A DNA stretch of 64,000 nt, taken from assembly GCF_022227765.1 (NCBI RefSeq), contig NZ_JAJMLZ010000003.1, forward strand, positions 186,001 through 250,000, read 5' to 3'. The notes under the pieces were generated by a model. The model ran no database searches. It saw nothing but the letters and a program-made list of their open reading frames with translations, and was not told where the DNA came from. Origin of the DNA: Ectothiorhodospira shaposhnikovii. Lineage in GTDB: Bacteria > Pseudomonadota > Gammaproteobacteria > Ectothiorhodospirales > Ectothiorhodospiraceae. Within the stretch, counting starts at the first letter, position 1; each line of letters begins with the position of its first letter. The position numbers and the translations under genes were made by a program. Below, piece after piece: positions 1 to 64,000 of the stretch.

Positions 1-1
1 G

Positions 2-490
2 GAAGGCGCATCCCCCGCGGCCACGGTGCCCCCCGCCCCGGCACGGGAGGCCCCGGCGCCGACAGCCCCCCTGCCGCCGCACCCTGTGCAGGCCGATGCC
101 GCAGCGCATCTGGACTGGGGAGCGCTGGTGCCCACCCTGGGCCTGGGGGCGGTGGCCGGGCAGCTGGTGAATCATTGCGCCCTGGAAGGTTACGACGGCC
201 ACGAGCTGGTGCTGAGTCTGGAGCCTAAGTACGACCACTTAAAGACGGATATGTCCCTGCAGCGGCTGGAATCCGCCGTGCAGTCACGGTTGGGTCGGCC
301 TGTCAGGGTGCGCATTCGGTCGGGACAGCCCGCTTCGGATACCCCGGCGGCGGCGGCGGCCAGGGCCCGTGCCCGGCGACAGCAGGCGGCCGAGCAGGAC
401 ATGGAGGAAGACCCCGTGGCCGGTGCCCTGAAAGCCCGTTTCGATGCGGCGCTGGTGGCCGGTTCCGTGCGCCCCGTGGAAGGAGATTGA
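2..490 (+). CDS. dnaX: DNA polymerase III subunits gamma/tau, C-terminal part (5' end outside window)
   Basis: The reading frame is open from the first bases of the window and ends at 490, so only the last ~162 residues are present. They start with a Pro/Ala-rich linker, followed by a compact domain ([12 protein letters not shown], then [11 protein letters not shown]) typical of the tau C-terminal domain that binds the polymerase alpha subunit (DnaE, encoded at 51490-55005), and an Ala/Arg-rich tail. The first in-frame start visible (GTG at 26) is not the true start. Identity rests on this domain and on the conserved order dnaX-ybaB-recR. The gamma-producing frameshift site, if present, lies upstream and cannot be judged. 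Confidence 0.88.
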
Positions 491-570
491 GCGCGGGCGC
501 GTGTTTCACGCATCGGGAGGCATTACACTACGCCTCCCTGAATTCACTGAACCTTAGAAAGGTGATTGAT

Positions 571-897
571 ATGCTCAAAGGCGGACTTGGGAACCTGATG
601 AAGCAGGCCCAGAAGATGCAGGAAGAGATGGCCCGTGCCCAGGCCGAGCTGGCGGAGATGGAAGTGACCGGTCAGGCCGGTGGCGGCATGGTCAGCGTGG
701 TCATGACCGGCAAGCACTCCGTGAGCCGTGTGACCATCGACCCCAGTGTGCTGGAAGAAGATCGTGACATGCTCGAAGACCTGCTGACGGCCGCCATGAA
801 CGACGCGGTACAGAAGGTGGAAGACATGACCCGGGAACACCTGGGTGCCGTCACCCAGGGCATGGGCCTGCCGGGCGGATTCAAGCTGCCGTTCTGA
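571..897 (+). CDS. ybaB: YbaB/EbfC family nucleoid-associated protein
   Basis: 108 residues, the normal family length. The N-terminal [20 protein letters not shown] is the characteristic start of the family; an amphipathic helix rich in Met, Gln and Glu is followed by a small beta region ([11 protein letters not shown]) and a C-terminal helix ending in a Gly/Leu/Pro tail. Family members are dimeric DNA-binding proteins that coat the nucleoid. ATG 571 is chosen over upstream in-frame starts because it matches family length and has AAAGGTG about 7 bases before it. It sits between dnaX and recR, as in many gammaproteobacteria, with recR starting 3 bases after its stop, so the three are probably co-transcribed. 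Confidence 0.95.
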
Positions 898-900
898 TCC

Positions 901-1497
901 ATGGACGGAGCGCCCCTTCTTGATCGTCTGGTGGAGGCACTGCGCTGCCTCCCCGGCGTGGGTCCCAAATCGGCCCAGCGGATGGCTCTGCACGTGCTGG
1001 AACGGGACCGGGAAGGGGCGCTGCGGCTCGCCGAGGTGCTGAAGGAGGCGGTCGAGCGCATCGGTCATTGCCGGTGCTGTCGCACCCTCACCGAGCACGC
1101 GCTGTGTCGGGTCTGCGCCGACACCCACCGGGACAGGCACTTGCTGTGCGTGGTGGAGACGCCGGCGGACCAGATGGCGATCGAGCAGGCCACCGGCTTT
1201 CGCGGCCAATACCATGTGCTGCTGGGTCAGCTTTCCCCCCTGGACGGCGTTGGCCCCGAGGAACTGGGTCTGGATCGGCTGGAGGCCCGTCTGGCCGAAG
1301 GCGAGATCCGGGAACTGATCCTGGCCACCGGGACCACGGTGGAAGGGGAGGTCACCGCTCACTACATCGCGGACATGGCCCGGGCGCTGGGGGTGCGGAC
1401 CACCCGCATTGCCCACGGCATCCCGCTGGGCGGCGAACTGGAATATGTGGACCGCGGCACCCTCTCCCATGCCTTTTCAGGCCGGCGTGATCTCTAG
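901..1497 (+). CDS. recR: Recombination mediator RecR
   Basis: 198 residues, the usual length. An N-terminal helix-hairpin-helix ([17 protein letters not shown], residues 17-33) is followed by a four-cysteine zinc finger (C57, C60, C69, C72) and a Toprim domain beginning [10 protein letters not shown]. With RecF/RecO, RecR loads RecA onto SSB-coated single-stranded DNA at gaps; recO lies in this window at 16640. The ATG starts three bases after the ybaB stop, indicating translational coupling. Confidence 0.97.
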
Positions 1498-1524
1498 ACC
1501 GGCCATCCATCGAGTGGAAAGAGA

Positions 1525-1869
1525 ATGACAGACTGTATCTTCTGCAAGATTGCCGAGGGCAGGATCCCGGCGGATATCGTTTATCAGGACGACCGGGTGG
1601 TGGCGTTTCGCGACCTCAATCCCCAGGCCCCCCTGCACGTACTGGTGATCCCCAGGCAGCATTTCGACACTGTTGCCGACATGACGCAGGCCGACATGGA
1701 CCTTCTGGGTCACATGCATTGGGTGGGGCTTGAAGTGGCCCGAGGGGCGGGCGTGGTGGAAGACGGTTTCCGCACCGTCATCAACTGCAACGCCGACGGC
1801 GGTCAGTCGGTCTATCACCTGCACATGCATGTCCTGGGTGGCCGGCAGATGGAGTGGCCGCCGGGCTGA
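1525..1869 (+). CDS. HIT family nucleotide-binding hydrolase (HinT-like)
   Basis: 114 residues with the histidine triad HLHMH (H98, H100, H102) followed by VLGGRQM, the signature of HinT-type purine nucleoside phosphoramidase/AMP-lysine hydrolases. The N-terminal CIFCKIAEGRIPADIVYQDD is also typical. A purine-rich GGAAAGAG lies just upstream of ATG 1525. It follows recR by 27 bases and converges with rsgA, whose stop is 27 bases beyond its own. The physiological substrate of bacterial HinT proteins is not settled, so only the family is called. Confidence 0.93.
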   Translation: MTDCIFCKIAEGRIPADIVYQDDRVVAFRDLNPQAPLHVLVIPRQHFDTVADMTQADMDLLGHMHWVGLEVARGAGVVEDGFRTVINCNADGGQSVYHLHMHVLGGRQMEWPPG

Positions 1870-1896
1870 TCGTGCCGATGGGGCCTGGCGCGTGGG

Positions 1897-2784
1897 TTAT
1901 GCCTCGGCCGCTTCCAGCAGCGTGCGGTAGCTCGCGTAGCGCCGCGGATCGATCCGTCCCTGCTCAAGGGCGGCCTTGACCGCGCAACCCGGTTCCACCG
2001 TATGGGTGCAGTTGTGAAAACGACACTCCGGCGCCAGGGTCCTGAGTTCCACGAACCCTTGCGCCAGTTCCCGCTGGGGGGTGGGGCCGGGGCTGAAGTC
2101 GCGCACGCCGGGTGAGTCGATCAGGGCGCCGCCACAGGGCAGGCGATAGACGGTGGCATTGGTGGTGGTGTGGCGTCCCTCGCCGCTGAGTTCGGACAGG
2201 GCGCCGATGCGGATCTCCAGATCCGGCAGCAGTGCCTGGATCAGGGAGGACTTGCCCACCCCGGACTGGCCTACCAGCACGCTGGTGCCCATGGCCAGGA
2301 AGGCCTGCAGGGCCTCCATGCCCTGACCATTCGCCACGCTGGTCCTCAGGACCGGATAACCCAGTGCCTCGTAGCCCTGGAGGGCGGCGGCCGTGCCTTC
2401 CGGGTCCGGATCGGGCCGGTCTGCCTTGTTGTAGAGGATCAGCGCCCGGGCCGGCATGCGCTCGATGGCCACCAGGTAACGGTCCACCAGGGGCCAGCTC
2501 GGGGCGGGGGCGGCGGCGGTGACGACCACCACCTGATCCACGTTGGCGGCGATGTTCTTGCGCTGGCCACGGGGATCGACCCGTTCCAGCAGGTTGCCGC
2601 GGGTGTGAATGTCGGTGACCACGCCGTCTCCGCTGGGCTCGGGATGCCATGACACGGCATCGTTGCAGACCACGTGTTCAAGCCGGCGGCGGGGCGTGCA
2701 GCGGTGGACACGGCCGTCCTCGTCCTCCACCAGCACCTGTGAACCAAAACGGGTGATGACCCTGCCGGGTCTGGATGCTTTCAT
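1897..2784 (-). CDS. rsgA: Ribosome small-subunit-dependent GTPase A
   Basis: 295 residues. It shows the circularly permuted GTPase order diagnostic of this family: an OB-fold N-terminus, G4 (NKAD, 119-122), then the P-loop G1 (GQSGVGKS, 172-179), then G3 (DSPG, 223-226), ending with a zinc-binding C-terminal domain (C254, C259, H261, C267). RsgA acts late in 30S maturation and releases from 30S on GTP hydrolysis. phhB lies just upstream on the same strand (24-base gap), and orn is divergent beyond it, close to the common orn-rsgA neighbourhood. Confidence 0.97.
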   Translation of the reverse strand: MKASRPGRVITRFGSQVLVEDEDGRVHRCTPRRRLEHVVCNDAVSWHPEPSGDGVVTDIHTRGNLLERVDPRGQRKNIAANVDQVVVVTAAAPAPSWPLVDRYLVAIERMPARALILYNKADRPDPDPEGTAAALQGYEALGYPVLRTSVANGQGMEALQAFLAMGTSVLVGQSGVGKSSLIQALLPDLEIRIGALSELSGEGRHTTTNATVYRLPCGGALIDSPGVRDFSPGPTPQRELAQGFVELRTLAPECRFHNCTHTVEPGCAVKAALEQGRIDPRRYASYRTLLEAAEA

Positions 2785-2808
2785 TGCCTTCCCAGGTCGA
2801 TGTCCGAT

Positions 2809-3147
2809 TCAGTCTTCCAGTAAGCGGTCCACCCGGGCAGCGCAGATGAAGTCGTTCTCCGACAGGCCGCCGATGGCATGGGTGGTGAACCGCACCAGAC
2901 AGCGATCATAGCCTACCTCAAGGTCCGGGTGGTGATCTTCCCGATGGGCCACCCAGGCGGCGGCATTGACGAAGGCCATGGTCCGATGAAAGTCGGGAAA
3001 CCGGAAGGCGCGTTCAATGGCACGGCCATCGTCCACCACCGTCCAGTCCGGGGCCAGGGATTTCATGAAGCTCTGGATGTCCACCTTGTCCATGGGCGGG
3101 GTGCCGCCCTCGCAGGGGGTGCAGTGTCGGTCATGGAGCTGGGTCAT
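2809..3147 (-). CDS. phhB: 4a-hydroxytetrahydrobiopterin dehydratase (pterin-4-alpha-carbinolamine dehydratase)
   Basis: 112 residues. The motif REDHHPDLEVGY with downstream FTTHAIGGLSENDF is the PCD/DCoH active-site signature. The enzyme dehydrates 4a-hydroxytetrahydropterin to quinonoid dihydropterin, normally recycling cofactor for phenylalanine hydroxylase. The start at 3147 is fixed by a strong AGGAGG about 8 bases upstream and by the family start MTQLHDRHC; longer in-frame extensions lack support. No phenylalanine hydroxylase gene lies in this window, so the pathway it serves here is not shown. It is probably co-transcribed with rsgA. Confidence 0.93.
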   Translation of the reverse strand: MTQLHDRHCTPCEGGTPPMDKVDIQSFMKSLAPDWTVVDDGRAIERAFRFPDFHRTMAFVNAAAWVAHREDHHPDLEVGYDRCLVRFTTHAIGGLSENDFICAARVDRLLED

Positions 3148-3299
3148 GGGGATGCCTCCTTTTCCGGCCGGCGGGTCCGGCCTCGAAAAAGCGTTCATGT
3201 ACAGTGTAGACTGTGGCCCCGCCGTCGGCGTTCGCCCGTCGCCGGCGATCTTCTTGCCATGAACGCTCAGAGCGTGCCGCCACGGCACAAAGGAAGCCC

Positions 3300-3845
3300 A
3301 TGAATCCCAATCCGGAGAATCTGGTCTGGATCGACCTGGAAATGACCGGCCTGGACCCGCAATCCGACTACATCATCGAGATTGCCACCATCGTGACGGA
3401 CAAGGAGCTGAATGTCCTGGCGGAAGGCCCCGTGATCGCCATCCATCAGACCGAGGAAATCCTGAGCCGGATGGATGACTGGAACCGCAATACCCATGGC
3501 CGCTCCGGCCTGCTGGACCGGGTGAAGCTGAGTCTCTACAACGAGGTGGAGGCGGAGCAGGAAACCCTGCGGTTCCTGAAGCAGTATGTGCCGCCCCGTT
3601 CATCCCCCATGTGCGGCAACAGCATCTGCCAGGACCGGCGCTTTCTGTTCCGCTGCATGCCGGATCTGGAAGCCTTCTTCCATTACCGCAACCTGGATGT
3701 GAGCACGCTCAAGGAGCTGGCCCGCCGCTGGGCGCCCGGCGTGCTCAACAGCCTGTCCAAGGATGCCACCCACAAGGCCCTGCAGGACATCCGCGACTCC
3801 ATCGCCGAGCTGCGCCATTATCGGGAGCACATGCTCAAGGTCTGA
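3300..3845 (+). CDS. orn: Oligoribonuclease
   Basis: 181 residues, identical to the usual length. It is a DEDDh exonuclease: [11 protein letters not shown] carries D12 and E14, and the C-terminal part has [18 protein letters not shown] with the remaining catalytic His and Asp. Orn degrades 2-5 nt RNA (and pGpG) to mononucleotides and is often essential in gammaproteobacteria. ATG 3300 is chosen over upstream in-frame codons because it gives the family N-terminus and follows AAAGGAAG. It diverges from phhB across 152 bases that must hold both promoters; no clear consensus was picked there. Confidence 0.97.
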
Positions 3846-3856
3846 GCCGACGTGTT

Positions 3857-4702
3857 TCAGGTCTCGATGGGGGTGTCGTCCCGGTTGCCCCAGTCGGACC
3901 AGCTACCCGGATACCCTCGCACCCGTTCGTAGCCCAGGTGCTCCAGCGCCAGCCAGTTCAGGGCGGAGCGATGGTGGGTGTGGCAGTAGACGACGATCTC
4001 CTTTTCCGGCGTGATGCCCTGTGCCTCCAGATCCCGGCGCAGGGCTTCTTCGGCGCGCAGGCGACGGTTGTGCTCCAGATCCATGCAGCGGGTCCATTCG
4101 AAGGAAACCGCCCCGGGGATGTGGCCGCCCCGGGCCGCATAGGCCACCCGGCCGGTGAATTCATCGGTGCTGCGCGCATCCACCAGGATCACGTCCTCAT
4201 CCTTCATGTGGGCCAGGATCCACGCCCGGTCGGCCACCCGTTCGGTACCGTAGGCGAGGGGGTATTCCGTTTGCGTCGGCGCGACATCCACGGCGGCTTG
4301 GGTGGAAATGGTCAGGCCCGCCGCCGACCAGCCCGCCACTCCCCCGTCGAGCAGTGACAGCGCCTCATGACCACACACGGCCAGGGTCCAGAGCAGGCGC
4401 GCGGCCTTGCCGCCGCCTTCCTCGTCGTAGCACACCACATGGGTGTCCGGGCCGATGCCCAGTTCCGCCAGGATGGTGCGTAGCACGCCGATCTCCGGCA
4501 GCAGTCCCATGACCGGAGCCGCCGAGGCGACGATGCGACCGTAGTCCAGATGGAGGGCGCCCGGCACGTGGCCGGCGGCATGGCGCTCGGCCGGGCTCAG
4601 GTCCACAATCCGGAGACGCTGGTCCTGCAGCCTGGCCTCAAGGGCCAGGGGATCGATGATGAGTGGCATAGCCTCGTGCATGGGGCGTATCTCCTGATTC
4701 AT
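3857..4702 (-). CDS. RhdA-type thiosulfate sulfurtransferase (rhodanese), two-domain
   Basis: 281 residues with two tandem rhodanese domains. The C-terminal domain carries the catalytic cysteine C240 in the loop CHTHHRS, which closely resembles the CQTHHRS loop of the Azotobacter/Pseudomonas RhdA group and differs from the CGSGV-type loop of mercaptopyruvate sulfurtransferases. [13 protein letters not shown] in the first domain and [11 protein letters not shown] near the end also match RhdA. Its start codon overlaps the stop of nadB by 4 bases (4699-4702), so translation is probably coupled. The in-frame Met at residue 12 is a possible alternative start. The in vivo sulfur donor is unknown. 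Confidence 0.9.
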
Positions 4703-6333
4703 GCCGGGGAGCCGGACGGGGTCAGTACGGTGGGACGGCCGGCCAGTGCCGGATCGGTCCGCGGGTAGTCCAGGGTGTAATGCAGGCCCCGGCTCTCCTT
4801 TCGGCTCTGAGCGCTGCGGATGATGATTTCCGCCACTAGGGCCAGGTTGCGCAGCTCGATCAGGTCATTGGTGACGCGGAAGTTGCTGTAGTAGTCGTGG
4901 ATCTCGCCCTGCAGCAATTCAATGCGTCGTTGCGCCCGCTGCAGTCGTTTGCTGGTGCGAACGATGCCCACGTAGTCCCACATGAAGCGGCGCAGTTCTT
5001 CCCAGTTGTGGGCCACCACCACCTCCTCGTCCGAGTCGGTGACACGGCTCTCGTCCCAGGCTGGAATCCGGTCCACCGGCACCGGCTCGGGACGTTGCCG
5101 GCCCATGTCCTGGGCGGCGGAGCGGGCGAAGACCAGGCATTCCAGCAGGGAGTTGCTGGCCATGCGATTGGCGCCGTGCAGGCCCGTGCAGGCCACTTCA
5201 CCGATGGCATAGAGCCCGTCCAGATCGGTGCGGGCCGCCAGGTCGGTCATCACGCCGCCGCAGGTGTAGTGGGCGGCGGGCACCACCGGAAGGGGGTCCC
5301 GGGTCATGTCGAAGCCGTATTCCAGGCAGCGTTCATGGATGTTGGGGAAGTGGGATTTGATGAAGTCCGCCGGCTTGTGGGAGATGTCCAGATAGACGCA
5401 GTCCGCCCCCAGGCGTTTCATTTCATGGTCGATGGCCCGGGCGACGATATCCCGTGGGGCCAATTCCCCCCGGGGGTCGAAGCGTTCCATGAAAGGGGTG
5501 CCGTCGGGCAGCAGCAGTCTGCCGCCTTCGCCCCGAACCGCCTCGGAGATGAGAAAGGACTTGGCTTTGGGATGGAACAGGCAGGTGGGATGAAACTGCA
5601 TGAACTCCATGTTGGCCACCCGGCAACCGGCCCGCCAGGCCATGGCGATGCCGTCGCCAGTGGAGCCGTCCGGGTTGCTGCTGTAGAGATAGACCTTGCT
5701 GGCGCCGCCGCTGGCCAGGACCACGAAGGGTGCGGCGAAGATTTCCACCTTATGGGACTTGAGATTGAGCACATAGGCACCCAGGCAACGCCGGGGGCCC
5801 GTCAGGCCGAGCTTGTGGCTGGTGAGCAGATCCACCGCGATGTGATGTTCGAACAGCTCGATGTTGGGGTGGCGCCGGACCTGTTCCACCAGGGTGTTTT
5901 CGATGGCCTTGCCGGTGGCGTCGGCGGCGTGGACCACGCGGCGGTGGCTGTGGCCACCCTCCCGGGTCAGATGCAGTTGCACCCGGCCGTCGTCAGCCGG
6001 TTCGCGGGTGAAGGGGACGCCCAGATCCAGCAGCCATTGTATGCTTTCCGGGCCGTGCTCCACGGTATGGCGCACGGCGGCCTCGTCGCACAGGCCACCG
6101 CCGGCGTCCAGGGTGTCGCGGACATGGGCTTCCAGGGAGTCATGACGGTCCAGCACCGCGGAGACGCCGCCCTGGGCGTAATAGGTGCTGCCTTCGCTGA
6201 CGGGTCCCTTGCTCAGCACCGCCACGCGTTGTTCCGTCGCCAGGTGAAGGGCCAGGCTCAGGCCGGCGGCGCCGCTGCCGATGATGAGGACGTCCATGGA
6301 TTTGCGGACCTCCGCCTGGGACGAATCTTGCAT
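4699..6333 (-). CDS. nadB: L-aspartate oxidase
   Basis: 544 residues. FAD-binding GSGAAG lies at residues 18-23, with later motifs [35 protein letters not shown] and [15 protein letters not shown] typical of the succinate dehydrogenase/L-aspartate oxidase flavoprotein fold. It oxidises aspartate to iminoaspartate, the first step of de novo NAD synthesis. The start at 6333 has TGGAGA 8 bases upstream; the next Met (residue 14) is possible. It diverges from rpoE as nadB does from algU in Pseudomonas. A rhodanese gene overlaps its 3' end. Confidence 0.97.
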
Positions 6334-6512
6334 TGATGGTTTCTCCAGAATGGCCTCGGCCCGGGAGGGAAAGGTCGGCGGTCCCTGGCGGGATGGGCCG
6401 GCGTCCGAGCGGGGGGCTCGCTTGAGGCTGTGTCTCGATCTGAGTTATTTTGTCACGGTTTTTTGCAGTGTTACATGCACCGGGCAGACTGACAAATTGA
6501 CCTGTGCCATGA

Positions 6513-6524
6513 ATTCCCGGGAAT
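6513..6524. other. 12-bp perfect palindrome in the nadB/rpoE divergent region
   Basis: ATTCCCGGGAAT is a perfect inverted repeat with no spacer, about 180 bases upstream of nadB and 107 upstream of rpoE. Its position in a divergent regulatory region makes an operator possible, but no family of regulators is recognised from it. Confidence 0.3.
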
Positions 6525-6560
6525 GATGGGAGCATGGTGCAGTTTGGGCGTCATTTGCAA

Positions 6561-6587
6561 GAACTTAACGAGGGTTTCCATGTCCAT
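6561..6587 (+). promoter_or_regulatory. Candidate sigma-E-type autoregulatory promoter of rpoE
   Basis: GAACTT at 6561-6566 matches the sigma-E/AlgU -35 core, and after 16 bases TCCAT follows as an imperfect -10. Transcription would begin about 40 bases before the rpoE ATG at 6632. Autoregulation by sigma-E is standard for this operon; the -10 match is weak, so this is a candidate only. Confidence 0.45.
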
Positions 6588-6631
6588 CGCAGTTAGGGTA
6601 CAGGACGTGCCCTCAGAGGGGGAGTGCCCGA

Positions 6632-7207
6632 ATGGGCAATAAAGTAACCGACGAGGAGCTGGTCAGGCGTGTTCAAGCCGGAGACAAGAAGGCTTTCGAC
6701 GTACTGGTGCAGAAGTACCAGCACAAGATCGTCAACCTGGTCTCCCGCTATGTGCATGACTCTGCCACGGCGCTTGATGTGGCCCAGGAGGCCTTTATCA
6801 AGGCCTACCGGGGGCTGGCCAATTTCAGGGGCGAAAGCGCTTTCTACACCTGGCTGTACCGGATCGCCATCAATACGGCCAAGAACCATCTGGTCTCCCA
6901 GAGCCGCCGGACGCCGGACGTGGAGGTGGACGCCCAGGATGCGGAACAGATGGGGGGCGAGTCCGCCCTCAAGGAATATGCAACCCCGGAAGGGGAATTG
7001 CTGTCGGAGGAGATACGACTGGCCGTGCAGAACGCCATCAGCACGTTGCCGGACGACTTGAAGACAGCCATCACCCTGCGTGAACTGGAGGGGATGAGCT
7101 ATGAGGAGATTGCGCAGACCATGGGATGCCCCATTGGTACGGTGCGCTCCAGGATTTTCCGGGCGCGGGAAGCGATCGATCGCGTCTTGCGGCCATTGCT
7201 TGATTAA
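6632..7207 (+). CDS. rpoE: RNA polymerase sigma factor RpoE (AlgU)
   Basis: 191 residues, a typical ECF sigma factor length. Region 2 (DVLVQKYQHKIVNLVSRY... DVAQEAFIKAYRGL) and region 4 (LPDDLKTAITLRELEGMSYEEIAQTMGCPIGTVRSRIFRAREAI) are both intact. It directs transcription of envelope-stress genes and is held at the membrane by RseA, encoded immediately downstream. The operon rpoE-rseA-rseB-rseC-mucD is complete here, matching algU-mucABCD of Pseudomonas. A candidate self-promoter lies at 6561. Confidence 0.98.
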   Translation: MGNKVTDEELVRRVQAGDKKAFDVLVQKYQHKIVNLVSRYVHDSATALDVAQEAFIKAYRGLANFRGESAFYTWLYRIAINTAKNHLVSQSRRTPDVEVDAQDAEQMGGESALKEYATPEGELLSEEIRLAVQNAISTLPDDLKTAITLRELEGMSYEEIAQTMGCPIGTVRSRIFRAREAIDRVLRPLLD

Positions 7208-7233
7208 ATGTGCTTTCAAGAGCGAGACGCATC

Positions 7234-7866
7234 ATGACGACCACTAAAGAGGAACGACTCTCCGCGCTGGTGGATGACGAGGCCGAGGCCTTCGAGACCC
7301 GCCGGTTGCTGGACGAGCTGGCAAAGAACCCGGAAGATCTGGCCCGATGGGGTCGCTATCATTTGATCGGCGACGTCATGCGGGGCAATCTGGATCGTAC
7401 CGCCCCCCCCGATTTTTCCGCGCGCATCATGGCCGCCGTGGCTGAGGAGCCGCAGCTGTTGGCCTCGTCTTCCCGGACCCTGCAGGGACGTCTGCTCAAG
7501 CCGGTGGCCGGCATGGGCATGGCGGCCGCCGTGGCCGTGGCGGTCTTGGTGGGATTGCAGAACTTCACCGGTGATCCCGCCGACCCGCGCATGGAACCGG
7601 CCATGGCCGGTGCCGAGCCGGTGATCCGCGCCGCCCAGTGGGATCCTGGTCAGCGCAACGCCCTTCAGTCCATGCTCGAACCCGATGCCCGGACCGCCCA
7701 GATACAGCACTCGCCCCTGGAGCATGGCAGTCAGCAGTTCCTGCGCATCGACATGGGAGATGCCCGTTTCAGCAGTTATCTGATCAATCACGCGGAGTCA
7801 GCCGTGGGGCGGGGCCCCATGCCGCCCCATGTCCGCACGGTCGGACACGGCTTCATGGGTGATTGA
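7234..7866 (+). CDS. rseA: Sigma-E factor negative regulatory protein RseA (MucA)
   Basis: 210 residues. The N-terminal cytoplasmic domain (ERLSALVDDEAEAFETRRLLDEL... ARWGRYHLIGDVMRG) is the anti-sigma domain that clamps RpoE. A single membrane span lies around residues 88-107 (PVAGMGMAAAVAVAVLVGL), followed by a periplasmic tail that RseB would bind. ATG 7234 is preferred over a GTG at 7210 by family N-terminus. Release of sigma-E normally needs a site-1 protease and RseP; RseP is encoded at 37311, while no DegS-like gene other than mucD was seen in the window. Confidence 0.93.
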   Translation: MTTTKEERLSALVDDEAEAFETRRLLDELAKNPEDLARWGRYHLIGDVMRGNLDRTAPPDFSARIMAAVAEEPQLLASSSRTLQGRLLKPVAGMGMAAAVAVAVLVGLQNFTGDPADPRMEPAMAGAEPVIRAAQWDPGQRNALQSMLEPDARTAQIQHSPLEHGSQQFLRIDMGDARFSSYLINHAESAVGRGPMPPHVRTVGHGFMGD

Positions 7867-7870
7867 ACCC

Positions 7871-8869
7871 ATGTTGCGGCGCCTGCACCTGATGTGTGTG
7901 GTGGTGGCGCTGCTGGCCACCGCGACGGCGGCCGCCTCGGAGCAGGCGGCCCATGCGTTGCTGCAGAAGATGGCCCGGGCCGTGGATGAGCTCAACTACG
8001 AAGGCGTCTTTGTCTTTGCCCATGACCAGCGCATGGAGACCCTGCAGATCATCCATGCCCGGGACGAGCGGGGTTCACGGGAACGACTGGTGGCCCTGAC
8101 CGGGTCTCCCCGTGAAATCATCAAGGATGAAGACAGCATCATCTGCGTGCGTCCCGATGATTTGGACCCGGCTCTGTGTCTGGACCCGGGCAAGAGTTTG
8201 CTGGGCCTGCCCGGCGTGTTGCCCCTTCGCCAGGGGCTGGACGGCCTGGGCGAGAACTACCGCCTGCGCCTTGGGGAGCAACAGCGGGTTGCCGGCCTGT
8301 CCTGTCAGGAAGTGTCCATCATCCCTCGTGACCATCTTCGCTATGGCTATCAGCTCTGCATCCACGAGCCCACCGGCATGTTGCTGCAGTCCCGGCTGCT
8401 GAGCCGGGAGGGGCGCATTTTCGAGCAATTCATGTTCACCCGCATCGAATTTCCCGCCCGTGTGGCCGACGAGCGTCTGCAACCGCGCATGCGGGGGGAG
8501 GGCGTGACGGCGCGTCCCATGGAGACCCCGTCGGCCCGTACCCAGGTCATGGAGCCGGATCTCCGCTGGCGGATTGGAGAGATGCCGCCGGGATTCCAGG
8601 TTACCGGCGTCAGCAGGCGGCTCATGGCGGCCAGTCCCCATCCGGTACAGCACATGATCCTGACCGACGGATTGGCCACGGTATCCGTCTTCGTCACGCG
8701 GATGGATCGTCCGGAAGACCGCCTGCGTGGCCTGACCCGTTCCGGCGGTCTGCATGCGGTGGTACTGCCCTGGGGAGAGTATCAGGTGACGGTCCTTGGC
8801 GAGGTACCCGAGGCTACCGTGCGCCTGATTGCCGAATCGGTGTTTCATGATGGGGAGAATGCACGGTGA
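7871..8869 (+). CDS. rseB: Sigma-E regulatory protein RseB (MucB)
   Basis: 332 residues with an N-terminal signal peptide (LRRLHLMCVVVALLATATAAAS). MucB/RseB features follow: LLQKMARAVDELNYEGVFVFAHDQRMETLQIIH and RERLVALTGSPREIIKDED in the LolA-like lipid-sensing domain, then a C-terminal domain with LTDGLATVSVFVTRM. RseB binds the periplasmic tail of RseA and shields it from proteolysis until displaced by lipopolysaccharide-type signals. ATG 7871 lies 4 bases after the rseA stop. Its stop overlaps the rseC start. Confidence 0.95.
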   Translation: MLRRLHLMCVVVALLATATAAASEQAAHALLQKMARAVDELNYEGVFVFAHDQRMETLQIIHARDERGSRERLVALTGSPREIIKDEDSIICVRPDDLDPALCLDPGKSLLGLPGVLPLRQGLDGLGENYRLRLGEQQRVAGLSCQEVSIIPRDHLRYGYQLCIHEPTGMLLQSRLLSREGRIFEQFMFTRIEFPARVADERLQPRMRGEGVTARPMETPSARTQVMEPDLRWRIGEMPPGFQVTGVSRRLMAASPHPVQHMILTDGLATVSVFVTRMDRPEDRLRGLTRSGGLHAVVLPWGEYQVTVLGEVPEATVRLIAESVFHDGENAR

Positions 8870-9342
8870 TCGAAGAGACTGCCCGCGTGATTGCGGTGGA
8901 CGAGGCTGGATTTGCCTGGGTGGAAACCGAGCGCAAGACCGCCTGCGGAACCTGTTCCGTGCAGAAGGGGTGCGGCACCAGCGTGATTGCCAAACTGTTC
9001 GGACAGCGCCGCACCCAGGTGCGGGTCATTGATCCCGTCGGGGTCAGCCTGGGGGAAGAGGTCATCATCGGTCTGGATGAGTCCGCCCTGGTACGTGGTT
9101 CGCTGGCCGTCTACATCCTGCCTCTGCTGTGCATGTTGGTGTTTGCCGCCCTGGGGCAGTGGCTTTGGGGCGGGCACGGCGAGTTGCCGGTGGTGGCGGC
9201 CGGTCTGACGGGGCTGCTGGCGGGCCTGGGCGCCGTCGGCGGGTTCACCCGCCGCATCCGCCGTGACCCCCGTTATCAGCCGGTGGTGGTGCGTCGCCTC
9301 GGGCCGCCGGCGATCCGGATTCATGGTGTGCTGGCCCCCTGA
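8866..9342 (+). CDS. rseC: SoxR-reducing system / sigma-E regulatory protein RseC (MucC)
   Basis: 158 residues starting with GTG at 8866 that overlaps the rseB stop by 4 bases. The N-terminal cytoplasmic part has four cysteines in the RseC pattern (C25, C28, C34 within ACGTCSVQKGCGTS), followed by two membrane spans (GSLAVYILPLLCMLVFAALGQ and VVAAGLTGLLAGLGAVGGF). RseC modulates sigma-E and, in some bacteria, electron supply to SoxR. Only three cysteines of the cluster are obvious plus none further, so metal binding is not claimed. Confidence 0.92.
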   Translation: MIEETARVIAVDEAGFAWVETERKTACGTCSVQKGCGTSVIAKLFGQRRTQVRVIDPVGVSLGEEVIIGLDESALVRGSLAVYILPLLCMLVFAALGQWLWGGHGELPVVAAGLTGLLAGLGAVGGFTRRIRRDPRYQPVVVRRLGPPAIRIHGVLAP

Positions 9343-9403
9343 GCGCATCTCCATTTCCCGCGACCAGCGTATGGAAGCGGCCCTTTACATTCGCGAGTCC
9401 TAT

Positions 9404-10852
9404 ATGAAGACAACAAGCCAACGTCCGCATGCCTTTCTGCTGATCCTGCTTGTGTCCCTGTGCCTGGTGGTCGCAAGTCCCGTTCACGCCCGGGGGCTGC
9501 CCGAGTTCGTGCCCCTGGTGGAAGCCAATAGCGCGGCGGTGGTCAATATCAGTACTTCCCGGGCCATGGAGCTGCCCAGCGGTCATCCCCCGCTGCAGTT
9601 GCCCGAAGGTCTGCCGGAGGACGGCCCCTTCGGTGACCTGCTACGCCGCTTCTTCGGTGAGCGGGGCGGCAGCGCACCGCCGCCGAGGGGCTTTGACAGC
9701 ACCTCCCTGGGGTCCGGGTTCATCATCTCGGCGGACGGCTATGTGGTCACCAACCATCATGTCATCCAGGGCGCGGACGAGATCGAGGTCCGGCTTAGCG
9801 ACCGACGCACCTTCATTGCCGAACTGATCGGCTCCGACCCGCGTACCGATGTGGCGGTGCTGCGTATCGAGGCCCGGGATCTGCCGACCCTGACCCTGGG
9901 GGATTCCGATAGCCTGCGGGTGGGTGAGTGGGTGCTGGCCATCGGCTCGCCCTTCGGTTTTGATCACTCGGTGACGGCGGGTATTGTCAGTGCCAAGGGA
10001 CGCAACCTGCCCAGTGAGAGCTATGTGCCCTTCATCCAGACCGACGTGGCCATCAACCCGGGTAATTCCGGGGGGCCGCTGTTCAACATGAACGGCGAGG
10101 TGGTGGGGATCAACTCTCAGATCTACAGCCGTACCGGCGGCTTCATGGGGCTGTCCTTTGCCATACCCATCGAAGTGGCCATGGACGTGGTCAATCAGCT
10201 GCGGGACAAGGGGTATGTGAGCCGTGGCTGGCTGGGGGTGATCATCCAGGAGGTGACACGGGAGCTGGCGGATTCCTTCTCCATGGAGCGCCCCACCGGG
10301 GCACTGGTGGCGCGGGTCCTGCCCGACAGCCCGGCGCAGGCCGCCGGACTGCGTACCGGCGACGTGATCCTCAGTTTCAACGGCACCGAGGTGCCCCGGT
10401 CCTCGGCGCTGCCTCCCATCGTCGGACGTGCGCCCATCGACAGACCGGCCCGGGTGGAGATCCTGCGTGACGGCAAGCCCATGACCGTCGAGGTGGTGAT
10501 CGGTGAACTGCCCTCGGAAGACGAGCTGGCTCAGTCCCATGCCCAGGCTCCGACCCCGGCCCAGTCCCGCTTCAAGCCCTTCGGCATGCATCTGGAAACC
10601 GTTCCCGATGAGTTGCGGGAGCGTCTGGAACTGGCCGACGGGGGTGTACTGGTCACCGAGGTGGAGTCGGGGCCGGCCCAGCGTGCCGGCATTCGTCGGG
10701 GTGACGTGATCCTGATGATCAACAGCCATGACATCCGCAGCCTGGAACAGATGCAAGAGGTGGTGGAAGCATTGCCGCCGGGACGATCCGCCCGGGTGCT
10801 GGTACAGCGGGGGCAGGGGCCCATCTGGATGCCGCTGGATGTGCCGGAATGA
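9404..10852 (+). CDS. mucD: HtrA/DegQ-type periplasmic serine protease MucD
   Basis: 482 residues. A signal peptide (to about A29) is followed by a trypsin-like domain with H119 (TNHHV), D149 (DPRTDVAVL) and S222 (NPGNSGGPLF), then two PDZ domains (about 265-360 and 385-480; RGWLGVIIQEV begins the first). It degrades misfolded envelope proteins and in Pseudomonas restrains the AlgU response. ATG 9404 is chosen because it starts a clean signal peptide; a further in-frame Met lies at 9371. It closes the sigma-E operon; its stop overlaps the next gene by 4 bases. Confidence 0.96.
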   Translation: MKTTSQRPHAFLLILLVSLCLVVASPVHARGLPEFVPLVEANSAAVVNISTSRAMELPSGHPPLQLPEGLPEDGPFGDLLRRFFGERGGSAPPPRGFDSTSLGSGFIISADGYVVTNHHVIQGADEIEVRLSDRRTFIAELIGSDPRTDVAVLRIEARDLPTLTLGDSDSLRVGEWVLAIGSPFGFDHSVTAGIVSAKGRNLPSESYVPFIQTDVAINPGNSGGPLFNMNGEVVGINSQIYSRTGGFMGLSFAIPIEVAMDVVNQLRDKGYVSRGWLGVIIQEVTRELADSFSMERPTGALVARVLPDSPAQAAGLRTGDVILSFNGTEVPRSSALPPIVGRAPIDRPARVEILRDGKPMTVEVVIGELPSEDELAQSHAQAPTPAQSRFKPFGMHLETVPDELRERLELADGGVLVTEVESGPAQRAGIRRGDVILMINSHDIRSLEQMQEVVEALPPGRSARVLVQRGQGPIWMPLDVPE

Positions 10853-11091
10853 AGCTGGAGGTCACCCTCTATCATCGAGATGGCTGCCACCTGTGCGAGC
10901 GCATGCTCCATGAGCTGCGCTCGCTGCAGGATGAGTTGGGTTTCGAGATCCGGGAAGTGGATATCGACGAAGACCCCGCCCTAAGGCAACGTTTCCATGC
11001 CAAGATCCCGGTTCTCGCCGTCGGCGAGGAGATCCTGTGCTGCCATTTTCTGGATGAGCGGGGTCTGCGGCTGGAACTGGCCGGAGACTGA
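10849..11091 (+). CDS. Glutaredoxin-like (DUF836) small thioredoxin-fold protein
   Basis: 80 residues with a CxxC motif (CHLC, residues 14-17) after a first beta strand (EVTLYHRDG), and the cis-proline segment KIPVLAVGEEIL. This is the thioredoxin-fold DUF836 family. The ATG overlaps the mucD stop (ATGA), so it is probably translated with the sigma-E operon; a role in periplasm-linked redox or repair would be inference, as it has no signal peptide. It converges with the next minus-strand gene with only 4 bases between stops. Confidence 0.85.
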   Translation: MKLEVTLYHRDGCHLCERMLHELRSLQDELGFEIREVDIDEDPALRQRFHAKIPVLAVGEEILCCHFLDERGLRLELAGD

Positions 11092-11095
11092 TGGC

Positions 11096-11602
11096 TCAGT
11101 AAGGCCAGTAAACCAGCTTGTAGGTGCCGATGGCGCCCACCAGGGCCAGGGCGATGAACCCCATCACCGCAATGCGCTCGGTCCGTTCCCGGTTCACGAT
11201 GCGAAAGCCCGGCTCCAGCCGATAGCGCAGGGCAAAGACGCCCACGTAGCCCAGGATGCCCGCCGAGGGCACGAAGAAGATCCCCATCAGGACCGACCAG
11301 GCCACGAACGGGAAGGGATACTGGGCCAGGGTGAACAGAACACTGATCACCAGGGCGATCAGGGCCGGGAGGATGGCGCCGAGCATCGGGTTTTTCCAGG
11401 CCGGATCCGGACGCAGGGCCTGTGCTTCCGCCTCCAGTCGGGTCGCGAACATGGCGGCGGCCTCGTCCAGATAGGCCGCCCGGGCCGCGTCCGCGTCCTG
11501 ATCCGCCATCAACAGGCAGCGTTGCCAGAGGATGTCGTCCCGGTCCTGTGCAAACGCCTGTTCCGCCAGTTCCCGGGCCCGGGGGGGATGCTGTGCTGTC
11601 AT
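11096..11602 (-). CDS. Hypothetical membrane protein
   Basis: 168 residues. A soluble N-terminal third rich in Ala, Glu and Asp with repeated acidic turns (DRDDILWQRCLLMADQDADAARAAYLDEAAA) is followed by about three membrane spans (AILPALIALVISVLFTLA, FVAWSVLMGIFFVPSAGILGYVGVF, IAVMGFIALALVGAIGTYKLVYW). The helical N-terminus resembles short repeat-type helices but no family is recognised. The start at 11602 is set by TGGAGA upstream. It is monocistronic, divergent from lepA. Function unknown. Confidence 0.75.
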   Translation of the reverse strand: MTAQHPPRARELAEQAFAQDRDDILWQRCLLMADQDADAARAAYLDEAAAMFATRLEAEAQALRPDPAWKNPMLGAILPALIALVISVLFTLAQYPFPFVAWSVLMGIFFVPSAGILGYVGVFALRYRLEPGFRIVNRERTERIAVMGFIALALVGAIGTYKLVYWPY

Positions 11603-11642
11603 CGAGTTCTCCAGTGATTCCGTGAGTGCCGGGTTTACCGCA

Positions 11643-11654
11643 TGTGGCGCCACA
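11643..11654. other. 12-bp perfect palindrome upstream of lepA
   Basis: TGTGGCGCCACA is perfectly self-complementary and lies in the 196-bp divergent region between the hypothetical membrane gene and lepA, 41 bases from the start of the former. It could be an operator; nothing in the sequence identifies a regulator. Confidence 0.25.
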
Positions 11655-11798
11655 AGGCAATGGCTGCCGCGCCGGGATACGGCCGTTGCTGTTACTGCCT
11701 CGGTTGAGTCTGTACAATGCGCAGTCCAATCTTGATCAACCCGGTGGGTACATGGCCGGACCATGTGCGTCAGGGTCCCCCTATCCCGAGCAGGCCCC

Positions 11799-13622
11799 AT
11801 GAGCAGTCAATCCAGCGATTCCAAGATCAGCAGAATCAGAAACTTCTCCATCATCGCCCACATCGACCACGGCAAGTCCACCCTGGCCGACCGTTTCATC
11901 CAGGTCTGCGGCGGACTGGAGGACCGGGAGATGTCCGAGCAGGTGCTGGACTCCATGGATCTGGAAAAGGAGCGGGGCATCACCATCAAGGCCCATAGCG
12001 TGTCGCTGATGTATACCGCTCGGGATGGTCAGGAGTACCAGCTCAATTTCATCGATACCCCCGGACACGTGGACTTTTCCTATGAAGTCTCCCGGTCCCT
12101 CTCCGCCTGCGAGGGTGCCCTGCTGGTGGTGGACGCCTCCCAGGGCGTGGAGGCCCAGAGCGTGGCCAACTGCTACACGGCCATCGACCAGGGTCTGGAA
12201 GTGGTGCCGGTGCTCAACAAGATCGACCTGCCGGCGGCGGAGCCGGAGCGGGTGGCCCACGAAATCGAGGAGATCATCGGCATCGAGGCCCGGGATGCCG
12301 TCCATGTCAGCGCCAAGACCGGTGTCGGCGTGCCCGACCTGCTGGAGGCGCTGGTGGCCCGTATCCCGCCACCCCAGGGGGACCCGGATGCCCCCCTGCA
12401 GGCCCTGATCATCGACTCCTGGTTCGACAACTACCTGGGCGTGGTGGCCTTGGTGCGGGTGATGCAAGGGACCCTGCGGCCCAAGCAGAAGATCATTGCC
12501 ATGTCCACCGGGCGCGCCCATCTGGTGGACCAGGTGGGGGTGTTCACTCCCAAGCCCACCCCTCGGGAGGAATTGGGGGTGGGTCAGGTGGGCTTCGTTA
12601 TCGCCACCATCAAGGACATCACCGGCGCCAAGGTGGGCGATACCCTCACCGGTGCCGACCGTCCCGCCGCTCAGCCCCTGCCGGGCTTCAAGGAAGTCCA
12701 GCCGCGGGTGTTCGCCGGCATCTTCCCGGTCAGCGCCGATGACTACAACAGCCTGCGGGAGGCCCTGGACAAGCTCAAGCTCAACGACGCCTCCCTGCAG
12801 TACGAACCGGAAACCTCCCAGGCCCTGGGGTTCGGATTCCGTTGCGGGTTCCTGGGCATGCTGCACATGGAGATCATCCAGGAGCGTTTGGAGCGGGAAT
12901 ACGACCTGGACCTGATCACCACCGCGCCCACCGTGATCTATCAGGTGGAAACCACCGCCGGCGAGGTGCTGTCCATCCACAATCCGGCGGAACTGCCGCC
13001 GGTGAACACCGTTGCCGAGATTCGCGAGCCCATCATCAACGCCAGCATCCTGGTGCCCCAGGACTACGTGGGTGCGGTGATCACCCTGTGCATCGAGAAG
13101 CGCGGGGTGCAGACCCGCATGCAGTACGTGGGCAACCAGATCTCCCTGGGGTACGACATGCCCATGTCCGAGGTGGTACTGGACTTCTTCGACCGCCTGA
13201 AGTCGGTGAGCCGTGGCTACGCCTCCTTCGACTACGTACTGACCCGCTTCCAGGCGGCCCCGCTGGTGAAGGTGGACGTGCTCATCAACGGCGACCGCGT
13301 GGATGCCCTGTCGGTGATCACCCACCGGGATCAGGCCCAGTACCGGGGGCGCGACCTCACCGAGCGCATGGCGCAGCTGATTCCTCGGCAGATGTTCGAA
13401 GTGGCCATCCAGGCCGCCATCGGTTCCAAGGTCATTGCCCGTTCCACGGTCAAGGCACTGCGCAAGAACGTGACCGCCAAGTGCTACGGCGGGGATGCCA
13501 GCCGCAAGCGCAAGCTGTTGGAAAAGCAGAAGGCGGGCAAGAAGCGGATGAAGCAGATCGGGCGGGTGGAAGTGCCTCAGGAGGCCTTCCTGGCGGTGCT
13601 TCAGGTGGATCAGAAGAACTGA
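11799..13622 (+). CDS. lepA: Elongation factor 4 (LepA)
   Basis: 607 residues. The GTPase domain starts [19 protein letters not shown] with DTPGHVDF and NKIDLP following; the C-terminal domain specific to LepA ([24 protein letters not shown]) is present. EF4 is a ribosome-associated GTPase proposed to act in back-translocation or 30S biogenesis. ATG 11799 is chosen over a GTG further up; the protein is a few residues longer at its N-terminus than E. coli LepA. A TACAAT hexamer at 11713-11718 with a weak -35 may be its promoter. lepB follows after 52 bases. Confidence 0.97.
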
Positions 13623-13674
13623 TCGGTGGGATTTGGCTTGAGCAAGGGATTCGGGTGCCGACAGGGGAGGACCC

Positions 13675-14472
13675 ATGACGTTTGATCTGGAATTGATTCT
13701 GGTGCTGGGGACACTGGTGACCGGCCTGATCTGGCTGGCGGACGTGGTGTGGTGGCGCGGGCGCCGCAGGGCGCGGGCCGACGCGGTGGGCGAGGCCATG
13801 CGCCCGGCCGAGCCCTGGTATGTGGACTATGCGCGTTCCTTCTTCCCCGTGCTGCTGATCGTGCTGGTCCTGCGCGCCTTCGTGGCCGAACCTTTTCGCA
13901 TTCCGTCCGGCTCCATGATGCCCACCCTGCTGGTGGGGGACTTCATCCTGGTGAGCAAGTACAGCTACGGCATCCGGCTGCCGGTGGTGCGGACCCGCGT
14001 CATCGATCTGGGCCAGCCGGAACGGGGGGATGTGGCGGTGTTCCGCTATCCCGAGAATCCGCGGGAGGACTACATCAAGCGCATCGTGGGTCTGCCCGGT
14101 GACAGGGTGGCATTTTACGGCAAGCAGCTCTATATCAATGATGTGCCGGTGGAGCAGGTCTTCGTCGGCCGTTATGAGGGCAGTGGTTCCGGTGCGGTAA
14201 TGACTGGAGCCCATTTGATGGAAGAGCGGATCAACGGCATTTCCCATCAGGTACTGCTGTGGCCGGACCGGCCCTCGGTGGAGGGTGAGATCGTCGTCCC
14301 GGCCGGACATTATTTCACCCTGGGCGATAACCGGGACAACAGCAACGACAGCCGGTTCTGGGGCTTCGTGCCCGAGGCAAACTTGGTGGGCAAGGCGCTG
14401 TTCATCTGGATGCACTGGGATCATGGCGCCAGGGAAATGGATTTCAGTCGTCTGGGTACCCGCATCCGCTAG
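13675..14472 (+). CDS. lepB: Signal peptidase I
   Basis: 265 residues. Two N-terminal membrane segments (about 5-24 and 56-72) precede the periplasmic catalytic domain with the Ser/Lys dyad S80 (RIPSGSMMPTLLVGD) and K135 (EDYIKRIVGLPGD), and the C-terminal box GDNRDNSNDSRFWGFV. It removes signal peptides from secreted proteins. It sits in the conserved lepA-lepB-rnc-era-recO block. Its 3' end is followed by a strong palindromic repeat that may stop or stabilise the message. Confidence 0.97.
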   Translation: MTFDLELILVLGTLVTGLIWLADVVWWRGRRRARADAVGEAMRPAEPWYVDYARSFFPVLLIVLVLRAFVAEPFRIPSGSMMPTLLVGDFILVSKYSYGIRLPVVRTRVIDLGQPERGDVAVFRYPENPREDYIKRIVGLPGDRVAFYGKQLYINDVPVEQVFVGRYEGSGSGAVMTGAHLMEERINGISHQVLLWPDRPSVEGEIVVPAGHYFTLGDNRDNSNDSRFWGFVPEANLVGKALFIWMHWDHGAREMDFSRLGTRIR

Positions 14473-14483
14473 GGATGCTCCGA

Positions 14484-14553
14484 GTCATTCCCGCGCAAGC
14501 GGGAATCCAGTCGTGGACTGGGGGTTCTGGACTCCCGCTTTCGCGGGAGTGAC
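14484..14553. repeat. 70-bp palindromic repeat with two ATTCCC-N8-GGGAAT-like cores
   Basis: The element has two 27-bp arms that are inverted copies of one another with 3 mismatches. Each arm contains its own hairpin: ATTCCCGCGCAAGCGGGAAT at 14487-14506 and ACTCCCGCTTTCGCGGGAGT at 14531-14550. Between them CCAGTC-GTG-GACTGG (14507-14521) forms a third. The first core fits the consensus of the Neisseria dRS3 repeat (ATTCCC-N8-GGGAAT). It lies 11 bases after the lepB stop and could act as a transcript end or mRNA stabiliser. A second single core is at 51362. Confidence 0.85.
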
Positions 14554-14617
14554 GGAATAGAGACGGAAGTGACGGAGTAGAGACGGGAGTGACGGAGTAG
14601 AGACGGAAGTGACGGAA
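14549..14617. repeat. 20-bp tandem repeat, about 3.5 copies
   Basis: Units at 14549-14568, 14569-14588 and 14589-14608 follow GTGACGGARTAGAGACGGRA, with a partial unit at 14609-14617. The first unit overlaps the end of the palindromic element, so the array may have grown from its flank by slippage. It ends 39 bases before the DUF4845 start. Confidence 0.9.
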
Positions 14618-14656
14618 CAATGGGTATTTTCAGGTAGCTTCAAGGGGGATCTACGC

Positions 14657-15028
14657 ATGAATCGCATCAACAGGCAATCGGGGATCGGCCTGATCGGATT
14701 TCTGATCATCGTCGGTCTGCTGGTGGTGATCGGTACCGTGGGCCTGAGGCTCTTTCCGGTCTATACCCAGTACATGACGGTGATTTCGGTGATGAAGGAT
14801 GTCTCCGCGGAGTCCGGTGCCGCCGGCAAGAACGTCCGCCAGCTCTGGGGAGAAGTGGATCGGCGCTTCCAAATCAACGGCGTGACCCATGTCACCCGCG
14901 ATGATGTGACCATCGTCGAGCAGGGCGGAGCGCGCAGCCTGCGGGTCAGCTATGAGGTGCGCACCCCCATGATTGCCAACGTGGATGCCGTGGTCAGTTT
15001 TGATCGCAGCTTCACCCTGTCGGAGTAA
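14657..15028 (+). CDS. DUF4845 family membrane-anchored protein
   Basis: 123 residues. One N-terminal membrane span (IGLIGFLIIVGLLVVIGTVGLRLF) follows a short basic start (MNRINRQSG), giving a type IV pilin-like look without a processing site. The rest is a small periplasmic domain ending in VVSFDRSFTLSE. DUF4845 genes are commonly found between lepB and rnc in gammaproteobacteria, as here. The ATG at 14657 has AAGGGGGAT upstream. The function of the family is not established. Confidence 0.85.
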   Translation: MNRINRQSGIGLIGFLIIVGLLVVIGTVGLRLFPVYTQYMTVISVMKDVSAESGAAGKNVRQLWGEVDRRFQINGVTHVTRDDVTIVEQGGARSLRVSYEVRTPMIANVDAVVSFDRSFTLSE

Positions 15029-15031
15029 GGC

Positions 15032-15721
15032 ATGGCGGTAAAGGGGCTGGAGGCATTGCTGCCGGCATCACTGCAGGGATCGGATCTGCTCCGGCAGGCC
15101 CTGACCCACCGCAGCGCCGGCCAGTGTCACAACGAACGACTGGAGTATCTGGGGGATAGCGCCCTGAACTTCATCGTGGCGGCGCATCTGTTTGCATTGC
15201 GTCCTCAGGCCCCGGAAGGGGAACTGAGCCGTTTGCGTGCCTCGCTGGTCAACCAGGACAGTCTGGCCCAGATCGCCCGCGACCAGGGCATGGGCACTCT
15301 GCTCAGCCTGGGCGACGGGGAGCGAAAGAGTGGGGGGCACCGACGGGATTCCATCCTGGCGGATGCCCTGGAGGCGGTCATCGGCGCGGTCTACCTGGCC
15401 ACGGACTTTGACACCACCCGCGACTTCGTGCTGCGTCTGTACGGGCGGCGGTTTGCCGCCCTGCCCAGCGCGGAAGACCTCAAGGACCCCAAGACCCGGC
15501 TGCAGGAGTGGTTGCAGCGCAAGAACCTGGATATTCCCAGCTATCAGGTGCTGGAAGTGACCGGCAAGCCCCATGACCAGCATTTCAAGGCGGCCTGTCA
15601 CATCAAGTCCCGCAACATCTCGGTGATCGGTGAGGGCAGCAGCCGTCGCCGGGCCGAGCAGGCCGCCGCGGTCAAGGCCTTTGCGGCCCTGACCAATACC
15701 GAGGAACAGCAGTTTGGTTGA
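15032..15721 (+). CDS. rnc: Ribonuclease III
   Basis: 229 residues. The catalytic signature NERLEYLGDSALNF (E38, D42 region) and DALEAVIGAVYL supply the metal-binding acidic residues; a double-stranded RNA-binding domain follows from about residue 150 (DPKTRLQEWLQRKN ... SRRRAEQAAAVKAF). It cleaves double-stranded RNA in rRNA processing and antisense regulation. It starts 3 bases after the DUF4845 stop and is followed by era after 13 bases, the standard rnc-era pair. Confidence 0.97.
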   Translation: MAVKGLEALLPASLQGSDLLRQALTHRSAGQCHNERLEYLGDSALNFIVAAHLFALRPQAPEGELSRLRASLVNQDSLAQIARDQGMGTLLSLGDGERKSGGHRRDSILADALEAVIGAVYLATDFDTTRDFVLRLYGRRFAALPSAEDLKDPKTRLQEWLQRKNLDIPSYQVLEVTGKPHDQHFKAACHIKSRNISVIGEGSSRRRAEQAAAVKAFAALTNTEEQQFG

Positions 15722-15734
15722 AGAATCCGAATCC

Positions 15735-16643
15735 ATGGCAGCGGAAGAGATGCCCTCCCGCTGTGGTTATGTGGCCATCGTCGGTCGTCCCAATGTGGGC
15801 AAGTCCACCCTGCTCAACCATCTGGTGGGGGAGAAGATCGCGGCCGCCAGCCGCAAGCCCCAGACTACCCGGCATCGCATTCGCGGCGTGGTCACGCGCG
15901 GCGCGGATCAGCTGGTGCTGGTGGATACCCCCGGGGTGGACCCGTCCACGCCCAAGCTGTTGGGCAAGGTCCTCAACCGTACCGCCCGCGCCACCCTGGA
16001 TGATGTGGACGGGGTGGTGTTCGTGGTCGAGGCCGGTCGCTGGGAGGCGGGAGACGAGCAGCTGGCCGGCTGGCTGGCCGCCGGCCGCCGCCCGGTGGTG
16101 CTGGTGATCAACAAGGTGGACAAGCTCAAGGACAAGGACGTCCTGTTGCCGTTCATCGATCAGGTGCGCGGCAAGCTGGATTTCCATGACGTGGTGCCCC
16201 TGTCCGCCCTGCGCGGGGTGAACGTGGACCCCCTGGTGACCACCCTCATCGACCTGTTGCCGGCAGGACCGCACCTGTTCCCCGATGACGAGATCACGGA
16301 TCGCAGCCAGCGGTTCCGGGTCTCGGAAGTGATTCGGGAACAGTTGCTGGAGCGCCTGGGACAGGAAGTCCCCTATGCCACCTCGGTGGACGTGGAAACC
16401 TGGGAGGATACCGGTACCGCGATCCATATCGGGGCGGTGATCTGGGTGGAGCGGGACAGCCAGAAATCCATCGTCGTCGGCAAGGGCGGTCGCATGATCA
16501 AGGCGGTGGGCACCGGTGCCCGGCATGAACTGGAGGACCTGCTCCAGCGCAAGGTGATGCTCAAGCTCTGGGTGAAGCTGCGGGAAGGCTGGCAGGGCGA
16601 TATCGACGGCATCCGCCGCATGGGGATCGACGTGGAACCGTGA
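15735..16643 (+). CDS. era: GTPase Era
   Basis: 302 residues. G1 GRPNVGKSTLLN, G3 DTPGVD and G4 NKVDKL define the GTPase, and the C-terminal KH domain carries VVGKGGRMIK. Era binds 16S rRNA near its 3' end and checks 30S assembly. ATG 15735 fits the family N-terminus; a TTG at about 15714 overlapping rnc is possible but less likely. Its stop overlaps the recO GTG by 4 bases. Confidence 0.97.
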   Translation: MAAEEMPSRCGYVAIVGRPNVGKSTLLNHLVGEKIAAASRKPQTTRHRIRGVVTRGADQLVLVDTPGVDPSTPKLLGKVLNRTARATLDDVDGVVFVVEAGRWEAGDEQLAGWLAAGRRPVVLVINKVDKLKDKDVLLPFIDQVRGKLDFHDVVPLSALRGVNVDPLVTTLIDLLPAGPHLFPDDEITDRSQRFRVSEVIREQLLERLGQEVPYATSVDVETWEDTGTAIHIGAVIWVERDSQKSIVVGKGGRMIKAVGTGARHELEDLLQRKVMLKLWVKLREGWQGDIDGIRRMGIDVEP

Positions 16644-17344
16644 CGACGGTCTCCGGCACTATCGCCTTCGTGCTGCATGCCCGCCCGTACCGGGAGTCCA
16701 GTCTGTTGCTGGAATTGCTGACGGCCGCGGAGGGGCGCATGGGGGCCGTCCTGCGCGGTGTGCGGGATCGGGGCCGTCGGCCGCCGCTGTTCGCGTCGCT
16801 GGAAGTGACCTGGCGCGGCCGCGGCGAGCTGCGTACCCTGACGGGCTGGGAAGAGTTGGGCGGTGTGTCCCTGAGCGGCAATCGGGCCGTCTGCGGTCTG
16901 TATATCAATGAACTGGCGGTGAGGTTGCTGCCCCGGCAAATTCCGCAACCGGAGTTCCTTGCCGTCTATGCCGGGACCCTGTCCGCGCTGGGCGATCCCG
17001 GCCTGGCCCTGGAGCCGGCGCTGCGGCGCTATGAACTGGCCCTGCTCAACCTGCTGGGAGAGGGTCTGGAGTTCGTGGTGGTCAAGGATCTGGAACCACG
17101 GCGACTCTACCGGGTCGACCCCCTGTCGGGGGTTCGTGAGGCCGATCCCCACGACACGCCTTCATCTCCCCGGACCATCCAGGGGGAGGCCCTGGCGGCC
17201 CTGCTCACCGACCGTCTGGATACGCCCGCCCACCGGATCCAGGCCAAGCGGCTGCTGCGCGGGTTGCTGGATCATCATCTGGATGGCAAACCCATTCTGT
17301 CACGTCAACTCTTCGCCCGCGGGCGACCGGATGTTTCATCATGA
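16640..17344 (+). CDS. recO: DNA repair protein RecO
   Basis: 234 residues starting with GTG, overlapping era by 4 bases. The N-terminal OB fold starts [20 protein letters not shown], and the rest is helical. RecO anneals SSB-coated DNA and with RecR (901-1497) loads RecA in the RecF pathway. The zinc finger seen in some RecO proteins is not obvious here. Its stop overlaps the pdxJ start by 4 bases. Confidence 0.95.
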
Positions 17345-18090
17345 ATTCAGTTCCCTCACCCCTGCGCCTGGGTGTCAACATCGATCACATCGCCACCATC
17401 CGCCAGCAGCGCCACACCGTCTATCCGGATCTGGCCCAGGCGGTGGGCCTGATCGAGGATGCCGGCGCCGATATCATCACCCTGCACCTGCGCGAGGACC
17501 GGCGCCATATCCAGGACGCGGATGTGCGCGGTCTGCGCGGCGTGATCAGGACCGCCATGAATCTGGAGATGGCCGCCACCGAGGAGATGCATGCCATCGC
17601 CCTGGAGGTACGTCCCCGGGCCTGTTGCCTGGTGCCCGAGCGCCGGCAGGAGCTGACCACGGAGGGCGGGCTGGACGTGCTGACCCACGAGGCGCGTCTG
17701 CGGGATTACTGCGCGGGTCTGGTCGAGGCGGGCATCGAGGTGTCGCTGTTCGTGGAGCCGGAGCCGGCCCATCTGGATGCGGCCGCGCGCATCGGCGCCC
17801 CGGTGGTGGAGCTGCATACCGGGGCCTATGCGTCGGCGACGGATCCGGTCGGCCGGGAAGCACTGCTTGCGCGGATCCGCCGGGCGGCCGCCCATGGGCA
17901 GTCGATCGGTCTGACGGTCAATGCCGGTCACGGTCTTGACTACGACAATGTGGGCGCCATTGCCGCCATCCCCCAGCTGCATGAACTCAATATCGGCCAT
18001 GCCATCATCGCCCGGGCCCTGTTCTGCGGCATCCGCGAGGCGGTGGTGCAGATGCGGACGGCCATGGACGCGGGGCGTGCATGCGCCTGA
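17341..18090 (+). CDS. pdxJ: Pyridoxine 5'-phosphate synthase
   Basis: 249 residues. It begins [22 protein letters not shown] and contains [18 protein letters not shown] and [10 protein letters not shown], all characteristic of PdxJ. It condenses 1-deoxyxylulose 5-phosphate with 3-amino-2-oxopropyl phosphate to pyridoxine 5'-phosphate. The last step of the era-recO-pdxJ-acpS chain is overlapped too: acpS starts 10 bases inside its 3' end. Confidence 0.97.
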
Positions 18091-18461
18091 TCGGCATCGG
18101 CACCGACATCACCAGCATCGTGCGCATGACGGCGATGCTGGAGCGCCATGGTGATCGCCTGGCCCGGCGCATCCTGCACCCCGCTGAATATGCCGGTTTC
18201 CAGGCCGCCGCCCAGCCGGCCGCCTTCCTGGCGCGGCGTTTTGCCGCCAAGGAAGCCGCCTCGAAGGCCCTGGGGGTCGGGATCGGTGCCCACATGCGCT
18301 TCGAGGACGCCCGCGTGGATCATGATGAGCGCGGGCGTCCCTTGCTGGTGCTGTCCGGCCCCGCCGCGCTCACCGCGGCACGGTTGGGGGTGCGGGATAT
18401 GCAGATCAGCCTGTCCGACGAGCGGGAGTACGCCCTGGCCTTCGTGGTCATGGCGGGTTGA
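18081..18461 (+). CDS. acpS: Holo-[acyl-carrier-protein] synthase
   Basis: 126 residues. The magnesium-binding D9 (GIGTDI) and E58 ([14 protein letters not shown]) of phosphopantetheinyl transferases are in place. It transfers 4'-phosphopantetheine from CoA to acyl carrier protein. It overlaps pdxJ by 10 bases, and its 3' end overlaps the 3' end of the convergent sensor kinase by 14 bases. Confidence 0.96.
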
Positions 18462-21180
18462 GGATCTCCGCTTCCATTGCGAGCAGGTCCTCCACCTCCT
18501 TGAGCAGCGCCAGTCGCAGCCTGGGGATGGCGGTTTCCTGTCCATCGCGCAGGGCGCTTTCCAGGGCGCTGGCCGCGGTTTCCAATCTGGGGGTGGCGCA
18601 GTAGCGGGAAGCGCCCTTGAGTTGATGAGCCAGCTTGAGCAGTACCTGGCGTTTCAGGCTGCTGTCGCTGAGTTGTCCTCGTGCCCGTTTCAGGTCCCTG
18701 AACAGCAGGGTGGCCAGTTCATTGGCCAGATCAGCGGAACCACCGGCCATGCGCAAGGCGCGTTCCGGCTCATGGAGCCTCTCTTCGCTGTCGGGAGAGG
18801 CCGGCGTCCGGCGTTTCTGCAGGTCGCGGGGGAATCGGGTCAGGCACTTGATCACGTCGTCCTGGGTCGCCGGTTTGGTCAGGATGTGGTCAAAGCCATC
18901 GGCCATAAGGCTTTTGTGCACTGATGGTCTGGCATCGGCGGTGACGGCGATGATTCTGGCGCCGGGATCTTCCCGGCGAATCTCCTTGAGGGCCGTGACA
19001 CCATCCATGACCGGCATGTGCATGTCCATCAGGATCAGGTCATGGTGGTCCTCCCGGTAACGGTACAGGGCGTGCTCACCGTTTTCGGCCTCATCCACCC
19101 GGGCGCCGCAATTGATCACGAACTCGCACAGTAGTCGCCGGTTGGTGGCGTTGTCATCGGCCACCAGGACGCGCAGCCCGGAGAGCTGCCGCTGGTGCTG
19201 ACCCATGGGCGTGGTTTCCGCCGATTCCGGCTCGGGAGCGGCTCGCAGACGCCGCTTCAGATGGCCGTGAAGCATGTCCAGGCTGAGGTAGGGGGGAATC
19301 AGCAGGACCCCCTGGCGTCTGAGTTGCTGGAGCTGGGGTTCGGCAATGGTGCCGAAAGCCGTCATGATCACCCGTCGCGCCAGATGCTGATGGCGCAGCA
19401 GGGTGTCGATCAGTTCCGGATAGGGCTGGCGCAGCCAGATCAGGCCGACAGTGCCCCGCGTCCCTTCCAGCCCCTTGAGAAAGGCCGCGCCACGCAGCAC
19501 GTTCTCGCAAGTCAGTCCCAGTCGGCCCAGACAGCTCTGGGCAATGAAGCGCACTTCGGCGTCATCGGTGAGCAGCACGATCCGTTCCGGTGCCTCGCCG
19601 TCCATGCCTTCGATCGCCTGGGCCGTCCCGGAGAGGATCGGGAGGTGCAGATGGAAGATGCAGCCTTCACCCGGTTCGCTTTCCACCACCAGTTCCCCCT
19701 TGAGCAGGCTCACCAGGCCGCGGGCAATGCTCAGCCCCAGGCCGGAGCCGACCTGAAGGGCATTCTCTTCCCGCCGGATCTGATAGAACGGCTCGAAGAT
19801 CTGGTCCAGATACTCCTTTTCGATGCCCGGTCCGAAATCCTCCACCGACAGGGATAGGATGCCTGCTTCATCCGGATGGGGGCCGACCCGCAGGATGACG
19901 TGGCTGTTGCTGGTGAACTTGACCGCATTGGTCAGGACATTGGTCAGCAGTTGCTTGATGCGCAGCGGGTCGCTGTTGATCCAGCCGGGGGTGGCCGGGT
20001 GCATCAGGAGCGTGATGTCCACATTCTGTCGGCCCGAACCCTTGCGACAGAGGCTGATGACTTCCTGCACCGTTTGCCTGAGGTCGAAACGGGTATGGTG
20101 GATGGCCACGGTACCCGCCTCGATGCGGGAGATGTCCAGCAGGTCATTGACCAGTTTCAGGCTGTCCCGGCTGGCGTCTTCGATGATGCCGACCCAGTGG
20201 CGCTCCTGTTCGTCCAGGTTGCCGTGCTGGCACAGCAGTTCGGAATAGCCCTTGATGGCGCTCAGGGGGGTGCGCAGTTCATGGCTGATGCTGGCCAGGA
20301 ATCGGGTTTTGCGCTGGTTGATGAGTTCGGCATGTTCCTGGGCCTGCATGAGCGCCTGGTTCTGCGTGTCAATGAGTGCCAGCTTGTCCTGAAGGCTGAT
20401 GGTGGCGGTATTGATGCGCTCGCTCATCAGCTGGTGGGAGCGCTCGATACTTTCCGCCATGCTGTTGATGCCTCGCTGCAGCACGCCGATCTCGCCGCCC
20501 GCCCGGGCGCGACTACGGGCCGCCAGGTCCCCCTGCTGAATCCGGGCCACGGTGGCGGCCACCTTTTCCAGCGGGCGGGACAGGGACAGGCTCCAGCGGG
20601 GGATGACGATCAATATGCCGATCACCACCAGCAGGATCAGGAAGATGCTCTGCAGCATCCACTGGAACTGCTGCAGACTGGTGGGCAGGTTGCTCAGGTG
20701 GATCTCCACGCTGCCGATCAGGCGAGGATCCTGAAGCTGCGGGGAGGTATCCTCCGGCAACGGCAGATCCTGTAGTTCCAGCGCGCTCAGCAGGATATTT
20801 TGCTGGAAATACTGAATGTTTTCCGGAAACAGCCATGTCGCCATGCGATATCTCCAGGGCGAGATGTCGGCGGATCCGTTCGGAGCCCGGTATTCGTAGA
20901 TCCGGTTGCCCTGATGGTCCTGGATGAAGATGCCCGTCACATCGGGCTGGATCCGGGCCTTGGCGGTGATGGCATCCAGGTAGGCGTGATTGCCCGAGAT
21001 GACCCCGTATTCAGCGGCCGGTCCGAGGAAGGCCACCAGGGTTTCGCCGCGTTCCTGAATCTGCCCTTCCAGTTCCAGCACCTTGATACTGCCCCAGTAG
21101 GTGGTCAGTACCACGGCCACCAACAGGGTGGGCAACAATGACAGGGCCAGCACGCGGTGGCGGAGGCGCCATTGCATCAT
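18448..21180 (-). CDS. BarA/GacS-type hybrid sensor histidine kinase
   Basis: 910 residues, close to E. coli BarA. Layout: membrane span 11-29; periplasmic sensor region 30-177; second span 178-194; HAMP 195-248; HisKA with H300 (SISHELRTP); ATPase with N box about 412-420 and DFGPG, GSGLGLS; a degenerate receiver about 532-645; a full receiver with D719 (ILMDMHMP); and an Hpt domain with H852 (AHQLKGA). It should pass phosphate His-Asp-His to a UvrY/GacA-type regulator not present here. A periplasmic binding-type gene upstream overlaps its start by 4 bases. The next codon is also ATG, so the start could be one residue later. Confidence 0.9.
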   Translation of the reverse strand: MMQWRLRHRVLALSLLPTLLVAVVLTTYWGSIKVLELEGQIQERGETLVAFLGPAAEYGVISGNHAYLDAITAKARIQPDVTGIFIQDHQGNRIYEYRAPNGSADISPWRYRMATWLFPENIQYFQQNILLSALELQDLPLPEDTSPQLQDPRLIGSVEIHLSNLPTSLQQFQWMLQSIFLILLVVIGILIVIPRWSLSLSRPLEKVAATVARIQQGDLAARSRARAGGEIGVLQRGINSMAESIERSHQLMSERINTATISLQDKLALIDTQNQALMQAQEHAELINQRKTRFLASISHELRTPLSAIKGYSELLCQHGNLDEQERHWVGIIEDASRDSLKLVNDLLDISRIEAGTVAIHHTRFDLRQTVQEVISLCRKGSGRQNVDITLLMHPATPGWINSDPLRIKQLLTNVLTNAVKFTSNSHVILRVGPHPDEAGILSLSVEDFGPGIEKEYLDQIFEPFYQIRREENALQVGSGLGLSIARGLVSLLKGELVVESEPGEGCIFHLHLPILSGTAQAIEGMDGEAPERIVLLTDDAEVRFIAQSCLGRLGLTCENVLRGAAFLKGLEGTRGTVGLIWLRQPYPELIDTLLRHQHLARRVIMTAFGTIAEPQLQQLRRQGVLLIPPYLSLDMLHGHLKRRLRAAPEPESAETTPMGQHQRQLSGLRVLVADDNATNRRLLCEFVINCGARVDEAENGEHALYRYREDHHDLILMDMHMPVMDGVTALKEIRREDPGARIIAVTADARPSVHKSLMADGFDHILTKPATQDDVIKCLTRFPRDLQKRRTPASPDSEERLHEPERALRMAGGSADLANELATLLFRDLKRARGQLSDSSLKRQVLLKLAHQLKGASRYCATPRLETAASALESALRDGQETAIPRLRLALLKEVEDLLAMEAEILNPP

Positions 21181-22079
21181 GGCGTCTCCACCGTGATGCG
21201 CAGGGAGCGGGCCACCTGATGATTGATGGAGACCTGATACCGTTCGGTGGGGCGCCGCAGTGTCTGCCAGTCTTCACCGTTCCAGGTCCGCAGCAGCGTC
21301 AGCGCCTCCTCGCCGAGCATTTCAGGATCGGCATAGATGGAGATCAGGGCGCCGGCGCGATGCAGGGCTTCGGAATGGCCGATCAGGGGGGTCCCCAGTC
21401 GGTAGGTCGTCATCATGATGCTGACGATGGTTCTGGAATTGTAGATCTCACGATCCGGCAGCGTGAGTATTGCATCGGATTGCCGGGCGGCCTGAACGAA
21501 AACTTCCAAAAGATCCTGATGGGGCGCCTTGGGGAACAGGCGCAGGTTCGGCGGCTGTCCTTCGCTCGGCGAGCCGGGGCGGGTTTGGCTTGTCACCATG
21601 CCGAACCGTCGGAATGCCGGGACGTGCCGGCTGGCGATGCGCATTCGGTGTTCCAGGGGAATGTCCATGAACAGGGCCGCGAATCGCGTCGGATCACTGG
21701 CGGTACGGATCAGGCGTTCATGATTTTCCATCGGAATCACGATGCTCAGGACCCGCGCCTGCCGGGTGATGTCGATCACCGTCTGCAGGGCGGAGGTGCC
21801 CGAGGTGATGATCAGGCACTGTGCACAGTCAAAATGACGCATCCATTGCGCGGCGTCCGGTGCGGAGATCGCTATGAACAGGGGGGAGGGATGGGCCAGG
21901 CCGCGCCGCAGGGGTTCGTAGGCGCGCTGGTGGATGTCGCTTTCCTGGCTGGCCACGAACAGAATGCGCGGGGGGGCTGCCTGGAAGATTTCCGTGGCCT
22001 GGGTGCGAGGTGCCCACGTCAGCGACCCGATCAGCAGGGCCATCGTCAGCAATGCATGGAATGGTACGGTCCTTGTCAT
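21177..22079 (-). CDS. Periplasmic binding-type protein (ABC-substrate-binding-like), possible sensor partner
   Basis: 300 residues with a signal peptide ending near TQA-TE (residue 28). The body (RILFVASQESDIHQRAYEPLRRGL ... CLIITSGTSALQTVIDITRQARVLSIVIP ... DAILTLPDREIYNSRTIVSIMMTTYRLGTPLIG) has the two-lobe look of ABC_sub_bind-type binding proteins, without any permease or ATPase gene nearby. It carries a CxxC (C85, C88) in the mature part. Its stop overlaps the start of the hybrid kinase (ATGA-type, 21177-21180), so it is probably made with the kinase and may present a ligand to it. The family call is from overall character, not from a decisive motif. Confidence 0.65.
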   Translation of the reverse strand: MTRTVPFHALLTMALLIGSLTWAPRTQATEIFQAAPPRILFVASQESDIHQRAYEPLRRGLAHPSPLFIAISAPDAAQWMRHFDCAQCLIITSGTSALQTVIDITRQARVLSIVIPMENHERLIRTASDPTRFAALFMDIPLEHRMRIASRHVPAFRRFGMVTSQTRPGSPSEGQPPNLRLFPKAPHQDLLEVFVQAARQSDAILTLPDREIYNSRTIVSIMMTTYRLGTPLIGHSEALHRAGALISIYADPEMLGEEALTLLRTWNGEDWQTLRRPTERYQVSINHQVARSLRITVETP

Positions 22080-22141
22080 GGGTGCGGCGGAATCAAGGCG
22101 GGTGTGGTCGCCATCAGGGCCTGAGAATCACGTTGTCGTGT

Positions 22142-22171
22142 TTCTAACTGCGGGGACAGCGTGTTTATAAT
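22142..22171 (+). promoter_or_regulatory. Candidate sigma-70 promoter of cysM
   Basis: A perfect TATAAT at 22166-22171 is preceded by a poor -35 (TTCTAA at 22142-22147, 18-bp spacing). Transcription would start about 20 bases before the cysM ATG at 22200, in the divergent gap with the binding-protein gene. Confidence 0.5.
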
Positions 22172-22199
22172 GGGGTCCGTCTCTTGAGGTTGTGTCTGC

Positions 22200-23090
22200 A
22201 TGAATCATCCAACCCTGGAATCTTTTGTGGGCAATACGCCCCTGATCCGTCTGCAACGTCTGCCAGGGCAGACCTCCAATACCATTCTGGCCAAGCTGGA
22301 GGGGAATAACCCCGCCGGCTCCGTCAAGGATCGCCCGGCCCTGCACATGATACAACGTGCCGAGGCCCGAGGTGACATTCGTCCCGGCGATACCCTGATC
22401 GAGGCCACCAGTGGCAATACGGGCATTGCCCTGGCCATGGCGGCCGCCATCAAGGGTTATCCCATGATCCTCATTATGCCGGCCAACATGAGTGCGGAAC
22501 GGCGGGCCGCCATGAAGGCCTTCGGCGCCCGGATCGTCCTGGTCAGCAAGGAGGAGGGCATGGAAGGCGCCCGCGACCTCGCTCAGCAGATGCAGGCCGA
22601 GGGCAAGGGGCGGGTGCTGGATCAGTTTGCCAATCCGGACAATCCCCTGGCCCACTATGAAACCACCGGACCGGAGATCTGGCGCGATACCGAGGGCGGC
22701 GTCACCCACTTCGTCAGCGCCATGGGTACCACCGGCACCATCATGGGGGTTTCCCGTTATCTCAAGGAACAGAATCCCGGGGTGAGGATCATCGGTGTGC
22801 AGCCGGCGGAAGGGGCCGCCATCCCCGGTATCCGGCGCTGGCCCGAGGCCTATCTGCCCAGGATCTATGAGCCCGAGCGGGTGGATACGGTCATGGACGT
22901 GAGTCAGGGCGAGGCGGAAGATACCATGCGTCGCCTGGCCGCGGAGGAGGGCATCTTCGCCGGCGTCTCCTCCGGGGGGGCCGTGGCCGCCGCCCTGCGC
23001 CTGTCGGCCGAACTCGAGAACGCGGTGATCGTGGCCATCATCTGCGACCGGGGGGATCGCTACATCTCCACCGGGGTCTATCCCGCATGA
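22200..23090 (+). CDS. cysM: Cysteine synthase B (O-acetylserine sulfhydrylase)
   Basis: 296 residues. The PLP lysine K43 lies in NNPAGSVKDRPAL, with EATSGNTGIALAMAAAIKGY and SSGGAVAAALRL binding phosphate. EGNNPAGSVKDR and the overall length favour the CysM rather than the CysK branch. It makes cysteine from O-acetylserine with sulfide or thiosulfate. TGAGG lies upstream of the ATG. Its stop overlaps the start of the downstream exonuclease by 4 bases. Confidence 0.95.
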   Translation: MNHPTLESFVGNTPLIRLQRLPGQTSNTILAKLEGNNPAGSVKDRPALHMIQRAEARGDIRPGDTLIEATSGNTGIALAMAAAIKGYPMILIMPANMSAERRAAMKAFGARIVLVSKEEGMEGARDLAQQMQAEGKGRVLDQFANPDNPLAHYETTGPEIWRDTEGGVTHFVSAMGTTGTIMGVSRYLKEQNPGVRIIGVQPAEGAAIPGIRRWPEAYLPRIYEPERVDTVMDVSQGEAEDTMRRLAAEEGIFAGVSSGGAVAAALRLSAELENAVIVAIICDRGDRYISTGVYPA

Positions 23091-23893
23091 GCGTGGCATT
23101 GTCAGAACCGGTGATGGTCTTCGATATCGAGACCATTCCCGATGTGGCGGGTGGTCGCCGGCTCCTGGGCCTGGATGGTCTGGGAGACGCGGAGGCCGCC
23201 AAGGCCATGTTCCAGCTCCGGCTCCAGAAGACCGGCAGTGAGTTCCTCGCGCATCACCTGCATCGGGTGGTGGCCATTTCGGTGGTGCTCGCCACCCGGG
23301 ATCAGCTCCGGGTCTGGTCCCTGGGCGGACCGGAGTCCGACGAGGCCGAGCTGGTCCGGCGCTTTTTCGAGGGTATCGAGCGCTATGCGCCCACCCTGGT
23401 GACCTGGAACGGCGGCGGCTTCGATCTGCCGGTGCTCCACTACCGCAGCCTGCTGCATGGGGTGTCGGCCCCGCGCTACTGGGATACCGGCGATGACGAC
23501 CGCAATTTTCGCTACAACAACTATCTCTCCCGCTACCACTGGCGTCACCTGGACCTGATGGACGTGCTGGCGGGTTTCCAGATGCGCGCCAATGCCCCTC
23601 TGGACGAGGTGGCTTCCCTGCTGGGCTTTCCCGGCAAGATGGGCATGAGCGGCGCCGATGTCTGGGATGCCTGGCTGGCCGGTGACATCCAGGGCATCCG
23701 CCATTACTGCGAAACCGACGTCCTCAATACCTATCTGGTCTATCTGCGCTTCGAGCATCTGCGCGGTCGTCTGAGTCCTGAAGGACTGGCCCGCGAACAG
23801 ACCCGCCTGGCCGAGATGCTGGCCGCCGCGTCCCAGCCCCACCTGCATGAATTTCTGGCAGCCTGGCAGGGTGCCTCCGCTTCCTCCACCTGA
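23087..23893 (+). CDS. DEDDy-type 3'-5' exonuclease (PF10108-like)
   Basis: 268 residues. The acidic pair D13/E15 (VFDIETIPD), the middle motif TWNGGGFDLPVLHYRS and the C-terminal HYCETDVLNTYLVYLRF (Tyr-x3-Asp pattern) form a DEDDy exonuclease core. LSRYHWRHLDLMDVL is typical of the group predicted as exonuclease on polysaccharide synthesis loci. It acts on nucleic acid 3' ends; the cellular role is unknown. It overlaps cysM by 4 bases and is followed after 17 bases by rlmD. Confidence 0.85.
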   Translation: MSVALSEPVMVFDIETIPDVAGGRRLLGLDGLGDAEAAKAMFQLRLQKTGSEFLAHHLHRVVAISVVLATRDQLRVWSLGGPESDEAELVRRFFEGIERYAPTLVTWNGGGFDLPVLHYRSLLHGVSAPRYWDTGDDDRNFRYNNYLSRYHWRHLDLMDVLAGFQMRANAPLDEVASLLGFPGKMGMSGADVWDAWLAGDIQGIRHYCETDVLNTYLVYLRFEHLRGRLSPEGLAREQTRLAEMLAAASQPHLHEFLAAWQGASASST

Positions 23894-23910
23894 ATCGATC
23901 GATCACATCC

Positions 23911-25245
23911 ATGAGTTCCCGACGCCGATCCCGGCTGCCCCAGGAGGCAGTCCAGACCCGTATTGACGCCATCACCCACGAAGGACGGGGCGTTGCCCGC
24001 ATCGAGGGCAAGACCGTCTTCATCGATGGCGCCCTGCCCGGGGAAACCGTCACCTTCCGCTATCACAAGCAGCATCGGCGCTATGACGAGGGTCGGGTGG
24101 AGACGGTGCTGGAGGCCTCGCCGGACCGGGTCGAGCCCCGTTGCCCCCATTTCGGCCTGTGCGGCGGTTGTGCCCTGCAGCACATGGACCCGGCGGCCCA
24201 GGTGCGGGCCAAGCAGCAGGTCCTGCTGGATGATCTGCGGCACATCGGTGACGTGGCCCCGGATGAGATCCTGGCACCCATCACCGGCCCGGTCTGGGGC
24301 TATCGCCGCAAGGCCCGGCTGGGGGTGAAGCATGTGCCCAAAAAGGGGGGCGTGTTGGTGGGATTCCGGGAAAAGGGCAGCCCCTACCTGGCGGCCCTGA
24401 CCACCTGCGAGGTGCTGCATCCGGCGGTGGGGCAGCGGATCATGGTGCTGCGGGAGCTGATGGGCCGGCTACGGGCCCGGGACCGCATTCCTCAGATCGA
24501 GGTGGCGGTGGATGACGCCGACCAGGTGGCCCTGGTGTTTCGCAATCTGGACCCGCTCGATGCCGCGGATCAGGCAATCCTGACGGGTTTTGGTCAGGAA
24601 ACCGGATTGCAGGTCTGGCTGCAGCCCGGCGGTCCGGAAACCATCACGCCGCTGTGGCCGACCTCCCCTCCGGTGCTGACCTATGGCCATCCCGGGTACG
24701 GCACTCGGGTACCGTTCGCCCCGGTGGATTTTTTCCAGGTGAACACCCCCATCAACCGGGTCATGGTGCCGCGGGCCTTGTCCCTGCTGGAGGTGGCGCC
24801 GGAACACCGGGTACTGGATCTGTTCTGCGGTCTGGGCAATTTCACCCTGCCCCTGGCGGGGATGGCGCGGGAAGTCATCGGCGTGGAAGGGGATGCGGCC
24901 ATGGTGGAACGGGCGCGCCGCAATGCGGTCGAAAACAGCATCGACAATACCCGTTACCATGCCGCCGATCTGGCCGCCGATCCGGGCAACGCCCCCTGGC
25001 TGTCGGGTCCGGTGGACCGGGTGCTGCTGGATCCACCCCGTTCCGGGGCCCGGGAGGTGCTGGCGCCGCTGGCCCGTCTGGGGGCCGAGCGCATGGTCTA
25101 TGTGTCCTGCAATCCGGCCACTCTGGCGCGGGATGCGGGGGAACTGGTCCACCGGCACGGGTATCGTCTGGTCGCCGCCGGTGTCATGGACATGTTTCCC
25201 CATACGGCCCACGTGGAGTCCATGGCACTGTTCGTCCGGGCCTGA
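23911..25245 (+). CDS. rlmD: 23S rRNA (uracil1939-C5)-methyltransferase
   Basis: 444 residues. An N-terminal TRAM domain is followed by the iron-sulfur cysteines C78, C84, C87 and C166 (CPHFGLCGGC, TTCEVLHP). The methyltransferase domain shows DLFCGLGNFTLPLA (SAM), DPPRSGA and the catalytic SCNPATLARD. RlmD methylates U1939 of 23S rRNA using SAM. It is the last substantial gene of the cysM-exonuclease-rlmD run. Confidence 0.96.
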   Translation: MSSRRRSRLPQEAVQTRIDAITHEGRGVARIEGKTVFIDGALPGETVTFRYHKQHRRYDEGRVETVLEASPDRVEPRCPHFGLCGGCALQHMDPAAQVRAKQQVLLDDLRHIGDVAPDEILAPITGPVWGYRRKARLGVKHVPKKGGVLVGFREKGSPYLAALTTCEVLHPAVGQRIMVLRELMGRLRARDRIPQIEVAVDDADQVALVFRNLDPLDAADQAILTGFGQETGLQVWLQPGGPETITPLWPTSPPVLTYGHPGYGTRVPFAPVDFFQVNTPINRVMVPRALSLLEVAPEHRVLDLFCGLGNFTLPLAGMAREVIGVEGDAAMVERARRNAVENSIDNTRYHAADLAADPGNAPWLSGPVDRVLLDPPRSGAREVLAPLARLGAERMVYVSCNPATLARDAGELVHRHGYRLVAAGVMDMFPHTAHVESMALFVRA

Positions 25246-25265
25246 ACCTGCGAGGCAGTGCCGTC

Positions 25266-25415
25266 ATGATCGACACCACCACCCTGGTCCTGGGCAAGGG
25301 ACTGCTGACCGCCGCCGTGTTGCTGGGCCTGTGCGGATGGCAGATCCTGTCGGTGCGCCGCGCCCTGGCGGCGCGGCGGCGGGCGCGGGAATCCCCGCCC
25401 CCGGACCGCACCTGA
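25266..25415 (+). CDS. Small single-span membrane protein, 49 residues
   Basis: 49 residues: one hydrophobic span (LGKGLLTAAVLLGLCGWQIL) and a basic, Pro-rich tail (RRALAARRRARESPPPDRT) that would sit in the cytoplasm. A GAGG motif lies about 11 bases before ATG 25266, and the gene begins 20 bases after rlmD and ends 7 bases before the convergent dapD stop. No family is recognised. It is called because of start, ribosome site, composition and its tight fit between two genes, not homology. Confidence 0.55.
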   Translation: MIDTTTLVLGKGLLTAAVLLGLCGWQILSVRRALAARRRARESPPPDRT

Positions 25416-25422
25416 AGCGGGG

Positions 25423-26244
25423 TCAGAGATCCCGCAACAGTTCGTTGATGCCCACCTTGGAACGGGTTTTTTCATCCACCCGCTTCACGATCACGGCGCA
25501 GTAGAGGCTGTACTTGCCGTCCTTGGACGGCAGGTTGCCGGATACCACCACCGAGCCGGCGGGGATGCGGCCGTAGGTCACTTCGTCCTTCTCCCGGTCA
25601 TAGATGCGGGTGCTCTGACCGATGTAGACCCCCATGGAGATCACCGAGCCTTCCTCCACGATCACCCCTTCCACCACTTCGGAGCGGGCGCCGATGAAGC
25701 AGTTGTCCTCGATGATGGTGGGAGAGGCCTGCAGGGGTTCGAGCACGCCGCCGATGCCCACGCCCCCGGAGAGGTGCACGTTCTTGCCGATCTGGGCACA
25801 GGAACCCACGGTGGCCCAGGTGTCCACCATGGTGCCGGCATCCACATAGGCGCCGATGTTCACGTAGGAGGGCATCAGCACCACGCCGGGGGCGATGTAG
25901 GCGCCGCGCCGGGCGGTGGCGGGCGGCACGATGCGCACGCCGCTCTCGCGCAGTTCCCGGGAATTGCTGTCGGCCCACTTGGCGTCCACCTTGTCGTAAT
26001 AGTGGGTGAAGCCGCCCTTCATGAGCTGGTTGTCGTTGATGCGGAACGACAGCAGCACGGCCTTCTTGAGCCACTCGTTCACCACCCACTGGCCATCACG
26101 CTTTTCAGCCACCCGGGCGGTGCCCCGGTCCAGCATGTCGATGGCTTCCATCACCGCATCCTTGAGGCGGGTGTCGGCATTGCGCGGGTTGATCTCGACG
26201 CGTCTTTCAAAGGCGTCTTCGATGAGGGTCTGGATATCGGTCAT
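25423..26244 (-). CDS. dapD: 2,3,4,5-tetrahydropyridine-2,6-dicarboxylate N-succinyltransferase
   Basis: 273 residues. Left-handed beta-helix hexapeptide repeats fill the C-terminal half ([43 protein letters not shown]), typical of DapD. It succinylates tetrahydrodipicolinate in lysine/diaminopimelate synthesis. The start at 26244 ([13 protein letters not shown]) has GGAG 7 bases before it; ten extra in-frame residues upstream are unlikely. It lies 58 bases after dapC on the same strand, so both belong to the map-glnD-dapC-dapD unit. Confidence 0.97.
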
Positions 26245-26302
26245 GGAAATACTCCGGTGATATGAAGGTAACAAGGAGGAGGATAGCCGGGGATCGGCTG
26301 AT

Positions 26303-27499
26303 TCAGTGATCCGTCAGGAACGCCCGGATGCGCTGGGCGGCTTCCACGCATTCCGCCAGGGGGGCCACCAGGGCCATGCGCACCCGGTTGCGGCCGGGGT
26401 TGCCGGCGGCGGTGTCCCGGGACAGGTAGCTGCCGGGCAGGACGGTGATGTTCCAGCGGGCAAAGAGTTCGCGGGCGAAGCGCTCGTCATCCATGGGGAC
26501 TTCCGGCCACAGATAGAACCCCGCGTCGGGCCGGCTCACGGGCAGGACATCACTCAGGATTTCAAGGACAGCGTCGAACTTGCGGCCGTAGAGATCCCGG
26601 TTTTCCTCCACGTGGGTTTCGTCATTCCAGGCCGCGATGCTGGCCGCCTGTACCGGGGGCGCCATGCTGCAGCCGTGGTAGGTCCGGTATTGATGAAAGG
26701 CCGTCATGACCCGGGCATCACCGGCCACGAAGCCGGAACGCAGTCCCGGCAGGTTGGAGCGCTTGGACAGGCTGTGGAAGACCACCACCCGGTTGAAGTC
26801 GCCCTGGTGTCGGGCCGCGACCCCAAGCAGGCCCGGCGGTGGTGGCTGGTCGTTGAAATAGATCTCGGAATAGCACTCGTCCGCGGCGATGATGAAGTCA
26901 TGGCGATGGGCCAGTTCCAGCACCCGCACCAGGTAATCTTCCGGCATCACGCTACCGCTGGGATTGCCCGGGCTGCACAGATACAGGAGCTGGCAGCGGT
27001 CCCACTGTGCCGGCGTGACGGCATCCAGGTCCGGGAGGAAGCCGTGCTCCGGCAACAGGTCCATGAAGCGGGGTCTGGCGCCGGCCAGCAGGGCGGCCCC
27101 TTCGTAGATCTGGTAGAACGGATTGGGCATGAAGACTTCCGCCGGTTGCCGGCTGCGGTCCACCACGCACTGGGCCAGGGCGAACAGGGCTTCCCGGGTG
27201 CCGCTCACGGGCAGGATATGATGCTGGGGGTCCAGCAGGCCCGCGGGCAGGCCGAAACGTCGGCCGGCCCATCCGGCGATGGCCTCGCGCAGGGCATCCG
27301 AACCCCGGGTGAGGGGGTAGCCCGACAGGCCGTCCAGATGGGTGATGAGGGCCTCCCGGGCCACGGCGGGCGCGGCGTGTCGGGGTTCGCCGATGGACAG
27401 GGCGATGTGTCCGAGTGCGGCCGGGGGCGTCGCCCCCTGCTTGAGGGCGGCCAGCTTCTGGAAAGGGTAGGGTTGCAGTCGATCCAGATCGGGATTCAT
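26303..27499 (-). CDS. dapC: Succinyldiaminopimelate transaminase (DapC)
   Basis: 398 residues, a fold-type I PLP aminotransferase: [22 protein letters not shown] and the PLP lysine in [16 protein letters not shown] are all visible. Its placement directly before dapD, and after glnD, is the known DapC location in gammaproteobacteria; this context decides the substrate (N-succinyl-2-amino-6-ketopimelate with glutamate). A related aminotransferase such as AlaT would not be expected here. The ATG 27499 has no strong ribosome site. Confidence 0.92.
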
Positions 27500-27578
27500 C
27501 GTGCCGTGTCGTCGGTGGTCGGTTGAACGGCGCGACAGTATACGCCATAACGGCGTGTCCCGGCCGATCCGCCGGTCC

Positions 27579-30275
27579 TCATGGGGTCTGCGGGCTGGTG
27601 GCGGGGTCCTGCAGCGCCTCCCGCAGGCGATCCGTGATCAGCTGCCGTCGTTCCGGGTCCTGGATGGGCTGGTCATTCAGTTCGGTGACGTAGAATACGT
27701 CATCGGCCTGCTCGCCGGCGGTGGCGATCTTGGCATTGTAGACTTTGACCCCGCAGTCCATCAGCACAATGCCGATCCGTGACAGCAGTCCCGGCCGGTC
27801 AGCCGTGGAAATGGACAGTACCGTGCGGTTGTGGTGGGGCAGGGGATCGAAGCTCACCTGGGTGGCCACGTCGAAATGCTTGAGCCGGCGCGGGGTGGTG
27901 CGCCGGATGACCCCGGGGCGCTTGTCCGGATCGTTGAGTCTTTCCCGGAGCAGTCGGCCGATTTCCTGGACTCGCTCGGCACTGGCGATGGGCTGACCGG
28001 TGTCTTCCAGTACCAGGAAGGTATCCAGGGTGCGATCGGTGCGCGTGGTGATGATTCTGGCATCCACGATGTCCAGTCCCAGCTGGGTCAAGGCGGTGGC
28101 GGCCAGGGCAAAGAGATGGGGGTGATCCCGGGTATAGAGGAAGATCTCGGTGCTGCCGCGGGCGGTTTCCTGGCGCACCAGGACCAGCGGCAGGTCCGCT
28201 TCATCCACCTCATGGATGGCGCGGGTGTGCCAGGCGATCTCGTCGGCGGAATGGCGCAGGAAGTATTCCGCGTCGAAATGGCTCCAGATCCGCAGGCAGT
28301 CGGAGGCCGTCATGCCCTGTGCCTGGAGCAGTTCCAGGGCATGGGTCTGTACCTCGCCCACCAGTTCGTCCTGGTCCGGCGGATTGTCCAGGCCGCGGCG
28401 CAGCATGCGCTGGGTGGAAGCGTATAGGCTGGAGATCAGCGAGCTTTTCCAGGAATTCCAGAGCTGTGGATTGGTGCCCTGGATGTCCGCCACGGTCAGC
28501 AGATAGAGATGGTTCAGGCGCATGCTGTTACCCACCTGGGCGGCAAACTCCATGACCACTCCCGGATCGGAGATGTCGCGCCGCTGCGCGGTCAGGGACA
28601 TGAGCAGGTGGGCCTTCACCAGCCAGGCCACCAGATTGGCGTCATGGACCGCCAGGCCATGATGCAGGCAGAAGTGCCGCGCCTCGTCGGCGCCCAGTTC
28701 GGAATGATCGCCACCGCGCCCCTTGGCGATGTCATGAAACAGCCCCGCCAGATAGAGCAGCTCCGGCTTGGGGATCTGGCGGAACAGCCGCGCACATTCG
28801 GGCAGGTCACTCTCGTGCTCGGGCGCGGCGAAGCGCCTGAGATTGCGAATCACACCCAGGATGTGTTCATCCACGGTATAGATGTGGAACAGATCGTACT
28901 GCATCCGGCCCACGATCATGCCGAAGGCCGGCAGATAGGCGGCCAGTACCCCGTAACGGTTCATGCGCCGTAGCTGCCGGGTGACCCCGTGGGGTTGGCG
29001 CAGGATCTCCATGAACAGGGTGCGGCAGGCGAGATTCCGGCGGAATTCATCATCGATCAGGTGCCGCTGGGCGCGGATCTCGCGGATGGTGGAAGCCCGG
29101 ATGCCCTTGAGTTCCGGGTGTTGCTGCAGCAGCAGGAAGGTCTCCAGCAGGGCCGGGGGGTACTGGCGGAAGACCTGGGGATGGGTGATCTCCAAAAAAC
29201 CCCGCCGGGCCTGGAAGCGGCGATTGATGGGCACCACCTCGTCACTGTGGTCCTCCAGCAGGATGGCTTCGCTGAAGTGCTGCAGCAGCATTTCATTGAG
29301 CCGCTCAAGCCCCATCACCGTGCGGAAATACTGCTGCATGAACTGTTCCACGGCCAGATTATGGTCCTGGTCGGTGAAGCCCAGCAGGTTGGCAAGGCGG
29401 CGCTGAAAATCGAACAGCAGCCTGTCTTCCTTGCGACCGCTGAGCATGTGCAGGGCAAAACGTACCCGCCACAGATAGCTCTGTCCGGCCACCAGGTCGT
29501 GGCACTCCGCTTCGGTGAGAAACCCGTGGGATACCAGTTCTTCCAGGGCGCTGGCGCCGAAATGGCGTTGGGTCACCCAGCCGATCATCTGGATGTCCCG
29601 CAGGCCGCCGGGACCTTCCTTGAGATTGGGTTCCAGGCGGTAGGCGGTTTCGCCGAAACGCTGGTGCCGGGCCTCCTGTTCCGCCAGTTTGGCGGCGAAG
29701 AACTCGCGGCTGTTCCACATGCGCTCCGGGGCGATTCGCGCCCTCAGGGCCTCGAACTGGCCGGTCGGCGTCAGCAAAGGACGGGATTCCAGCAGGTTGG
29801 TGGCGACGGTGATGTCCCGCGCGGCCTCCCGGGTGCAGTCATCCAGGGTGCGCACGCTGTGCCCGACCTCAAGGCCGATGTCCCAGAGAAAGGTGAGGAA
29901 CTGCCCGATTCGTTCCTCCTGCTCCCGGTTCAGGGGGGTATCGAAGAGCACCAGGATGTCGATGTCCGAGCCGGGGTGCAGTTCCCCCCGGCCGTAGCCA
30001 CCCACGGCCACCAGGCCCAGTCCGGCCTGGTGGTGGAGCGACAGGGCCTCCCAGGCCGCCACCAACAGGCGATCCATGGCGGCAGCCCGGGCCTGGACCA
30101 GGTCGGTGACGTCCACGCCGTCGGTGAAGGCCGTTTCCAGGTCCTTGCGTACCCGGGTGACGAGGGCCGCATATTGCTGCCGGTCCGGCGGTTGCCCGTG
30201 GCGAAGGGCCTGGTATGCCGCCTCCCAACTCAGGCGATGGGCGATATGGGGCGGCAGAGGGGTCAGGGGGCTCAT
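27579..30275 (-). CDS. glnD: Bifunctional uridylyltransferase/uridylyl-removing enzyme GlnD
   Basis: 898 residues. The nucleotidyltransferase motif GGYGRGELHPGSDIDILVLFD carries D104 and D106, an HD domain follows with H513/D514 (HDIAKGRGGDHS), and two ACT domains (about 705-770 and 810-880) close the protein. GlnD uridylylates and de-uridylylates PII according to glutamine level and so controls nitrogen assimilation. ATG 30275 gives the family N-terminus; it lies 11 bases after map and 79 bases before dapC. Confidence 0.97.
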   Translation of the reverse strand: MSPLTPLPPHIAHRLSWEAAYQALRHGQPPDRQQYAALVTRVRKDLETAFTDGVDVTDLVQARAAAMDRLLVAAWEALSLHHQAGLGLVAVGGYGRGELHPGSDIDILVLFDTPLNREQEERIGQFLTFLWDIGLEVGHSVRTLDDCTREAARDITVATNLLESRPLLTPTGQFEALRARIAPERMWNSREFFAAKLAEQEARHQRFGETAYRLEPNLKEGPGGLRDIQMIGWVTQRHFGASALEELVSHGFLTEAECHDLVAGQSYLWRVRFALHMLSGRKEDRLLFDFQRRLANLLGFTDQDHNLAVEQFMQQYFRTVMGLERLNEMLLQHFSEAILLEDHSDEVVPINRRFQARRGFLEITHPQVFRQYPPALLETFLLLQQHPELKGIRASTIREIRAQRHLIDDEFRRNLACRTLFMEILRQPHGVTRQLRRMNRYGVLAAYLPAFGMIVGRMQYDLFHIYTVDEHILGVIRNLRRFAAPEHESDLPECARLFRQIPKPELLYLAGLFHDIAKGRGGDHSELGADEARHFCLHHGLAVHDANLVAWLVKAHLLMSLTAQRRDISDPGVVMEFAAQVGNSMRLNHLYLLTVADIQGTNPQLWNSWKSSLISSLYASTQRMLRRGLDNPPDQDELVGEVQTHALELLQAQGMTASDCLRIWSHFDAEYFLRHSADEIAWHTRAIHEVDEADLPLVLVRQETARGSTEIFLYTRDHPHLFALAATALTQLGLDIVDARIITTRTDRTLDTFLVLEDTGQPIASAERVQEIGRLLRERLNDPDKRPGVIRRTTPRRLKHFDVATQVSFDPLPHHNRTVLSISTADRPGLLSRIGIVLMDCGVKVYNAKIATAGEQADDVFYVTELNDQPIQDPERRQLITDRLREALQDPATSPQTP

Positions 30276-30285
30276 GGGGGCAGGC

Positions 30286-31059
30286 TCAACAAGGCGGGGT
30301 CTCGTCCTTGCGCAGGGTGAGAATTTCATGACCGTCCTCGGTCACGAGGAGGGTATGCTCCCACTGGGCGGACAGGCTGTGGTCCTTGGTGACCACGGTC
30401 CAGCCGTCGGCCAGCAGGCGGGTATGACGCTTGCCCACGTTGACCATGGGCTCGATGGTGAAGGTCATGCCGGGTCTGAGTTCCACCCCTTCCCCCGGGC
30501 GTCCGAAGTGCAGGACCTGAGGGTCCTCATGAAACTCCCGGCCGATGCCGTGGCCGCAATATTCACGTACCACACTGAAGCGTTCTCCTTCCACATAGGT
30601 CTGGATGGCATGGCCGATATCGCCCAGGCGGACGCCGGGGGCCACCATGCCGATGCCGCGCCACAGGGCTTCATGGGCCACATCCACCACACGCTGGGCC
30701 TGCACGGAGGGCTTGCCGATGATGAACATGCGACTGGTGTCCCCATGATAGCCGTCCCGGATCACGGTGACGTCGATGTTGACGATGTCGCCGTCCTTGA
30801 GGCGACGGTCGCCGGGGATGCCGTGGCAAACCTGGTGGTTGATGGATGTACAGATGGACCGGGGGAAGCCGCGGTAGTTCAGCGGGGCCGGGATGGCACC
30901 CTGTACCCGGGTGATGTGGTCGTGGCAGAGCCGGTCCAGTTCGCCGGTCGTGATGCCCGCCCGCACATGGGGGGCGATCATGTCCAGGACCTCGGCGGCA
31001 CAGCGGCCGGCCAGGCGCATTTTTTCGATTTCTTCCGGGGTCTTGATATTGACGGGCAT
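30286..31059 (-). CDS. map: Methionine aminopeptidase, type I
   Basis: 257 residues. Metal ligands appear in DIVNIDVTVI and GYHGDTSRMF (two Asp), GHGIGREFHEDPQVLHF (His) and TIEPMV (Glu). It removes N-terminal methionine from nascent proteins. It heads the minus-strand operon and diverges from rpsB across 252 bases, the classical gammaproteobacterial arrangement. No clear Shine-Dalgarno precedes the ATG. Confidence 0.97.
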   Translation of the reverse strand: MPVNIKTPEEIEKMRLAGRCAAEVLDMIAPHVRAGITTGELDRLCHDHITRVQGAIPAPLNYRGFPRSICTSINHQVCHGIPGDRRLKDGDIVNIDVTVIRDGYHGDTSRMFIIGKPSVQAQRVVDVAHEALWRGIGMVAPGVRLGDIGHAIQTYVEGERFSVVREYCGHGIGREFHEDPQVLHFGRPGEGVELRPGMTFTIEPMVNVGKRHTRLLADGWTVVTKDHSLSAQWEHTLLVTEDGHEILTLRKDETPPC

Positions 31060-31127
31060 GCTGGGGAGGGTCCGGGGTAGGGCGCTTTGGCCGGCGCCGA
31101 TCGGGTCCGGCGGGCCGCGCTATGCGT

Positions 31128-31156
31128 TTGTTGTGAAAGACCGTTTATGGTATAAA
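31128..31156 (+). promoter_or_regulatory. rpsB promoter with extended -10
   Basis: TTGTTG (31128-31133), a 17-bp spacer, then TATAAA (31151-31156) preceded by TGG, giving an extended -10 (TGGTATAAA). An extended -10 is also reported for the gammaproteobacterial rpsB promoter. The predicted start is about 150 bases before the rpsB ATG, leaving a long leader. Confidence 0.75.
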
Positions 31157-31249
31157 GCGCCCGCGCTCCATGCAAACCAAACTGCGGGTGCGTACTTCAT
31201 CCATTTCATTGTTCTGAATCCACACATGCGCCGGCACGTTCAGCGGGGT

Positions 31250-31277
31250 GCCCCGAAAAGGGGTTGCTGTTCGGGGC
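31250..31277 (+). promoter_or_regulatory. Hairpin in the rpsB leader, possible S2 autoregulation site
   Basis: GCCCCGAA (31250-31257) and TTCGGGGC (31270-31277) form an 8-bp stem with a 12-base loop, 18 bases before the GAGGAG at 31295-31300. A second short pairing GAGG-AGAT-CCTC covers that ribosome site. The E. coli rpsB leader is repressed by S2 itself; this structure could serve the same role, but no homology is shown. Confidence 0.4.
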
Positions 31278-31311
31278 GCATGGAGGCCCAACCCGAGGAG
31301 ATCCTCTCGTC

Positions 31312-32073
31312 ATGCCTAACGTGACCATGCGTCAAATGCTCGAAGCCGGTGTCCATTTCGGTCACCAGACCCGTTACTGGAATCCCAAGATGGACCAGTA
31401 CATCTTCGGGCATCGCAACAAGATTCACATCATCAATCTTGAAAAGACCGTTCCCCTTTTCAATGATGCCATGAACTACCTGGGCAAGATGGCCGCCAAC
31501 GGCGGCAAGATCATGTTCGTGGGCACCAAGCGCTCCGCCCGTGACCTGGTGGCCGAGCATGCCCAGCGTTGCAAGATGCCCTACGTCAATCACCGCTGGC
31601 TCGGCGGTATGCTGACCAACTTCAAGACCGTGCGCGAATCCATCCGTCGTCTCAAGGAACTGGAGACCATGAAGGAAGACGGTACCCTGAACCGCCTGAG
31701 CAAGAAGGAAGCCCTGATGCGCACCCGCGAGATGGAAAAGCTCGAGCGCAGCCTGGGCGGCATCAAGGACATGCCCGGTCTGCCGGACGCCATGTTCGTG
31801 ATCGACGTGGGCTATGAGCGCATCGCCATCAGCGAAGCCCGCAAGCTGGGCATCCCCGTGGTCGCCGTGGTGGACAGCAACAACTCCCCCGAGGGCGTCG
31901 ACTACGTCATTCCCGGCAACGATGATGCTATGCGTGCCATTCAGCTCTATCTCGCCGCCGCGGCCGACGCCGTGTGCGACGGCCTCAACGTGGCCCGCAC
32001 CACCGCCTCCAGCGAGTTCGTCGAGGTGGAAGAGGCCGCTGCCCAGCCCGCCGCCGAAGCCGGCGACAAGTAA
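31312..32073 (+). CDS. rpsB: 30S ribosomal protein S2
   Basis: 253 residues. [30 protein letters not shown] and IIFVGTKR-type, [14 protein letters not shown] and [12 protein letters not shown] segments are diagnostic; the C-terminus is acidic and Ala-rich. S2 is added late in 30S assembly. It is the first gene of the long plus-strand run and is preceded by a promoter at 31128 and a structured leader. A strong hairpin separates it from tsf. Confidence 0.98.
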
Positions 32074-32079
32074 CGCGCT

Positions 32080-32115
32080 GCCGGGGCCGCGCCCGCTTGC
32101 GGGGGCGGCCCCGGC
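32080..32115 (+). terminator. Strong intergenic hairpin between rpsB and tsf
   Basis: Fifteen-base arms (32080-32094 and 32101-32115) pair with one mismatch around a loop of about 6 bases. No T-run follows, so it is not a simple rho-independent terminator; it may attenuate or protect the rpsB transcript and set a different S2:EF-Ts ratio. Confidence 0.5.
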
Positions 32116-32143
32116 GACACAGATTGAATTCAGGAGTTACCCC

Positions 32144-33019
32144 ATGCAGATTACCGCATCCATGGTTAAGGAACTGCGCGAGCGTACCGGCGCAGGCATG
32201 ATGGAATGCAAGAAGGCGCTGGCCGAGGCCGGCGGCGACATGGAAGCCGCCATCGAGCAGATGCGCAAGTCCGGCGCCGCCAAGGCCGTGAAGAAAGCCG
32301 GTCGCGTGGCCGCCGAAGGTCAGGTGATGGTTGCCGCCAGCGAAGACGGCCGCCGTGCCGCCATCGTGGAAGTCAACTGCGAAACCGACTTCGTGGCCAA
32401 GGATGACAACTTCCAGGGCTTCGTCCGCCTGGTGGCCGACACCCTGGTGGCCCAGGCCCCCGTCGACGTGGAGGCCCTGATGGCCCTGTCCACCCCGGAA
32501 GGCACCCTGGAAGAAGTCCGTGCCGGTCTGGTGGCCAAGATCGGCGAGAACATCCAGGTACGTCGCTTTGAAGTGATCAACAGTGACGGCCGTCTGGGTC
32601 ATTACCTGCACGGCACCCGCATCGGCGTGCTGGTCGAAATGAACGGTGGGAATGATGACCTGGTCCGTGATGTGGCCATGCACATCGCCGCCAGCCGTCC
32701 GGTCTGCGTCGATGAGTCCCAGGTGCCTCAGGAATTGCTGGAGCAGGAAAAGAACATCTTCCGCGCCCAGGCCGAGGAAAGCGGCAAGCCGGCCGAAATC
32801 ATCGAGAAGATGATCGGCGGTCGCATCAAGAAATACCTGGCGGAAATCACCCTGGTGGGTCAGCCCTTCGTCAAGGACCCCGACAATACCGTGGGCAAAC
32901 TGCTGCAGGACGCCGGCGCCCAGGTGAACCGCTTCGTGCGTTACGAGGTGGGTGAAGGGATCGAGAAGAAGGTGGAGAATTTCGCCGAAGAAGTGATGGC
33001 CCAGGCCAAGGGCGCTTGA
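32144..33019 (+). CDS. tsf: Elongation factor Ts
   Basis: 291 residues. The start [31 protein letters not shown] with the TGAGMM..KKAL motif, and the core [11 protein letters not shown], are typical. EF-Ts exchanges GDP for GTP on EF-Tu. CAGGAG lies 8 bases before the ATG. It is co-transcribed with rpsB through a strong hairpin; pyrH follows after 117 bases that hold another weak hairpin (33076-33098). Confidence 0.98.
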
Positions 33020-33865
<846 letters not shown>

Positions 33866-33870
33866 ACAGC

Positions 33871-34428
33871 ATGATTGAAGCTATCAAGAAGGATGCCGCG
33901 ACCCGCATGGGCAAGAGCATCGATTCCCTGCGCCAGGAAATGGCCAAGATCCGCACGGGGCGTGCCCACACCAGCCTGCTGGACCACGTGATGGTGGAGT
34001 ATTACGGCAGCGAGGTACCCATCAATCAGGTGGCCAACGTGGGCGTGGAGGATTCCCGCACCCTGACCGTGACCCCCTGGGAACGGCCCATGGTGGCCAA
34101 GGTGGAGAAGGCCATCATGAACTCGGACCTGGGTCTGAACCCCTCCACGGTGGGTGCTGTGATCCGTGTTCCCATGCCGGCCCTTACCGAGGAGCGTCGC
34201 AAGGACCTGGTGAAGGTGGTGCGTCACGAGGCGGAGAATGCCCGTGTCGCCATCCGCAACATCCGTCGTGATGCCAACAACGAACTCAAGAACCTGGTCA
34301 AGGACAAGTCCATTTCCGAGGATGAGGATCGCAAGGGCCAGGAAGAAGTGCAGAAGCTGACCGACCATTACATCGCCGAAGTCGATCGTGTGCTGGCGGA
34401 AAAGGAAAAGGAACTGATGGCCGTCTGA
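33871..34428 (+). CDS. frr: Ribosome recycling factor
   Basis: 185 residues, the standard length. [56 protein letters not shown] and [18 protein letters not shown] are conserved RRF sequences. With EF-G it splits post-termination ribosomes. ATG 33871 is preferred over TTG 33862 because it gives the exact family length. It is followed by uppS after 22 bases. Confidence 0.98.
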
Positions 34429-34450
34429 GCCGCGGGATGAACCACCGATA

Positions 34451-35203
34451 GTGACTCAAGCGCCCGCCAGTAAACCGGGTATTCCGTGTCATGTGGCCGT
34501 CATCATGGATGGTAACGGTCGCTGGGCCCGTGCCCGTCATCTTCCCCGCACCGAAGGTCATCGCCAGGGCGTCAATGCCGTCCGGATGGTGGTGCGTACC
34601 TGTGCTTCCCGCGGGGTCAAGGTGCTCACCCTGTTCGCCTTCAGCAGCGAGAACTGGCGCCGGCCCCGGCAGGAAGTCGGGACCCTGATGGAACTGTTCG
34701 TGGGCTCGATCCGCCGTGAACTGCCGGAGTTGGAGGAAAAAGGCATCCGGCTGCGTTTCATCGGTGATCGCAGCGCCTTTTCCTCGCGGCTTCAGGACCG
34801 CATGGCGGAGGCGGAGCAGCGCACCCGTGACAATACCCTGATGGAGCTGGTGGTGGCGGTGAGCTACGGCGGGCGTTGGGACATCACCCATGCCGCCGCC
34901 GCGTTGGCCGAAAAGGTCCGCGCCGGTGTGCTGACACCCGAGCAGATCACGCCGGAGATCCTGGATGCCCATCTCTCGACCGCCGGTCTGCCCGACCCGG
35001 ATCTGTTCATTCGCACCGGCGGGGAAAAGCGGGTGAGCAATTTCCTGCTCTGGCAGTTGGCCTATACGGAGCTGTTCTTTACCGACGTGCTCTGGCCGGA
35101 TTTCAGCGAGGACGACCTGAACCAGGCCTTTGCCTGTTTTGCCGGCCGTCAGCGCCGTTTCGGATATATCGAAGAGCAACTGGCCGGAGGCAGTGGTGCT
35201 TAA
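34451..35203 (+). CDS. uppS: Undecaprenyl diphosphate synthase (cis-prenyltransferase)
   Basis: 250 residues beginning with GTG 34451. The catalytic D20 sits in HVAVIMDGNGRWAR, and SSENWRRP, ELVVAVSYGGRWD and DLFIRTGGEKRVSNFLLWQ are family motifs. It elongates farnesyl diphosphate to C55 undecaprenyl diphosphate, the lipid carrier for peptidoglycan and O-antigen. Its 3' end overlaps cdsA by 8 bases. Confidence 0.97.
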   Translation: MTQAPASKPGIPCHVAVIMDGNGRWARARHLPRTEGHRQGVNAVRMVVRTCASRGVKVLTLFAFSSENWRRPRQEVGTLMELFVGSIRRELPELEEKGIRLRFIGDRSAFSSRLQDRMAEAEQRTRDNTLMELVVAVSYGGRWDITHAAAALAEKVRAGVLTPEQITPEILDAHLSTAGLPDPDLFIRTGGEKRVSNFLLWQLAYTELFFTDVLWPDFSEDDLNQAFACFAGRQRRFGYIEEQLAGGSGA

Positions 35204-36020
35204 ACAGCGAGTCATAACCGGCCTTCTGCTGGCCGTGGTGGTGTTTTCGGCGGTCCTGTTGCTACCGTCTTTCTGGTTCGGCCTTGCGGTACTGGCCGTG
35301 TGTCTGGGGGGGGCCTGGGAATGGGCCCGACTCTGTGGCCTGGAATCCGGTGGGCAGCGAGGTCTGTATGTGACCGGGGTCGCCGCCCTGGCCGGACTGG
35401 GTGCCTTCACGGCCTTCGCCCTGGACCAGATCTGGCCAGTGGTGCTGGGTGTCCTGTGGTGGGGTGGGGTTCTCGTGGTGCTGGCCTTCTACCGGCCGGC
35501 CGGCCGGGAGGGCCGGATCCTTTGGCGTCGCTATGGGCTGGGCAGTGCCGGTGTACTGACCCTGGTACCCGCCTTCATCGCCCTGGTCTGGCTGCATCAG
35601 GTACAGCCCGCCCTGGTGCTCTACCTCATCCTGCTGACGGCGACGGCGGACAGCGCCGCCTATTTCGCCGGGCGCCGTTTCGGTCGTCACAAGCTGGCAC
35701 CACGCATCAGCCCGGGCAAGACCCGTGAAGGTCTGCTGGGCGCCCTGATTGCCATCGTTCCCTTCGGTCTGCTGGGCGCCTGGTATTTCGGCGTGATTCC
35801 CGCCCTGTGGTTCTTCTTTGTCTGTCTGTGTCTGGTCACGGCCCTGGTGTCCGTGGCCGGAGACCTGTTTGAAAGCGTGCTCAAGCGGGAAGCCGGTGCC
35901 AAGGACAGCGGTGCCCTGCTGCCCGGACACGGCGGCATTCTGGATCGCATCGACAGCCTCACCGCGGCAGCCCCCGTCTTCCTGATGGGCCTCCTGTGGG
36001 GCGTAATTATGGCAAGATAG
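35196..36020 (+). CDS. cdsA: Phosphatidate cytidylyltransferase
   Basis: 274 residues, about seven membrane spans. The C-terminal signature ends [14 protein letters not shown] ... [39 protein letters not shown], the CdsA motif. It makes CDP-diacylglycerol from phosphatidate and CTP for all phospholipids. GTG 35196 is set by GGAGG at 35186-35190; the start overlaps uppS by 8 bases. Confidence 0.96.
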
Positions 36021-36099
36021 TCCTTTGACGGCGAAAGCGGTCTTTGCCGGGGCCCGGCTTGCCGTTTCACCCCAAGGTCAGTTTACCGGGAGACTTCCA

Positions 36100-37314
36100 A
36101 TGAGTGCTTCACCAAAGGGCGTCACCGTCCTTGGCGCCACCGGAACCATCGGCGTCAACACCCTGGACGTCATCGCTCGCCATCCGGACCGCTATCGCGC
36201 CGTGGCCCTCACCGCCAATGGCAATGTGGAGCGTCTGCTGGAGCAGTGCAGGACCCATCGACCCGACTATGCGGTGGTGGCCGATCCGGCCCATGCGGGA
36301 GCACTGGAAGCCGGTATCCGTGCCGCCGGCCTGTCCACCCGGGTCATGGCCGGTCCCGAAGCCCTGGCCGAAGTGGCTGCCCTGCCGGAAACCGATTACG
36401 TCATGGCCGCGATCGTCGGCGGGGCGGGGCTGCTGCCCTCCCTGGCCGCCGCCCGGGCGGGCAAGCGGGTACTGCTGGCCAACAAGGAAGCCCTGGTGAT
36501 GTCCGGACGCCTGTTCATGGATCAGGTCCGGGCCTCGGGCGCGGAACTGCTGCCCATCGACAGCGAGCACAACGCCATCTTCCAGTGCATGCCGTCTGAC
36601 TTTTCCCGCGGTCTGCCCGAAGTGGGGGTGGAAAGGATCCTTCTGACCGCATCCGGCGGACCCTTCCGGCGCCTGCCTGCCCAGGATCTGGAGGCGGTCA
36701 CGCCGGATCAGGCCTGTGCCCACCCCAACTGGGTCATGGGTCGCAAGATCTCGGTGGATTCCGCTTCCATGATGAACAAGGGTCTGGAACTGATCGAGGC
36801 CTGCTGGCTGTTCGATACCACGCCGGAGCGTGTCGAGGTGGTACTGCATCCCCAGAGCGTGATTCATTCCATGGTGGCCTATGCTGATGGCTCGGTGCTG
36901 GCCCAGCTGGGCAACCCGGACATGAGAACCCCCATCGCCCACGCCTTGGCCTGGCCGGAGCGCATCACCTCGGGCGTAGCGCCGCTGGACATCATGGAGA
37001 TTGCCCGCCTGGATTTCGAGCGTCCCGACATGGAACGTTTCCCCTGCCTGCGCCTGGCCTACGAGGCCTTCAGTGCCGGCGGTACCGCCACCGCCATCCT
37101 CAACGCGGCCAACGAAGTGGCCGTGGATGCCTTCCTGTCGGCGCGCATCCGTTTCACCGACATCCCCCGGCTGATCTCCCATGCCCTGGAAACCCTGCCC
37201 CATCAGGAAGCCGATTCCCTGGAACGGATCCTGGCGGCGGATCGGGAAGCCCGGGAAGTGGCGGCCGCGGCGGTGCGCGAAGGCCGGCTGCTTGAGCGTT
37301 CCCTGCATTCATGA
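36100..37314 (+). CDS. dxr: 1-deoxy-D-xylulose 5-phosphate reductoisomerase
   Basis: 404 residues. [14 protein letters not shown] binds [15 protein letters not shown] and [12 protein letters not shown] with SASGGPFR-type, [16 protein letters not shown] and [12 protein letters not shown] form the active site. It makes 2-C-methylerythritol 4-phosphate, the committed step of the MEP isoprenoid pathway that feeds uppS. ATG 36100 is preferred over an upstream in-frame extension ([12 protein letters not shown]...). Its stop overlaps rseP by 4 bases. Confidence 0.97.
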
Positions 37315-38672
37315 GCATCCTGATCAGCATCCTCGCCTTCATCGTTGCCATCGGGCTGCTGGTGACGGTGCACGAGTTCGGCCACTATTGGGTGGCCCGG
37401 CGCTGCGGCGTGAAGGTCCAGCGCTTCTCCATCGGCTTCGGTCGTCCCCTGTGGGCACGGGTGGCAGGCCGGGATCGCACCGAATATGTCATCGCCGCCA
37501 TCCCCCTGGGCGGCTATGTGAAGATGCTCGATGAGCGCGAGGAGCCGGTGCCGGAGGCGGAGCGTCATCGCGCCTTCAACCGCCAGACCGTGGGCCGGCG
37601 CATGGCCATCGTCGCCGCCGGTCCGGCGGCGAATTTCCTCTTTGCTATCCTCGCCTACACCCTGATGTTCATGGTCGGGGTCGGCGGCATCAAGCCCGTG
37701 GTGGGGCATGTGGAGCCCGGTTCCCTGGCCGCCGAGGGCGGTTTCGAGGCCCGGGACCTGATCCTGCGGGTGAACGATACCGAAACGGCCACCTGGGAAC
37801 TTGCCGCCCTCAATCTGCTCGAACAGGGTCTGGATGGCCGCCGGGTGGAGGTGCTGGTGCGCGATGCCCAGGGCAGGGAAGTGGTCCGTTCACTGGACCT
37901 GAGCGACCGGCGCCGACTGCTGGACGAAGGCCCCCTGCTGGACAAGCTGGGTATCGTTGCCTGGCATGCCTGGTCGGAGCCGGTACTGGGGGAACTGATC
38001 CCGGAGGGTGCCGCGGCCCGTGCCGGGCTACGCTCGGGAGACCGGATCCTGCAGGCGGACGGCATCCGCATCGACAGCTGGCAGTCCTGGGTGGCCCATG
38101 TTCAGGCCCGCCCCGAACAGTCCATCGAACTGTGGATCGAGCGGGACGGTCGCCGTGAATTCATGGTGATCCGGACCGACAGCCGGGAGGTCAACGGCGA
38201 GCGGGTGGGGCTGATCGGCGCCTATCCCTATGTGGACGAGGCCACCGCCGAGGCCATGCGGGCCCAGGTCCGTCACGGCCCCTGGATCTCGTTCGTCCAT
38301 GGCGTGGAACGAACCTGGGACATGAGCGTCATGACCCTGCGGGTGATGTGGCGCCTGCTCACCGGCGAGGCGGCGGTGAGCAATATCGCCGGCCCCATCA
38401 GCATTGCCGAGTATGCGGGCGTCACCGCCGTGATCGGGCTCTCGGCATTTCTGGGTTTTCTCGCCATCGTCAGTATCAGTCTCGGGATCATCAATCTGCT
38501 GCCGATTCCCATACTCGACGGTGGTCATCTGCTGTATTACTGCGTGGAGCTCATCAAGGGCAGTCCCGTGTCGCCGACGGTGGAAGCCATCGGCCAGCGG
38601 GTCGGGATCGTGATGATCGGACTTTTGATGACGCTCGCGTTCTATAACGATTTCATGCGAATCCTGGGTTGA
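37311..38672 (+). CDS. rseP: Site-2 zinc metalloprotease RseP
   Basis: 453 residues. The HExxH zinc site is H21-E22-x-x-H25 (VHEFGHYW) in the first membrane span, the third zinc ligand lies in [16 protein letters not shown], and two PDZ domains sit in the periplasm between them. It cleaves membrane-embedded RseA after site-1 cleavage, releasing sigma-E (both encoded at 6632-7866), and removes leftover signal peptides. It starts within the dxr stop (4-base overlap); bamA follows after 6 bases. Confidence 0.97.
37796..37823 (+). promoter_or_regulatory. Sigma-E-like promoter sequence inside rseP
   Basis: GGAACTT (37796-37802), a 16-bp spacer and TCGAA (37819-37823) match the sigma-E consensus well. 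It lies inside rseP about 850 bases before bamA, where E. coli also uses a sigma-E promoter within rseP for bamA. The sequence encodes protein here, so chance is quite possible. Confidence 0.3.
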
Positions 38673-38678
38673 TACCGA

Positions 38679-40976
38679 ATGTCTCGTGAGTCACGACGTC
38701 TGCTTGCCGGTCTGGGCCTTGCCGCCATGCTGGGCTGGTCAACATCGGCACTGGCCGGCAACGGTTTTGTGATCCGGGACATCGAGGTCGAGGGTCTGCA
38801 GCGCATTGCCGCCGGCACGGTGTTCACCTACCTGCCCGTGGCGGTGGGAGACGCCTTCGATGACGGCCAGGCACCGGAGGTGATCCGGGCCCTGTTCCGT
38901 ACCGGCTTCTTCTCCGACATTTCCCTGAGCCGGCGTGGCGACGTGCTGGTGGTGGTGGTGGAAGAGCGGCCCGCCATCAACGAGATCCGCATCAGCGGCA
39001 ACCGGGACATCAAGACCGATCAGCTCATGGAGGCCCTGCGTCAGGTGGGCATGGCCCGTGGCCGGGTCTTCAACCGCACCGTGCTCGAGCGCATGGAGAA
39101 TGAACTGCTGCAGCAATATTTCGCCCGCGGCAAGTACAACGTGCAGGTGGATGTGGAGGTGGAGTCGCTGCCCCGCAACCGGGTGGACGTGGTCATCGAG
39201 ATCGCCGAGGGTCGGGTGGCCCGGATCCAGCAGGTGAGGGTGGTGGGTAACGAAGCCTATTCCGAGCGGGAGCTGATTCGTCGTTTCGATTCCGGCGTGC
39301 CCCGCTGGTATGCCCTGTTCAGCCGCCGTGATCATTATTCCAAGCAGCGCCTGGCGGGGGATCTGGAAAAACTGCGTACCCGCTACCTGGATTCCGGCTT
39401 CATCAACTTCAACGTGGATTCCACCCAGGTCACTCTGACCCCGGATCGTCGGGACATCTATGTCACCATCAATATCGATGAAGGCGAGCAGTATCGGGTG
39501 AGCGAGGTCAGTCTGGCGGGCAATCTCATCGTGGACGAGCAGGAACTGCGGGATCTGCTGGCCATTGCCCCGGGGGATACCTTCTCCCGCAGCCTGATCA
39601 CCGAGACCTCCAATCGCATCTCCCGCCGTCTGGGGGATGAGGGTTACGCCTTTGCCAACGTCAATCCGATCCCCCAGCTTGACGAGGAGAATCAGGAGGT
39701 TGCCCTGACCTTCTTTGTCGATCCCGGTCAGCGGGTCTATGTGCGCCGGATCAACTTCACCGGTAATTCCCGCACCCAGGACGAGGTCTTTCGCCGTGAA
39801 ATGCGGCAGATGGAAGGCGGTTGGTATTCCACCTCGAACGTGGATCGCTCCCGGGTCCGCCTGCAGCGCCTCTCCTATGTGGAGGATGTGAACATCGAGA
39901 CCCGCCGGGTGGCCGGGACCGAGGATCAGGTGGACCTGGACATCACGGTGTCCGAGCGCCTGTCCGGCAGTTTCATGATCGGTGCCGGGTATTCCCAGAG
40001 CCAGGGCGTGCTGTTCAATACCAGCCTGTCCCAGGACAATTTCTTTGGTACCGGCAACCGGGTCTCCCTGGCCCTGAACAACAGCCGGGTGAGCACTCTC
40101 TACAGCCTGTCCTTTACCAATCCCTATTACACCCTGGACGGGGTCAGTCGGGGCTTCAATATCTTCTATCGGGAGACGGATGCCTTCCGGGCGGATATTT
40201 CCCGCTATTCCTCCAACCGGCTGGGGGCCAATGTCACCTACGGCATTCCCCTCACCGAGTACAACACCTTCCGCATCACCCCCGGCTATGAGCGGGTGGA
40301 GATCCTCACTTCCGACAATACTCCCGATGAGATCTTCAACTACCTGGATGAAAATGGTGACCGGTATGATCTCTATACCCTGACCACCAGCTTCATCCAC
40401 GATACCCGCAACCGGACCGTGTTCGCGGATCGCGGCAACCTGCAGCGGATCAGTCTGGAGGCCTCCCTGCCGGGCAGCGACCTGGAATACTATAAGGTGG
40501 ATTATCGCAACCAGCTCTTCATCCCCCTACGGCCGGGGCTGACCTTCGCCCTGTCCGGGGAAGTGGCTTACGGGGATGCCTACGGGGATACCTCCGATCT
40601 GCCGTTCTTCGAGAAGTTCTTCGCCGGCGGCACCCGCTCGGTACGGGGTTACCGGGATCTGAGCCTGGGACCCCGGGACAGCCGAGATGACCCTTATGGC
40701 GGGAACTTCCGGGTGCTGGGCAGTGCCGAACTCATCTTCCCGCCGCCGTTCATGGATCAGGCCCCCAATGTGCGCATGAGCCTGTTCCTGGATGCCGGCC
40801 AGGTATTCGAGACCTATGATGATTTCGAGACCGGCGAGATCCGCGCCTCGATCGGTGCCGGCATGACTTGGCTGTCCCCGGTGGGCGCGTTGACATTCAG
40901 TCTGGCGCAGGCGTTAAATGACAAGCCCGAAGATCGCCTGCAGTCGTTCCAGTTCAGTATCGGCGCCTCCTTCTGA
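38679..40976 (+). CDS. bamA: Outer membrane protein assembly factor BamA
   Basis: 765 residues. Signal peptide (cleavage near ALA-GNG, residue 27), five POTRA domains (about 28-420; FVIRDIEVEGLQRIAAGTVF starts the first), then the 16-strand barrel with the conserved VRGYRDLSLGPRD loop. It inserts beta-barrel proteins into the outer membrane. A sigma-E-type element inside rseP could drive it. A terminator-like hairpin follows at 41014. Confidence 0.97.
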   Translation: MSRESRRLLAGLGLAAMLGWSTSALAGNGFVIRDIEVEGLQRIAAGTVFTYLPVAVGDAFDDGQAPEVIRALFRTGFFSDISLSRRGDVLVVVVEERPAINEIRISGNRDIKTDQLMEALRQVGMARGRVFNRTVLERMENELLQQYFARGKYNVQVDVEVESLPRNRVDVVIEIAEGRVARIQQVRVVGNEAYSERELIRRFDSGVPRWYALFSRRDHYSKQRLAGDLEKLRTRYLDSGFINFNVDSTQVTLTPDRRDIYVTINIDEGEQYRVSEVSLAGNLIVDEQELRDLLAIAPGDTFSRSLITETSNRISRRLGDEGYAFANVNPIPQLDEENQEVALTFFVDPGQRVYVRRINFTGNSRTQDEVFRREMRQMEGGWYSTSNVDRSRVRLQRLSYVEDVNIETRRVAGTEDQVDLDITVSERLSGSFMIGAGYSQSQGVLFNTSLSQDNFFGTGNRVSLALNNSRVSTLYSLSFTNPYYTLDGVSRGFNIFYRETDAFRADISRYSSNRLGANVTYGIPLTEYNTFRITPGYERVEILTSDNTPDEIFNYLDENGDRYDLYTLTTSFIHDTRNRTVFADRGNLQRISLEASLPGSDLEYYKVDYRNQLFIPLRPGLTFALSGEVAYGDAYGDTSDLPFFEKFFAGGTRSVRGYRDLSLGPRDSRDDPYGGNFRVLGSAELIFPPPFMDQAPNVRMSLFLDAGQVFETYDDFETGEIRASIGAGMTWLSPVGALTFSLAQALNDKPEDRLQSFQFSIGASF

Positions 40977-41013
40977 CGGCGTCTTGTCGAGTATGAAAAA
41001 GGGTTGTTGAACG

Positions 41014-41030
41014 GGCTGAGTCAGCCTTTT
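41014..41030 (+). terminator. Terminator-like hairpin between bamA and skp
   Basis: GGCTG-AGT-CAGCC (41014-41026) is followed by TTTT. An upstream AAAAAGG (about 40996) could pair with CCTTTT and lengthen the stem. It may reduce read-through from bamA into skp. Confidence 0.45.
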
Positions 41031-41056
41031 GTCTGCCCAAGTTTTGGAGAAACGGT

Positions 41057-41590
41057 TTGAAGCGCAATGTTCTGAGAATCACCACCGGCCTGTTGCTGGT
41101 GTGTCTGCTTGCGATCTCCGGTGCCGCCGCGGCCAACGCCAAGGTGGCCTTCGTCAACATCAATCGTGTCATGGAACAGTCTCCCCAGGCGGAAGCCTCC
41201 CTGCGGGCGCTGGAAGAAGAGTTCTCCCCCCGGGACTCGGAGCTGGTGGCGGAACGGGACGCCCTGCGCCGCATGCAGGAGCGTCTGCAGCGGGATGCCG
41301 AGGTGATGGGTGCGGATCGCCGCGCCGAACTTGAGCGTGAATTCCGTACCCGTTCCCGGGAGTTCACCCGCGCCCAGGACATGTTCCAGGAAGATCTGAA
41401 TGTGCGGCGCAACGATGAACTGGCCCGGCTCCAGCGCCTGGTGCACAACGTGATCATGGAGATTGCCCGTGCCGAAAACGTGGACCTGGTGGTCACCGAG
41501 CGCACGGTCCTGTACGCCAGCGACCGTATCGATATCACCGGCAAGGTTCTGGAAGAGCTCCGCCGCCAGCATCAAAGAGCCCGCCGCTGA
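41057..41590 (+). CDS. skp: Periplasmic chaperone Skp (OmpH family)
   Basis: 177 residues. Signal peptide ends near ANA-KVAFVNINRVMEQSP, the family start of the mature chain; the rest is a long charged coiled coil (EEFSPRDSELVAERDALRRMQERL and following). Skp holds unfolded outer-membrane proteins in the periplasm and hands them to the Bam complex. The start is TTG 41057, with GGAG at 41045-41048; no ATG in frame precedes the mature domain. lpxD follows after 15 bases. Confidence 0.95.
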   Translation: MKRNVLRITTGLLLVCLLAISGAAAANAKVAFVNINRVMEQSPQAEASLRALEEEFSPRDSELVAERDALRRMQERLQRDAEVMGADRRAELEREFRTRSREFTRAQDMFQEDLNVRRNDELARLQRLVHNVIMEIARAENVDLVVTERTVLYASDRIDITGKVLEELRRQHQRARR

Positions 41591-41605
41591 TCCGGGGCGG
41601 AAGTG

Positions 41606-42664
41606 ATGTCGGTTTCACTGAAAACACTGGCGCGGGCCATCGGCGCCGATCTGCACGGAGCCGGCATTGATGCCGGTGAACGTGTCCTGGACAGCGTGGC
41701 CCCGCTGGGCGATGCCGGTCCCGGTCAGCTGTGCTTCATGACCCATGATCGCTACCTGCCCGAGCTCCGTCGGACCCGGGCGGGAGCGGTCATCCTCAAG
41801 CCCGCGCATCTGCCCGAGTGCCCGGTGCCGGCCCTGGTCTGCGCCAATCCGCACCTGGGATTCGCCCGGGCGGCGGCCCTGTTGCATCCCGAGCCCGTAC
41901 CCGAACCCGGCATTCATGCCAGTGCCGTGGTCAGTCCTCGGGCCAGGATTCATCCCTCGGTCAGTGTGGGGCCGCAGTGTGTCGTGGCGGCGGGCGTGCA
42001 GCTGGATGCCGACGTGGTGCTGGGTCCCGGCTGTATCATCGGCGAGAATGCCCATGTGGGCGAAGGGACCCGGATGCTGGCCCGGGTGACGGTGGGTGCC
42101 CGTGTCAGGATCGGTCGGCGAGGATTGCTGCACCCCGGGGCAGTGGTGGGTTCGGAGGGGTTCGGCTTTGCGAAGGACGGCGAGGCGTGGATCCGGGTGC
42201 CGCAGGTGGGTACGGTGATCATCGGTGACGACGTGGAGGTGGGGGCCAACACGACCATCGATCGCGGTGCGCTGGAAGATACCGTGATCGAGGACGGGGT
42301 GAAACTGGACAACCTGATCCAGGTGGCCCACAACGTGCATATCGGTGCCCACACGGCCATGGCCGGGTGTGTGGGGATCGCCGGTAGTGCCCGCATCGGC
42401 AGGCGTTGCTCCATTGGCGGGGGGGTCGGCATTGCGGGCCACCTGGAAATCGCCGATGGGGTGACGGTGACGGGCATGACCCTGGTGAGCCGTTCCATCT
42501 CAGAGCCCGGTGTCTATTCCTCGGGTGTGCCGTTCTCACCGGCACGGGAATGGAATCGCAGCCTGGCGCATTTGCGGCGACTCGATACCCTGTCACGGCG
42601 CGTCAAAGTCCTGGAAGAGCGGGCATCACGCCAGGGCGCCGGGGCTGACTCTGATAACGAATAA
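41606..42664 (+). CDS. lpxD: UDP-3-O-(3-hydroxyacyl)glucosamine N-acyltransferase
   Basis: 352 residues. An N-terminal uridine-binding domain is followed by a left-handed beta helix; the catalytic histidine is H242 (NLIQVAHNVHIGAHT). It adds the second hydroxyacyl chain to the lipid A precursor. A GTG lies immediately before the ATG and either could be used. It is followed by an 86-base gap with a perfect inverted repeat, then fabZ and lpxA. Confidence 0.96.
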   Translation: MSVSLKTLARAIGADLHGAGIDAGERVLDSVAPLGDAGPGQLCFMTHDRYLPELRRTRAGAVILKPAHLPECPVPALVCANPHLGFARAAALLHPEPVPEPGIHASAVVSPRARIHPSVSVGPQCVVAAGVQLDADVVLGPGCIIGENAHVGEGTRMLARVTVGARVRIGRRGLLHPGAVVGSEGFGFAKDGEAWIRVPQVGTVIIGDDVEVGANTTIDRGALEDTVIEDGVKLDNLIQVAHNVHIGAHTAMAGCVGIAGSARIGRRCSIGGGVGIAGHLEIADGVTVTGMTLVSRSISEPGVYSSGVPFSPAREWNRSLAHLRRLDTLSRRVKVLEERASRQGAGADSDNE

Positions 42665-42670
42665 TCGGTG

Positions 42671-42715
42671 GTTCGCAGGCAACGCGCAGGGTGGATCTGC
42701 AGGGGGCCTGCGAAC
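42671..42715. repeat. Inverted repeat between lpxD and fabZ (10-bp perfect arms)
   Basis: GTTCGCAGGC (42671-42680) and GCCTGCGAAC (42706-42715) are perfect inverted copies around 25 bases. No T-run follows. A TATAAA lies at 42725-42730, 22 bases before the fabZ start. The structure could be an mRNA stabiliser, an attenuator or an operator. Confidence 0.6.
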
Positions 42716-42751
42716 GAATGACCCTATAAAGTACAAATAAGGAATGACAAC

Positions 42752-43207
42752 TTGGATTCCATGAGCATACACGAGGTGCTGCGCTACCTCCCCCATCGTT
42801 TCCCGTTTCTGATGGTGGACCGGGTGACCGATCTCAAACCCGGTGAATATCTGGAGGGCATCAAGAATGTCTCCATCAATGAACCCTATTTCCCGGGTCA
42901 TTTCCCCATCCGCCCGGTCATGCCGGGTGTCCTGATCCTGGAAGCCCTGGCTCAGGCCACGGGTCTGCTGGCCTTCAAGACCCAGGAACACCGGGGCGAG
43001 ACCGACAAGCAGCAGCTGTATCTTTTCGTGGGCATCGACGAGGCCCGTTTCCGTCGCCAGGTGGAACCGGGTGATCAGCTCCATCTGCGGGTGGAACTGC
43101 TGCGCGTGGTGAGGGGTATCTGGCGCTTCAATGCCGAGGCCAGGGTGGACGGTGAAGTGGTGGCCACCGCGACGCTCATGTGCGCCGGGAAGGATCTGGA
43201 GTCATGA
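42752..43207 (+). CDS. fabZ: 3-hydroxyacyl-[acyl-carrier-protein] dehydratase
   Basis: 151 residues with a TTG start at 42752, or 148 with ATG 42761. The AAGGA at 42739-42743 lies about 8 bases before the TTG and 17 before the ATG, so the TTG is preferred. The catalytic H50 and E64 lie in [25 protein letters not shown], within hot-dog fold. It dehydrates 3-hydroxyacyl-ACP in fatty acid synthesis and competes with LpxA/LpxD for the same substrate. It overlaps lpxA by 4 bases. Confidence 0.95.
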
Positions 43208-43995
43208 TCGATGCCCGTGCCGTTGTAGACCCGGGGGCACGCATCGAGGAAGGAGTGCAGATCGGGGCCTTTTCGATCATTGGCCCCGAGGTGAGTATCG
43301 GCAAGGGAACCTGGATCGGACCCCATGTGGTGATCACCGGCAAGACCCGTATCGGCGAGGACTGCAAGATTTATCAGTTCGCGTCCCTGGGGGAGGCGCC
43401 CCAGGATCTGGGCTACCGGGATGAGGCCACCGCCCTGGAAATCGGTGATCGCACCGTGATCAGGGAGTACGTCACCATCAGTCGCGGTACCCCCAAGGGC
43501 GGTGGCGTGACCCGGGTGGGTTCCGACAATCTGATCATGGCCTATGTCCATATCGCCCATGACTGCCACGTGGGCGATCATGTCGTCTTTTCCAACGCGG
43601 CCTCCCTGGCCGGGCATTGTCAGGTGGGGGACCGGGCCGTGCTGGGGGGGTTCACCCTGGTTCACCAGTTCTGTCGGGTGGGCTCCCATGCTTTTACCAG
43701 CATGGGTGCGGCCCTGAACCGGGATCTGCCGCCCTATTGCATGGCTTCCGGCAATTACGCCCGTGCCGTCGGCATCAACAAGATCGGGCTCCGGCGTCGC
43801 GGTTTTTCCGGGGAGACCATCCGTGCGCTGCAACGGGCATTTCGGCATCTGGTGGACGGTCGGGACCGGCAGCAGGGCCTCGAGGCCGTGGCGCCACTGG
43901 CGGAGGTGCACCCGGAAGTGGCGGATTTCGTGGCATTTGTGCGGGAAAGTCCCCGCGGCATTCTGCGCACCGATCGGCGCCGTTCCACGGACTGA
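43204..43995 (+). CDS. lpxA: Acyl-[ACP]-UDP-N-acetylglucosamine O-acyltransferase
   Basis: 263 residues. Left-handed beta helix with catalytic H119 (VHIAHDC, equivalent to H125 of E. coli). The position that sets acyl length (G173 in E. coli, M169 in Pseudomonas aeruginosa) is M167 here ([13 protein letters not shown]), which predicts selection of a C10-type hydroxyacyl chain. Given the gnnA/gnnB-like genes at 48521-50633, its sugar substrate may be UDP-GlcNAc3N, giving an amide. It starts at ATG 43204 overlapping fabZ. lpxB is not directly downstream as usual. Confidence 0.96.
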
Positions 43996-44006
43996 CCGGC
44001 ACCGCC

Positions 44007-44077
44007 TTCGCGGGCAAGGCCCGCTCCCAGGGTCACCCGTGTGAGTGTGACCCCGTGGGAGCGGCCCTGGCCGCGAA
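44007..44077. repeat. REP-like inverted pair at the lpxA / minus-block junction
   Basis: Two arms, TTCGCGGGCAAGG... (44007-44029) and its near-inverse TGGGAGCGGCCCTGG... (44056-44077), face each other across 26 bases. The sequence is of the REP type common in Pseudomonas (GCGGGCAAGCCCGC-like). It lies between the convergent lpxA and the minus-strand block and could end both transcripts. A near-identical copy of the left arm is inside recC at 59855. Confidence 0.8.
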
Positions 44078-44100
44078 TCAGCGCAGGCGCCGAGCAAACT

Positions 44101-44265
44101 TCAGGGCTCCCCGGACTCCCGTTTCAACGTCACATCCACGATTCTCACCTGCCTGATCGCCTCGATCTCATGGTCGGCGAACCACTGCTCCGCCAGCTTG
44201 CGAATGTCACCCAGACCGACCTTGGACAGGTCGATGTCCAGTTCCACGGTCACTTCCACTTTCAC
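44101..44265 (-). CDS. Small hypothetical protein, 54 residues
   Basis: 54 residues: MKVEVTVELDIDLSKVGLGD then a helix (IRKLAEQWFADHEIEAIRQ) and a final strand (VRIVDVTLKR). The alternating charged/hydrophobic pattern suggests a small alpha/beta fold, no membrane span, no known family. The start is GTG 44265 with GAGGGG about 6 bases upstream; the gene starts 10 bases after the PH-domain gene stop, so it is the last of that operon. Confidence 0.6.
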   Translation of the reverse strand: MKVEVTVELDIDLSKVGLGDIRKLAEQWFADHEIEAIRQVRIVDVTLKRESGEP

Positions 44266-44275
44266 GGCGCACCCC

Positions 44276-45142
44276 TCAGAATGAACTGGTGACCACCCGA
44301 CCGGACGGGTCCAGCATGTCACGCAAGGTTTCCGGATCTGCAATGCCGGGCAGCTTCAGACTCTGGCCACCATGGCAGATGATGCCCACCTTGCCGTAGC
44401 CGAGCAGACGACCCAGCCAGCTTCGGTAAATCCCCGCCGCCTTGATCTCGCCCAGTTCCATGACCCGGGTGCGGCGCAGCAGCGTGCCGGTCACGGTGAT
44501 CATGCGCCGATCGGTGATGGAGACCTCCGTGTTGAGAAAAATGGCCAGTGCCCGGGCCATCATGCCCGGCAACACCGCCAGGTAGATGATGGCGGCGATG
44601 ACCTCGCCCCCCAGGCCGAAGGGACCCAACACCAGCAGCAGGCACAGGGTCACGAGCTGGATCGGGGGCAGGAAGATGGCCCAGTGGGTGTCGGCCTGGA
44701 ATACCAGGTGTTCTTCCTCGTCCAGCACGGTTTGGGTTACGTCCGCGCGCCCCAGGGAAAAGGACAGGATGGCCATGATGATGGCCGGCGGCAGCAGCAG
44801 GGTGCCGGCCACCAGCAGGGTGGTCCCGAGCGGGGTGCCGAAGAAATTCACCCCGGCAAAGAGGTTGATTCCCGCCGCCACGAGCACCCCCGCCGCGGTG
44901 AAATTGAGGCGGCGTTTCCAGCGTCTTTCGTTGCGCATGCGTTCGCAGCGATGTCGGGGCCACCAGCGCACCAGCAGGTTGATGAGGGTGACGGGAAACA
45001 GAATGATGAACAGGGTCAGGGAGATCAGCGCCCCTTGTCCCAGCAGGACCATGGATCCCATGAGGCTGGCCAGGGAACTCAGGGCCAGGGTGATGGGAAT
45101 CCAGCGGGGAGATCGGGTGGTGTCCTTCGTTGTCGTACTCAA
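44276..45142 (-). CDS. PH-domain-containing membrane protein
   Basis: 288 residues with about six membrane spans in pairs (for example SSLASLMGSMVLLGQGALISLTLFIILFPVTL; FTAAGVLVAAGINLFAG; IQLVTLCLLLVLGPFGLGGEVIAAIIYLAVLPG). The C-terminus (NTEVSITDRRMITVTGTLLRRTRVMELGEIKAAG ... LLGYGKVGIICHGGQSLKLPGIADPETL) has the bacterial PH/DUF304 pattern. TTG 45142 is preferred because GGAG lies 7 bases before it; GTG 45163 is a close alternative. Function of the family is unclear. Confidence 0.75.
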   Translation of the reverse strand: MSTTTKDTTRSPRWIPITLALSSLASLMGSMVLLGQGALISLTLFIILFPVTLINLLVRWWPRHRCERMRNERRWKRRLNFTAAGVLVAAGINLFAGVNFFGTPLGTTLLVAGTLLLPPAIIMAILSFSLGRADVTQTVLDEEEHLVFQADTHWAIFLPPIQLVTLCLLLVLGPFGLGGEVIAAIIYLAVLPGMMARALAIFLNTEVSITDRRMITVTGTLLRRTRVMELGEIKAAGIYRSWLGRLLGYGKVGIICHGGQSLKLPGIADPETLRDMLDPSGRVVTSSF

Positions 45143-45231
45143 GTTGAGGCTCCAGTTAGGCACGATGGGACCCCGGACCGGGTCGAGCCTTCATTTTGCC
45201 TGATATCCGGCCCCGATGCCCATGCCCGGGA

Positions 45232-45501
45232 TCAGGAGGGAGATGGATTCTGCGTGCGCCCCTTGAGTTCCCGCACCCGCTCCACGCCCTTGCGGCGCTG
45301 GGCGTAGATCACCTGCAGTTTCTGCGCAATCTCCTCATGTTCATCGCCCGGCGGTGTCTGTTCCAGCCTGGCGGTGAGATCCCGTTCCTTGGCCTTGAGT
45401 TTCTTCAACACCTTGCGGATGGATTTGAGTTCCTCACGCTGGGCGGTCTGATCCGCGCTGAGAAAACCGGCCAGCCTAGCCAGCAGTTTTTTCGTTTTCA
45501 T
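45232..45501 (-). CDS. Hypothetical coiled-coil protein, 89 residues
   Basis: 89 residues rich in Lys, Arg, Glu and Leu. Heptad-like stretches (EELKSIRKVLKKLKAKERDLTARLEQ and HEEIAQKLQVIYAQRRKGVERVRELKG) predict two long helices. No family is recognised. Its ATG 45501 lies inside the end of the transporter gene upstream (26-base overlap), which argues for coupled translation. Confidence 0.65.
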   Translation of the reverse strand: MKTKKLLARLAGFLSADQTAQREELKSIRKVLKKLKAKERDLTARLEQTPPGDEHEEIAQKLQVIYAQRRKGVERVRELKGRTQNPSPS

Positions 45502-47338
45502 CAGTGTGCGTCCGAGTCCTGGGATTGGAATTGCCCCCGGCCATCCGCGCAATATCCTGTTCATTCAGTGCCAGCTGACCTTCGGCGGACTGTTCCGCCC
45601 GCGTGGGAGGAAGCAGCAGTGCATGGCTGGCCTCGATCAGGTTCGAGCAGATCTCGAAGGCGTAGTTCTCGTCGTTCATCATCGACGTGGCGATGGAGGA
45701 GGACAGGCGTCTGCCACGGATCAGCTCATTGAGGTCCGCCGTGAAGCTGCGGCCGGATTTCTGCACCGACAGCTTAATGGCATCCAGTGACAGTCTGGTG
45801 ACAGTCTCCGGGTCCTGGGTCCGGAGCTGGCGGATTTCCCGCAGTACCCTGGCAATCTGCAGTCGGATCACGTCATAGCGCTCCCGGATCAGCGGATTGG
45901 CGGAGAGACCGTGGCGGGAGAGGTTCTTTTGCAGGTGCTTGGTGGCCTTCACCGCCTCGACGATGTCACGACTGGCCTGTTGCAGGTCGTAGAGCTGTTC
46001 CACCGACTGTTGGGACAGCTCCCGGCCCTGGATTTCGCTGATGAAGGCGATGATGTCGCTGTGCAGGCTCTTGATCTTTGCCTCATAGACGTCGTCCACG
46101 TCCAGCGGGATGATGCGACGGGTATTTTTCACCGCGTCAGCCAGGGATTGATCCGAGTCGATCACGGAACGGCGCAGGCTGACCCCGTGGGCGATGAGGT
46201 CATGGGCGTTGTCATAGAGATGCCCCACCTCCTTGCGCAGGGCGCTGATGGCCGTGGCCGGTGTTTCCAGGGCACCGGGATAGAGATACAGGGGTTTTTC
46301 CCTGGATTTCGGGGCCGGATTCACATACTTGATCAATGCTCGCTCCAGTACGCCGGTGAAGGGGGCCAGCAGGATGACGCCCAGCAGGTTGAACAGGGTA
46401 TGGAACAGGGCCAGCTTGAGCAGGTATTCATCGTCGGCCAGCCCGATCAGGGCGCCCAGGTGGTCCACTGCCCAGGCCATCTGTCCGATGAAGACGATGG
46501 CCACGGTCGCCGTCATGACGTTGAACAGGACATGGGCAATGGCCAGGCGCTTGCCGCCCAGGTTGGCGGTCATGCCGCCGATGGCGGTGGTGATGGCACT
46601 GCCCAGATTGGCGCCGATGGCCAGGGCCAGGGCGCTGTCATAGCTGATCTGACCGGTGGCCAGGGCGGTGATGATCACCAGCAGGGTGGCGTGGCTGGAC
46701 TGCATGATCACCGTGATGAGCATGCCGATGCCGGTATAGAGCAGCACCCCCAGGATGCCGGGAATCACGTAGCCGGAGAGATCGAAGGCCCCCTGGAAGG
46801 CTTCGAAGCCTTCCTTCATGTAATGGATGCCCAGGAACAGAAAGCCTACTCCCAGGGCCAGGTAGCCGATACCCTGCAAGACCTTGGAGCGCTGCAGCAG
46901 GAGGATGACACCGACAACCAGGGCGGGCATGGCATAGCCGGCGATGTCCACTCGCAGGCCCAGGCCGGCAATCAGCCAGGCCCCGGTGGTGGTGCCCAGG
47001 TTGGCCCCCATGATGACACCGATGCCGGCCGCCAGGGTGATCATCTCGGCACTGACGAAGGAAATGGTGACCAGCGACACCAGGGTACTGGACTGCATCA
47101 GGGTGGTGCTGGTGATGCCGAAGGCGATGCTTTTCCAGAGCCGGTTGGTGGACGCCCGCAGCACCTGTTCCAGGGTGCCGCCGGTAAAGGCCTTGAAGCC
47201 CTTTTCCAGCGACAGCATGCCGAACAGGAACAGCGCCACCCCGGCGGCGATTTCCTTGAAGTCCGGACTGACCCAGAAGCCGTAACCCAGGATCAGCAGG
47301 AGCAGGGGCAGCGGGGCCTGGCGCCAGAACCGGATCAA
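45476..47338 (-). CDS. Na+/Pi cotransporter family protein (NptA-like) with C-terminal PhoU-like domain
   Basis: 620 residues. Two inverted repeats of the SLC34/NptA type each carry a QSS motif (TLMQSSTLVSLVT, about 79-91; VIMQSSHATLLVI, about 211-223) in about eight membrane spans. The last ~250 residues are helical and PhoU-like (ETPATAISALRKEVGHLYDNAHDLI ...). Such proteins couple phosphate or another anion to sodium. TTG 47338 overlaps the lpxB stop (TTGA), with GGAGG 10 bases before it, so the two are translationally coupled. No ATG start fits the N-terminus. Confidence 0.88.
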   Translation of the reverse strand: MIRFWRQAPLPLLLLILGYGFWVSPDFKEIAAGVALFLFGMLSLEKGFKAFTGGTLEQVLRASTNRLWKSIAFGITSTTLMQSSTLVSLVTISFVSAEMITLAAGIGVIMGANLGTTTGAWLIAGLGLRVDIAGYAMPALVVGVILLLQRSKVLQGIGYLALGVGFLFLGIHYMKEGFEAFQGAFDLSGYVIPGILGVLLYTGIGMLITVIMQSSHATLLVIITALATGQISYDSALALAIGANLGSAITTAIGGMTANLGGKRLAIAHVLFNVMTATVAIVFIGQMAWAVDHLGALIGLADDEYLLKLALFHTLFNLLGVILLAPFTGVLERALIKYVNPAPKSREKPLYLYPGALETPATAISALRKEVGHLYDNAHDLIAHGVSLRRSVIDSDQSLADAVKNTRRIIPLDVDDVYEAKIKSLHSDIIAFISEIQGRELSQQSVEQLYDLQQASRDIVEAVKATKHLQKNLSRHGLSANPLIRERYDVIRLQIARVLREIRQLRTQDPETVTRLSLDAIKLSVQKSGRSFTADLNELIRGRRLSSSIATSMMNDENYAFEICSNLIEASHALLLPPTRAEQSAEGQLALNEQDIARMAGGNSNPRTRTHTDENEKTAG

Positions 47339-48528
47339 GGGTGTCGCACCTCCCCGTCAACGGTGTCGAGCAGACGACCATGGTCGATCAGTTCCAGGGC
47401 CATCCTCGCCACCTTCCCGGAGCCGCCGCCTTCTCCCAGGCGTTCCCGTACCTCGCCCAGGGCATTTACCACCGAGCGGTGATAATCCTCGTCCATCAGC
47501 AGTCGCTCCACTTCCGCGCCGATGTTCTCCGCCGTGGCGGCATCCTGCACGAACTCCCGCACCACCGCGCGACCGGCGACGATATTGGCCAGGCCGATAT
47601 GGGGAATCAGGATCAGGCGGCTCAGAATGGCGTGGGTGATGGGAGAGACCCGGTAGATGATGGCCATGGGGGTCCTGAGCAGGGCCGCTTCCAGGGTGGC
47701 CGTGCCGGAGGCGATGATGAGGGCGCGACTGACCGCCATGACATCATAGGTTTGCCCGCTCACCAGCCGGATGTCCAGGGACGGGTCCAGATGGGGTGCC
47801 ACATCGCCGGCCACGTCCACGCCGGGGGCGAGGGGCATCACGAAACGGATATCGGGATGCCGTCGGCGCAGCCACCGGCAGGTTTCCATCATGATGGGCA
47901 GGTGGCGTCGCAGCTCCCCGCCACGGCTGCCGGGCAGCAACGCCAAGGGGGGATGGTCCGGGTCCAGACCCAGGTCCGCCAGGATCTTGTCCGGGGCGGC
48001 GGAGGGGTGGACCACGTCCACCAGGGGATTGCCCACATAGCGGACCGGGATGCCGTAACGCCGATAGACGTCCACCTCGAAGGGAAACAGCACGGCCATG
48101 GCATCGATCACCCGGCCGATGCGTTTCACCCGATGGGGGCGCCAGGCCCAGATCTGGGGGCTGACGTAAAACAGCACCCGGATGCCCAGGGCCTTGGCGG
48201 CCCTGGCCAGACGCAGGTTGAATTCCACGTAGTCCACCAGCACCAGCAGGTCCGGCGGGTCCGACCGCAGATGTTGCTTGAGGGTTTCCAGGGCCCGGCG
48301 GATATCCCGGTACTGGGCGATCACCTCCCACAGGCCCACCACCGCCAGACGTCCGGCATCCACGATCAGTTCCACCCCGGCCTCGCGCATGGCGCCGCAG
48401 CCCATGCCGGTATAGCGATTGCCGGGACGCAGGCCTTCCATGGCCCGGACCATGTTGGCGGCATGCAGGTCGCCGGAGACTTCGCCGGCGACAACCATCA
48501 CATGCAGCGGTGTGTTCGAATCAGTCAA
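47335..48528 (-). CDS. lpxB: Lipid-A-disaccharide synthase
   Basis: 397 residues. The start MTDSNTPLHVMVVAGEVSGDLHAANMV matches LpxB (E. coli MTEQRPLTIALVAGETSGD), fixing the TTG at 48528 rather than the longer upstream frame. LLPGSRGGELRRHLP and SGTATLEAALLRTPM are family motifs of this GT-B glycosyltransferase. It joins UDP-diacylglucosamine to lipid X to give the lipid A disaccharide. It overlaps the aminotransferase stop by 8 bases and the Na/Pi-type transporter start by 4 bases. Confidence 0.95.
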   Translation of the reverse strand: MTDSNTPLHVMVVAGEVSGDLHAANMVRAMEGLRPGNRYTGMGCGAMREAGVELIVDAGRLAVVGLWEVIAQYRDIRRALETLKQHLRSDPPDLLVLVDYVEFNLRLARAAKALGIRVLFYVSPQIWAWRPHRVKRIGRVIDAMAVLFPFEVDVYRRYGIPVRYVGNPLVDVVHPSAAPDKILADLGLDPDHPPLALLPGSRGGELRRHLPIMMETCRWLRRRHPDIRFVMPLAPGVDVAGDVAPHLDPSLDIRLVSGQTYDVMAVSRALIIASGTATLEAALLRTPMAIIYRVSPITHAILSRLILIPHIGLANIVAGRAVVREFVQDAATAENIGAEVERLLMDEDYHRSVVNALGEVRERLGEGGGSGKVARMALELIDHGRLLDTVDGEVRHP

Positions 48529-49615
48529 GGGCCCCCCGGATGATATCGGTGATCCGCACCAGATCCTCGTCACGGATCTCGGGATAGATGGGCAGGGACA
48601 GGCAGCGCTCGGTGACGGATTCGGTCACCGGCAGGTGGATCTGGGCGCAGCTATCGCCGAAGGCCTTCTGGCGATGCAGGGGGATGGGGTAGTACACGGC
48701 GCAGGCGATCCCGGCCTGCTGCAGGGCCTGCATGACGGCGTCCCGGCGGTCCGTTAGCAGGGTGTATTGATGAAACACGTGCACACCCAGGCCGTCCTCG
48801 AAGGGCGTGGTCACCGGTGTATCGGCCAGCAGTGCGTTGTAGCGGTGGGCGGCCCGGCGCCGTTCCTGGTTGAAGCGGTCGATGTGCTTGAGCTTGACCC
48901 GCAGGATGGCGGCCTGGATCTCGTCCAGGCGACTGTTGTAGCCGATGATGTCATGGTGATAGCGCACCCGGCTGCCGTGGTTTCTCAGGGTCCGTAACTG
49001 GTCGGCGTGCGCATCGGAACTGGTGGTGATCAGGCCGCCGTCACCGTAGCAACCCAGGTTCTTGCTGGGGAAGAAGCTGAAACAGCCGAAGGCGCCGGTG
49101 GTGCCGGTCTGGGCGCTGTTCACGGTGGCGCCGAAGGACTGGGCGCAGTCCTCCACCAGGATCAGGTCATGGGCCTTGCACAGGGCCTGGAGCCGGGGCA
49201 GGTCCGCCGGCTGTCCGAACAGGTGAACCGGCATGATGGCCCGGGTGCGTTCGTTGATGGCCGCCTCCACCTGGGCCACGTCGATATTGAAGGTGCGCGG
49301 ATCGATGTCCACGAACACCGGCACGGCCCCCACATAGCGGATGGCCTCGGCGGTGGCGATGAAGGTGAAGGCGGTGGTGATGACCTCATCCCCCTCGCCG
49401 ATACCGGCGGCGGCCAGGGCCAGATGCAGGGCATCGGTGCCGGAGGCGCAGGTGATGGCATGGGGCGTGCCCAGGTAGTCGGCCAGTTCCTGCTCCAGGC
49501 TCTGCACGTTGGGGCCCAGGATGAACTGGGTGTTTTCCAGGACCTGGGCGATTCCCGCGTCGATCTCGTCCTTCAACTGGTGGTACTGGGTCTTCAGGTC
49601 GACCATTGGAATCAT
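48521..49615 (-). CDS. gnnB: DegT/DnrJ/EryC1 aminotransferase, probable GnnB (UDP-3-keto-GlcNAc transaminase)
   Basis: 364 residues. Sugar aminotransferase fold: CASGTDALHLALAAAGIG (PLP phosphate), VEDCAQSFGA, and the PLP lysine K185 in GCFSFFPSKNLGCYGDGGLI. ATG 49615 (MIPMVDLKTQYHQLKDEID) is the family start. Next to lpxB and an oxidoreductase (49671-50633), the closest known case is GnnB of Acidithiobacillus ferrooxidans, which makes UDP-GlcNAc3N for lipid A. A WbpE-type role in O-antigen synthesis is the main alternative; context favours GnnB. Assignment of the symbol is inferred. Confidence 0.75.
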   Translation of the reverse strand: MIPMVDLKTQYHQLKDEIDAGIAQVLENTQFILGPNVQSLEQELADYLGTPHAITCASGTDALHLALAAAGIGEGDEVITTAFTFIATAEAIRYVGAVPVFVDIDPRTFNIDVAQVEAAINERTRAIMPVHLFGQPADLPRLQALCKAHDLILVEDCAQSFGATVNSAQTGTTGAFGCFSFFPSKNLGCYGDGGLITTSSDAHADQLRTLRNHGSRVRYHHDIIGYNSRLDEIQAAILRVKLKHIDRFNQERRRAAHRYNALLADTPVTTPFEDGLGVHVFHQYTLLTDRRDAVMQALQQAGIACAVYYPIPLHRQKAFGDSCAQIHLPVTESVTERCLSLPIYPEIRDEDLVRITDIIRGALD

Positions 49616-49670
49616 GGTGTGATTTTTCCTTGCTTGAATGAATACGGTCTGTGCGGGAAGGGGGAGGGCG

Positions 49671-50633
49671 TCAATCGCGCCGGTCGCGCATGGGTGACCC
49701 CTGTCGGACCAGTTCGCTGATGCGGATGGCCGTTTCCAGGGCGCGCTGGCCGTCCTCGCCGGAGACCACCACCGGGGTGCCCTGCTGGATCGCGTCCAGG
49801 AAGGCGATGATCTCCGCCTTGAGGGCATCGCCCTCCTCGAAGAAGCTTTCCTCGCTGATGACCTCGGGGATGCCCGGGAACATCTCCTTGTCGCCCAGTC
49901 GATGCACCGACAACCCCCGGTTCTGGAAATCCACCGAGACATAGGCATTTTTCTGGAAGATGCGCATCTTGCGCTCGGTCTTGAGGCTGACCCGGCTGGA
50001 GGTGACATTGGCCACGCAGCCGCTTTCGAACTCGATGCGGGCGTTGGCGATGTCGATGGCGTCGGACAGGACCCGGGCGCCGCTGGCGGCGAGGGATTTC
50101 ACCGGCGAGCGTACCATGTCCAGGATGATGTCGATGTCATGGATCATCAGGTCCAGCACCACGTTCACATCCGTGGCCCGGGGCTTGAAGGGGGCCAGGC
50201 GGTGGGATTCGATGAACAGGGGTTCGCCGCGTCGATCCGCCAGATCCATCAGGGCGGCGTTGAAGCGCTCCAGGTGTCCCACCTGCAGGATCACGCCCCG
50301 TTCCCGGGCCAGCCGGTTGAGGGCGGCGGCTTCCTCCACGGTGGAGGTGATGGGCTTTTCCACCAGCACGTGGGTGCCGTGTTCCAGGAAATCCTGGGCC
50401 ACGGGAAAGTGCAGGGTGGTGGGCACGGCAATGCTGACGGCATCCACCTGGCCAAGCAGTTCGCGGTAGTCGGTGACGGCGCGACATCCGCATTGTTCGG
50501 CCACGGCGGCGGCGGTCTCGGCACTGGCGTCGGCCACCGCCACCAGCTCTGCATTGGGAAGGGCGGCGTATTTCTGGGCGTGGAACTTGCCAAGATAGCC
50601 GACGCCGATCACGGCGCATCGTGTGGAGGTCAT
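49671..50633 (-). CDS. gnnA: Gfo/Idh/MocA oxidoreductase, probable GnnA (UDP-GlcNAc 3-dehydrogenase)
   Basis: 320 residues. Rossmann GVGYLG (residues 10-15) and the EKP motif (E92-K93-P94, VEKPITS) of the Gfo/Idh family, then [12 protein letters not shown] in the substrate domain. It would oxidise the 3-OH of UDP-GlcNAc with NAD+, giving the 3-keto sugar that GnnB aminates. ATG 50633 gives the standard N-terminus [17 protein letters not shown]. It heads the minus-strand operon and diverges from rnhB. The substrate is inferred from context. Confidence 0.75.
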
Positions 50634-50695
50634 GGGCGGTCCCGGTGGCTTGGTGAGCGGCGCGGCACGGGCCGGTGGCCCTGATGAGGTGCGCC

Positions 50696-50724
50696 TTGAT
50701 AGCATGTCGTGCCTTCATTTTACT
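50696..50724 (+). promoter_or_regulatory. Candidate promoter of rnhB
   Basis: TTGATA (50696-50701), 17-bp spacer, TTTACT (50719-50724). Transcription would start about 18 bases before the rnhB ATG at 50749. The region also must hold a promoter for gnnA on the other strand; TAAAAT on the minus strand at 50717-50722 is a weak candidate. Confidence 0.45.
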
Positions 50725-50748
50725 CCATGCATGGTGGGAACGACATCA

Positions 50749-51354
50749 ATGACGCTTGATCCGGTGAACCTGGCCCAGGGGCCTGACGTGGCGGGTGTGG
50801 ACGAAGTGGGCCGTGGTCCGCTGGCCGGCCCGGTGGTGGCGGCGGCGGTGATCCTGGATCCCGCCCGTCCCATCGAAGGATTGAAGGATTCCAAGGCCCT
50901 GAGTCCGGCCCGGCGCGAGGCCCTGGATGCACTGATCCGGGAACGGGCCCTGGCCTGGTCCATTGCGGTCTGCGGCCCGGCGGAGATTGATGCGCTGAAC
51001 ATCCTCCAGGCCAGCCTGCTGGCCATGCGTCGGGCGGTGGAGACCCTTGCCGTCGCGCCGGCCCTGGCTTTGGTGGACGGCAATCGCTGTCCGGAAGCGA
51101 TGCCCTGTCCGGCCCGGGCGGTGGTGGGGGGGGACAGGACCGTGGCGGCCATCAGCGCGGCGTCCATCATCGCCAAGGTCCATCGGGATGCCCTGATGGT
51201 GGCCCTGGATGCCGAGCATCCCGGCTACGGGCTGGCGGGTCACAAGGGTTATCCCACTCCCGTGCATCTGGAAGCCCTGACCCGCCTGGGGCCGAGCCCC
51301 TGTCACCGGATGAGCTTTGCTCCGGTACGGCGGGCGGCCTGCCAGGCGTCCTGA
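50749..51354 (+). CDS. rnhB: Ribonuclease HII
   Basis: 201 residues. [23 protein letters not shown] holds the catalytic DEVGRGP motif, and [12 protein letters not shown] and [19 protein letters not shown] are conserved. It removes RNA from RNA-DNA hybrids and single ribonucleotides. ATG 50749 is set by GGGAA upstream; an in-frame ATG at 50731 is possible. In E. coli it follows lpxB; here lpxB is on the opposite strand 2 kb away. Confidence 0.95.
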
Positions 51355-51361
51355 ATCCGTT

Positions 51362-51381
51362 ATTCCCGCGCAAGCGGGAAT
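51362..51381. repeat. Single ATTCCC-N8-GGGAAT element
   Basis: The 20-bp palindrome ATTCCCGCGCAAGCGGGAAT is identical, base for base, to the core at 14487-14506. It lies 7 bases after the rnhB stop and 109 bases before dnaE, without the second arm. Confidence 0.85.
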
Positions 51382-51443
51382 CCATCGGCCGGTCACGGAG
51401 TGAAGCATCCTGGTCGGAAATACCTTTAACGCCCTTCCCCTGC

Positions 51444-51449
51444 TATCTT
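51444..51449 (+). promoter_or_regulatory. Candidate extended -10 for dnaE
   Basis: TATCTT preceded by TGC (extended -10) about 40 bases before the dnaE ATG; the -35 position is poor. The transcript from rnhB may also continue into dnaE. Confidence 0.3.
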
Positions 51450-51489
51450 GTCCCCCCATGCCTGCTTCATGCCTCCAGATATCACAGCG

Positions 51490-54400
51490 ATGACCCAGCC
51501 TTTCGTTCACCTCCACCTGCATTCCGAGTTTTCCCTCGTGGACGGCCTGGTCCGGGTGGGGCCGCTGGTCGCCGCCGCCAGGGGCGCGGGGATGCCCGCC
51601 TGCGCGGTGACCGACCAGAACAACCTGTTCGCCATGGTCAAGTTCTACAAGGCGGCCCTCAAGTCCGGTGTCAAGCCGATCATCGGCGCTGACCTGTGGG
51701 TGACCGCCGGCGAACCCGGTGAACCGCCCACCCGGCTGGTGCTGCTGTGCCAGAACGATCCGGGTTACAAGCGCCTCACCCGCCTCATCAGCCGGGGTTA
51801 TCAGGAGGGCCAGCAGAGCGGCACGCCGATCCTGGAACGCGAGTGGTTCACCCGCGAGGCCTGCGAGGGTCTGATCGCCCTGTCCGGCGGCCGGGAAGGG
51901 GAGGTGGGCAGGGCCCTGCTGTCCAGAGACCCCGATACGGCCGGGCCGGCCTGCGATTTCTGGTGTGATGTCTTCCCCGGTCGCTTCTACCTGGAACTGA
52001 TCCGCACCGGCCGGGAGGGGGAGGAGGATTACCTGCACGCCGCCGTGGCCCTGGCGGCCGAACGGAACCTGCCGGTGGTGGCCACCAACGATGTGCGTTT
52101 CATCAGCCCCGACGATTACGATGCCCATGAGGCCCGGGTCTGCATCCACGAGGGCCGGGTTCTGGACGACCCCCGACGGCCCAGGCTCTACAGCCCTCAG
52201 CAATACCTCAAGACCCCGGAGGAAATGGCGGAACTCTTCGCCGACATCCCCGAGGCCCTGGCCAACACGGTGGAAATCGCCCGTCGCTGCAATCTCGTCC
52301 TGACCCTGGGGGAGAACTATCTGCCGGAATACCCCATCCCCGCGGGCATGACCACGGACGAGTATTTCCGCCAGCTCTCCCATCGCGGACTGGACGAGCG
52401 CCTGGTGCGCCTGTTCCCGCCGGACACCCCGGACCGGGAGGAAAAGGAGAAGACCTACCGGGCCCGTCTGGACGTGGAACTGGACGTGATCTGCCAGATG
52501 GGATTCCCCGGCTACTTCCTCATCGTGGCGGACTTCATCCAGTGGGCCAAGGACAACGCCGTGCCGGTGGGACCGGGGCGAGGCTCAGGGGCCGGGTCTT
52601 TGGTGGCTTATGCGTTGAAGATCACCGATCTGGACCCGATCCGCTACGAACTGCTGTTCGAGCGATTCCTCAATCCGGAGCGTGTGTCCATGCCCGACTT
52701 CGATATCGACTTCTGCATGGAGAAGCGGGACAGCGTGATCGAATACGTGGCCCGGCGCTATGGCCGCGACAAGGTTTCCCAGATCATCACCTACGGTACC
52801 ATGGCCGCCAAGGCCGTGGTGCGTGACGCCGGTCGCGTGTTGGGCCATGCCTATGGCTTCGTCGATCGCATCGCCAAGCAGATCCCGTTCGAGATCGGCA
52901 TGACCCTGGACAAGGCCCTGGAGCAGGAGGAGGACCTGCGCCGCAGTTACGAGGAGGACGAAGAAGTCCGCGGCCTCATCGACCTGGCCCGCAAGCTGGA
53001 GGGGGTGGCCAGAAACGCCGGCAAGCATGCCGGGGGCGTGGTCATCGCCCCCACCACCCTGACGGATTTTTCCCCCTTGTTCTGCGAACCGGGCGGGCAG
53101 GGGGTGGTGACCCACTTCGACAAGGACGACGTGGAGGCCATCGGCCTGGTGAAGTTCGACTTCCTGGGCCTGCGCACCCTCACCATCATCGACTGGGCAG
53201 TGCAGACCATCAATGCCCGCCGGGCAAAGGCCGGCGAACCGCCCCTGGACGTCAACGACGTGCCCCTGGACGAGGACGGCACCTTCGGTCTGCTCAAGCG
53301 TCAGGAAACCACGGCGGTGTTCCAGCTGGAATCCCGCGGCATGAAGGACCTGATCAAGCGCCTGCAGCCGGACAACTTCGAGGACATCGTCGCCCTCGTG
53401 GCCCTCTACCGGCCCGGCCCCCTGCAGTCGGGGATGGTGGACGACTTCATCAACCGCAAGCACGGCCGCGCCAGGGTGGAATACCCCCACCCGGCCCTGG
53501 AGCCCATCCTGCGCCCCACCTACGGGGTCATCCTCTATCAGGAACAGGTGATGCAGATCGCCCAGGTGCTGGCCGGCTACAGCCTGGGCGGCGCCGACCT
53601 GCTGCGCCGCGCCATGGGCAAGAAGAAGCCCGAGGAGATGGCCAAGCAGCGGGAGATCTTCCTGACCGGTGCCGTGGCGCAGGGGGTGGAGGAGGCCACC
53701 GCCAGCTACATCTTCGACCTGATGGAAAAATTCGCGGGTTACGGCTTCAACAAGTCCCACTCCGCCGCCTACGCCCTGCTGTCCTACCAGACCGCCTGGC
53801 TTAAATGCCATTACCCGGCCGCCTTCATGGCGGCGGTGCTCTCCGCCGACATGGATCACACCGACAAGGTGGTGAACCTGATCGAGGAATGCCGCTGCAT
53901 GGACCTGGCGGTGATCCCGCCCGACGTGAACACGTCAAGCCATGAGTTCACGGTGCGGGATGACCGGACCATCGTCTATGGCCTGGGGGCCATCAAGGGG
54001 GTGGGGGAGTCGGCCATCCAGGTGCTCATCGACAGCCGTCGGACCGATGGCCCCTTCGCCTCGCTGGACGATCTGTGCGTGCGGGCGGATTCCCAGAAGA
54101 TCAACCGTCGCACCCTGGAGGCCCTGATCCGGGCCGGTGCCCTGGATTCCATCGGCCCCAATCGGGCGACCCTGATGCACAACCTGCCCCTGGCCATGTC
54201 CCGGGCCGAGCAGCACCGCCGGGACCAGAGCATGGGGCAGGGGGATCTGTTCGGCATGGCGCCGCCGCCGGAAGTGGAGGCGGTGGCTACCCCCGTGCTG
54301 CCGGAGTGGGAGGAAGACATCCGGCTGCTGGCGGAGAAGGAAACCCTGGGGCTCTATCTCACCGGTCATCCCATCACCCGCTACGAGGCGGAGCTGCGCC

Positions 54401-55005
54401 GCATCACCGGCAAGCGCATCGCCGATCTGCTCTCGGACCTGGCGGACAGCGCCCCCGGGCAGGGGACCGGAGAGACCCAGGGTCGGGGTCGGCAGCGGGA
54501 GCAGAATGCCCTGATCGCCGGTCTGGTGGTGGGCATCCGCCTGCGCAACGCTCCGTCCGGCCGCATGGCCTTCCTGACCCTGGATGACCGCAGTGGTCGT
54601 ATCGAAGTGGGACTGTTCGGTGAGGATTACCGCCGTTTCCAGAGTCTGCTGGTGAAGGATCGCCTGCTGGTGGTGGAAGGCGGCGTGGGCATCGACGAAT
54701 TCAGCGGCGGCGTGCGCATGCGCGGTCGGCAGGTGATGGACCTGGACCAGGCCCGGGAGCAGTTTGCCAAGCGGGTGGATCTGACCCTCAACGGCGGCAC
54801 CGACCCGGCGCTGGTGGAGGCTCTGCAGGAAAGCCTGACGCCGTTCCGGGACGGTCCCTGTCCGGTCTTCGTCAACTACAGCAACGGCCGTGCCCGCGCC
54901 CGTTTCCGGCTGGGTGATGCCTGGCAGCTGCGCCCCACCGAGGAACTGGTGCAGCGACTCCGGGGCCTGCTGGGGGAGGAGGCCGTGCAGATTCACTATC
55001 GTTAG
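51490..55005 (+). CDS. dnaE: DNA polymerase III subunit alpha
   Basis: 1171 residues, slightly longer than E. coli DnaE (1160). The PHP domain starts [17 protein letters not shown]; the polymerase palm has [24 protein letters not shown] with catalytic aspartates; HhH, OB-fold and tau-binding parts follow. It is the replicative polymerase; its partner tau is partly encoded at 2-490. ATG 51490 gives the family N-terminus; two other Met codons lie upstream in frame (51448, 51469). accA follows after 88 bases. Confidence 0.98.
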
Positions 55006-55093
55006 CCTCGCGGGGCTGCCTGCACAGGGCTGTCCCCAAACCGCCGGCCGTGTAGAATGGCCCCTTTCCCAAAACCGACCCAGACCAGCGCCG

Positions 55094-56050
55094 ATGAATC
55101 CGGATTTCCTTGAATTTGAGCAACCGATCGCCGAACTGGAAGCCAAGATCGAAGAGCTTCGTTATGTCAGTGATGATGCCGAGGTCAACATCCAGGACGA
55201 GATCACCCGTCTCGAGTCCAAGTGCAAGAGTCTGACCGAGTCCATCTTCGCCAAGCTCAACCCCTGGCAGATTTCCCAGCTGGCCCGGCATCCCCGGCGC
55301 CCCTATACCCTGGACTATGTTGCCCACCTGTTCACGGACTTCGAGGAACTGCACGGGGATCGGGCGTTCGCGGATGATCCGGCCATCGTTGGCGGCGTGG
55401 CCCGGTTCGAGGGGCGGCCGGTGATGGTCATCGGCCATCAGAAGGGTCGCGACACCAAGGAAAAGATCCATCGCAACTTCGGCATGCCCCGGCCGGAAGG
55501 CTATCGCAAGGCCCTGCGACTGATGCAGATGGCGGAACGCTTCTCCCTGCCCATCTTCACCTTCATCGACACCCCCGGCGCCTATCCCGGCGTGGGCGCG
55601 GAAGAGCGTGGCCAGAGCGAGGCCATCGCCCGCAACCTGCTGGAGATGTCCAGATTGCGTACCCCCATCATCTGCACCGTGATCGGCGAGGGGGGGTCCG
55701 GCGGCGCCCTCGCCATCGGCGTGGGCGACAAGGTGCAGATGCTCCAGTACAGCACCTATTCGGTCATCTCTCCGGAGGGGTGTGCCTCCATTCTCTGGAA
55801 GAGCGCGGAGAAGGCCGCCGATGCCGCCGAGGCCATGGGCATCACCTCTGCCCGCCTCAAGGAACTGGGCCTGATCGATGCCATCCTGCCTGAACCCCTG
55901 GGCGGCGCCCACCGCGATACCGTGGCCATGGCCGACACCTTCCGCGCCGGCCTGCTGGAAGGCCTGGATGAGCTGCAGTGCATGGACATCGATGCCCTGG
56001 TGGCCCGTCGCCACGGGCGGATCATGCAATACGGCCAGGTGAAGGAATAA
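55094..56050 (+). CDS. accA: Acetyl-CoA carboxylase carboxyltransferase subunit alpha
   Basis: 318 residues. Crotonase-like fold: [76 protein letters not shown] and [15 protein letters not shown] are standard. With AccD it transfers the carboxyl group from biotin to acetyl-CoA, giving malonyl-CoA. TAGAAT at 55053-55058 is a possible -10. Placement after dnaE is conserved. Confidence 0.98.
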
Positions 56051-56075
56051 TCCCTGCCCGATCCTTCATCCCGCC

Positions 56076-57344
56076 GTGCTGGACACCCTTGCCGCCGCTC
56101 TCGAACGCCTGCCGCCGGCCCCCTTCTGGCTGATCGGCCTGAGCGGCGGCCTGGATTCCCATGTCCTGCTTCACGGCCTTCATGCCCTTTCCGGGGCGCG
56201 TACCTTGCCTCCTCTGGCCGCCGTGCATGTCCACCACGGCCTGAGTCCCCACGCCGACCGTTGGCAGACCCACTGCGAATCCCTCTGCCGTGACCTGAGC
56301 ATCCCCCTGCGGGTCCTGGTGGTGGATGCCCGGCCCGCCACCGGCGAGAGTCCCGAGGCCGCGGCCCGCGCCGCTCGCTACCGGGCCATCGCCGACGCCA
56401 TGGAACCCGGTGCGATCCTGCTCACCGCCCATCATCGCCGTGATCAGGCCGAGACCCTGCTCCTGCAGCTTCTGCGCGGCGCCGGTCCCGCCGGGCTGGC
56501 CGCCATGCCCCGGCTCAAGCCCTTTGGCCCCGGCTGGCAGGCCCGGCCGCTGTTGGATCTGGACCGGGACACCCTCGCCGATCATGCCCGCAAGGCCGCC
56601 CTGACCTGGGTGGAAGACGACAGCAACGCGGACCCGCGCTTTGACCGCAACCTGCTTCGGCAGTCGGTCATGCCCCGGCTGCGGGCACGTTGGCCGTCCC
56701 TGGATGCCACCTTGTCCCGGGCCGCCCTGTTGCAGGCGGAGGCACAGGATTTGCTGGCCGAGCGGGCCAGGGAAGACCTGGAGCAGGTGCGGGGGCGTGT
56801 GCCGGGCACGCTCTCGGTGGCCGGTCTGGCCGGGCTGCGTCGTCCCCGGCTGCGCAACGCCCTGCGGGGGTGGTTGCAGGACAAGGGTCTGCCCATGCCG
56901 GGGCGTGCCCGACTGGAGAGCCTGATCGAACAGATGCTCAAGGCCGGTTCCGACGCCGGTCCCCGGGTGGCCTGGGAGGGAGCCGAGGTCCGCCGCTACC
57001 GGGATGATCTGTATGCCATGCGGCCGCTGGTGCCGGTGGATGCGGGGCGGGTGTGGCAGTGGACGCCCACCGCGCCCCTGCGGTTGCCCGAGTTGGGCAT
57101 CACCCTGGATCCCGCCATTCTGCGGTCGCACTGGGCACTGGATCCGTCCACCCTGACGGCGCCGTTGACGGTACGTCTCCGGCGGGGCGGGGAGGTGATT
57201 CGCTGGCGCGGTCAGACCCGTTCATTGAAAAAACTGCTCCAGGAAGCGGGGATTCCGCCCTGGGAGCGTGATCGGTTGCCGCTGATTCATGTCGATGAGC
57301 AACTGGTGGCGGTCTGGGGTATGCTGCCGGGATCCCAGGACTGA
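56076..57344 (+). CDS. tilS: tRNA(Ile)-lysidine synthase
   Basis: 422 residues, GTG start 56076. The N-type ATP pyrophosphatase loop SGGLDSHVLLHGL (S23-S28 region) and AHHRRDQAETLLLQLLRGAGPAGLAAMP are diagnostic; TilS C-terminal domains follow. It converts C34 of tRNA-Ile(CAU) to lysidine so it reads AUA. It lies 25 bases after accA, as in Pseudomonas. An ATG start is absent near the N-terminal motif. Confidence 0.95.
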   Translation: MLDTLAAALERLPPAPFWLIGLSGGLDSHVLLHGLHALSGARTLPPLAAVHVHHGLSPHADRWQTHCESLCRDLSIPLRVLVVDARPATGESPEAAARAARYRAIADAMEPGAILLTAHHRRDQAETLLLQLLRGAGPAGLAAMPRLKPFGPGWQARPLLDLDRDTLADHARKAALTWVEDDSNADPRFDRNLLRQSVMPRLRARWPSLDATLSRAALLQAEAQDLLAERAREDLEQVRGRVPGTLSVAGLAGLRRPRLRNALRGWLQDKGLPMPGRARLESLIEQMLKAGSDAGPRVAWEGAEVRRYRDDLYAMRPLVPVDAGRVWQWTPTAPLRLPELGITLDPAILRSHWALDPSTLTAPLTVRLRRGGEVIRWRGQTRSLKKLLQEAGIPPWERDRLPLIHVDEQLVAVWGMLPGSQD

Positions 57345-57366
57345 ACCACGGCAACGGAGTCTCGCC

Positions 57367-60300
57367 TTGACCGCAGCCCCCATCAACCCCGGTTTCATGG
57401 TGGTCCACGGCAACCGCCTGGAAGACCTGCGCGCCCTGGCCGTGGAATGGATGCGTCGCCACCCCCTGGCGCCGCTGGAAAACGAGACCATCCTGGTCCA
57501 GAGTAACGGCATCGCCCAGTGGCTCAAGCTGGCCCTGGCGATGGACCCGGACGGCCCGGAAGCCGGCATGGGCATCGCCGCCGCCCTGGATGTCCAGCTG
57601 CCCGCCCGCTTCCTCTGGAACGCCTATCGGGCCGTCCTCGGCGCCGAGGCCGTGCCCACCGAATCCCCCTTCGCCAAGGACCCGCTCACCTGGCGCCTCA
57701 TGCGCCTGTTGCCCGAATGCCTGGAACAGCCGGCCTTCGCCCCCCTGCGCCGATTCCTGACCGATGATGCGGACCTGCGCAAGCGCCACCAGCTGGCCCT
57801 GCGCCTGGCGGACCTGCTGGACCAGTATCAGGTCTATCGGGCCGACTGGCTGGACGACTGGGCCGCGGGCAGGGACCAGGCGCGGGATCCTCGGGGCGTG
57901 CTGCGTCCCCTGGACGGGGAGGACAGCCGCTGGCAGCCGGCCCTGTGGCGCGCCCTGATCGAGGATATGCCCCCCGATGCCCGCAGCCTGAGCCGTGCCG
58001 GGGTGCATGTCCGGTTCATGGACCGGGTCCGTGCCCTGGAGGCCCGTCCCCCCGGTTTGCCGCGGCGGGTGATCGTGTTCGGCATCTCCTCGTTGCCGGC
58101 CCAGACCCTGGAGGCCCTGGAGGGATTGGCCCGCTTCAGCCAGGTGCTGCTGTGCGTGCACAATCCCTGTCGCCATTACTGGGCCGACATCATCAGCGAC
58201 AAGGACCTGCTGCGTGCCCGGCGTCGCCGTCAGTCCCCCAAGGCCGGTATGCCCGATGTCATCGCCGAGGAGGACCTGCACAACCACGCCCATCCCCTGC
58301 TGGCGGCCTGGGGCAAGCAGGGGCGTGACTACATCCGTCTGCTGGATGAGCACGATGATCCCGGTCACTACCGCAGTCTGCTGGAGTCGCTGCCCTGGCA
58401 GCGCATCGACCTGTTCGAACCCCGGGGAGGCGAAACCCTGCTGCAGCAACTGCAGGATGACATCCTCGATCTGTGCCCTCTGGCGGAGACTCGCGACCAT
58501 TGGCCCCCGGTGGATCCGACGGAAGATGATTCCATCCGCTTCCATGTGGCCCACAGTCCCCAGCGGGAAGTGGAGATCCTCCATGACCAGCTGCTGGCGC
58601 GGTTTTCCCGGGACCCGAGCCTGCGGCCCCGGGACATCATCGTCATGGTCCCCGACGTGGACCGGTATGCGCCCCACGTCCAGGCGGTGTTCGGCCAGAC
58701 CCGCCCGGATGATCCCCGTCACATCCCGTTCTGTTTCTCCGACCAGGCCCGGCGGGGGCGGGACCCCTTCCTGATGGTGCTGGAACAGCTCCTGCGCCTG
58801 CCCGAGTCCCGACTGTCGGTGAGCGAACTGCTGGACCTGCTGGATCTGCCGGCCCTGCGCGACCGCTTCGGCATCGGGCAGGGGGATCTGCCGCGCCTGC
58901 GGGCCTGGATCGAAGGGGCGGGCATCCGCTGGGGCTTGGACGCCCGGCAGCGCTCCGCCCTGTCCCTGCCGGAAGGGCTGGAGCAGAACACCTGGCGCTT
59001 CGGCCTGCGGCGCATGCTGCTGGGCTATGCCGCGGGCAGTCCAGGCCCCTGGCGGGAGATTGAGCCCTACGACGAGATCAGCGGCCTGGATGCCGCCCTC
59101 ATCGGTCCTCTCCATGCCTTGCTGGAGGCCCTGGACCAGGCCTGGCGGAGTCTTGCCGAACCGGCCACGCCGTCGGTCTGGGGGACACGCCTGCGCACCC
59201 TGATGCAGAATTTCTTCGCCCCCGCGCAGGAGCGTGAGCAGCTCATGCTGCGGCGCATGGACGAGGCCCTGGAGCATTGGGAAACCCTGTGCGAAACGGC
59301 GGGCATGGTGGAGGCCCTGCCGCTCACCGTGGTGCGGGAGCACTGGCTCGGTACCCTGGACGAGTCCCACCTGTCCCAGCGCTTCCTGTCCGGGGCGGTG
59401 ACCCTGTGTACCCTCATGCCCATGCGCGCCATCCCGTACCGGGTGGTCTGTCTGCTGGGCATGAACGACGGCGACTATCCCCGTGCCCATGTTCCCATGG
59501 ATTTCGATCTCATGGCCGGAGAGCACCGCCCCGGCGACCGCTCGCGCCGGGAGGATGACCGCTACCTGTTCCTGGAGGCCCTGCTGTCGGCCCGGGATCA
59601 CCTTTATATCAGTTGGGTGGGACGGGGTATCCGCGACAATGCCTTGCAGCCACCGTCGGTATTGGTGAGCCAGTTGCGGGATCACCTGGCCGCCGGCTGG
59701 TGCCTGCGGGGCGAGGGCAATAATAACGGGGAAGCCCTGCTCAAGGCCCTGACCACCGACTACCCGTTGCAGCCCTTTGGCCGGGCCTATTTCCAGGGCG
59801 ATGACGACGGACGCTTCACCTATGCCCGGGAGTGGGAAGCCCTACATGTCGGCGTGGGGGCGGGCCTTGCCCGCGAACGGCAATTTCCCCGCCAAGGGGA
59901 AGCACTGCCCCCACCGATACTGGAAGAGGCACTGCCCGCCGAAGACCTCGCAGCCTTTCTCAAGGACCCGGTGCGCAGCTTTTTCCGCCACCGCCTCAAG
60001 GTCCACTTCGACGAGGCACCGAGTGCCGGCGAAGACCAGGAGCCTTTCGTTCTGGATGGCCTGGACCATTGGCAGGCCTTGGATCATCTGCTGGGGGCAG
60101 CCCTGGCGGACGATGCCGATCCGGAGCAGGCCGCCGAGCGCCTGGAGACGGCCTTGATCGGCTGGCAGCGCAGCGGCCGGCTGGCCCTGGGAGAGATCGG
60201 GCGCCAGCAGGCCGACCATCTGCGGGCCGAGGCGATGAACCTGGTCGTCACCTGGCAGGCAGCGGTCCGGGCCTGCCCCCGGCGGTTGCCGCGCCCGGAA

Positions 60301-60867
60301 CTGCTGCGTTTCGAGCACGAGGGCCGGGTGGTGGAAGGCTGGCTGCCCCGATTGCGTCTGGACGCGGCCGGGGAACGGGTGCATCTGTTGTACCGGGCCG
60401 GTACCTTGAGGGCAAATGTCAATCCCTTCAAGCGTCTGGACCAGACCTGCCTGGCCTGGGTGCAGCACCTGATGGCCCATGCCCGGGGACTCACCCTGCG
60501 CACGATGATGATGGGGCTGGACGACACCCTGTGCCTGGACCCGCTGCCGGCACAGGAGGCCCGGGACCATCTGCACACCCTGCTGCGGGCCTGGGAAACG
60601 GGAATGACCCGCCCCCTCCCGGCCTACTGCCGGGGCAGCAGTGCCTGGCTGGATGCACTGGAGCGGGACGGCAAGGACCCGGAAGAGATCCTGACCCGGG
60701 TCCATGAAGGGGACGGGTTCAGGGGGGGCGCGGTGGACCAGGACCCCTGGCTGGCCCGGGCCTGGCCGGATACCCGATCCCTGCTGGCCCAGCCGGATTT
60801 CCCGGCCTGGGCCCGCGACCTCTACGGCCCCCTGAGCCGGGCCGCCTATCTGCTGGGCAAGGATTGA
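57367..60867 (+). CDS. recC: RecBCD enzyme subunit RecC
   Basis: 1166 residues (E. coli 1122). VVHGNRLEDLRALAVEWMRRHPLAPLENETILVQSNGIAQWLKL at the start and GVVCLLGMNDGDYPR-type and DDRYLFLEALLSARDHLYISWVG in the middle match RecC. It recognises Chi and holds the nuclease complex together. TTG 57367 is preferred: GGAG at 57356-57359 lies 7 bases upstream, and the longer frame overlaps tilS without a ribosome site. A REP-like sequence is embedded at 59855-59877 (about residues 830-838). Confidence 0.94.
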   Translation: MTAAPINPGFMVVHGNRLEDLRALAVEWMRRHPLAPLENETILVQSNGIAQWLKLALAMDPDGPEAGMGIAAALDVQLPARFLWNAYRAVLGAEAVPTESPFAKDPLTWRLMRLLPECLEQPAFAPLRRFLTDDADLRKRHQLALRLADLLDQYQVYRADWLDDWAAGRDQARDPRGVLRPLDGEDSRWQPALWRALIEDMPPDARSLSRAGVHVRFMDRVRALEARPPGLPRRVIVFGISSLPAQTLEALEGLARFSQVLLCVHNPCRHYWADIISDKDLLRARRRRQSPKAGMPDVIAEEDLHNHAHPLLAAWGKQGRDYIRLLDEHDDPGHYRSLLESLPWQRIDLFEPRGGETLLQQLQDDILDLCPLAETRDHWPPVDPTEDDSIRFHVAHSPQREVEILHDQLLARFSRDPSLRPRDIIVMVPDVDRYAPHVQAVFGQTRPDDPRHIPFCFSDQARRGRDPFLMVLEQLLRLPESRLSVSELLDLLDLPALRDRFGIGQGDLPRLRAWIEGAGIRWGLDARQRSALSLPEGLEQNTWRFGLRRMLLGYAAGSPGPWREIEPYDEISGLDAALIGPLHALLEALDQAWRSLAEPATPSVWGTRLRTLMQNFFAPAQEREQLMLRRMDEALEHWETLCETAGMVEALPLTVVREHWLGTLDESHLSQRFLSGAVTLCTLMPMRAIPYRVVCLLGMNDGDYPRAHVPMDFDLMAGEHRPGDRSRREDDRYLFLEALLSARDHLYISWVGRGIRDNALQPPSVLVSQLRDHLAAGWCLRGEGNNNGEALLKALTTDYPLQPFGRAYFQGDDDGRFTYAREWEALHVGVGAGLARERQFPRQGEALPPPILEEALPAEDLAAFLKDPVRSFFRHRLKVHFDEAPSAGEDQEPFVLDGLDHWQALDHLLGAALADDADPEQAAERLETALIGWQRSGRLALGEIGRQQADHLRAEAMNLVVTWQAAVRACPRRLPRPELLRFEHEGRVVEGWLPRLRLDAAGERVHLLYRAGTLRANVNPFKRLDQTCLAWVQHLMAHARGLTLRTMMMGLDDTLCLDPLPAQEARDHLHTLLRAWETGMTRPLPAYCRGSSAWLDALERDGKDPEEILTRVHEGDGFRGGAVDQDPWLARAWPDTRSLLAQPDFPAWARDLYGPLSRAAYLLGKD
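59855..59877. repeat. REP-like sequence inside recC coding region
   Basis: Its reverse complement matches the left REP arm at 44007-44029 at 22 of 23 bases. It is in frame and reads VGAGLARER. A further short palindrome TTCCCC-GCCAA-GGGGAA follows at 59885-59901. Confidence 0.75.
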
Positions 60868-60877
60868 GGCCTATCCC

Positions 60878-63800
60878 ATGTCCCATGTCCAGGTTCTGGA
60901 TCCCCTGCATTTTCCCCTTCACGGCAGCCGCCTGATCGAGGCCAGCGCCGGCACCGGCAAGACCTTCACCATTGCCGCCCTCTATGTGCGGCTGGTGCTG
61001 GGCCATGGCGGGGCGAACGCCTTTCCCGAGCCTTTGCTGCCGCCCCGGATCCTGGTGGTCACTTTCACCGAGGCGGCCACCCGGGAGTTGAGGGAACGGA
61101 TCCATGCCCGGCTGATGGAAGCGGCCCGGGTGTTTCGTGACCCTCTCGGACGGTCGCCGGATGCGTTCCTGTCGGCCCTGCTGGCGGATCATCCCGACGC
61201 GGCTGAACGCGCCCAGGCGGCCCGCCGTCTGGAGCAGGCGGCCCAGTGGATGGACGAGGCGGCGGTATCCACCATCCATAGCTGGTGTTACCGGGCCCTG
61301 CGGGAACACGCCTTCGACAGCGGCAGTCTGTTTACCCAGAACCTGGCGACGGATCAGTCCGAACTGCTGGCCGAGGCGGTGCGGGATTACTGGCGCACCG
61401 TGGTCTATCCCCGCGGCGCGGCCGATTTCGGCCTGCTTCGGCAGGTGCTGGGTGACGGGCCACAGGCCCTGCTGCCCATCCTCTCACGGTTGCTGGCGGG
61501 AGATCCGCCCCAGGATGAGCCGGGTTGCCTGGACGGGATTCTGGCGGCGCGGGTGTCCCTGCTGGAACGCCTCAAGGCCCCCTGGCGGGATGACTTCGAC
61601 ACCCTGGCGGATCAGTTCCGCCATGGCCTGTTGCCCGTGCTCAACGGCAACAAGTATCGCAATTCCGATCGTCTGCTGGCGTGCATGCGCCAATGGGCCC
61701 AGGAACCGTCCCGGTTGCGCCCCGAGCCCCCGGGCAGTCAGGACCCGCTGGAACAGCTCAGCCGGTCCGGCATGAATGCCCGGCTCAAGAAGGGGGGCAG
61801 CCTGCCTGCTAATCTCCACCCGGCCTTTGAGCTGCTGGAGCAGGCGGATGAACTGGACCGGGATCTGGCCGCCGAGGTGCTGGGTCACGCGGCGGCCTGG
61901 GTGCAGCGGCGTTTTCGCCAGGCCCAGCGCCGTCGGGCCCAGCTGGGCTTTGATGATCTGCTGACCTGCCTGCGGGACGCCCTGGACGGACCCAACGGTG
62001 ATCGTCTGGCCGTCACCCTGCGCCGTCAGTTTCCGGTGGCCCTGATCGACGAGTTTCAGGATACGGATCCGGTGCAGTACCGCATCTTCGAGCGGGTCTA
62101 CGACCTGGCGGCGGGCACGCCGGATGCCGGGCTGTTCCTGATCGGTGATCCCAAGCAGTCCATCTATGCCTTTCGCGGCGCCGACATCCATACCTACCTC
62201 AAGGCTCGCCTGGCCACCCGGGGGCGTCATTACACCCTGGGTGTCAATTATCGTTCCACCGAGGCGGCGGTGGCCGGTTTCAACCGGCTGTTTGCCCTGG
62301 GAGAACGGGAGCATCCCCGGGGGGCGTTCCTGTTCCGGCCCGACCGGACCGCGGACAATCCGGTGCCCTTCCTGCCGGTCCGGGCCCGTGGTCGCGACAC
62401 GCGCCTGCAGGTGCAGGGCCAACCCCTGCCGGCCCTGACCCTGTGGCATCTGGAGGGCGATGACACCCTGGGCAGACAGGCCTACATGGATACCATGGCG
62501 GTACGCTGTGCCGGGGCGATGGCGGACCTGCTGGCGGCCGGTCGCACCGGCGGGGCGGGTTTCACCCACCCCGCCGACCCGGACAATCCCGGTTTCACCC
62601 CCCTCAAACCCCGGGACATGGCGGTGCTGGTTCGGGACCGGGGCGAGGCCAACCTGATCCAGGCGGCCCTGCGTGCCCATCAGATCCGCAGTGTCTATCT
62701 CTCCGACCGGGAGTCGGTCTATCTCAGCCCGGAGGCGGGCGACCTGCTGCGCTGGTTGCGGGCCTGCGCGGAGCCGGAATCCGACCGTCTGCTGCGGGCG
62801 GCCCTGGCCACCCCGCTGCTGGACCTGTCCCTGACGGAACTGGACGCCCTCAACCAGGATGAACTGCATTGGGAACGCCGGGTGGAACAGTTCCGCGGCT
62901 ACCGCCGGTACTGGCGCAGCCAGGGCGTGCTGCCCATGCTGCGGCACCTGATGCATGACTTCGAGCTGCCCCGGCGCCTGTTCAGTCAGCCCTTCGGCGA
63001 ACGCCGGCTCACCAACCTGCTGCACCTGAGCGAGCTGCTGCAAGCGGCCGCCACGGAGCTGGAGGGAGAGCATGCCCTGATCCGCCATCTGGTGGAGCAC
63101 CGGCAGGCGGACCGGCAGGCCGCTGAAGAGCAGATCCTGCGCCTGGAAAGTGACGAGGATCTGGTGAAGGTGGTCACCATCCACAAGTCCAAGGGGTTGC
63201 AGTATCCCCTGGTGTTCCTGCCCTTCATTGCCGGTTACCGGCCCGGCAACGGCGGCAAGCCGCCCCTGATCTACCGGGACGGTTCGGGGCGACGGGTGGT
63301 CAGTTTCACGCCCTCCCCGGAGGACCTTGAGCGGGCCGACGAGGCCCGTCTGGCGGAGGATGTGCGTCTGCTCTATGTGGCGGTGACCCGGGCCTGTCAT
63401 GCTTGTTGGCTGGGGGTGGCGCCGGTCAAGGATCGCAGCCGGGACGGTGGTTTTCATCGCAGCGCCCTGGGCAGCCTGCTCGGGGGCGGCAAGCCCGTCG
63501 CGCCGGCCGAACTGCGTGCCCGGCTGGAAGCCCTGCGGGCCGATGATCTGCTGCCCACGGATATGTCATCGGTGCAGGCGCCGCCCATTGATGAGGTGAT
63601 CCGGATCATGCCCGCCCCACCGGTGCCGGTGATTGCACCGGGCCTTCCGGAGCGGGCGCCGGTCACGGCGGGCATTCGCCCGGCCCGGCGGCCCCTGCGC
63701 CCGGCCCGGGAACATTGGTGGATCGCCAGTTACAGTGCATTAAGGCTCGTCGGCCAGGACCATCCGGTGCCGCGCCCCGATCCGGAGTCGGCCCAGGAGG

Positions 63801-64000
63801 AGCGTCTGCGGGAGGCCGTCGACGAGGCCGGATCCCCCCCTGCCGCGCCACCGGCCCGGAATGGCGCGGATACCCCGACGCAATCCCCATCCCCGGTGGT
63901 CGCGCCACCGGCGGATTTCCCCCGGGGTCCCGAGCCCGGCACCTTCCTCCACGGCCTCCTGGAGTGGATGGCCCGCACCGGCTTCGAGACCCTGGCCCGG
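60878..64000 (+). CDS. recB: RecBCD enzyme subunit RecB, N-terminal 1041 residues (3' end outside window)
   Basis: The frame is open from ATG 60878 to the end of the window, 1041 codons, without a stop. Walker A ASAGTGKT with K28, IDEFQDTDPVQ (D391, E392), GDPKQSIYAFRGAD, TIHKSKGLQYPLVFLPF and LLYVAVTRACH are SF1A helicase motifs of RecB. The last residues (FPRGPEPGTFLHGLLEWM) begin the C-terminal nuclease domain, whose active site lies beyond the window. It follows recC by 10 bases; recD probably follows. Confidence 0.96.
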   Translation, partial: MSHVQVLDPLHFPLHGSRLIEASAGTGKTFTIAALYVRLVLGHGGANAFPEPLLPPRILVVTFTEAATRELRERIHARLMEAARVFRDPLGRSPDAFLSALLADHPDAAERAQAARRLEQAAQWMDEAAVSTIHSWCYRALREHAFDSGSLFTQNLATDQSELLAEAVRDYWRTVVYPRGAADFGLLRQVLGDGPQALLPILSRLLAGDPPQDEPGCLDGILAARVSLLERLKAPWRDDFDTLADQFRHGLLPVLNGNKYRNSDRLLACMRQWAQEPSRLRPEPPGSQDPLEQLSRSGMNARLKKGGSLPANLHPAFELLEQADELDRDLAAEVLGHAAAWVQRRFRQAQRRRAQLGFDDLLTCLRDALDGPNGDRLAVTLRRQFPVALIDEFQDTDPVQYRIFERVYDLAAGTPDAGLFLIGDPKQSIYAFRGADIHTYLKARLATRGRHYTLGVNYRSTEAAVAGFNRLFALGEREHPRGAFLFRPDRTADNPVPFLPVRARGRDTRLQVQGQPLPALTLWHLEGDDTLGRQAYMDTMAVRCAGAMADLLAAGRTGGAGFTHPADPDNPGFTPLKPRDMAVLVRDRGEANLIQAALRAHQIRSVYLSDRESVYLSPEAGDLLRWLRACAEPESDRLLRAALATPLLDLSLTELDALNQDELHWERRVEQFRGYRRYWRSQGVLPMLRHLMHDFELPRRLFSQPFGERRLTNLLHLSELLQAAATELEGEHALIRHLVEHRQADRQAAEEQILRLESDEDLVKVVTIHKSKGLQYPLVFLPFIAGYRPGNGGKPPLIYRDGSGRRVVSFTPSPEDLERADEARLAEDVRLLYVAVTRACHACWLGVAPVKDRSRDGGFHRSALGSLLGGGKPVAPAELRARLEALRADDLLPTDMSSVQAPPIDEVIRIMPAPPVPVIAPGLPERAPVTAGIRPARRPLRPAREHWWIASYSALRLVGQDHPVPRPDPESAQEERLREAVDEAGSPPAAPPARNGADTPTQSPSPVVAPPADFPRGPEPGTFLHGLLEWMARTGFETLAR

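Follow-up and report, generated by a model that had tools for sequence, protein, structure and literature searches.

An inverted gnnA-gnnB-lpxB block predicted to serve amide-linked lipid A synthesis in a purple sulfur bacterium

The window, that is, the whole stretch of 64,000 nucleotides analysed here, carries, between lpxA and rnhB, an inverted gnnA-gnnB-lpxB block on the strand opposite to lpxA. Judging from sequence comparison, it is highly probable that gnnA and gnnB make UDP-GlcNAc3N and that LpxA and LpxB build an amide-linked lipid A backbone. Since relatives of two enzymes known to swap O for N in the lipid A sugar lie beside lipid A genes, the lipid A of the outer membrane very probably bears fatty chains in amide linkage. 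The pathway itself is already known; what is newer is the arrangement of the genes and the matching changes in the neighbouring enzymes. Lipid A chemistry is thought to influence outer-membrane sealing and sensing. The locus comprises the following features:

41603..42664, plus strand: lpxD; start approximate, named from sequence and position, same position in relatives
42752..43207, plus strand: fabZ, within the lpxD-fabZ-lpxA run; approximate start, named from sequence and position, same position in relatives
43204..43995, plus strand: lpxA, UDP-sugar acyltransferase (NF003657, 350.8 bits, cut-off 226)
44276..45163, minus strand: bacterial PH-domain protein (bPH_2), last in the inverted block (PF03703, 38.4 bits)
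45476..47338, minus strand: Na/Pi symporter (NF037997, 137.2 bits, cut-off 50)
47335..48528, minus strand: lpxB, lipid A disaccharide synthase (module-type lineage); TTG start, 397 aa
48521..49615, minus strand: gnnB, DegT-type PLP aminotransferase, predicted UDP-GlcNAc3N maker; ATG start, 364 aa
49671..50633, minus strand: gnnA, Gfo/Idh/MocA oxidoreductase, predicted NAD-dependent UDP-GlcNAc 3-dehydrogenase; ATG start, 320 aa
50749..51354, plus strand: rnhB, divergent from gnnA; ATG at 50749 picked from several in-frame starts, beside gnnA in relatives too

The minus-strand order of oxidoreductase, aminotransferase and lpxB given by the initial annotation was confirmed, as were the EKP motif of GnnA (residues 92-94) and the PLP lysine of GnnB (K185, within SKN, 184-186). 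All three frames are free of internal stops. A gap of 55 bases separates gnnA from gnnB, and gnnB overlaps lpxB by 8 bases, given the TTG start of the latter at 48528 (an in-frame GTG at 48573 is an alternative); 4 bases are in turn shared between the end of lpxB and the start of the Na/Pi symporter gene. The spacing within the block would fit a single transcript. A scan for sigma-70-like promoters between 43900 and 51400 returned 0 sites, with 1.1 expected by chance, and is uninformative for or against one transcript. The products were assigned to the Pfam families GFO_IDH_MocA (6.1e-34), DegT_DnrJ_EryC1 (1.5e-129) and LpxB (6.5e-89), and LpxB also scored 283.1 bits with TIGR00215 (cut-off 190.25). 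For the other two proteins all NCBIfam models stayed below cut-off, the best being NF040723, UDP-N-acetylglucosamine 3-dehydrogenase (213 of 450 bits), for the oxidoreductase and TIGR03588, PseC (273.2 of 423.5 bits), for the aminotransferase.

Among solved structures, the sole full-length close match to GnnA is 7bvj (9e-71, residues 4-307), listed as 'Oxidoreductase, NAD-binding', which we take to be the GnnA of Acidithiobacillus ferrooxidans. Identity to the printed part of 7bvj is 44% over 302 residues, and the next structure follows at 1.2e-19. The Pseudomonas aeruginosa pair WbpB/WbpE belongs to the same protein families as GnnA/GnnB and likewise acts at C3, the substrate of WbpB being UDP-GlcNAcA. 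The structure 3q2k, presumably a WlbA, matches the oxidoreductase only over residues 5-129 (1.3e-8), so that by similarity search its closest relationship is not with WbpB/WlbA. The genome itself holds a single GnnA match (E<=1e-20).

In the GnnB tree, 79 gnnA-linked rows (77 besides the window gene, which is counted twice, as itself and as its copy L113) and 31 WbpE-type rows are separated by one label change with a support of 100. The window GnnB is thus set apart from the WbpE-type group, and a WbpE-type assignment was rejected. The initial annotation had named placement within the WbpB/WbpE clade beforehand as an outcome that would speak against its reading; by the tree, the aminotransferase lies outside that clade. 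The tree was built from gnnA-linked and WbpE-type rows, without A. ferrooxidans GnnB, and the 79 rows were taken from 138 found, after exclusion of short rows, of loci numbered below L033, of most of L048-L087 and of any row lacking gnnA. At E<=0.001 its own genome gives no further full-length match to GnnB, only one that is 33% identical over residues 51-128. The identity of GnnA and GnnB and their role in lipid A, as proposed earlier, are well supported by the full-length match to 7bvj, the grouping of GnnB and the recurrence of the block.

On this basis, GnnA would catalyse the NAD-dependent oxidation of the 3-OH of UDP-GlcNAc and GnnB the PLP-dependent amination that would yield UDP-GlcNAc3N as the second step. 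The single LpxA found would then transfer a 3-hydroxyacyl chain to the 3-amine of UDP-GlcNAc3N, LpxC, LpxD, and LpxH or LpxI (LpxC, LpxH and LpxI being presumed) would carry the acylated product onward, and the adjacent LpxB would link a pair of units, giving a lipid A backbone whose chains at positions 2, 3, 2' and 3' are amide-linked. These substrates and cofactors are predicted ones, as is a flux such that most or all backbone units would be GlcN3N.

The same two families are found next to lipid A genes in A. ferrooxidans, where the gene order is lpxA-gnnA-gnnB-lpxB. The window does not show this layout, which the initial annotation gives for A. ferrooxidans, the block being instead inverted between lpxA and rnhB and containing a module-type LpxB. 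One of the collected loci, L173, has the order lpxA-gnnA-gnnB-lpxB followed by rnhB; its GnnA is 57% identical to 7bvj and its LpxB sits beside the canonical group in the LpxB tree. The function of GnnA and GnnB in A. ferrooxidans is described in the available portion of PMC8036547, and the same functions are assigned to gnnA and gnnB in rhizobia and their relatives in the available portions of PMC5644692 and PMC7663294. Unlike in the window, Phyllobacterium has its gnnA/gnnB pair away from lpxA, lpxB and lpxD, and M. loti additionally has gnnA separate from gnnB (both according to the accessible part of PMC5644692). No earlier description of the gnnA-gnnB-lpxB block was found in the open-licence literature searched, including the accessible part of PMC3087551.

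The arrangement is not a chance one, since among loci with all three genes the order gnnA>gnnB>lpxB on one strand repeats in 42 of 44 named ones (80 named loci in total) and in 30 of 32 sampled ones (60 in total); in the remaining loci gnnB or lpxB was missing within the stretch examined or at the thresholds applied. Among three-gene loci where the neighbour is visible, rnhB is divergent upstream of the block in 16/16 named and 23/25 sampled cases, and lpxA convergent downstream in 13/18 and 16/19, respectively. The inverted lpxA/rnhB layout is common in related genomes, mostly alongside a distinct LpxB lineage, and GnnA is matched (E<=1e-20) in 46 of the 47 genomes from the same family as the window, the source genome included. 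The Na/Pi symporter gene is not a conserved member of the block, having not been found in the relatives' loci L035 and L037, and the bPH_2 protein gene was found in L033, L036 and L037 but not in L035.

LpxB, the only match of its kind in the genome, resembles E. coli LpxB over residues 5-360 (5.4e-60), and its D99 aligns with the catalytic base D98 of the latter. It differs at the six residues by which the module lineage was typed: H22, Y100, A108, A111, Q125 and A145 in the window, L21, A99, E107, L110, S124 and L144 in E. coli (5w8s, 5w8n). According to the available part of PMC5785501, A99 adjoins the predicted base D98, and S124 adjoins V125 of a proposed lipid groove. In the first LpxB tree, gnn linkage required 6 changes over 142 labelled rows versus 42.4 for shuffled labels, with L091, L098 and L145 (gnnAB beside a forward lpxB) labelled negative, a choice that favours the LpxB result, and with gnn-lacking loci whose lpxB lies away from lpxA left aside; the same labels and loci underlie the comparisons with neighbouring genes given below. 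The rows were drawn from 171 found (142 plus the window, after filtering by length, linkage and duplicates), and L001 among them is the window gene itself.

Over identical sets of loci, the trees of neighbouring genes needed more changes than that of LpxB: 19 versus 6 for LpxD (83 loci), 20 versus 3 for RnhB (82 loci), 13 versus 6 for FabZ (90 loci) and 9 versus 6 for LpxA (93 loci), which speaks against species history alone explaining how LpxB divides. LpxD itself is slightly clustered by gnn label, its 19 changes comparing with a shuffled mean of 26.1. Under a mixture model and with FastTree the counts were 6 and 6 for LpxB and 19 and 18 for LpxD. Physical linkage alone could make the history of LpxB match that of gnnAB. 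An enlarged tree, with 16 changes versus 56.9 shuffled over 182 labelled rows, counters the use of LpxB type as a strict GlcN3N marker. To it were added 20 rows without a GnnA match, chosen to be adverse by a window-like or unlinked LpxB, and 20 rows from genomes with a GnnA match, picked for an lpxB new to the set. By type calls that rest on the six residues, themselves chosen from the groups of the first tree, LpxB was of module type in 47 and canonical in 11 of the 58 sampled rows from genomes with a GnnA match (L145 being here labelled gnn-positive), versus 20 and 49 of the 69 without; the resulting odds ratio of 10.5 is indicative only, as the sample was not random.

LpxA is also present as a single match (E<=1e-30), and where the E. 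coli protein has K76 and E200 it carries G70 and I194. In a comparison whose Fisher values ignore kinship and the number of columns compared, K76 is kept in 60/60 LpxA from genomes without a GnnA match (threshold E<=1e-40) versus 39/54 gnn-linked ones, and E200 in 52/60 versus 19/54; both are lost in 14/54 gnn-linked sequences and in 0/60 of the others. The gnn-linked set comprised 57 labelled rows, 54 of them used (length) and 53 distinct. Once kinship is allowed for, independent pairs number 2 to 5 on the starred branches, too few for a sign test to show the LpxA association, and the differing pairs run nearly all in the expected direction. The window protein resembles 3hsq, which we take to be the UDP-GlcNAc3N-selective LpxA of Leptospira interrogans, in having G at E. 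coli position 76 and a hydrophobic residue at 200, its overall identity being 38.1% to 3hsq versus 48.6% to E. coli LpxA. The loss of K76 and E200 as a UDP-GlcNAc3N marker is proposed here and not established, and loss of K76 is not required in gnn-linked LpxA, given that 39/54 keep it.

We tentatively propose that an exchangeable gnnA-gnnB-lpxB block replaced the resident lpxB, bringing an LpxB adapted to substrates whose chains are all amide-linked (H22, Y100 and Q125 around the active site), and that the resident LpxA was then retuned by loss of K76 and E200, a scenario that we consider doubtful as yet. If true, LpxB and LpxA sequences would help to predict GlcN3N lipid A; if the block and the matching residues hold, sequence alone could flag amide-linked lipid A among the many gnnA-bearing Gram-negative genomes. 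The residue changes are testable on purified enzymes.

A variant of the main reading, with overlapping confidence, is a mixed backbone, in which LpxA would take both UDP-GlcNAc and UDP-GlcNAc3N and supply would set the ratio of GlcN to GlcN3N. E. coli LpxA is not known to discriminate between the two substrates, Campylobacter makes hybrid lipid A backbones, and K76 persists in most gnn-linked LpxA; yet the window LpxA, the only one found in the genome, lacks both K76 and E200, as does 3hsq, and we regard the mixed backbone as possible, if on the less probable side. That the diamino sugar, or an acetylated form, is made for O-antigen, capsule or glycoprotein in a WbpB/WbpE-like manner, with lpxB adjacent for other reasons, seems very improbable. 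DegT and Gfo/Idh/MocA enzymes do serve in the synthesis of such diamino sugars, and WbpE aligns well with GnnB (1.4e-99), but GnnB falls outside the WbpE-type group, the block recurs with lpxB across loci and no O-antigen synthesis enzyme was found among the neighbours identified at the locus.

Under the preferred reading of an amide-linked lipid A, the block might be kept for the base resistance of such chains in soda lakes, as amides withstand base better than esters. Phototrophic Ectothiorhodospiraceae prefer alkaline, saline soda lakes, according to the accessible part of PMC8877833. However, GnnA is widespread, with matches at E<=1e-40 in 98 of 281 gammaproteobacterial genomes (habitat being unscored in this sample) and with Methylomonas, Legionella and Geobacter records among the named carriers. 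A. ferrooxidans, a further carrier, is an acidophile. The benefit at high pH suggested by the initial annotation is therefore unsupported, and this explanation is an unlikely one. A literature search for Ectothiorhodospira lipid A gave no lipid A analysis; Ectothiorhodospira LPS was reportedly the subject of Zahr et al. in 1992, and 2,3-diaminoglucose was reportedly once looked for in purple sulfur bacteria. The source organism itself belongs to the purple sulfur bacteria and is a relative of Ectothiorhodospira.

Within the 3.34 Mb genome of Ectothiorhodospira shaposhnikovii, a run of minus-strand genes combines a predicted oxidoreductase (GnnA) and a predicted aminotransferase (GnnB) with lpxB. 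The gene coordinates, the EKP motif and K185 proposed in the initial annotation were all confirmed. In order of the run, the features are:

49671..50633, minus strand: gnnA, oxidoreductase
48521..49615, minus strand: gnnB, aminotransferase
47335..48528, minus strand: lpxB
44276..47338, minus strand: Na/Pi symporter, then bPH_2 protein, with lpxB on one side and lpxA on the other
One flank, plus strand: lpxD-fabZ-lpxA
Other flank: rnhB-dnaE-accA

The genome holds single matches to LpxA (E<=1e-30), LpxB (E<=0.001) and GnnA (E<=1e-20), and a single full-length match to GnnB. Ectothiorhodospira magna is the nearest named record among the matches listed, with 98% GnnA identity. The symporter and bPH_2 genes are both present at two related loci (L033, L036); the symporter was not found at the E. 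mobilis locus (L037), and neither gene was found at that of Thioalkalivibrio sulfidiphilus (L035), where lpxB directly faces lpxA.

Among solved structures, the only close full-length relative of the oxidoreductase is 7bvj (9e-71; next match, 1.2e-19), taken to be A. ferrooxidans GnnA; 3q2k, which we take to be WlbA, matches its N-terminal part only (1.3e-8). The closest PDB match of the aminotransferase is 7b0d (3.6e-117), followed by WbpE (1.4e-99). The phylogeny suggested in the initial annotation (111 rows) placed the window protein outside the WbpE-type group: it groups with a second copy of itself and 77 more gnnA-linked rows (78 in all), split from 31 WbpE-type rows with a support of 100, and 7b0d, assigned to no group beforehand, falls on the gnnB side. 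The WbpE-type rows had been selected for their resemblance to WbpE and the gnnB rows for their linkage to gnnA, so the sampling did not predetermine where the gnnB rows would fall. These results are best read as predicted UDP-GlcNAc3N synthesis supplying lipid A. The pathway is already known, and the window contributes an additional member, whose arrangement differs from that stated for A. ferrooxidans in the initial annotation.

This arrangement recurs in relatives (Table).

Table. Layout of gnnA loci
Named loci (best 80 of 579 candidates): gnnB 62/80; gnnB and lpxB 44/80; gnnA>gnnB>lpxB on a single strand 42/44; in those 42, rnhB divergent upstream 16/16 and lpxA convergent downstream 13/18, where seen
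Sampled loci (n=60): gnnB 44; gnnB and lpxB 32; gnnA>gnnB>lpxB on a single strand 30/32; in that order, rnhB divergent upstream 23/25 and lpxA convergent downstream 16/19

Forward orders also occur, for example in sampled loci L173 and L159 and Desulfuromonadales-type records L093, L095, L105 and L106, and in L091 and L098 gnnAB adjoin a forward lpxA-lpxB-rnhB. GnnA matches were recovered at E<=1e-40 in 98/281 gammaproteobacterial genomes and at E<=1e-20 in 61/77 relatives, own genome counted, one of them weak (G049, 30%). In the window's family 46/47 genomes match at E<=1e-20, the single one without a match (G044) being 67% complete.

Acyltransferase residues were compared between 54 gnn-linked LpxA (named and sampled loci, Desulfuromonadales included) and 60 gammaproteobacterial LpxA whose genomes gave no GnnA hit at E<=1e-40. 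K76 and E200 (E. coli numbering), residues with roles in E. coli LpxA, are kept in 39/54 versus 60/60 and 19/54 versus 52/60, respectively; Q104 occurs in 7/54 versus 47/60 and W at 116 in 12/54 versus 49/60. Both K76 and E200 are lost in 14/54 versus 0/60, raw counts whose independent pairs, once relatedness is removed, number too few for a sign test. The pair is also absent from 3hsq, taken to be Leptospira interrogans LpxA, and the window LpxA carries G70 and I194 at these positions, retaining His122, His125, His144 and His160. LpxA copies adjoining gnnAB in L099, L119, L128 and L158, 39-43% identical to the window LpxA, likewise have neither K76 nor E200. The three sampled genomes of this set (G157, G103, G088) have two LpxA matches apiece, as though one of the two served GlcN3N alone.

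On an LpxB tree of 142 labelled rows, the gnn label changes 6 times versus 42.4 when shuffled. The module-type lineage, usual in the inverted block, is separated from the canonical, E. coli-like one by H22 (74/85; L in 43/44 canonical), Y100 (81/85; A in 40/44), A108 (85/85; E in 41/44), A111 (84/85; L in 41/44), Q125 (85/85; S in 35/44), A145 (83/85; L in 44/44) and ten further columns, a contrast that is descriptive because the groups were defined from the tree itself, and that leaves aside L105, L106, L096, L173 and L121, five linked rows placed beyond the main group. E. coli LpxB differs at all six positions (L21, A99, E107, L110, S124, L144). Of these, A99 lies next to D98, and S124 next to V125, part of a proposed lipid groove (PMC5785501). 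Among scored genomes without a GnnA match, E200 of LpxA is lost in 5/8 with module-type versus 3/41 with canonical LpxB.

Some loci carry gnnA without gnnB in the retrieved stretch, certain of these stretches finishing at contig ends: 18/80 named loci, including Legionella L090, L100 and L111, and 16/60 sampled loci (L120, L123, L124, L132, L143, L146, L147, L148, L151, L153, L155, L156, L157, L163, L164 and L144). Genome-wide, in the 15 of these 16 sampled genomes that were checked (L144 left out), three encode a gnnB of 61-67% elsewhere, adjoining lpxB; ten have solely 43-48% relatives, seven of these ten being in the WbpE-type tree set; and two have no gnnB relative at E<=1e-60. At such loci, amination may have passed to a WbpE-type enzyme.

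Module-type lpxB was also observed in eight genomes lacking any GnnA hit at E<=1e-40 (L183, L189, L192, L196, L198, L202, L215, L220), on the strand opposite lpxA in 8/8. Of these eight genomes, G090, G121, G317, G158 and G247 gave no GnnA match even at E<=1e-5, and G255, G324 and G093 gave solely full-length relatives of 28-30% at that threshold. An aminotransferase (41%) is placed between rnhB and lpxB in L220, and in L198 a 1960-residue open frame (4067-9949) lies between lpxA and lpxB, its start kinase-like and its end histidine-kinase-like by eye.
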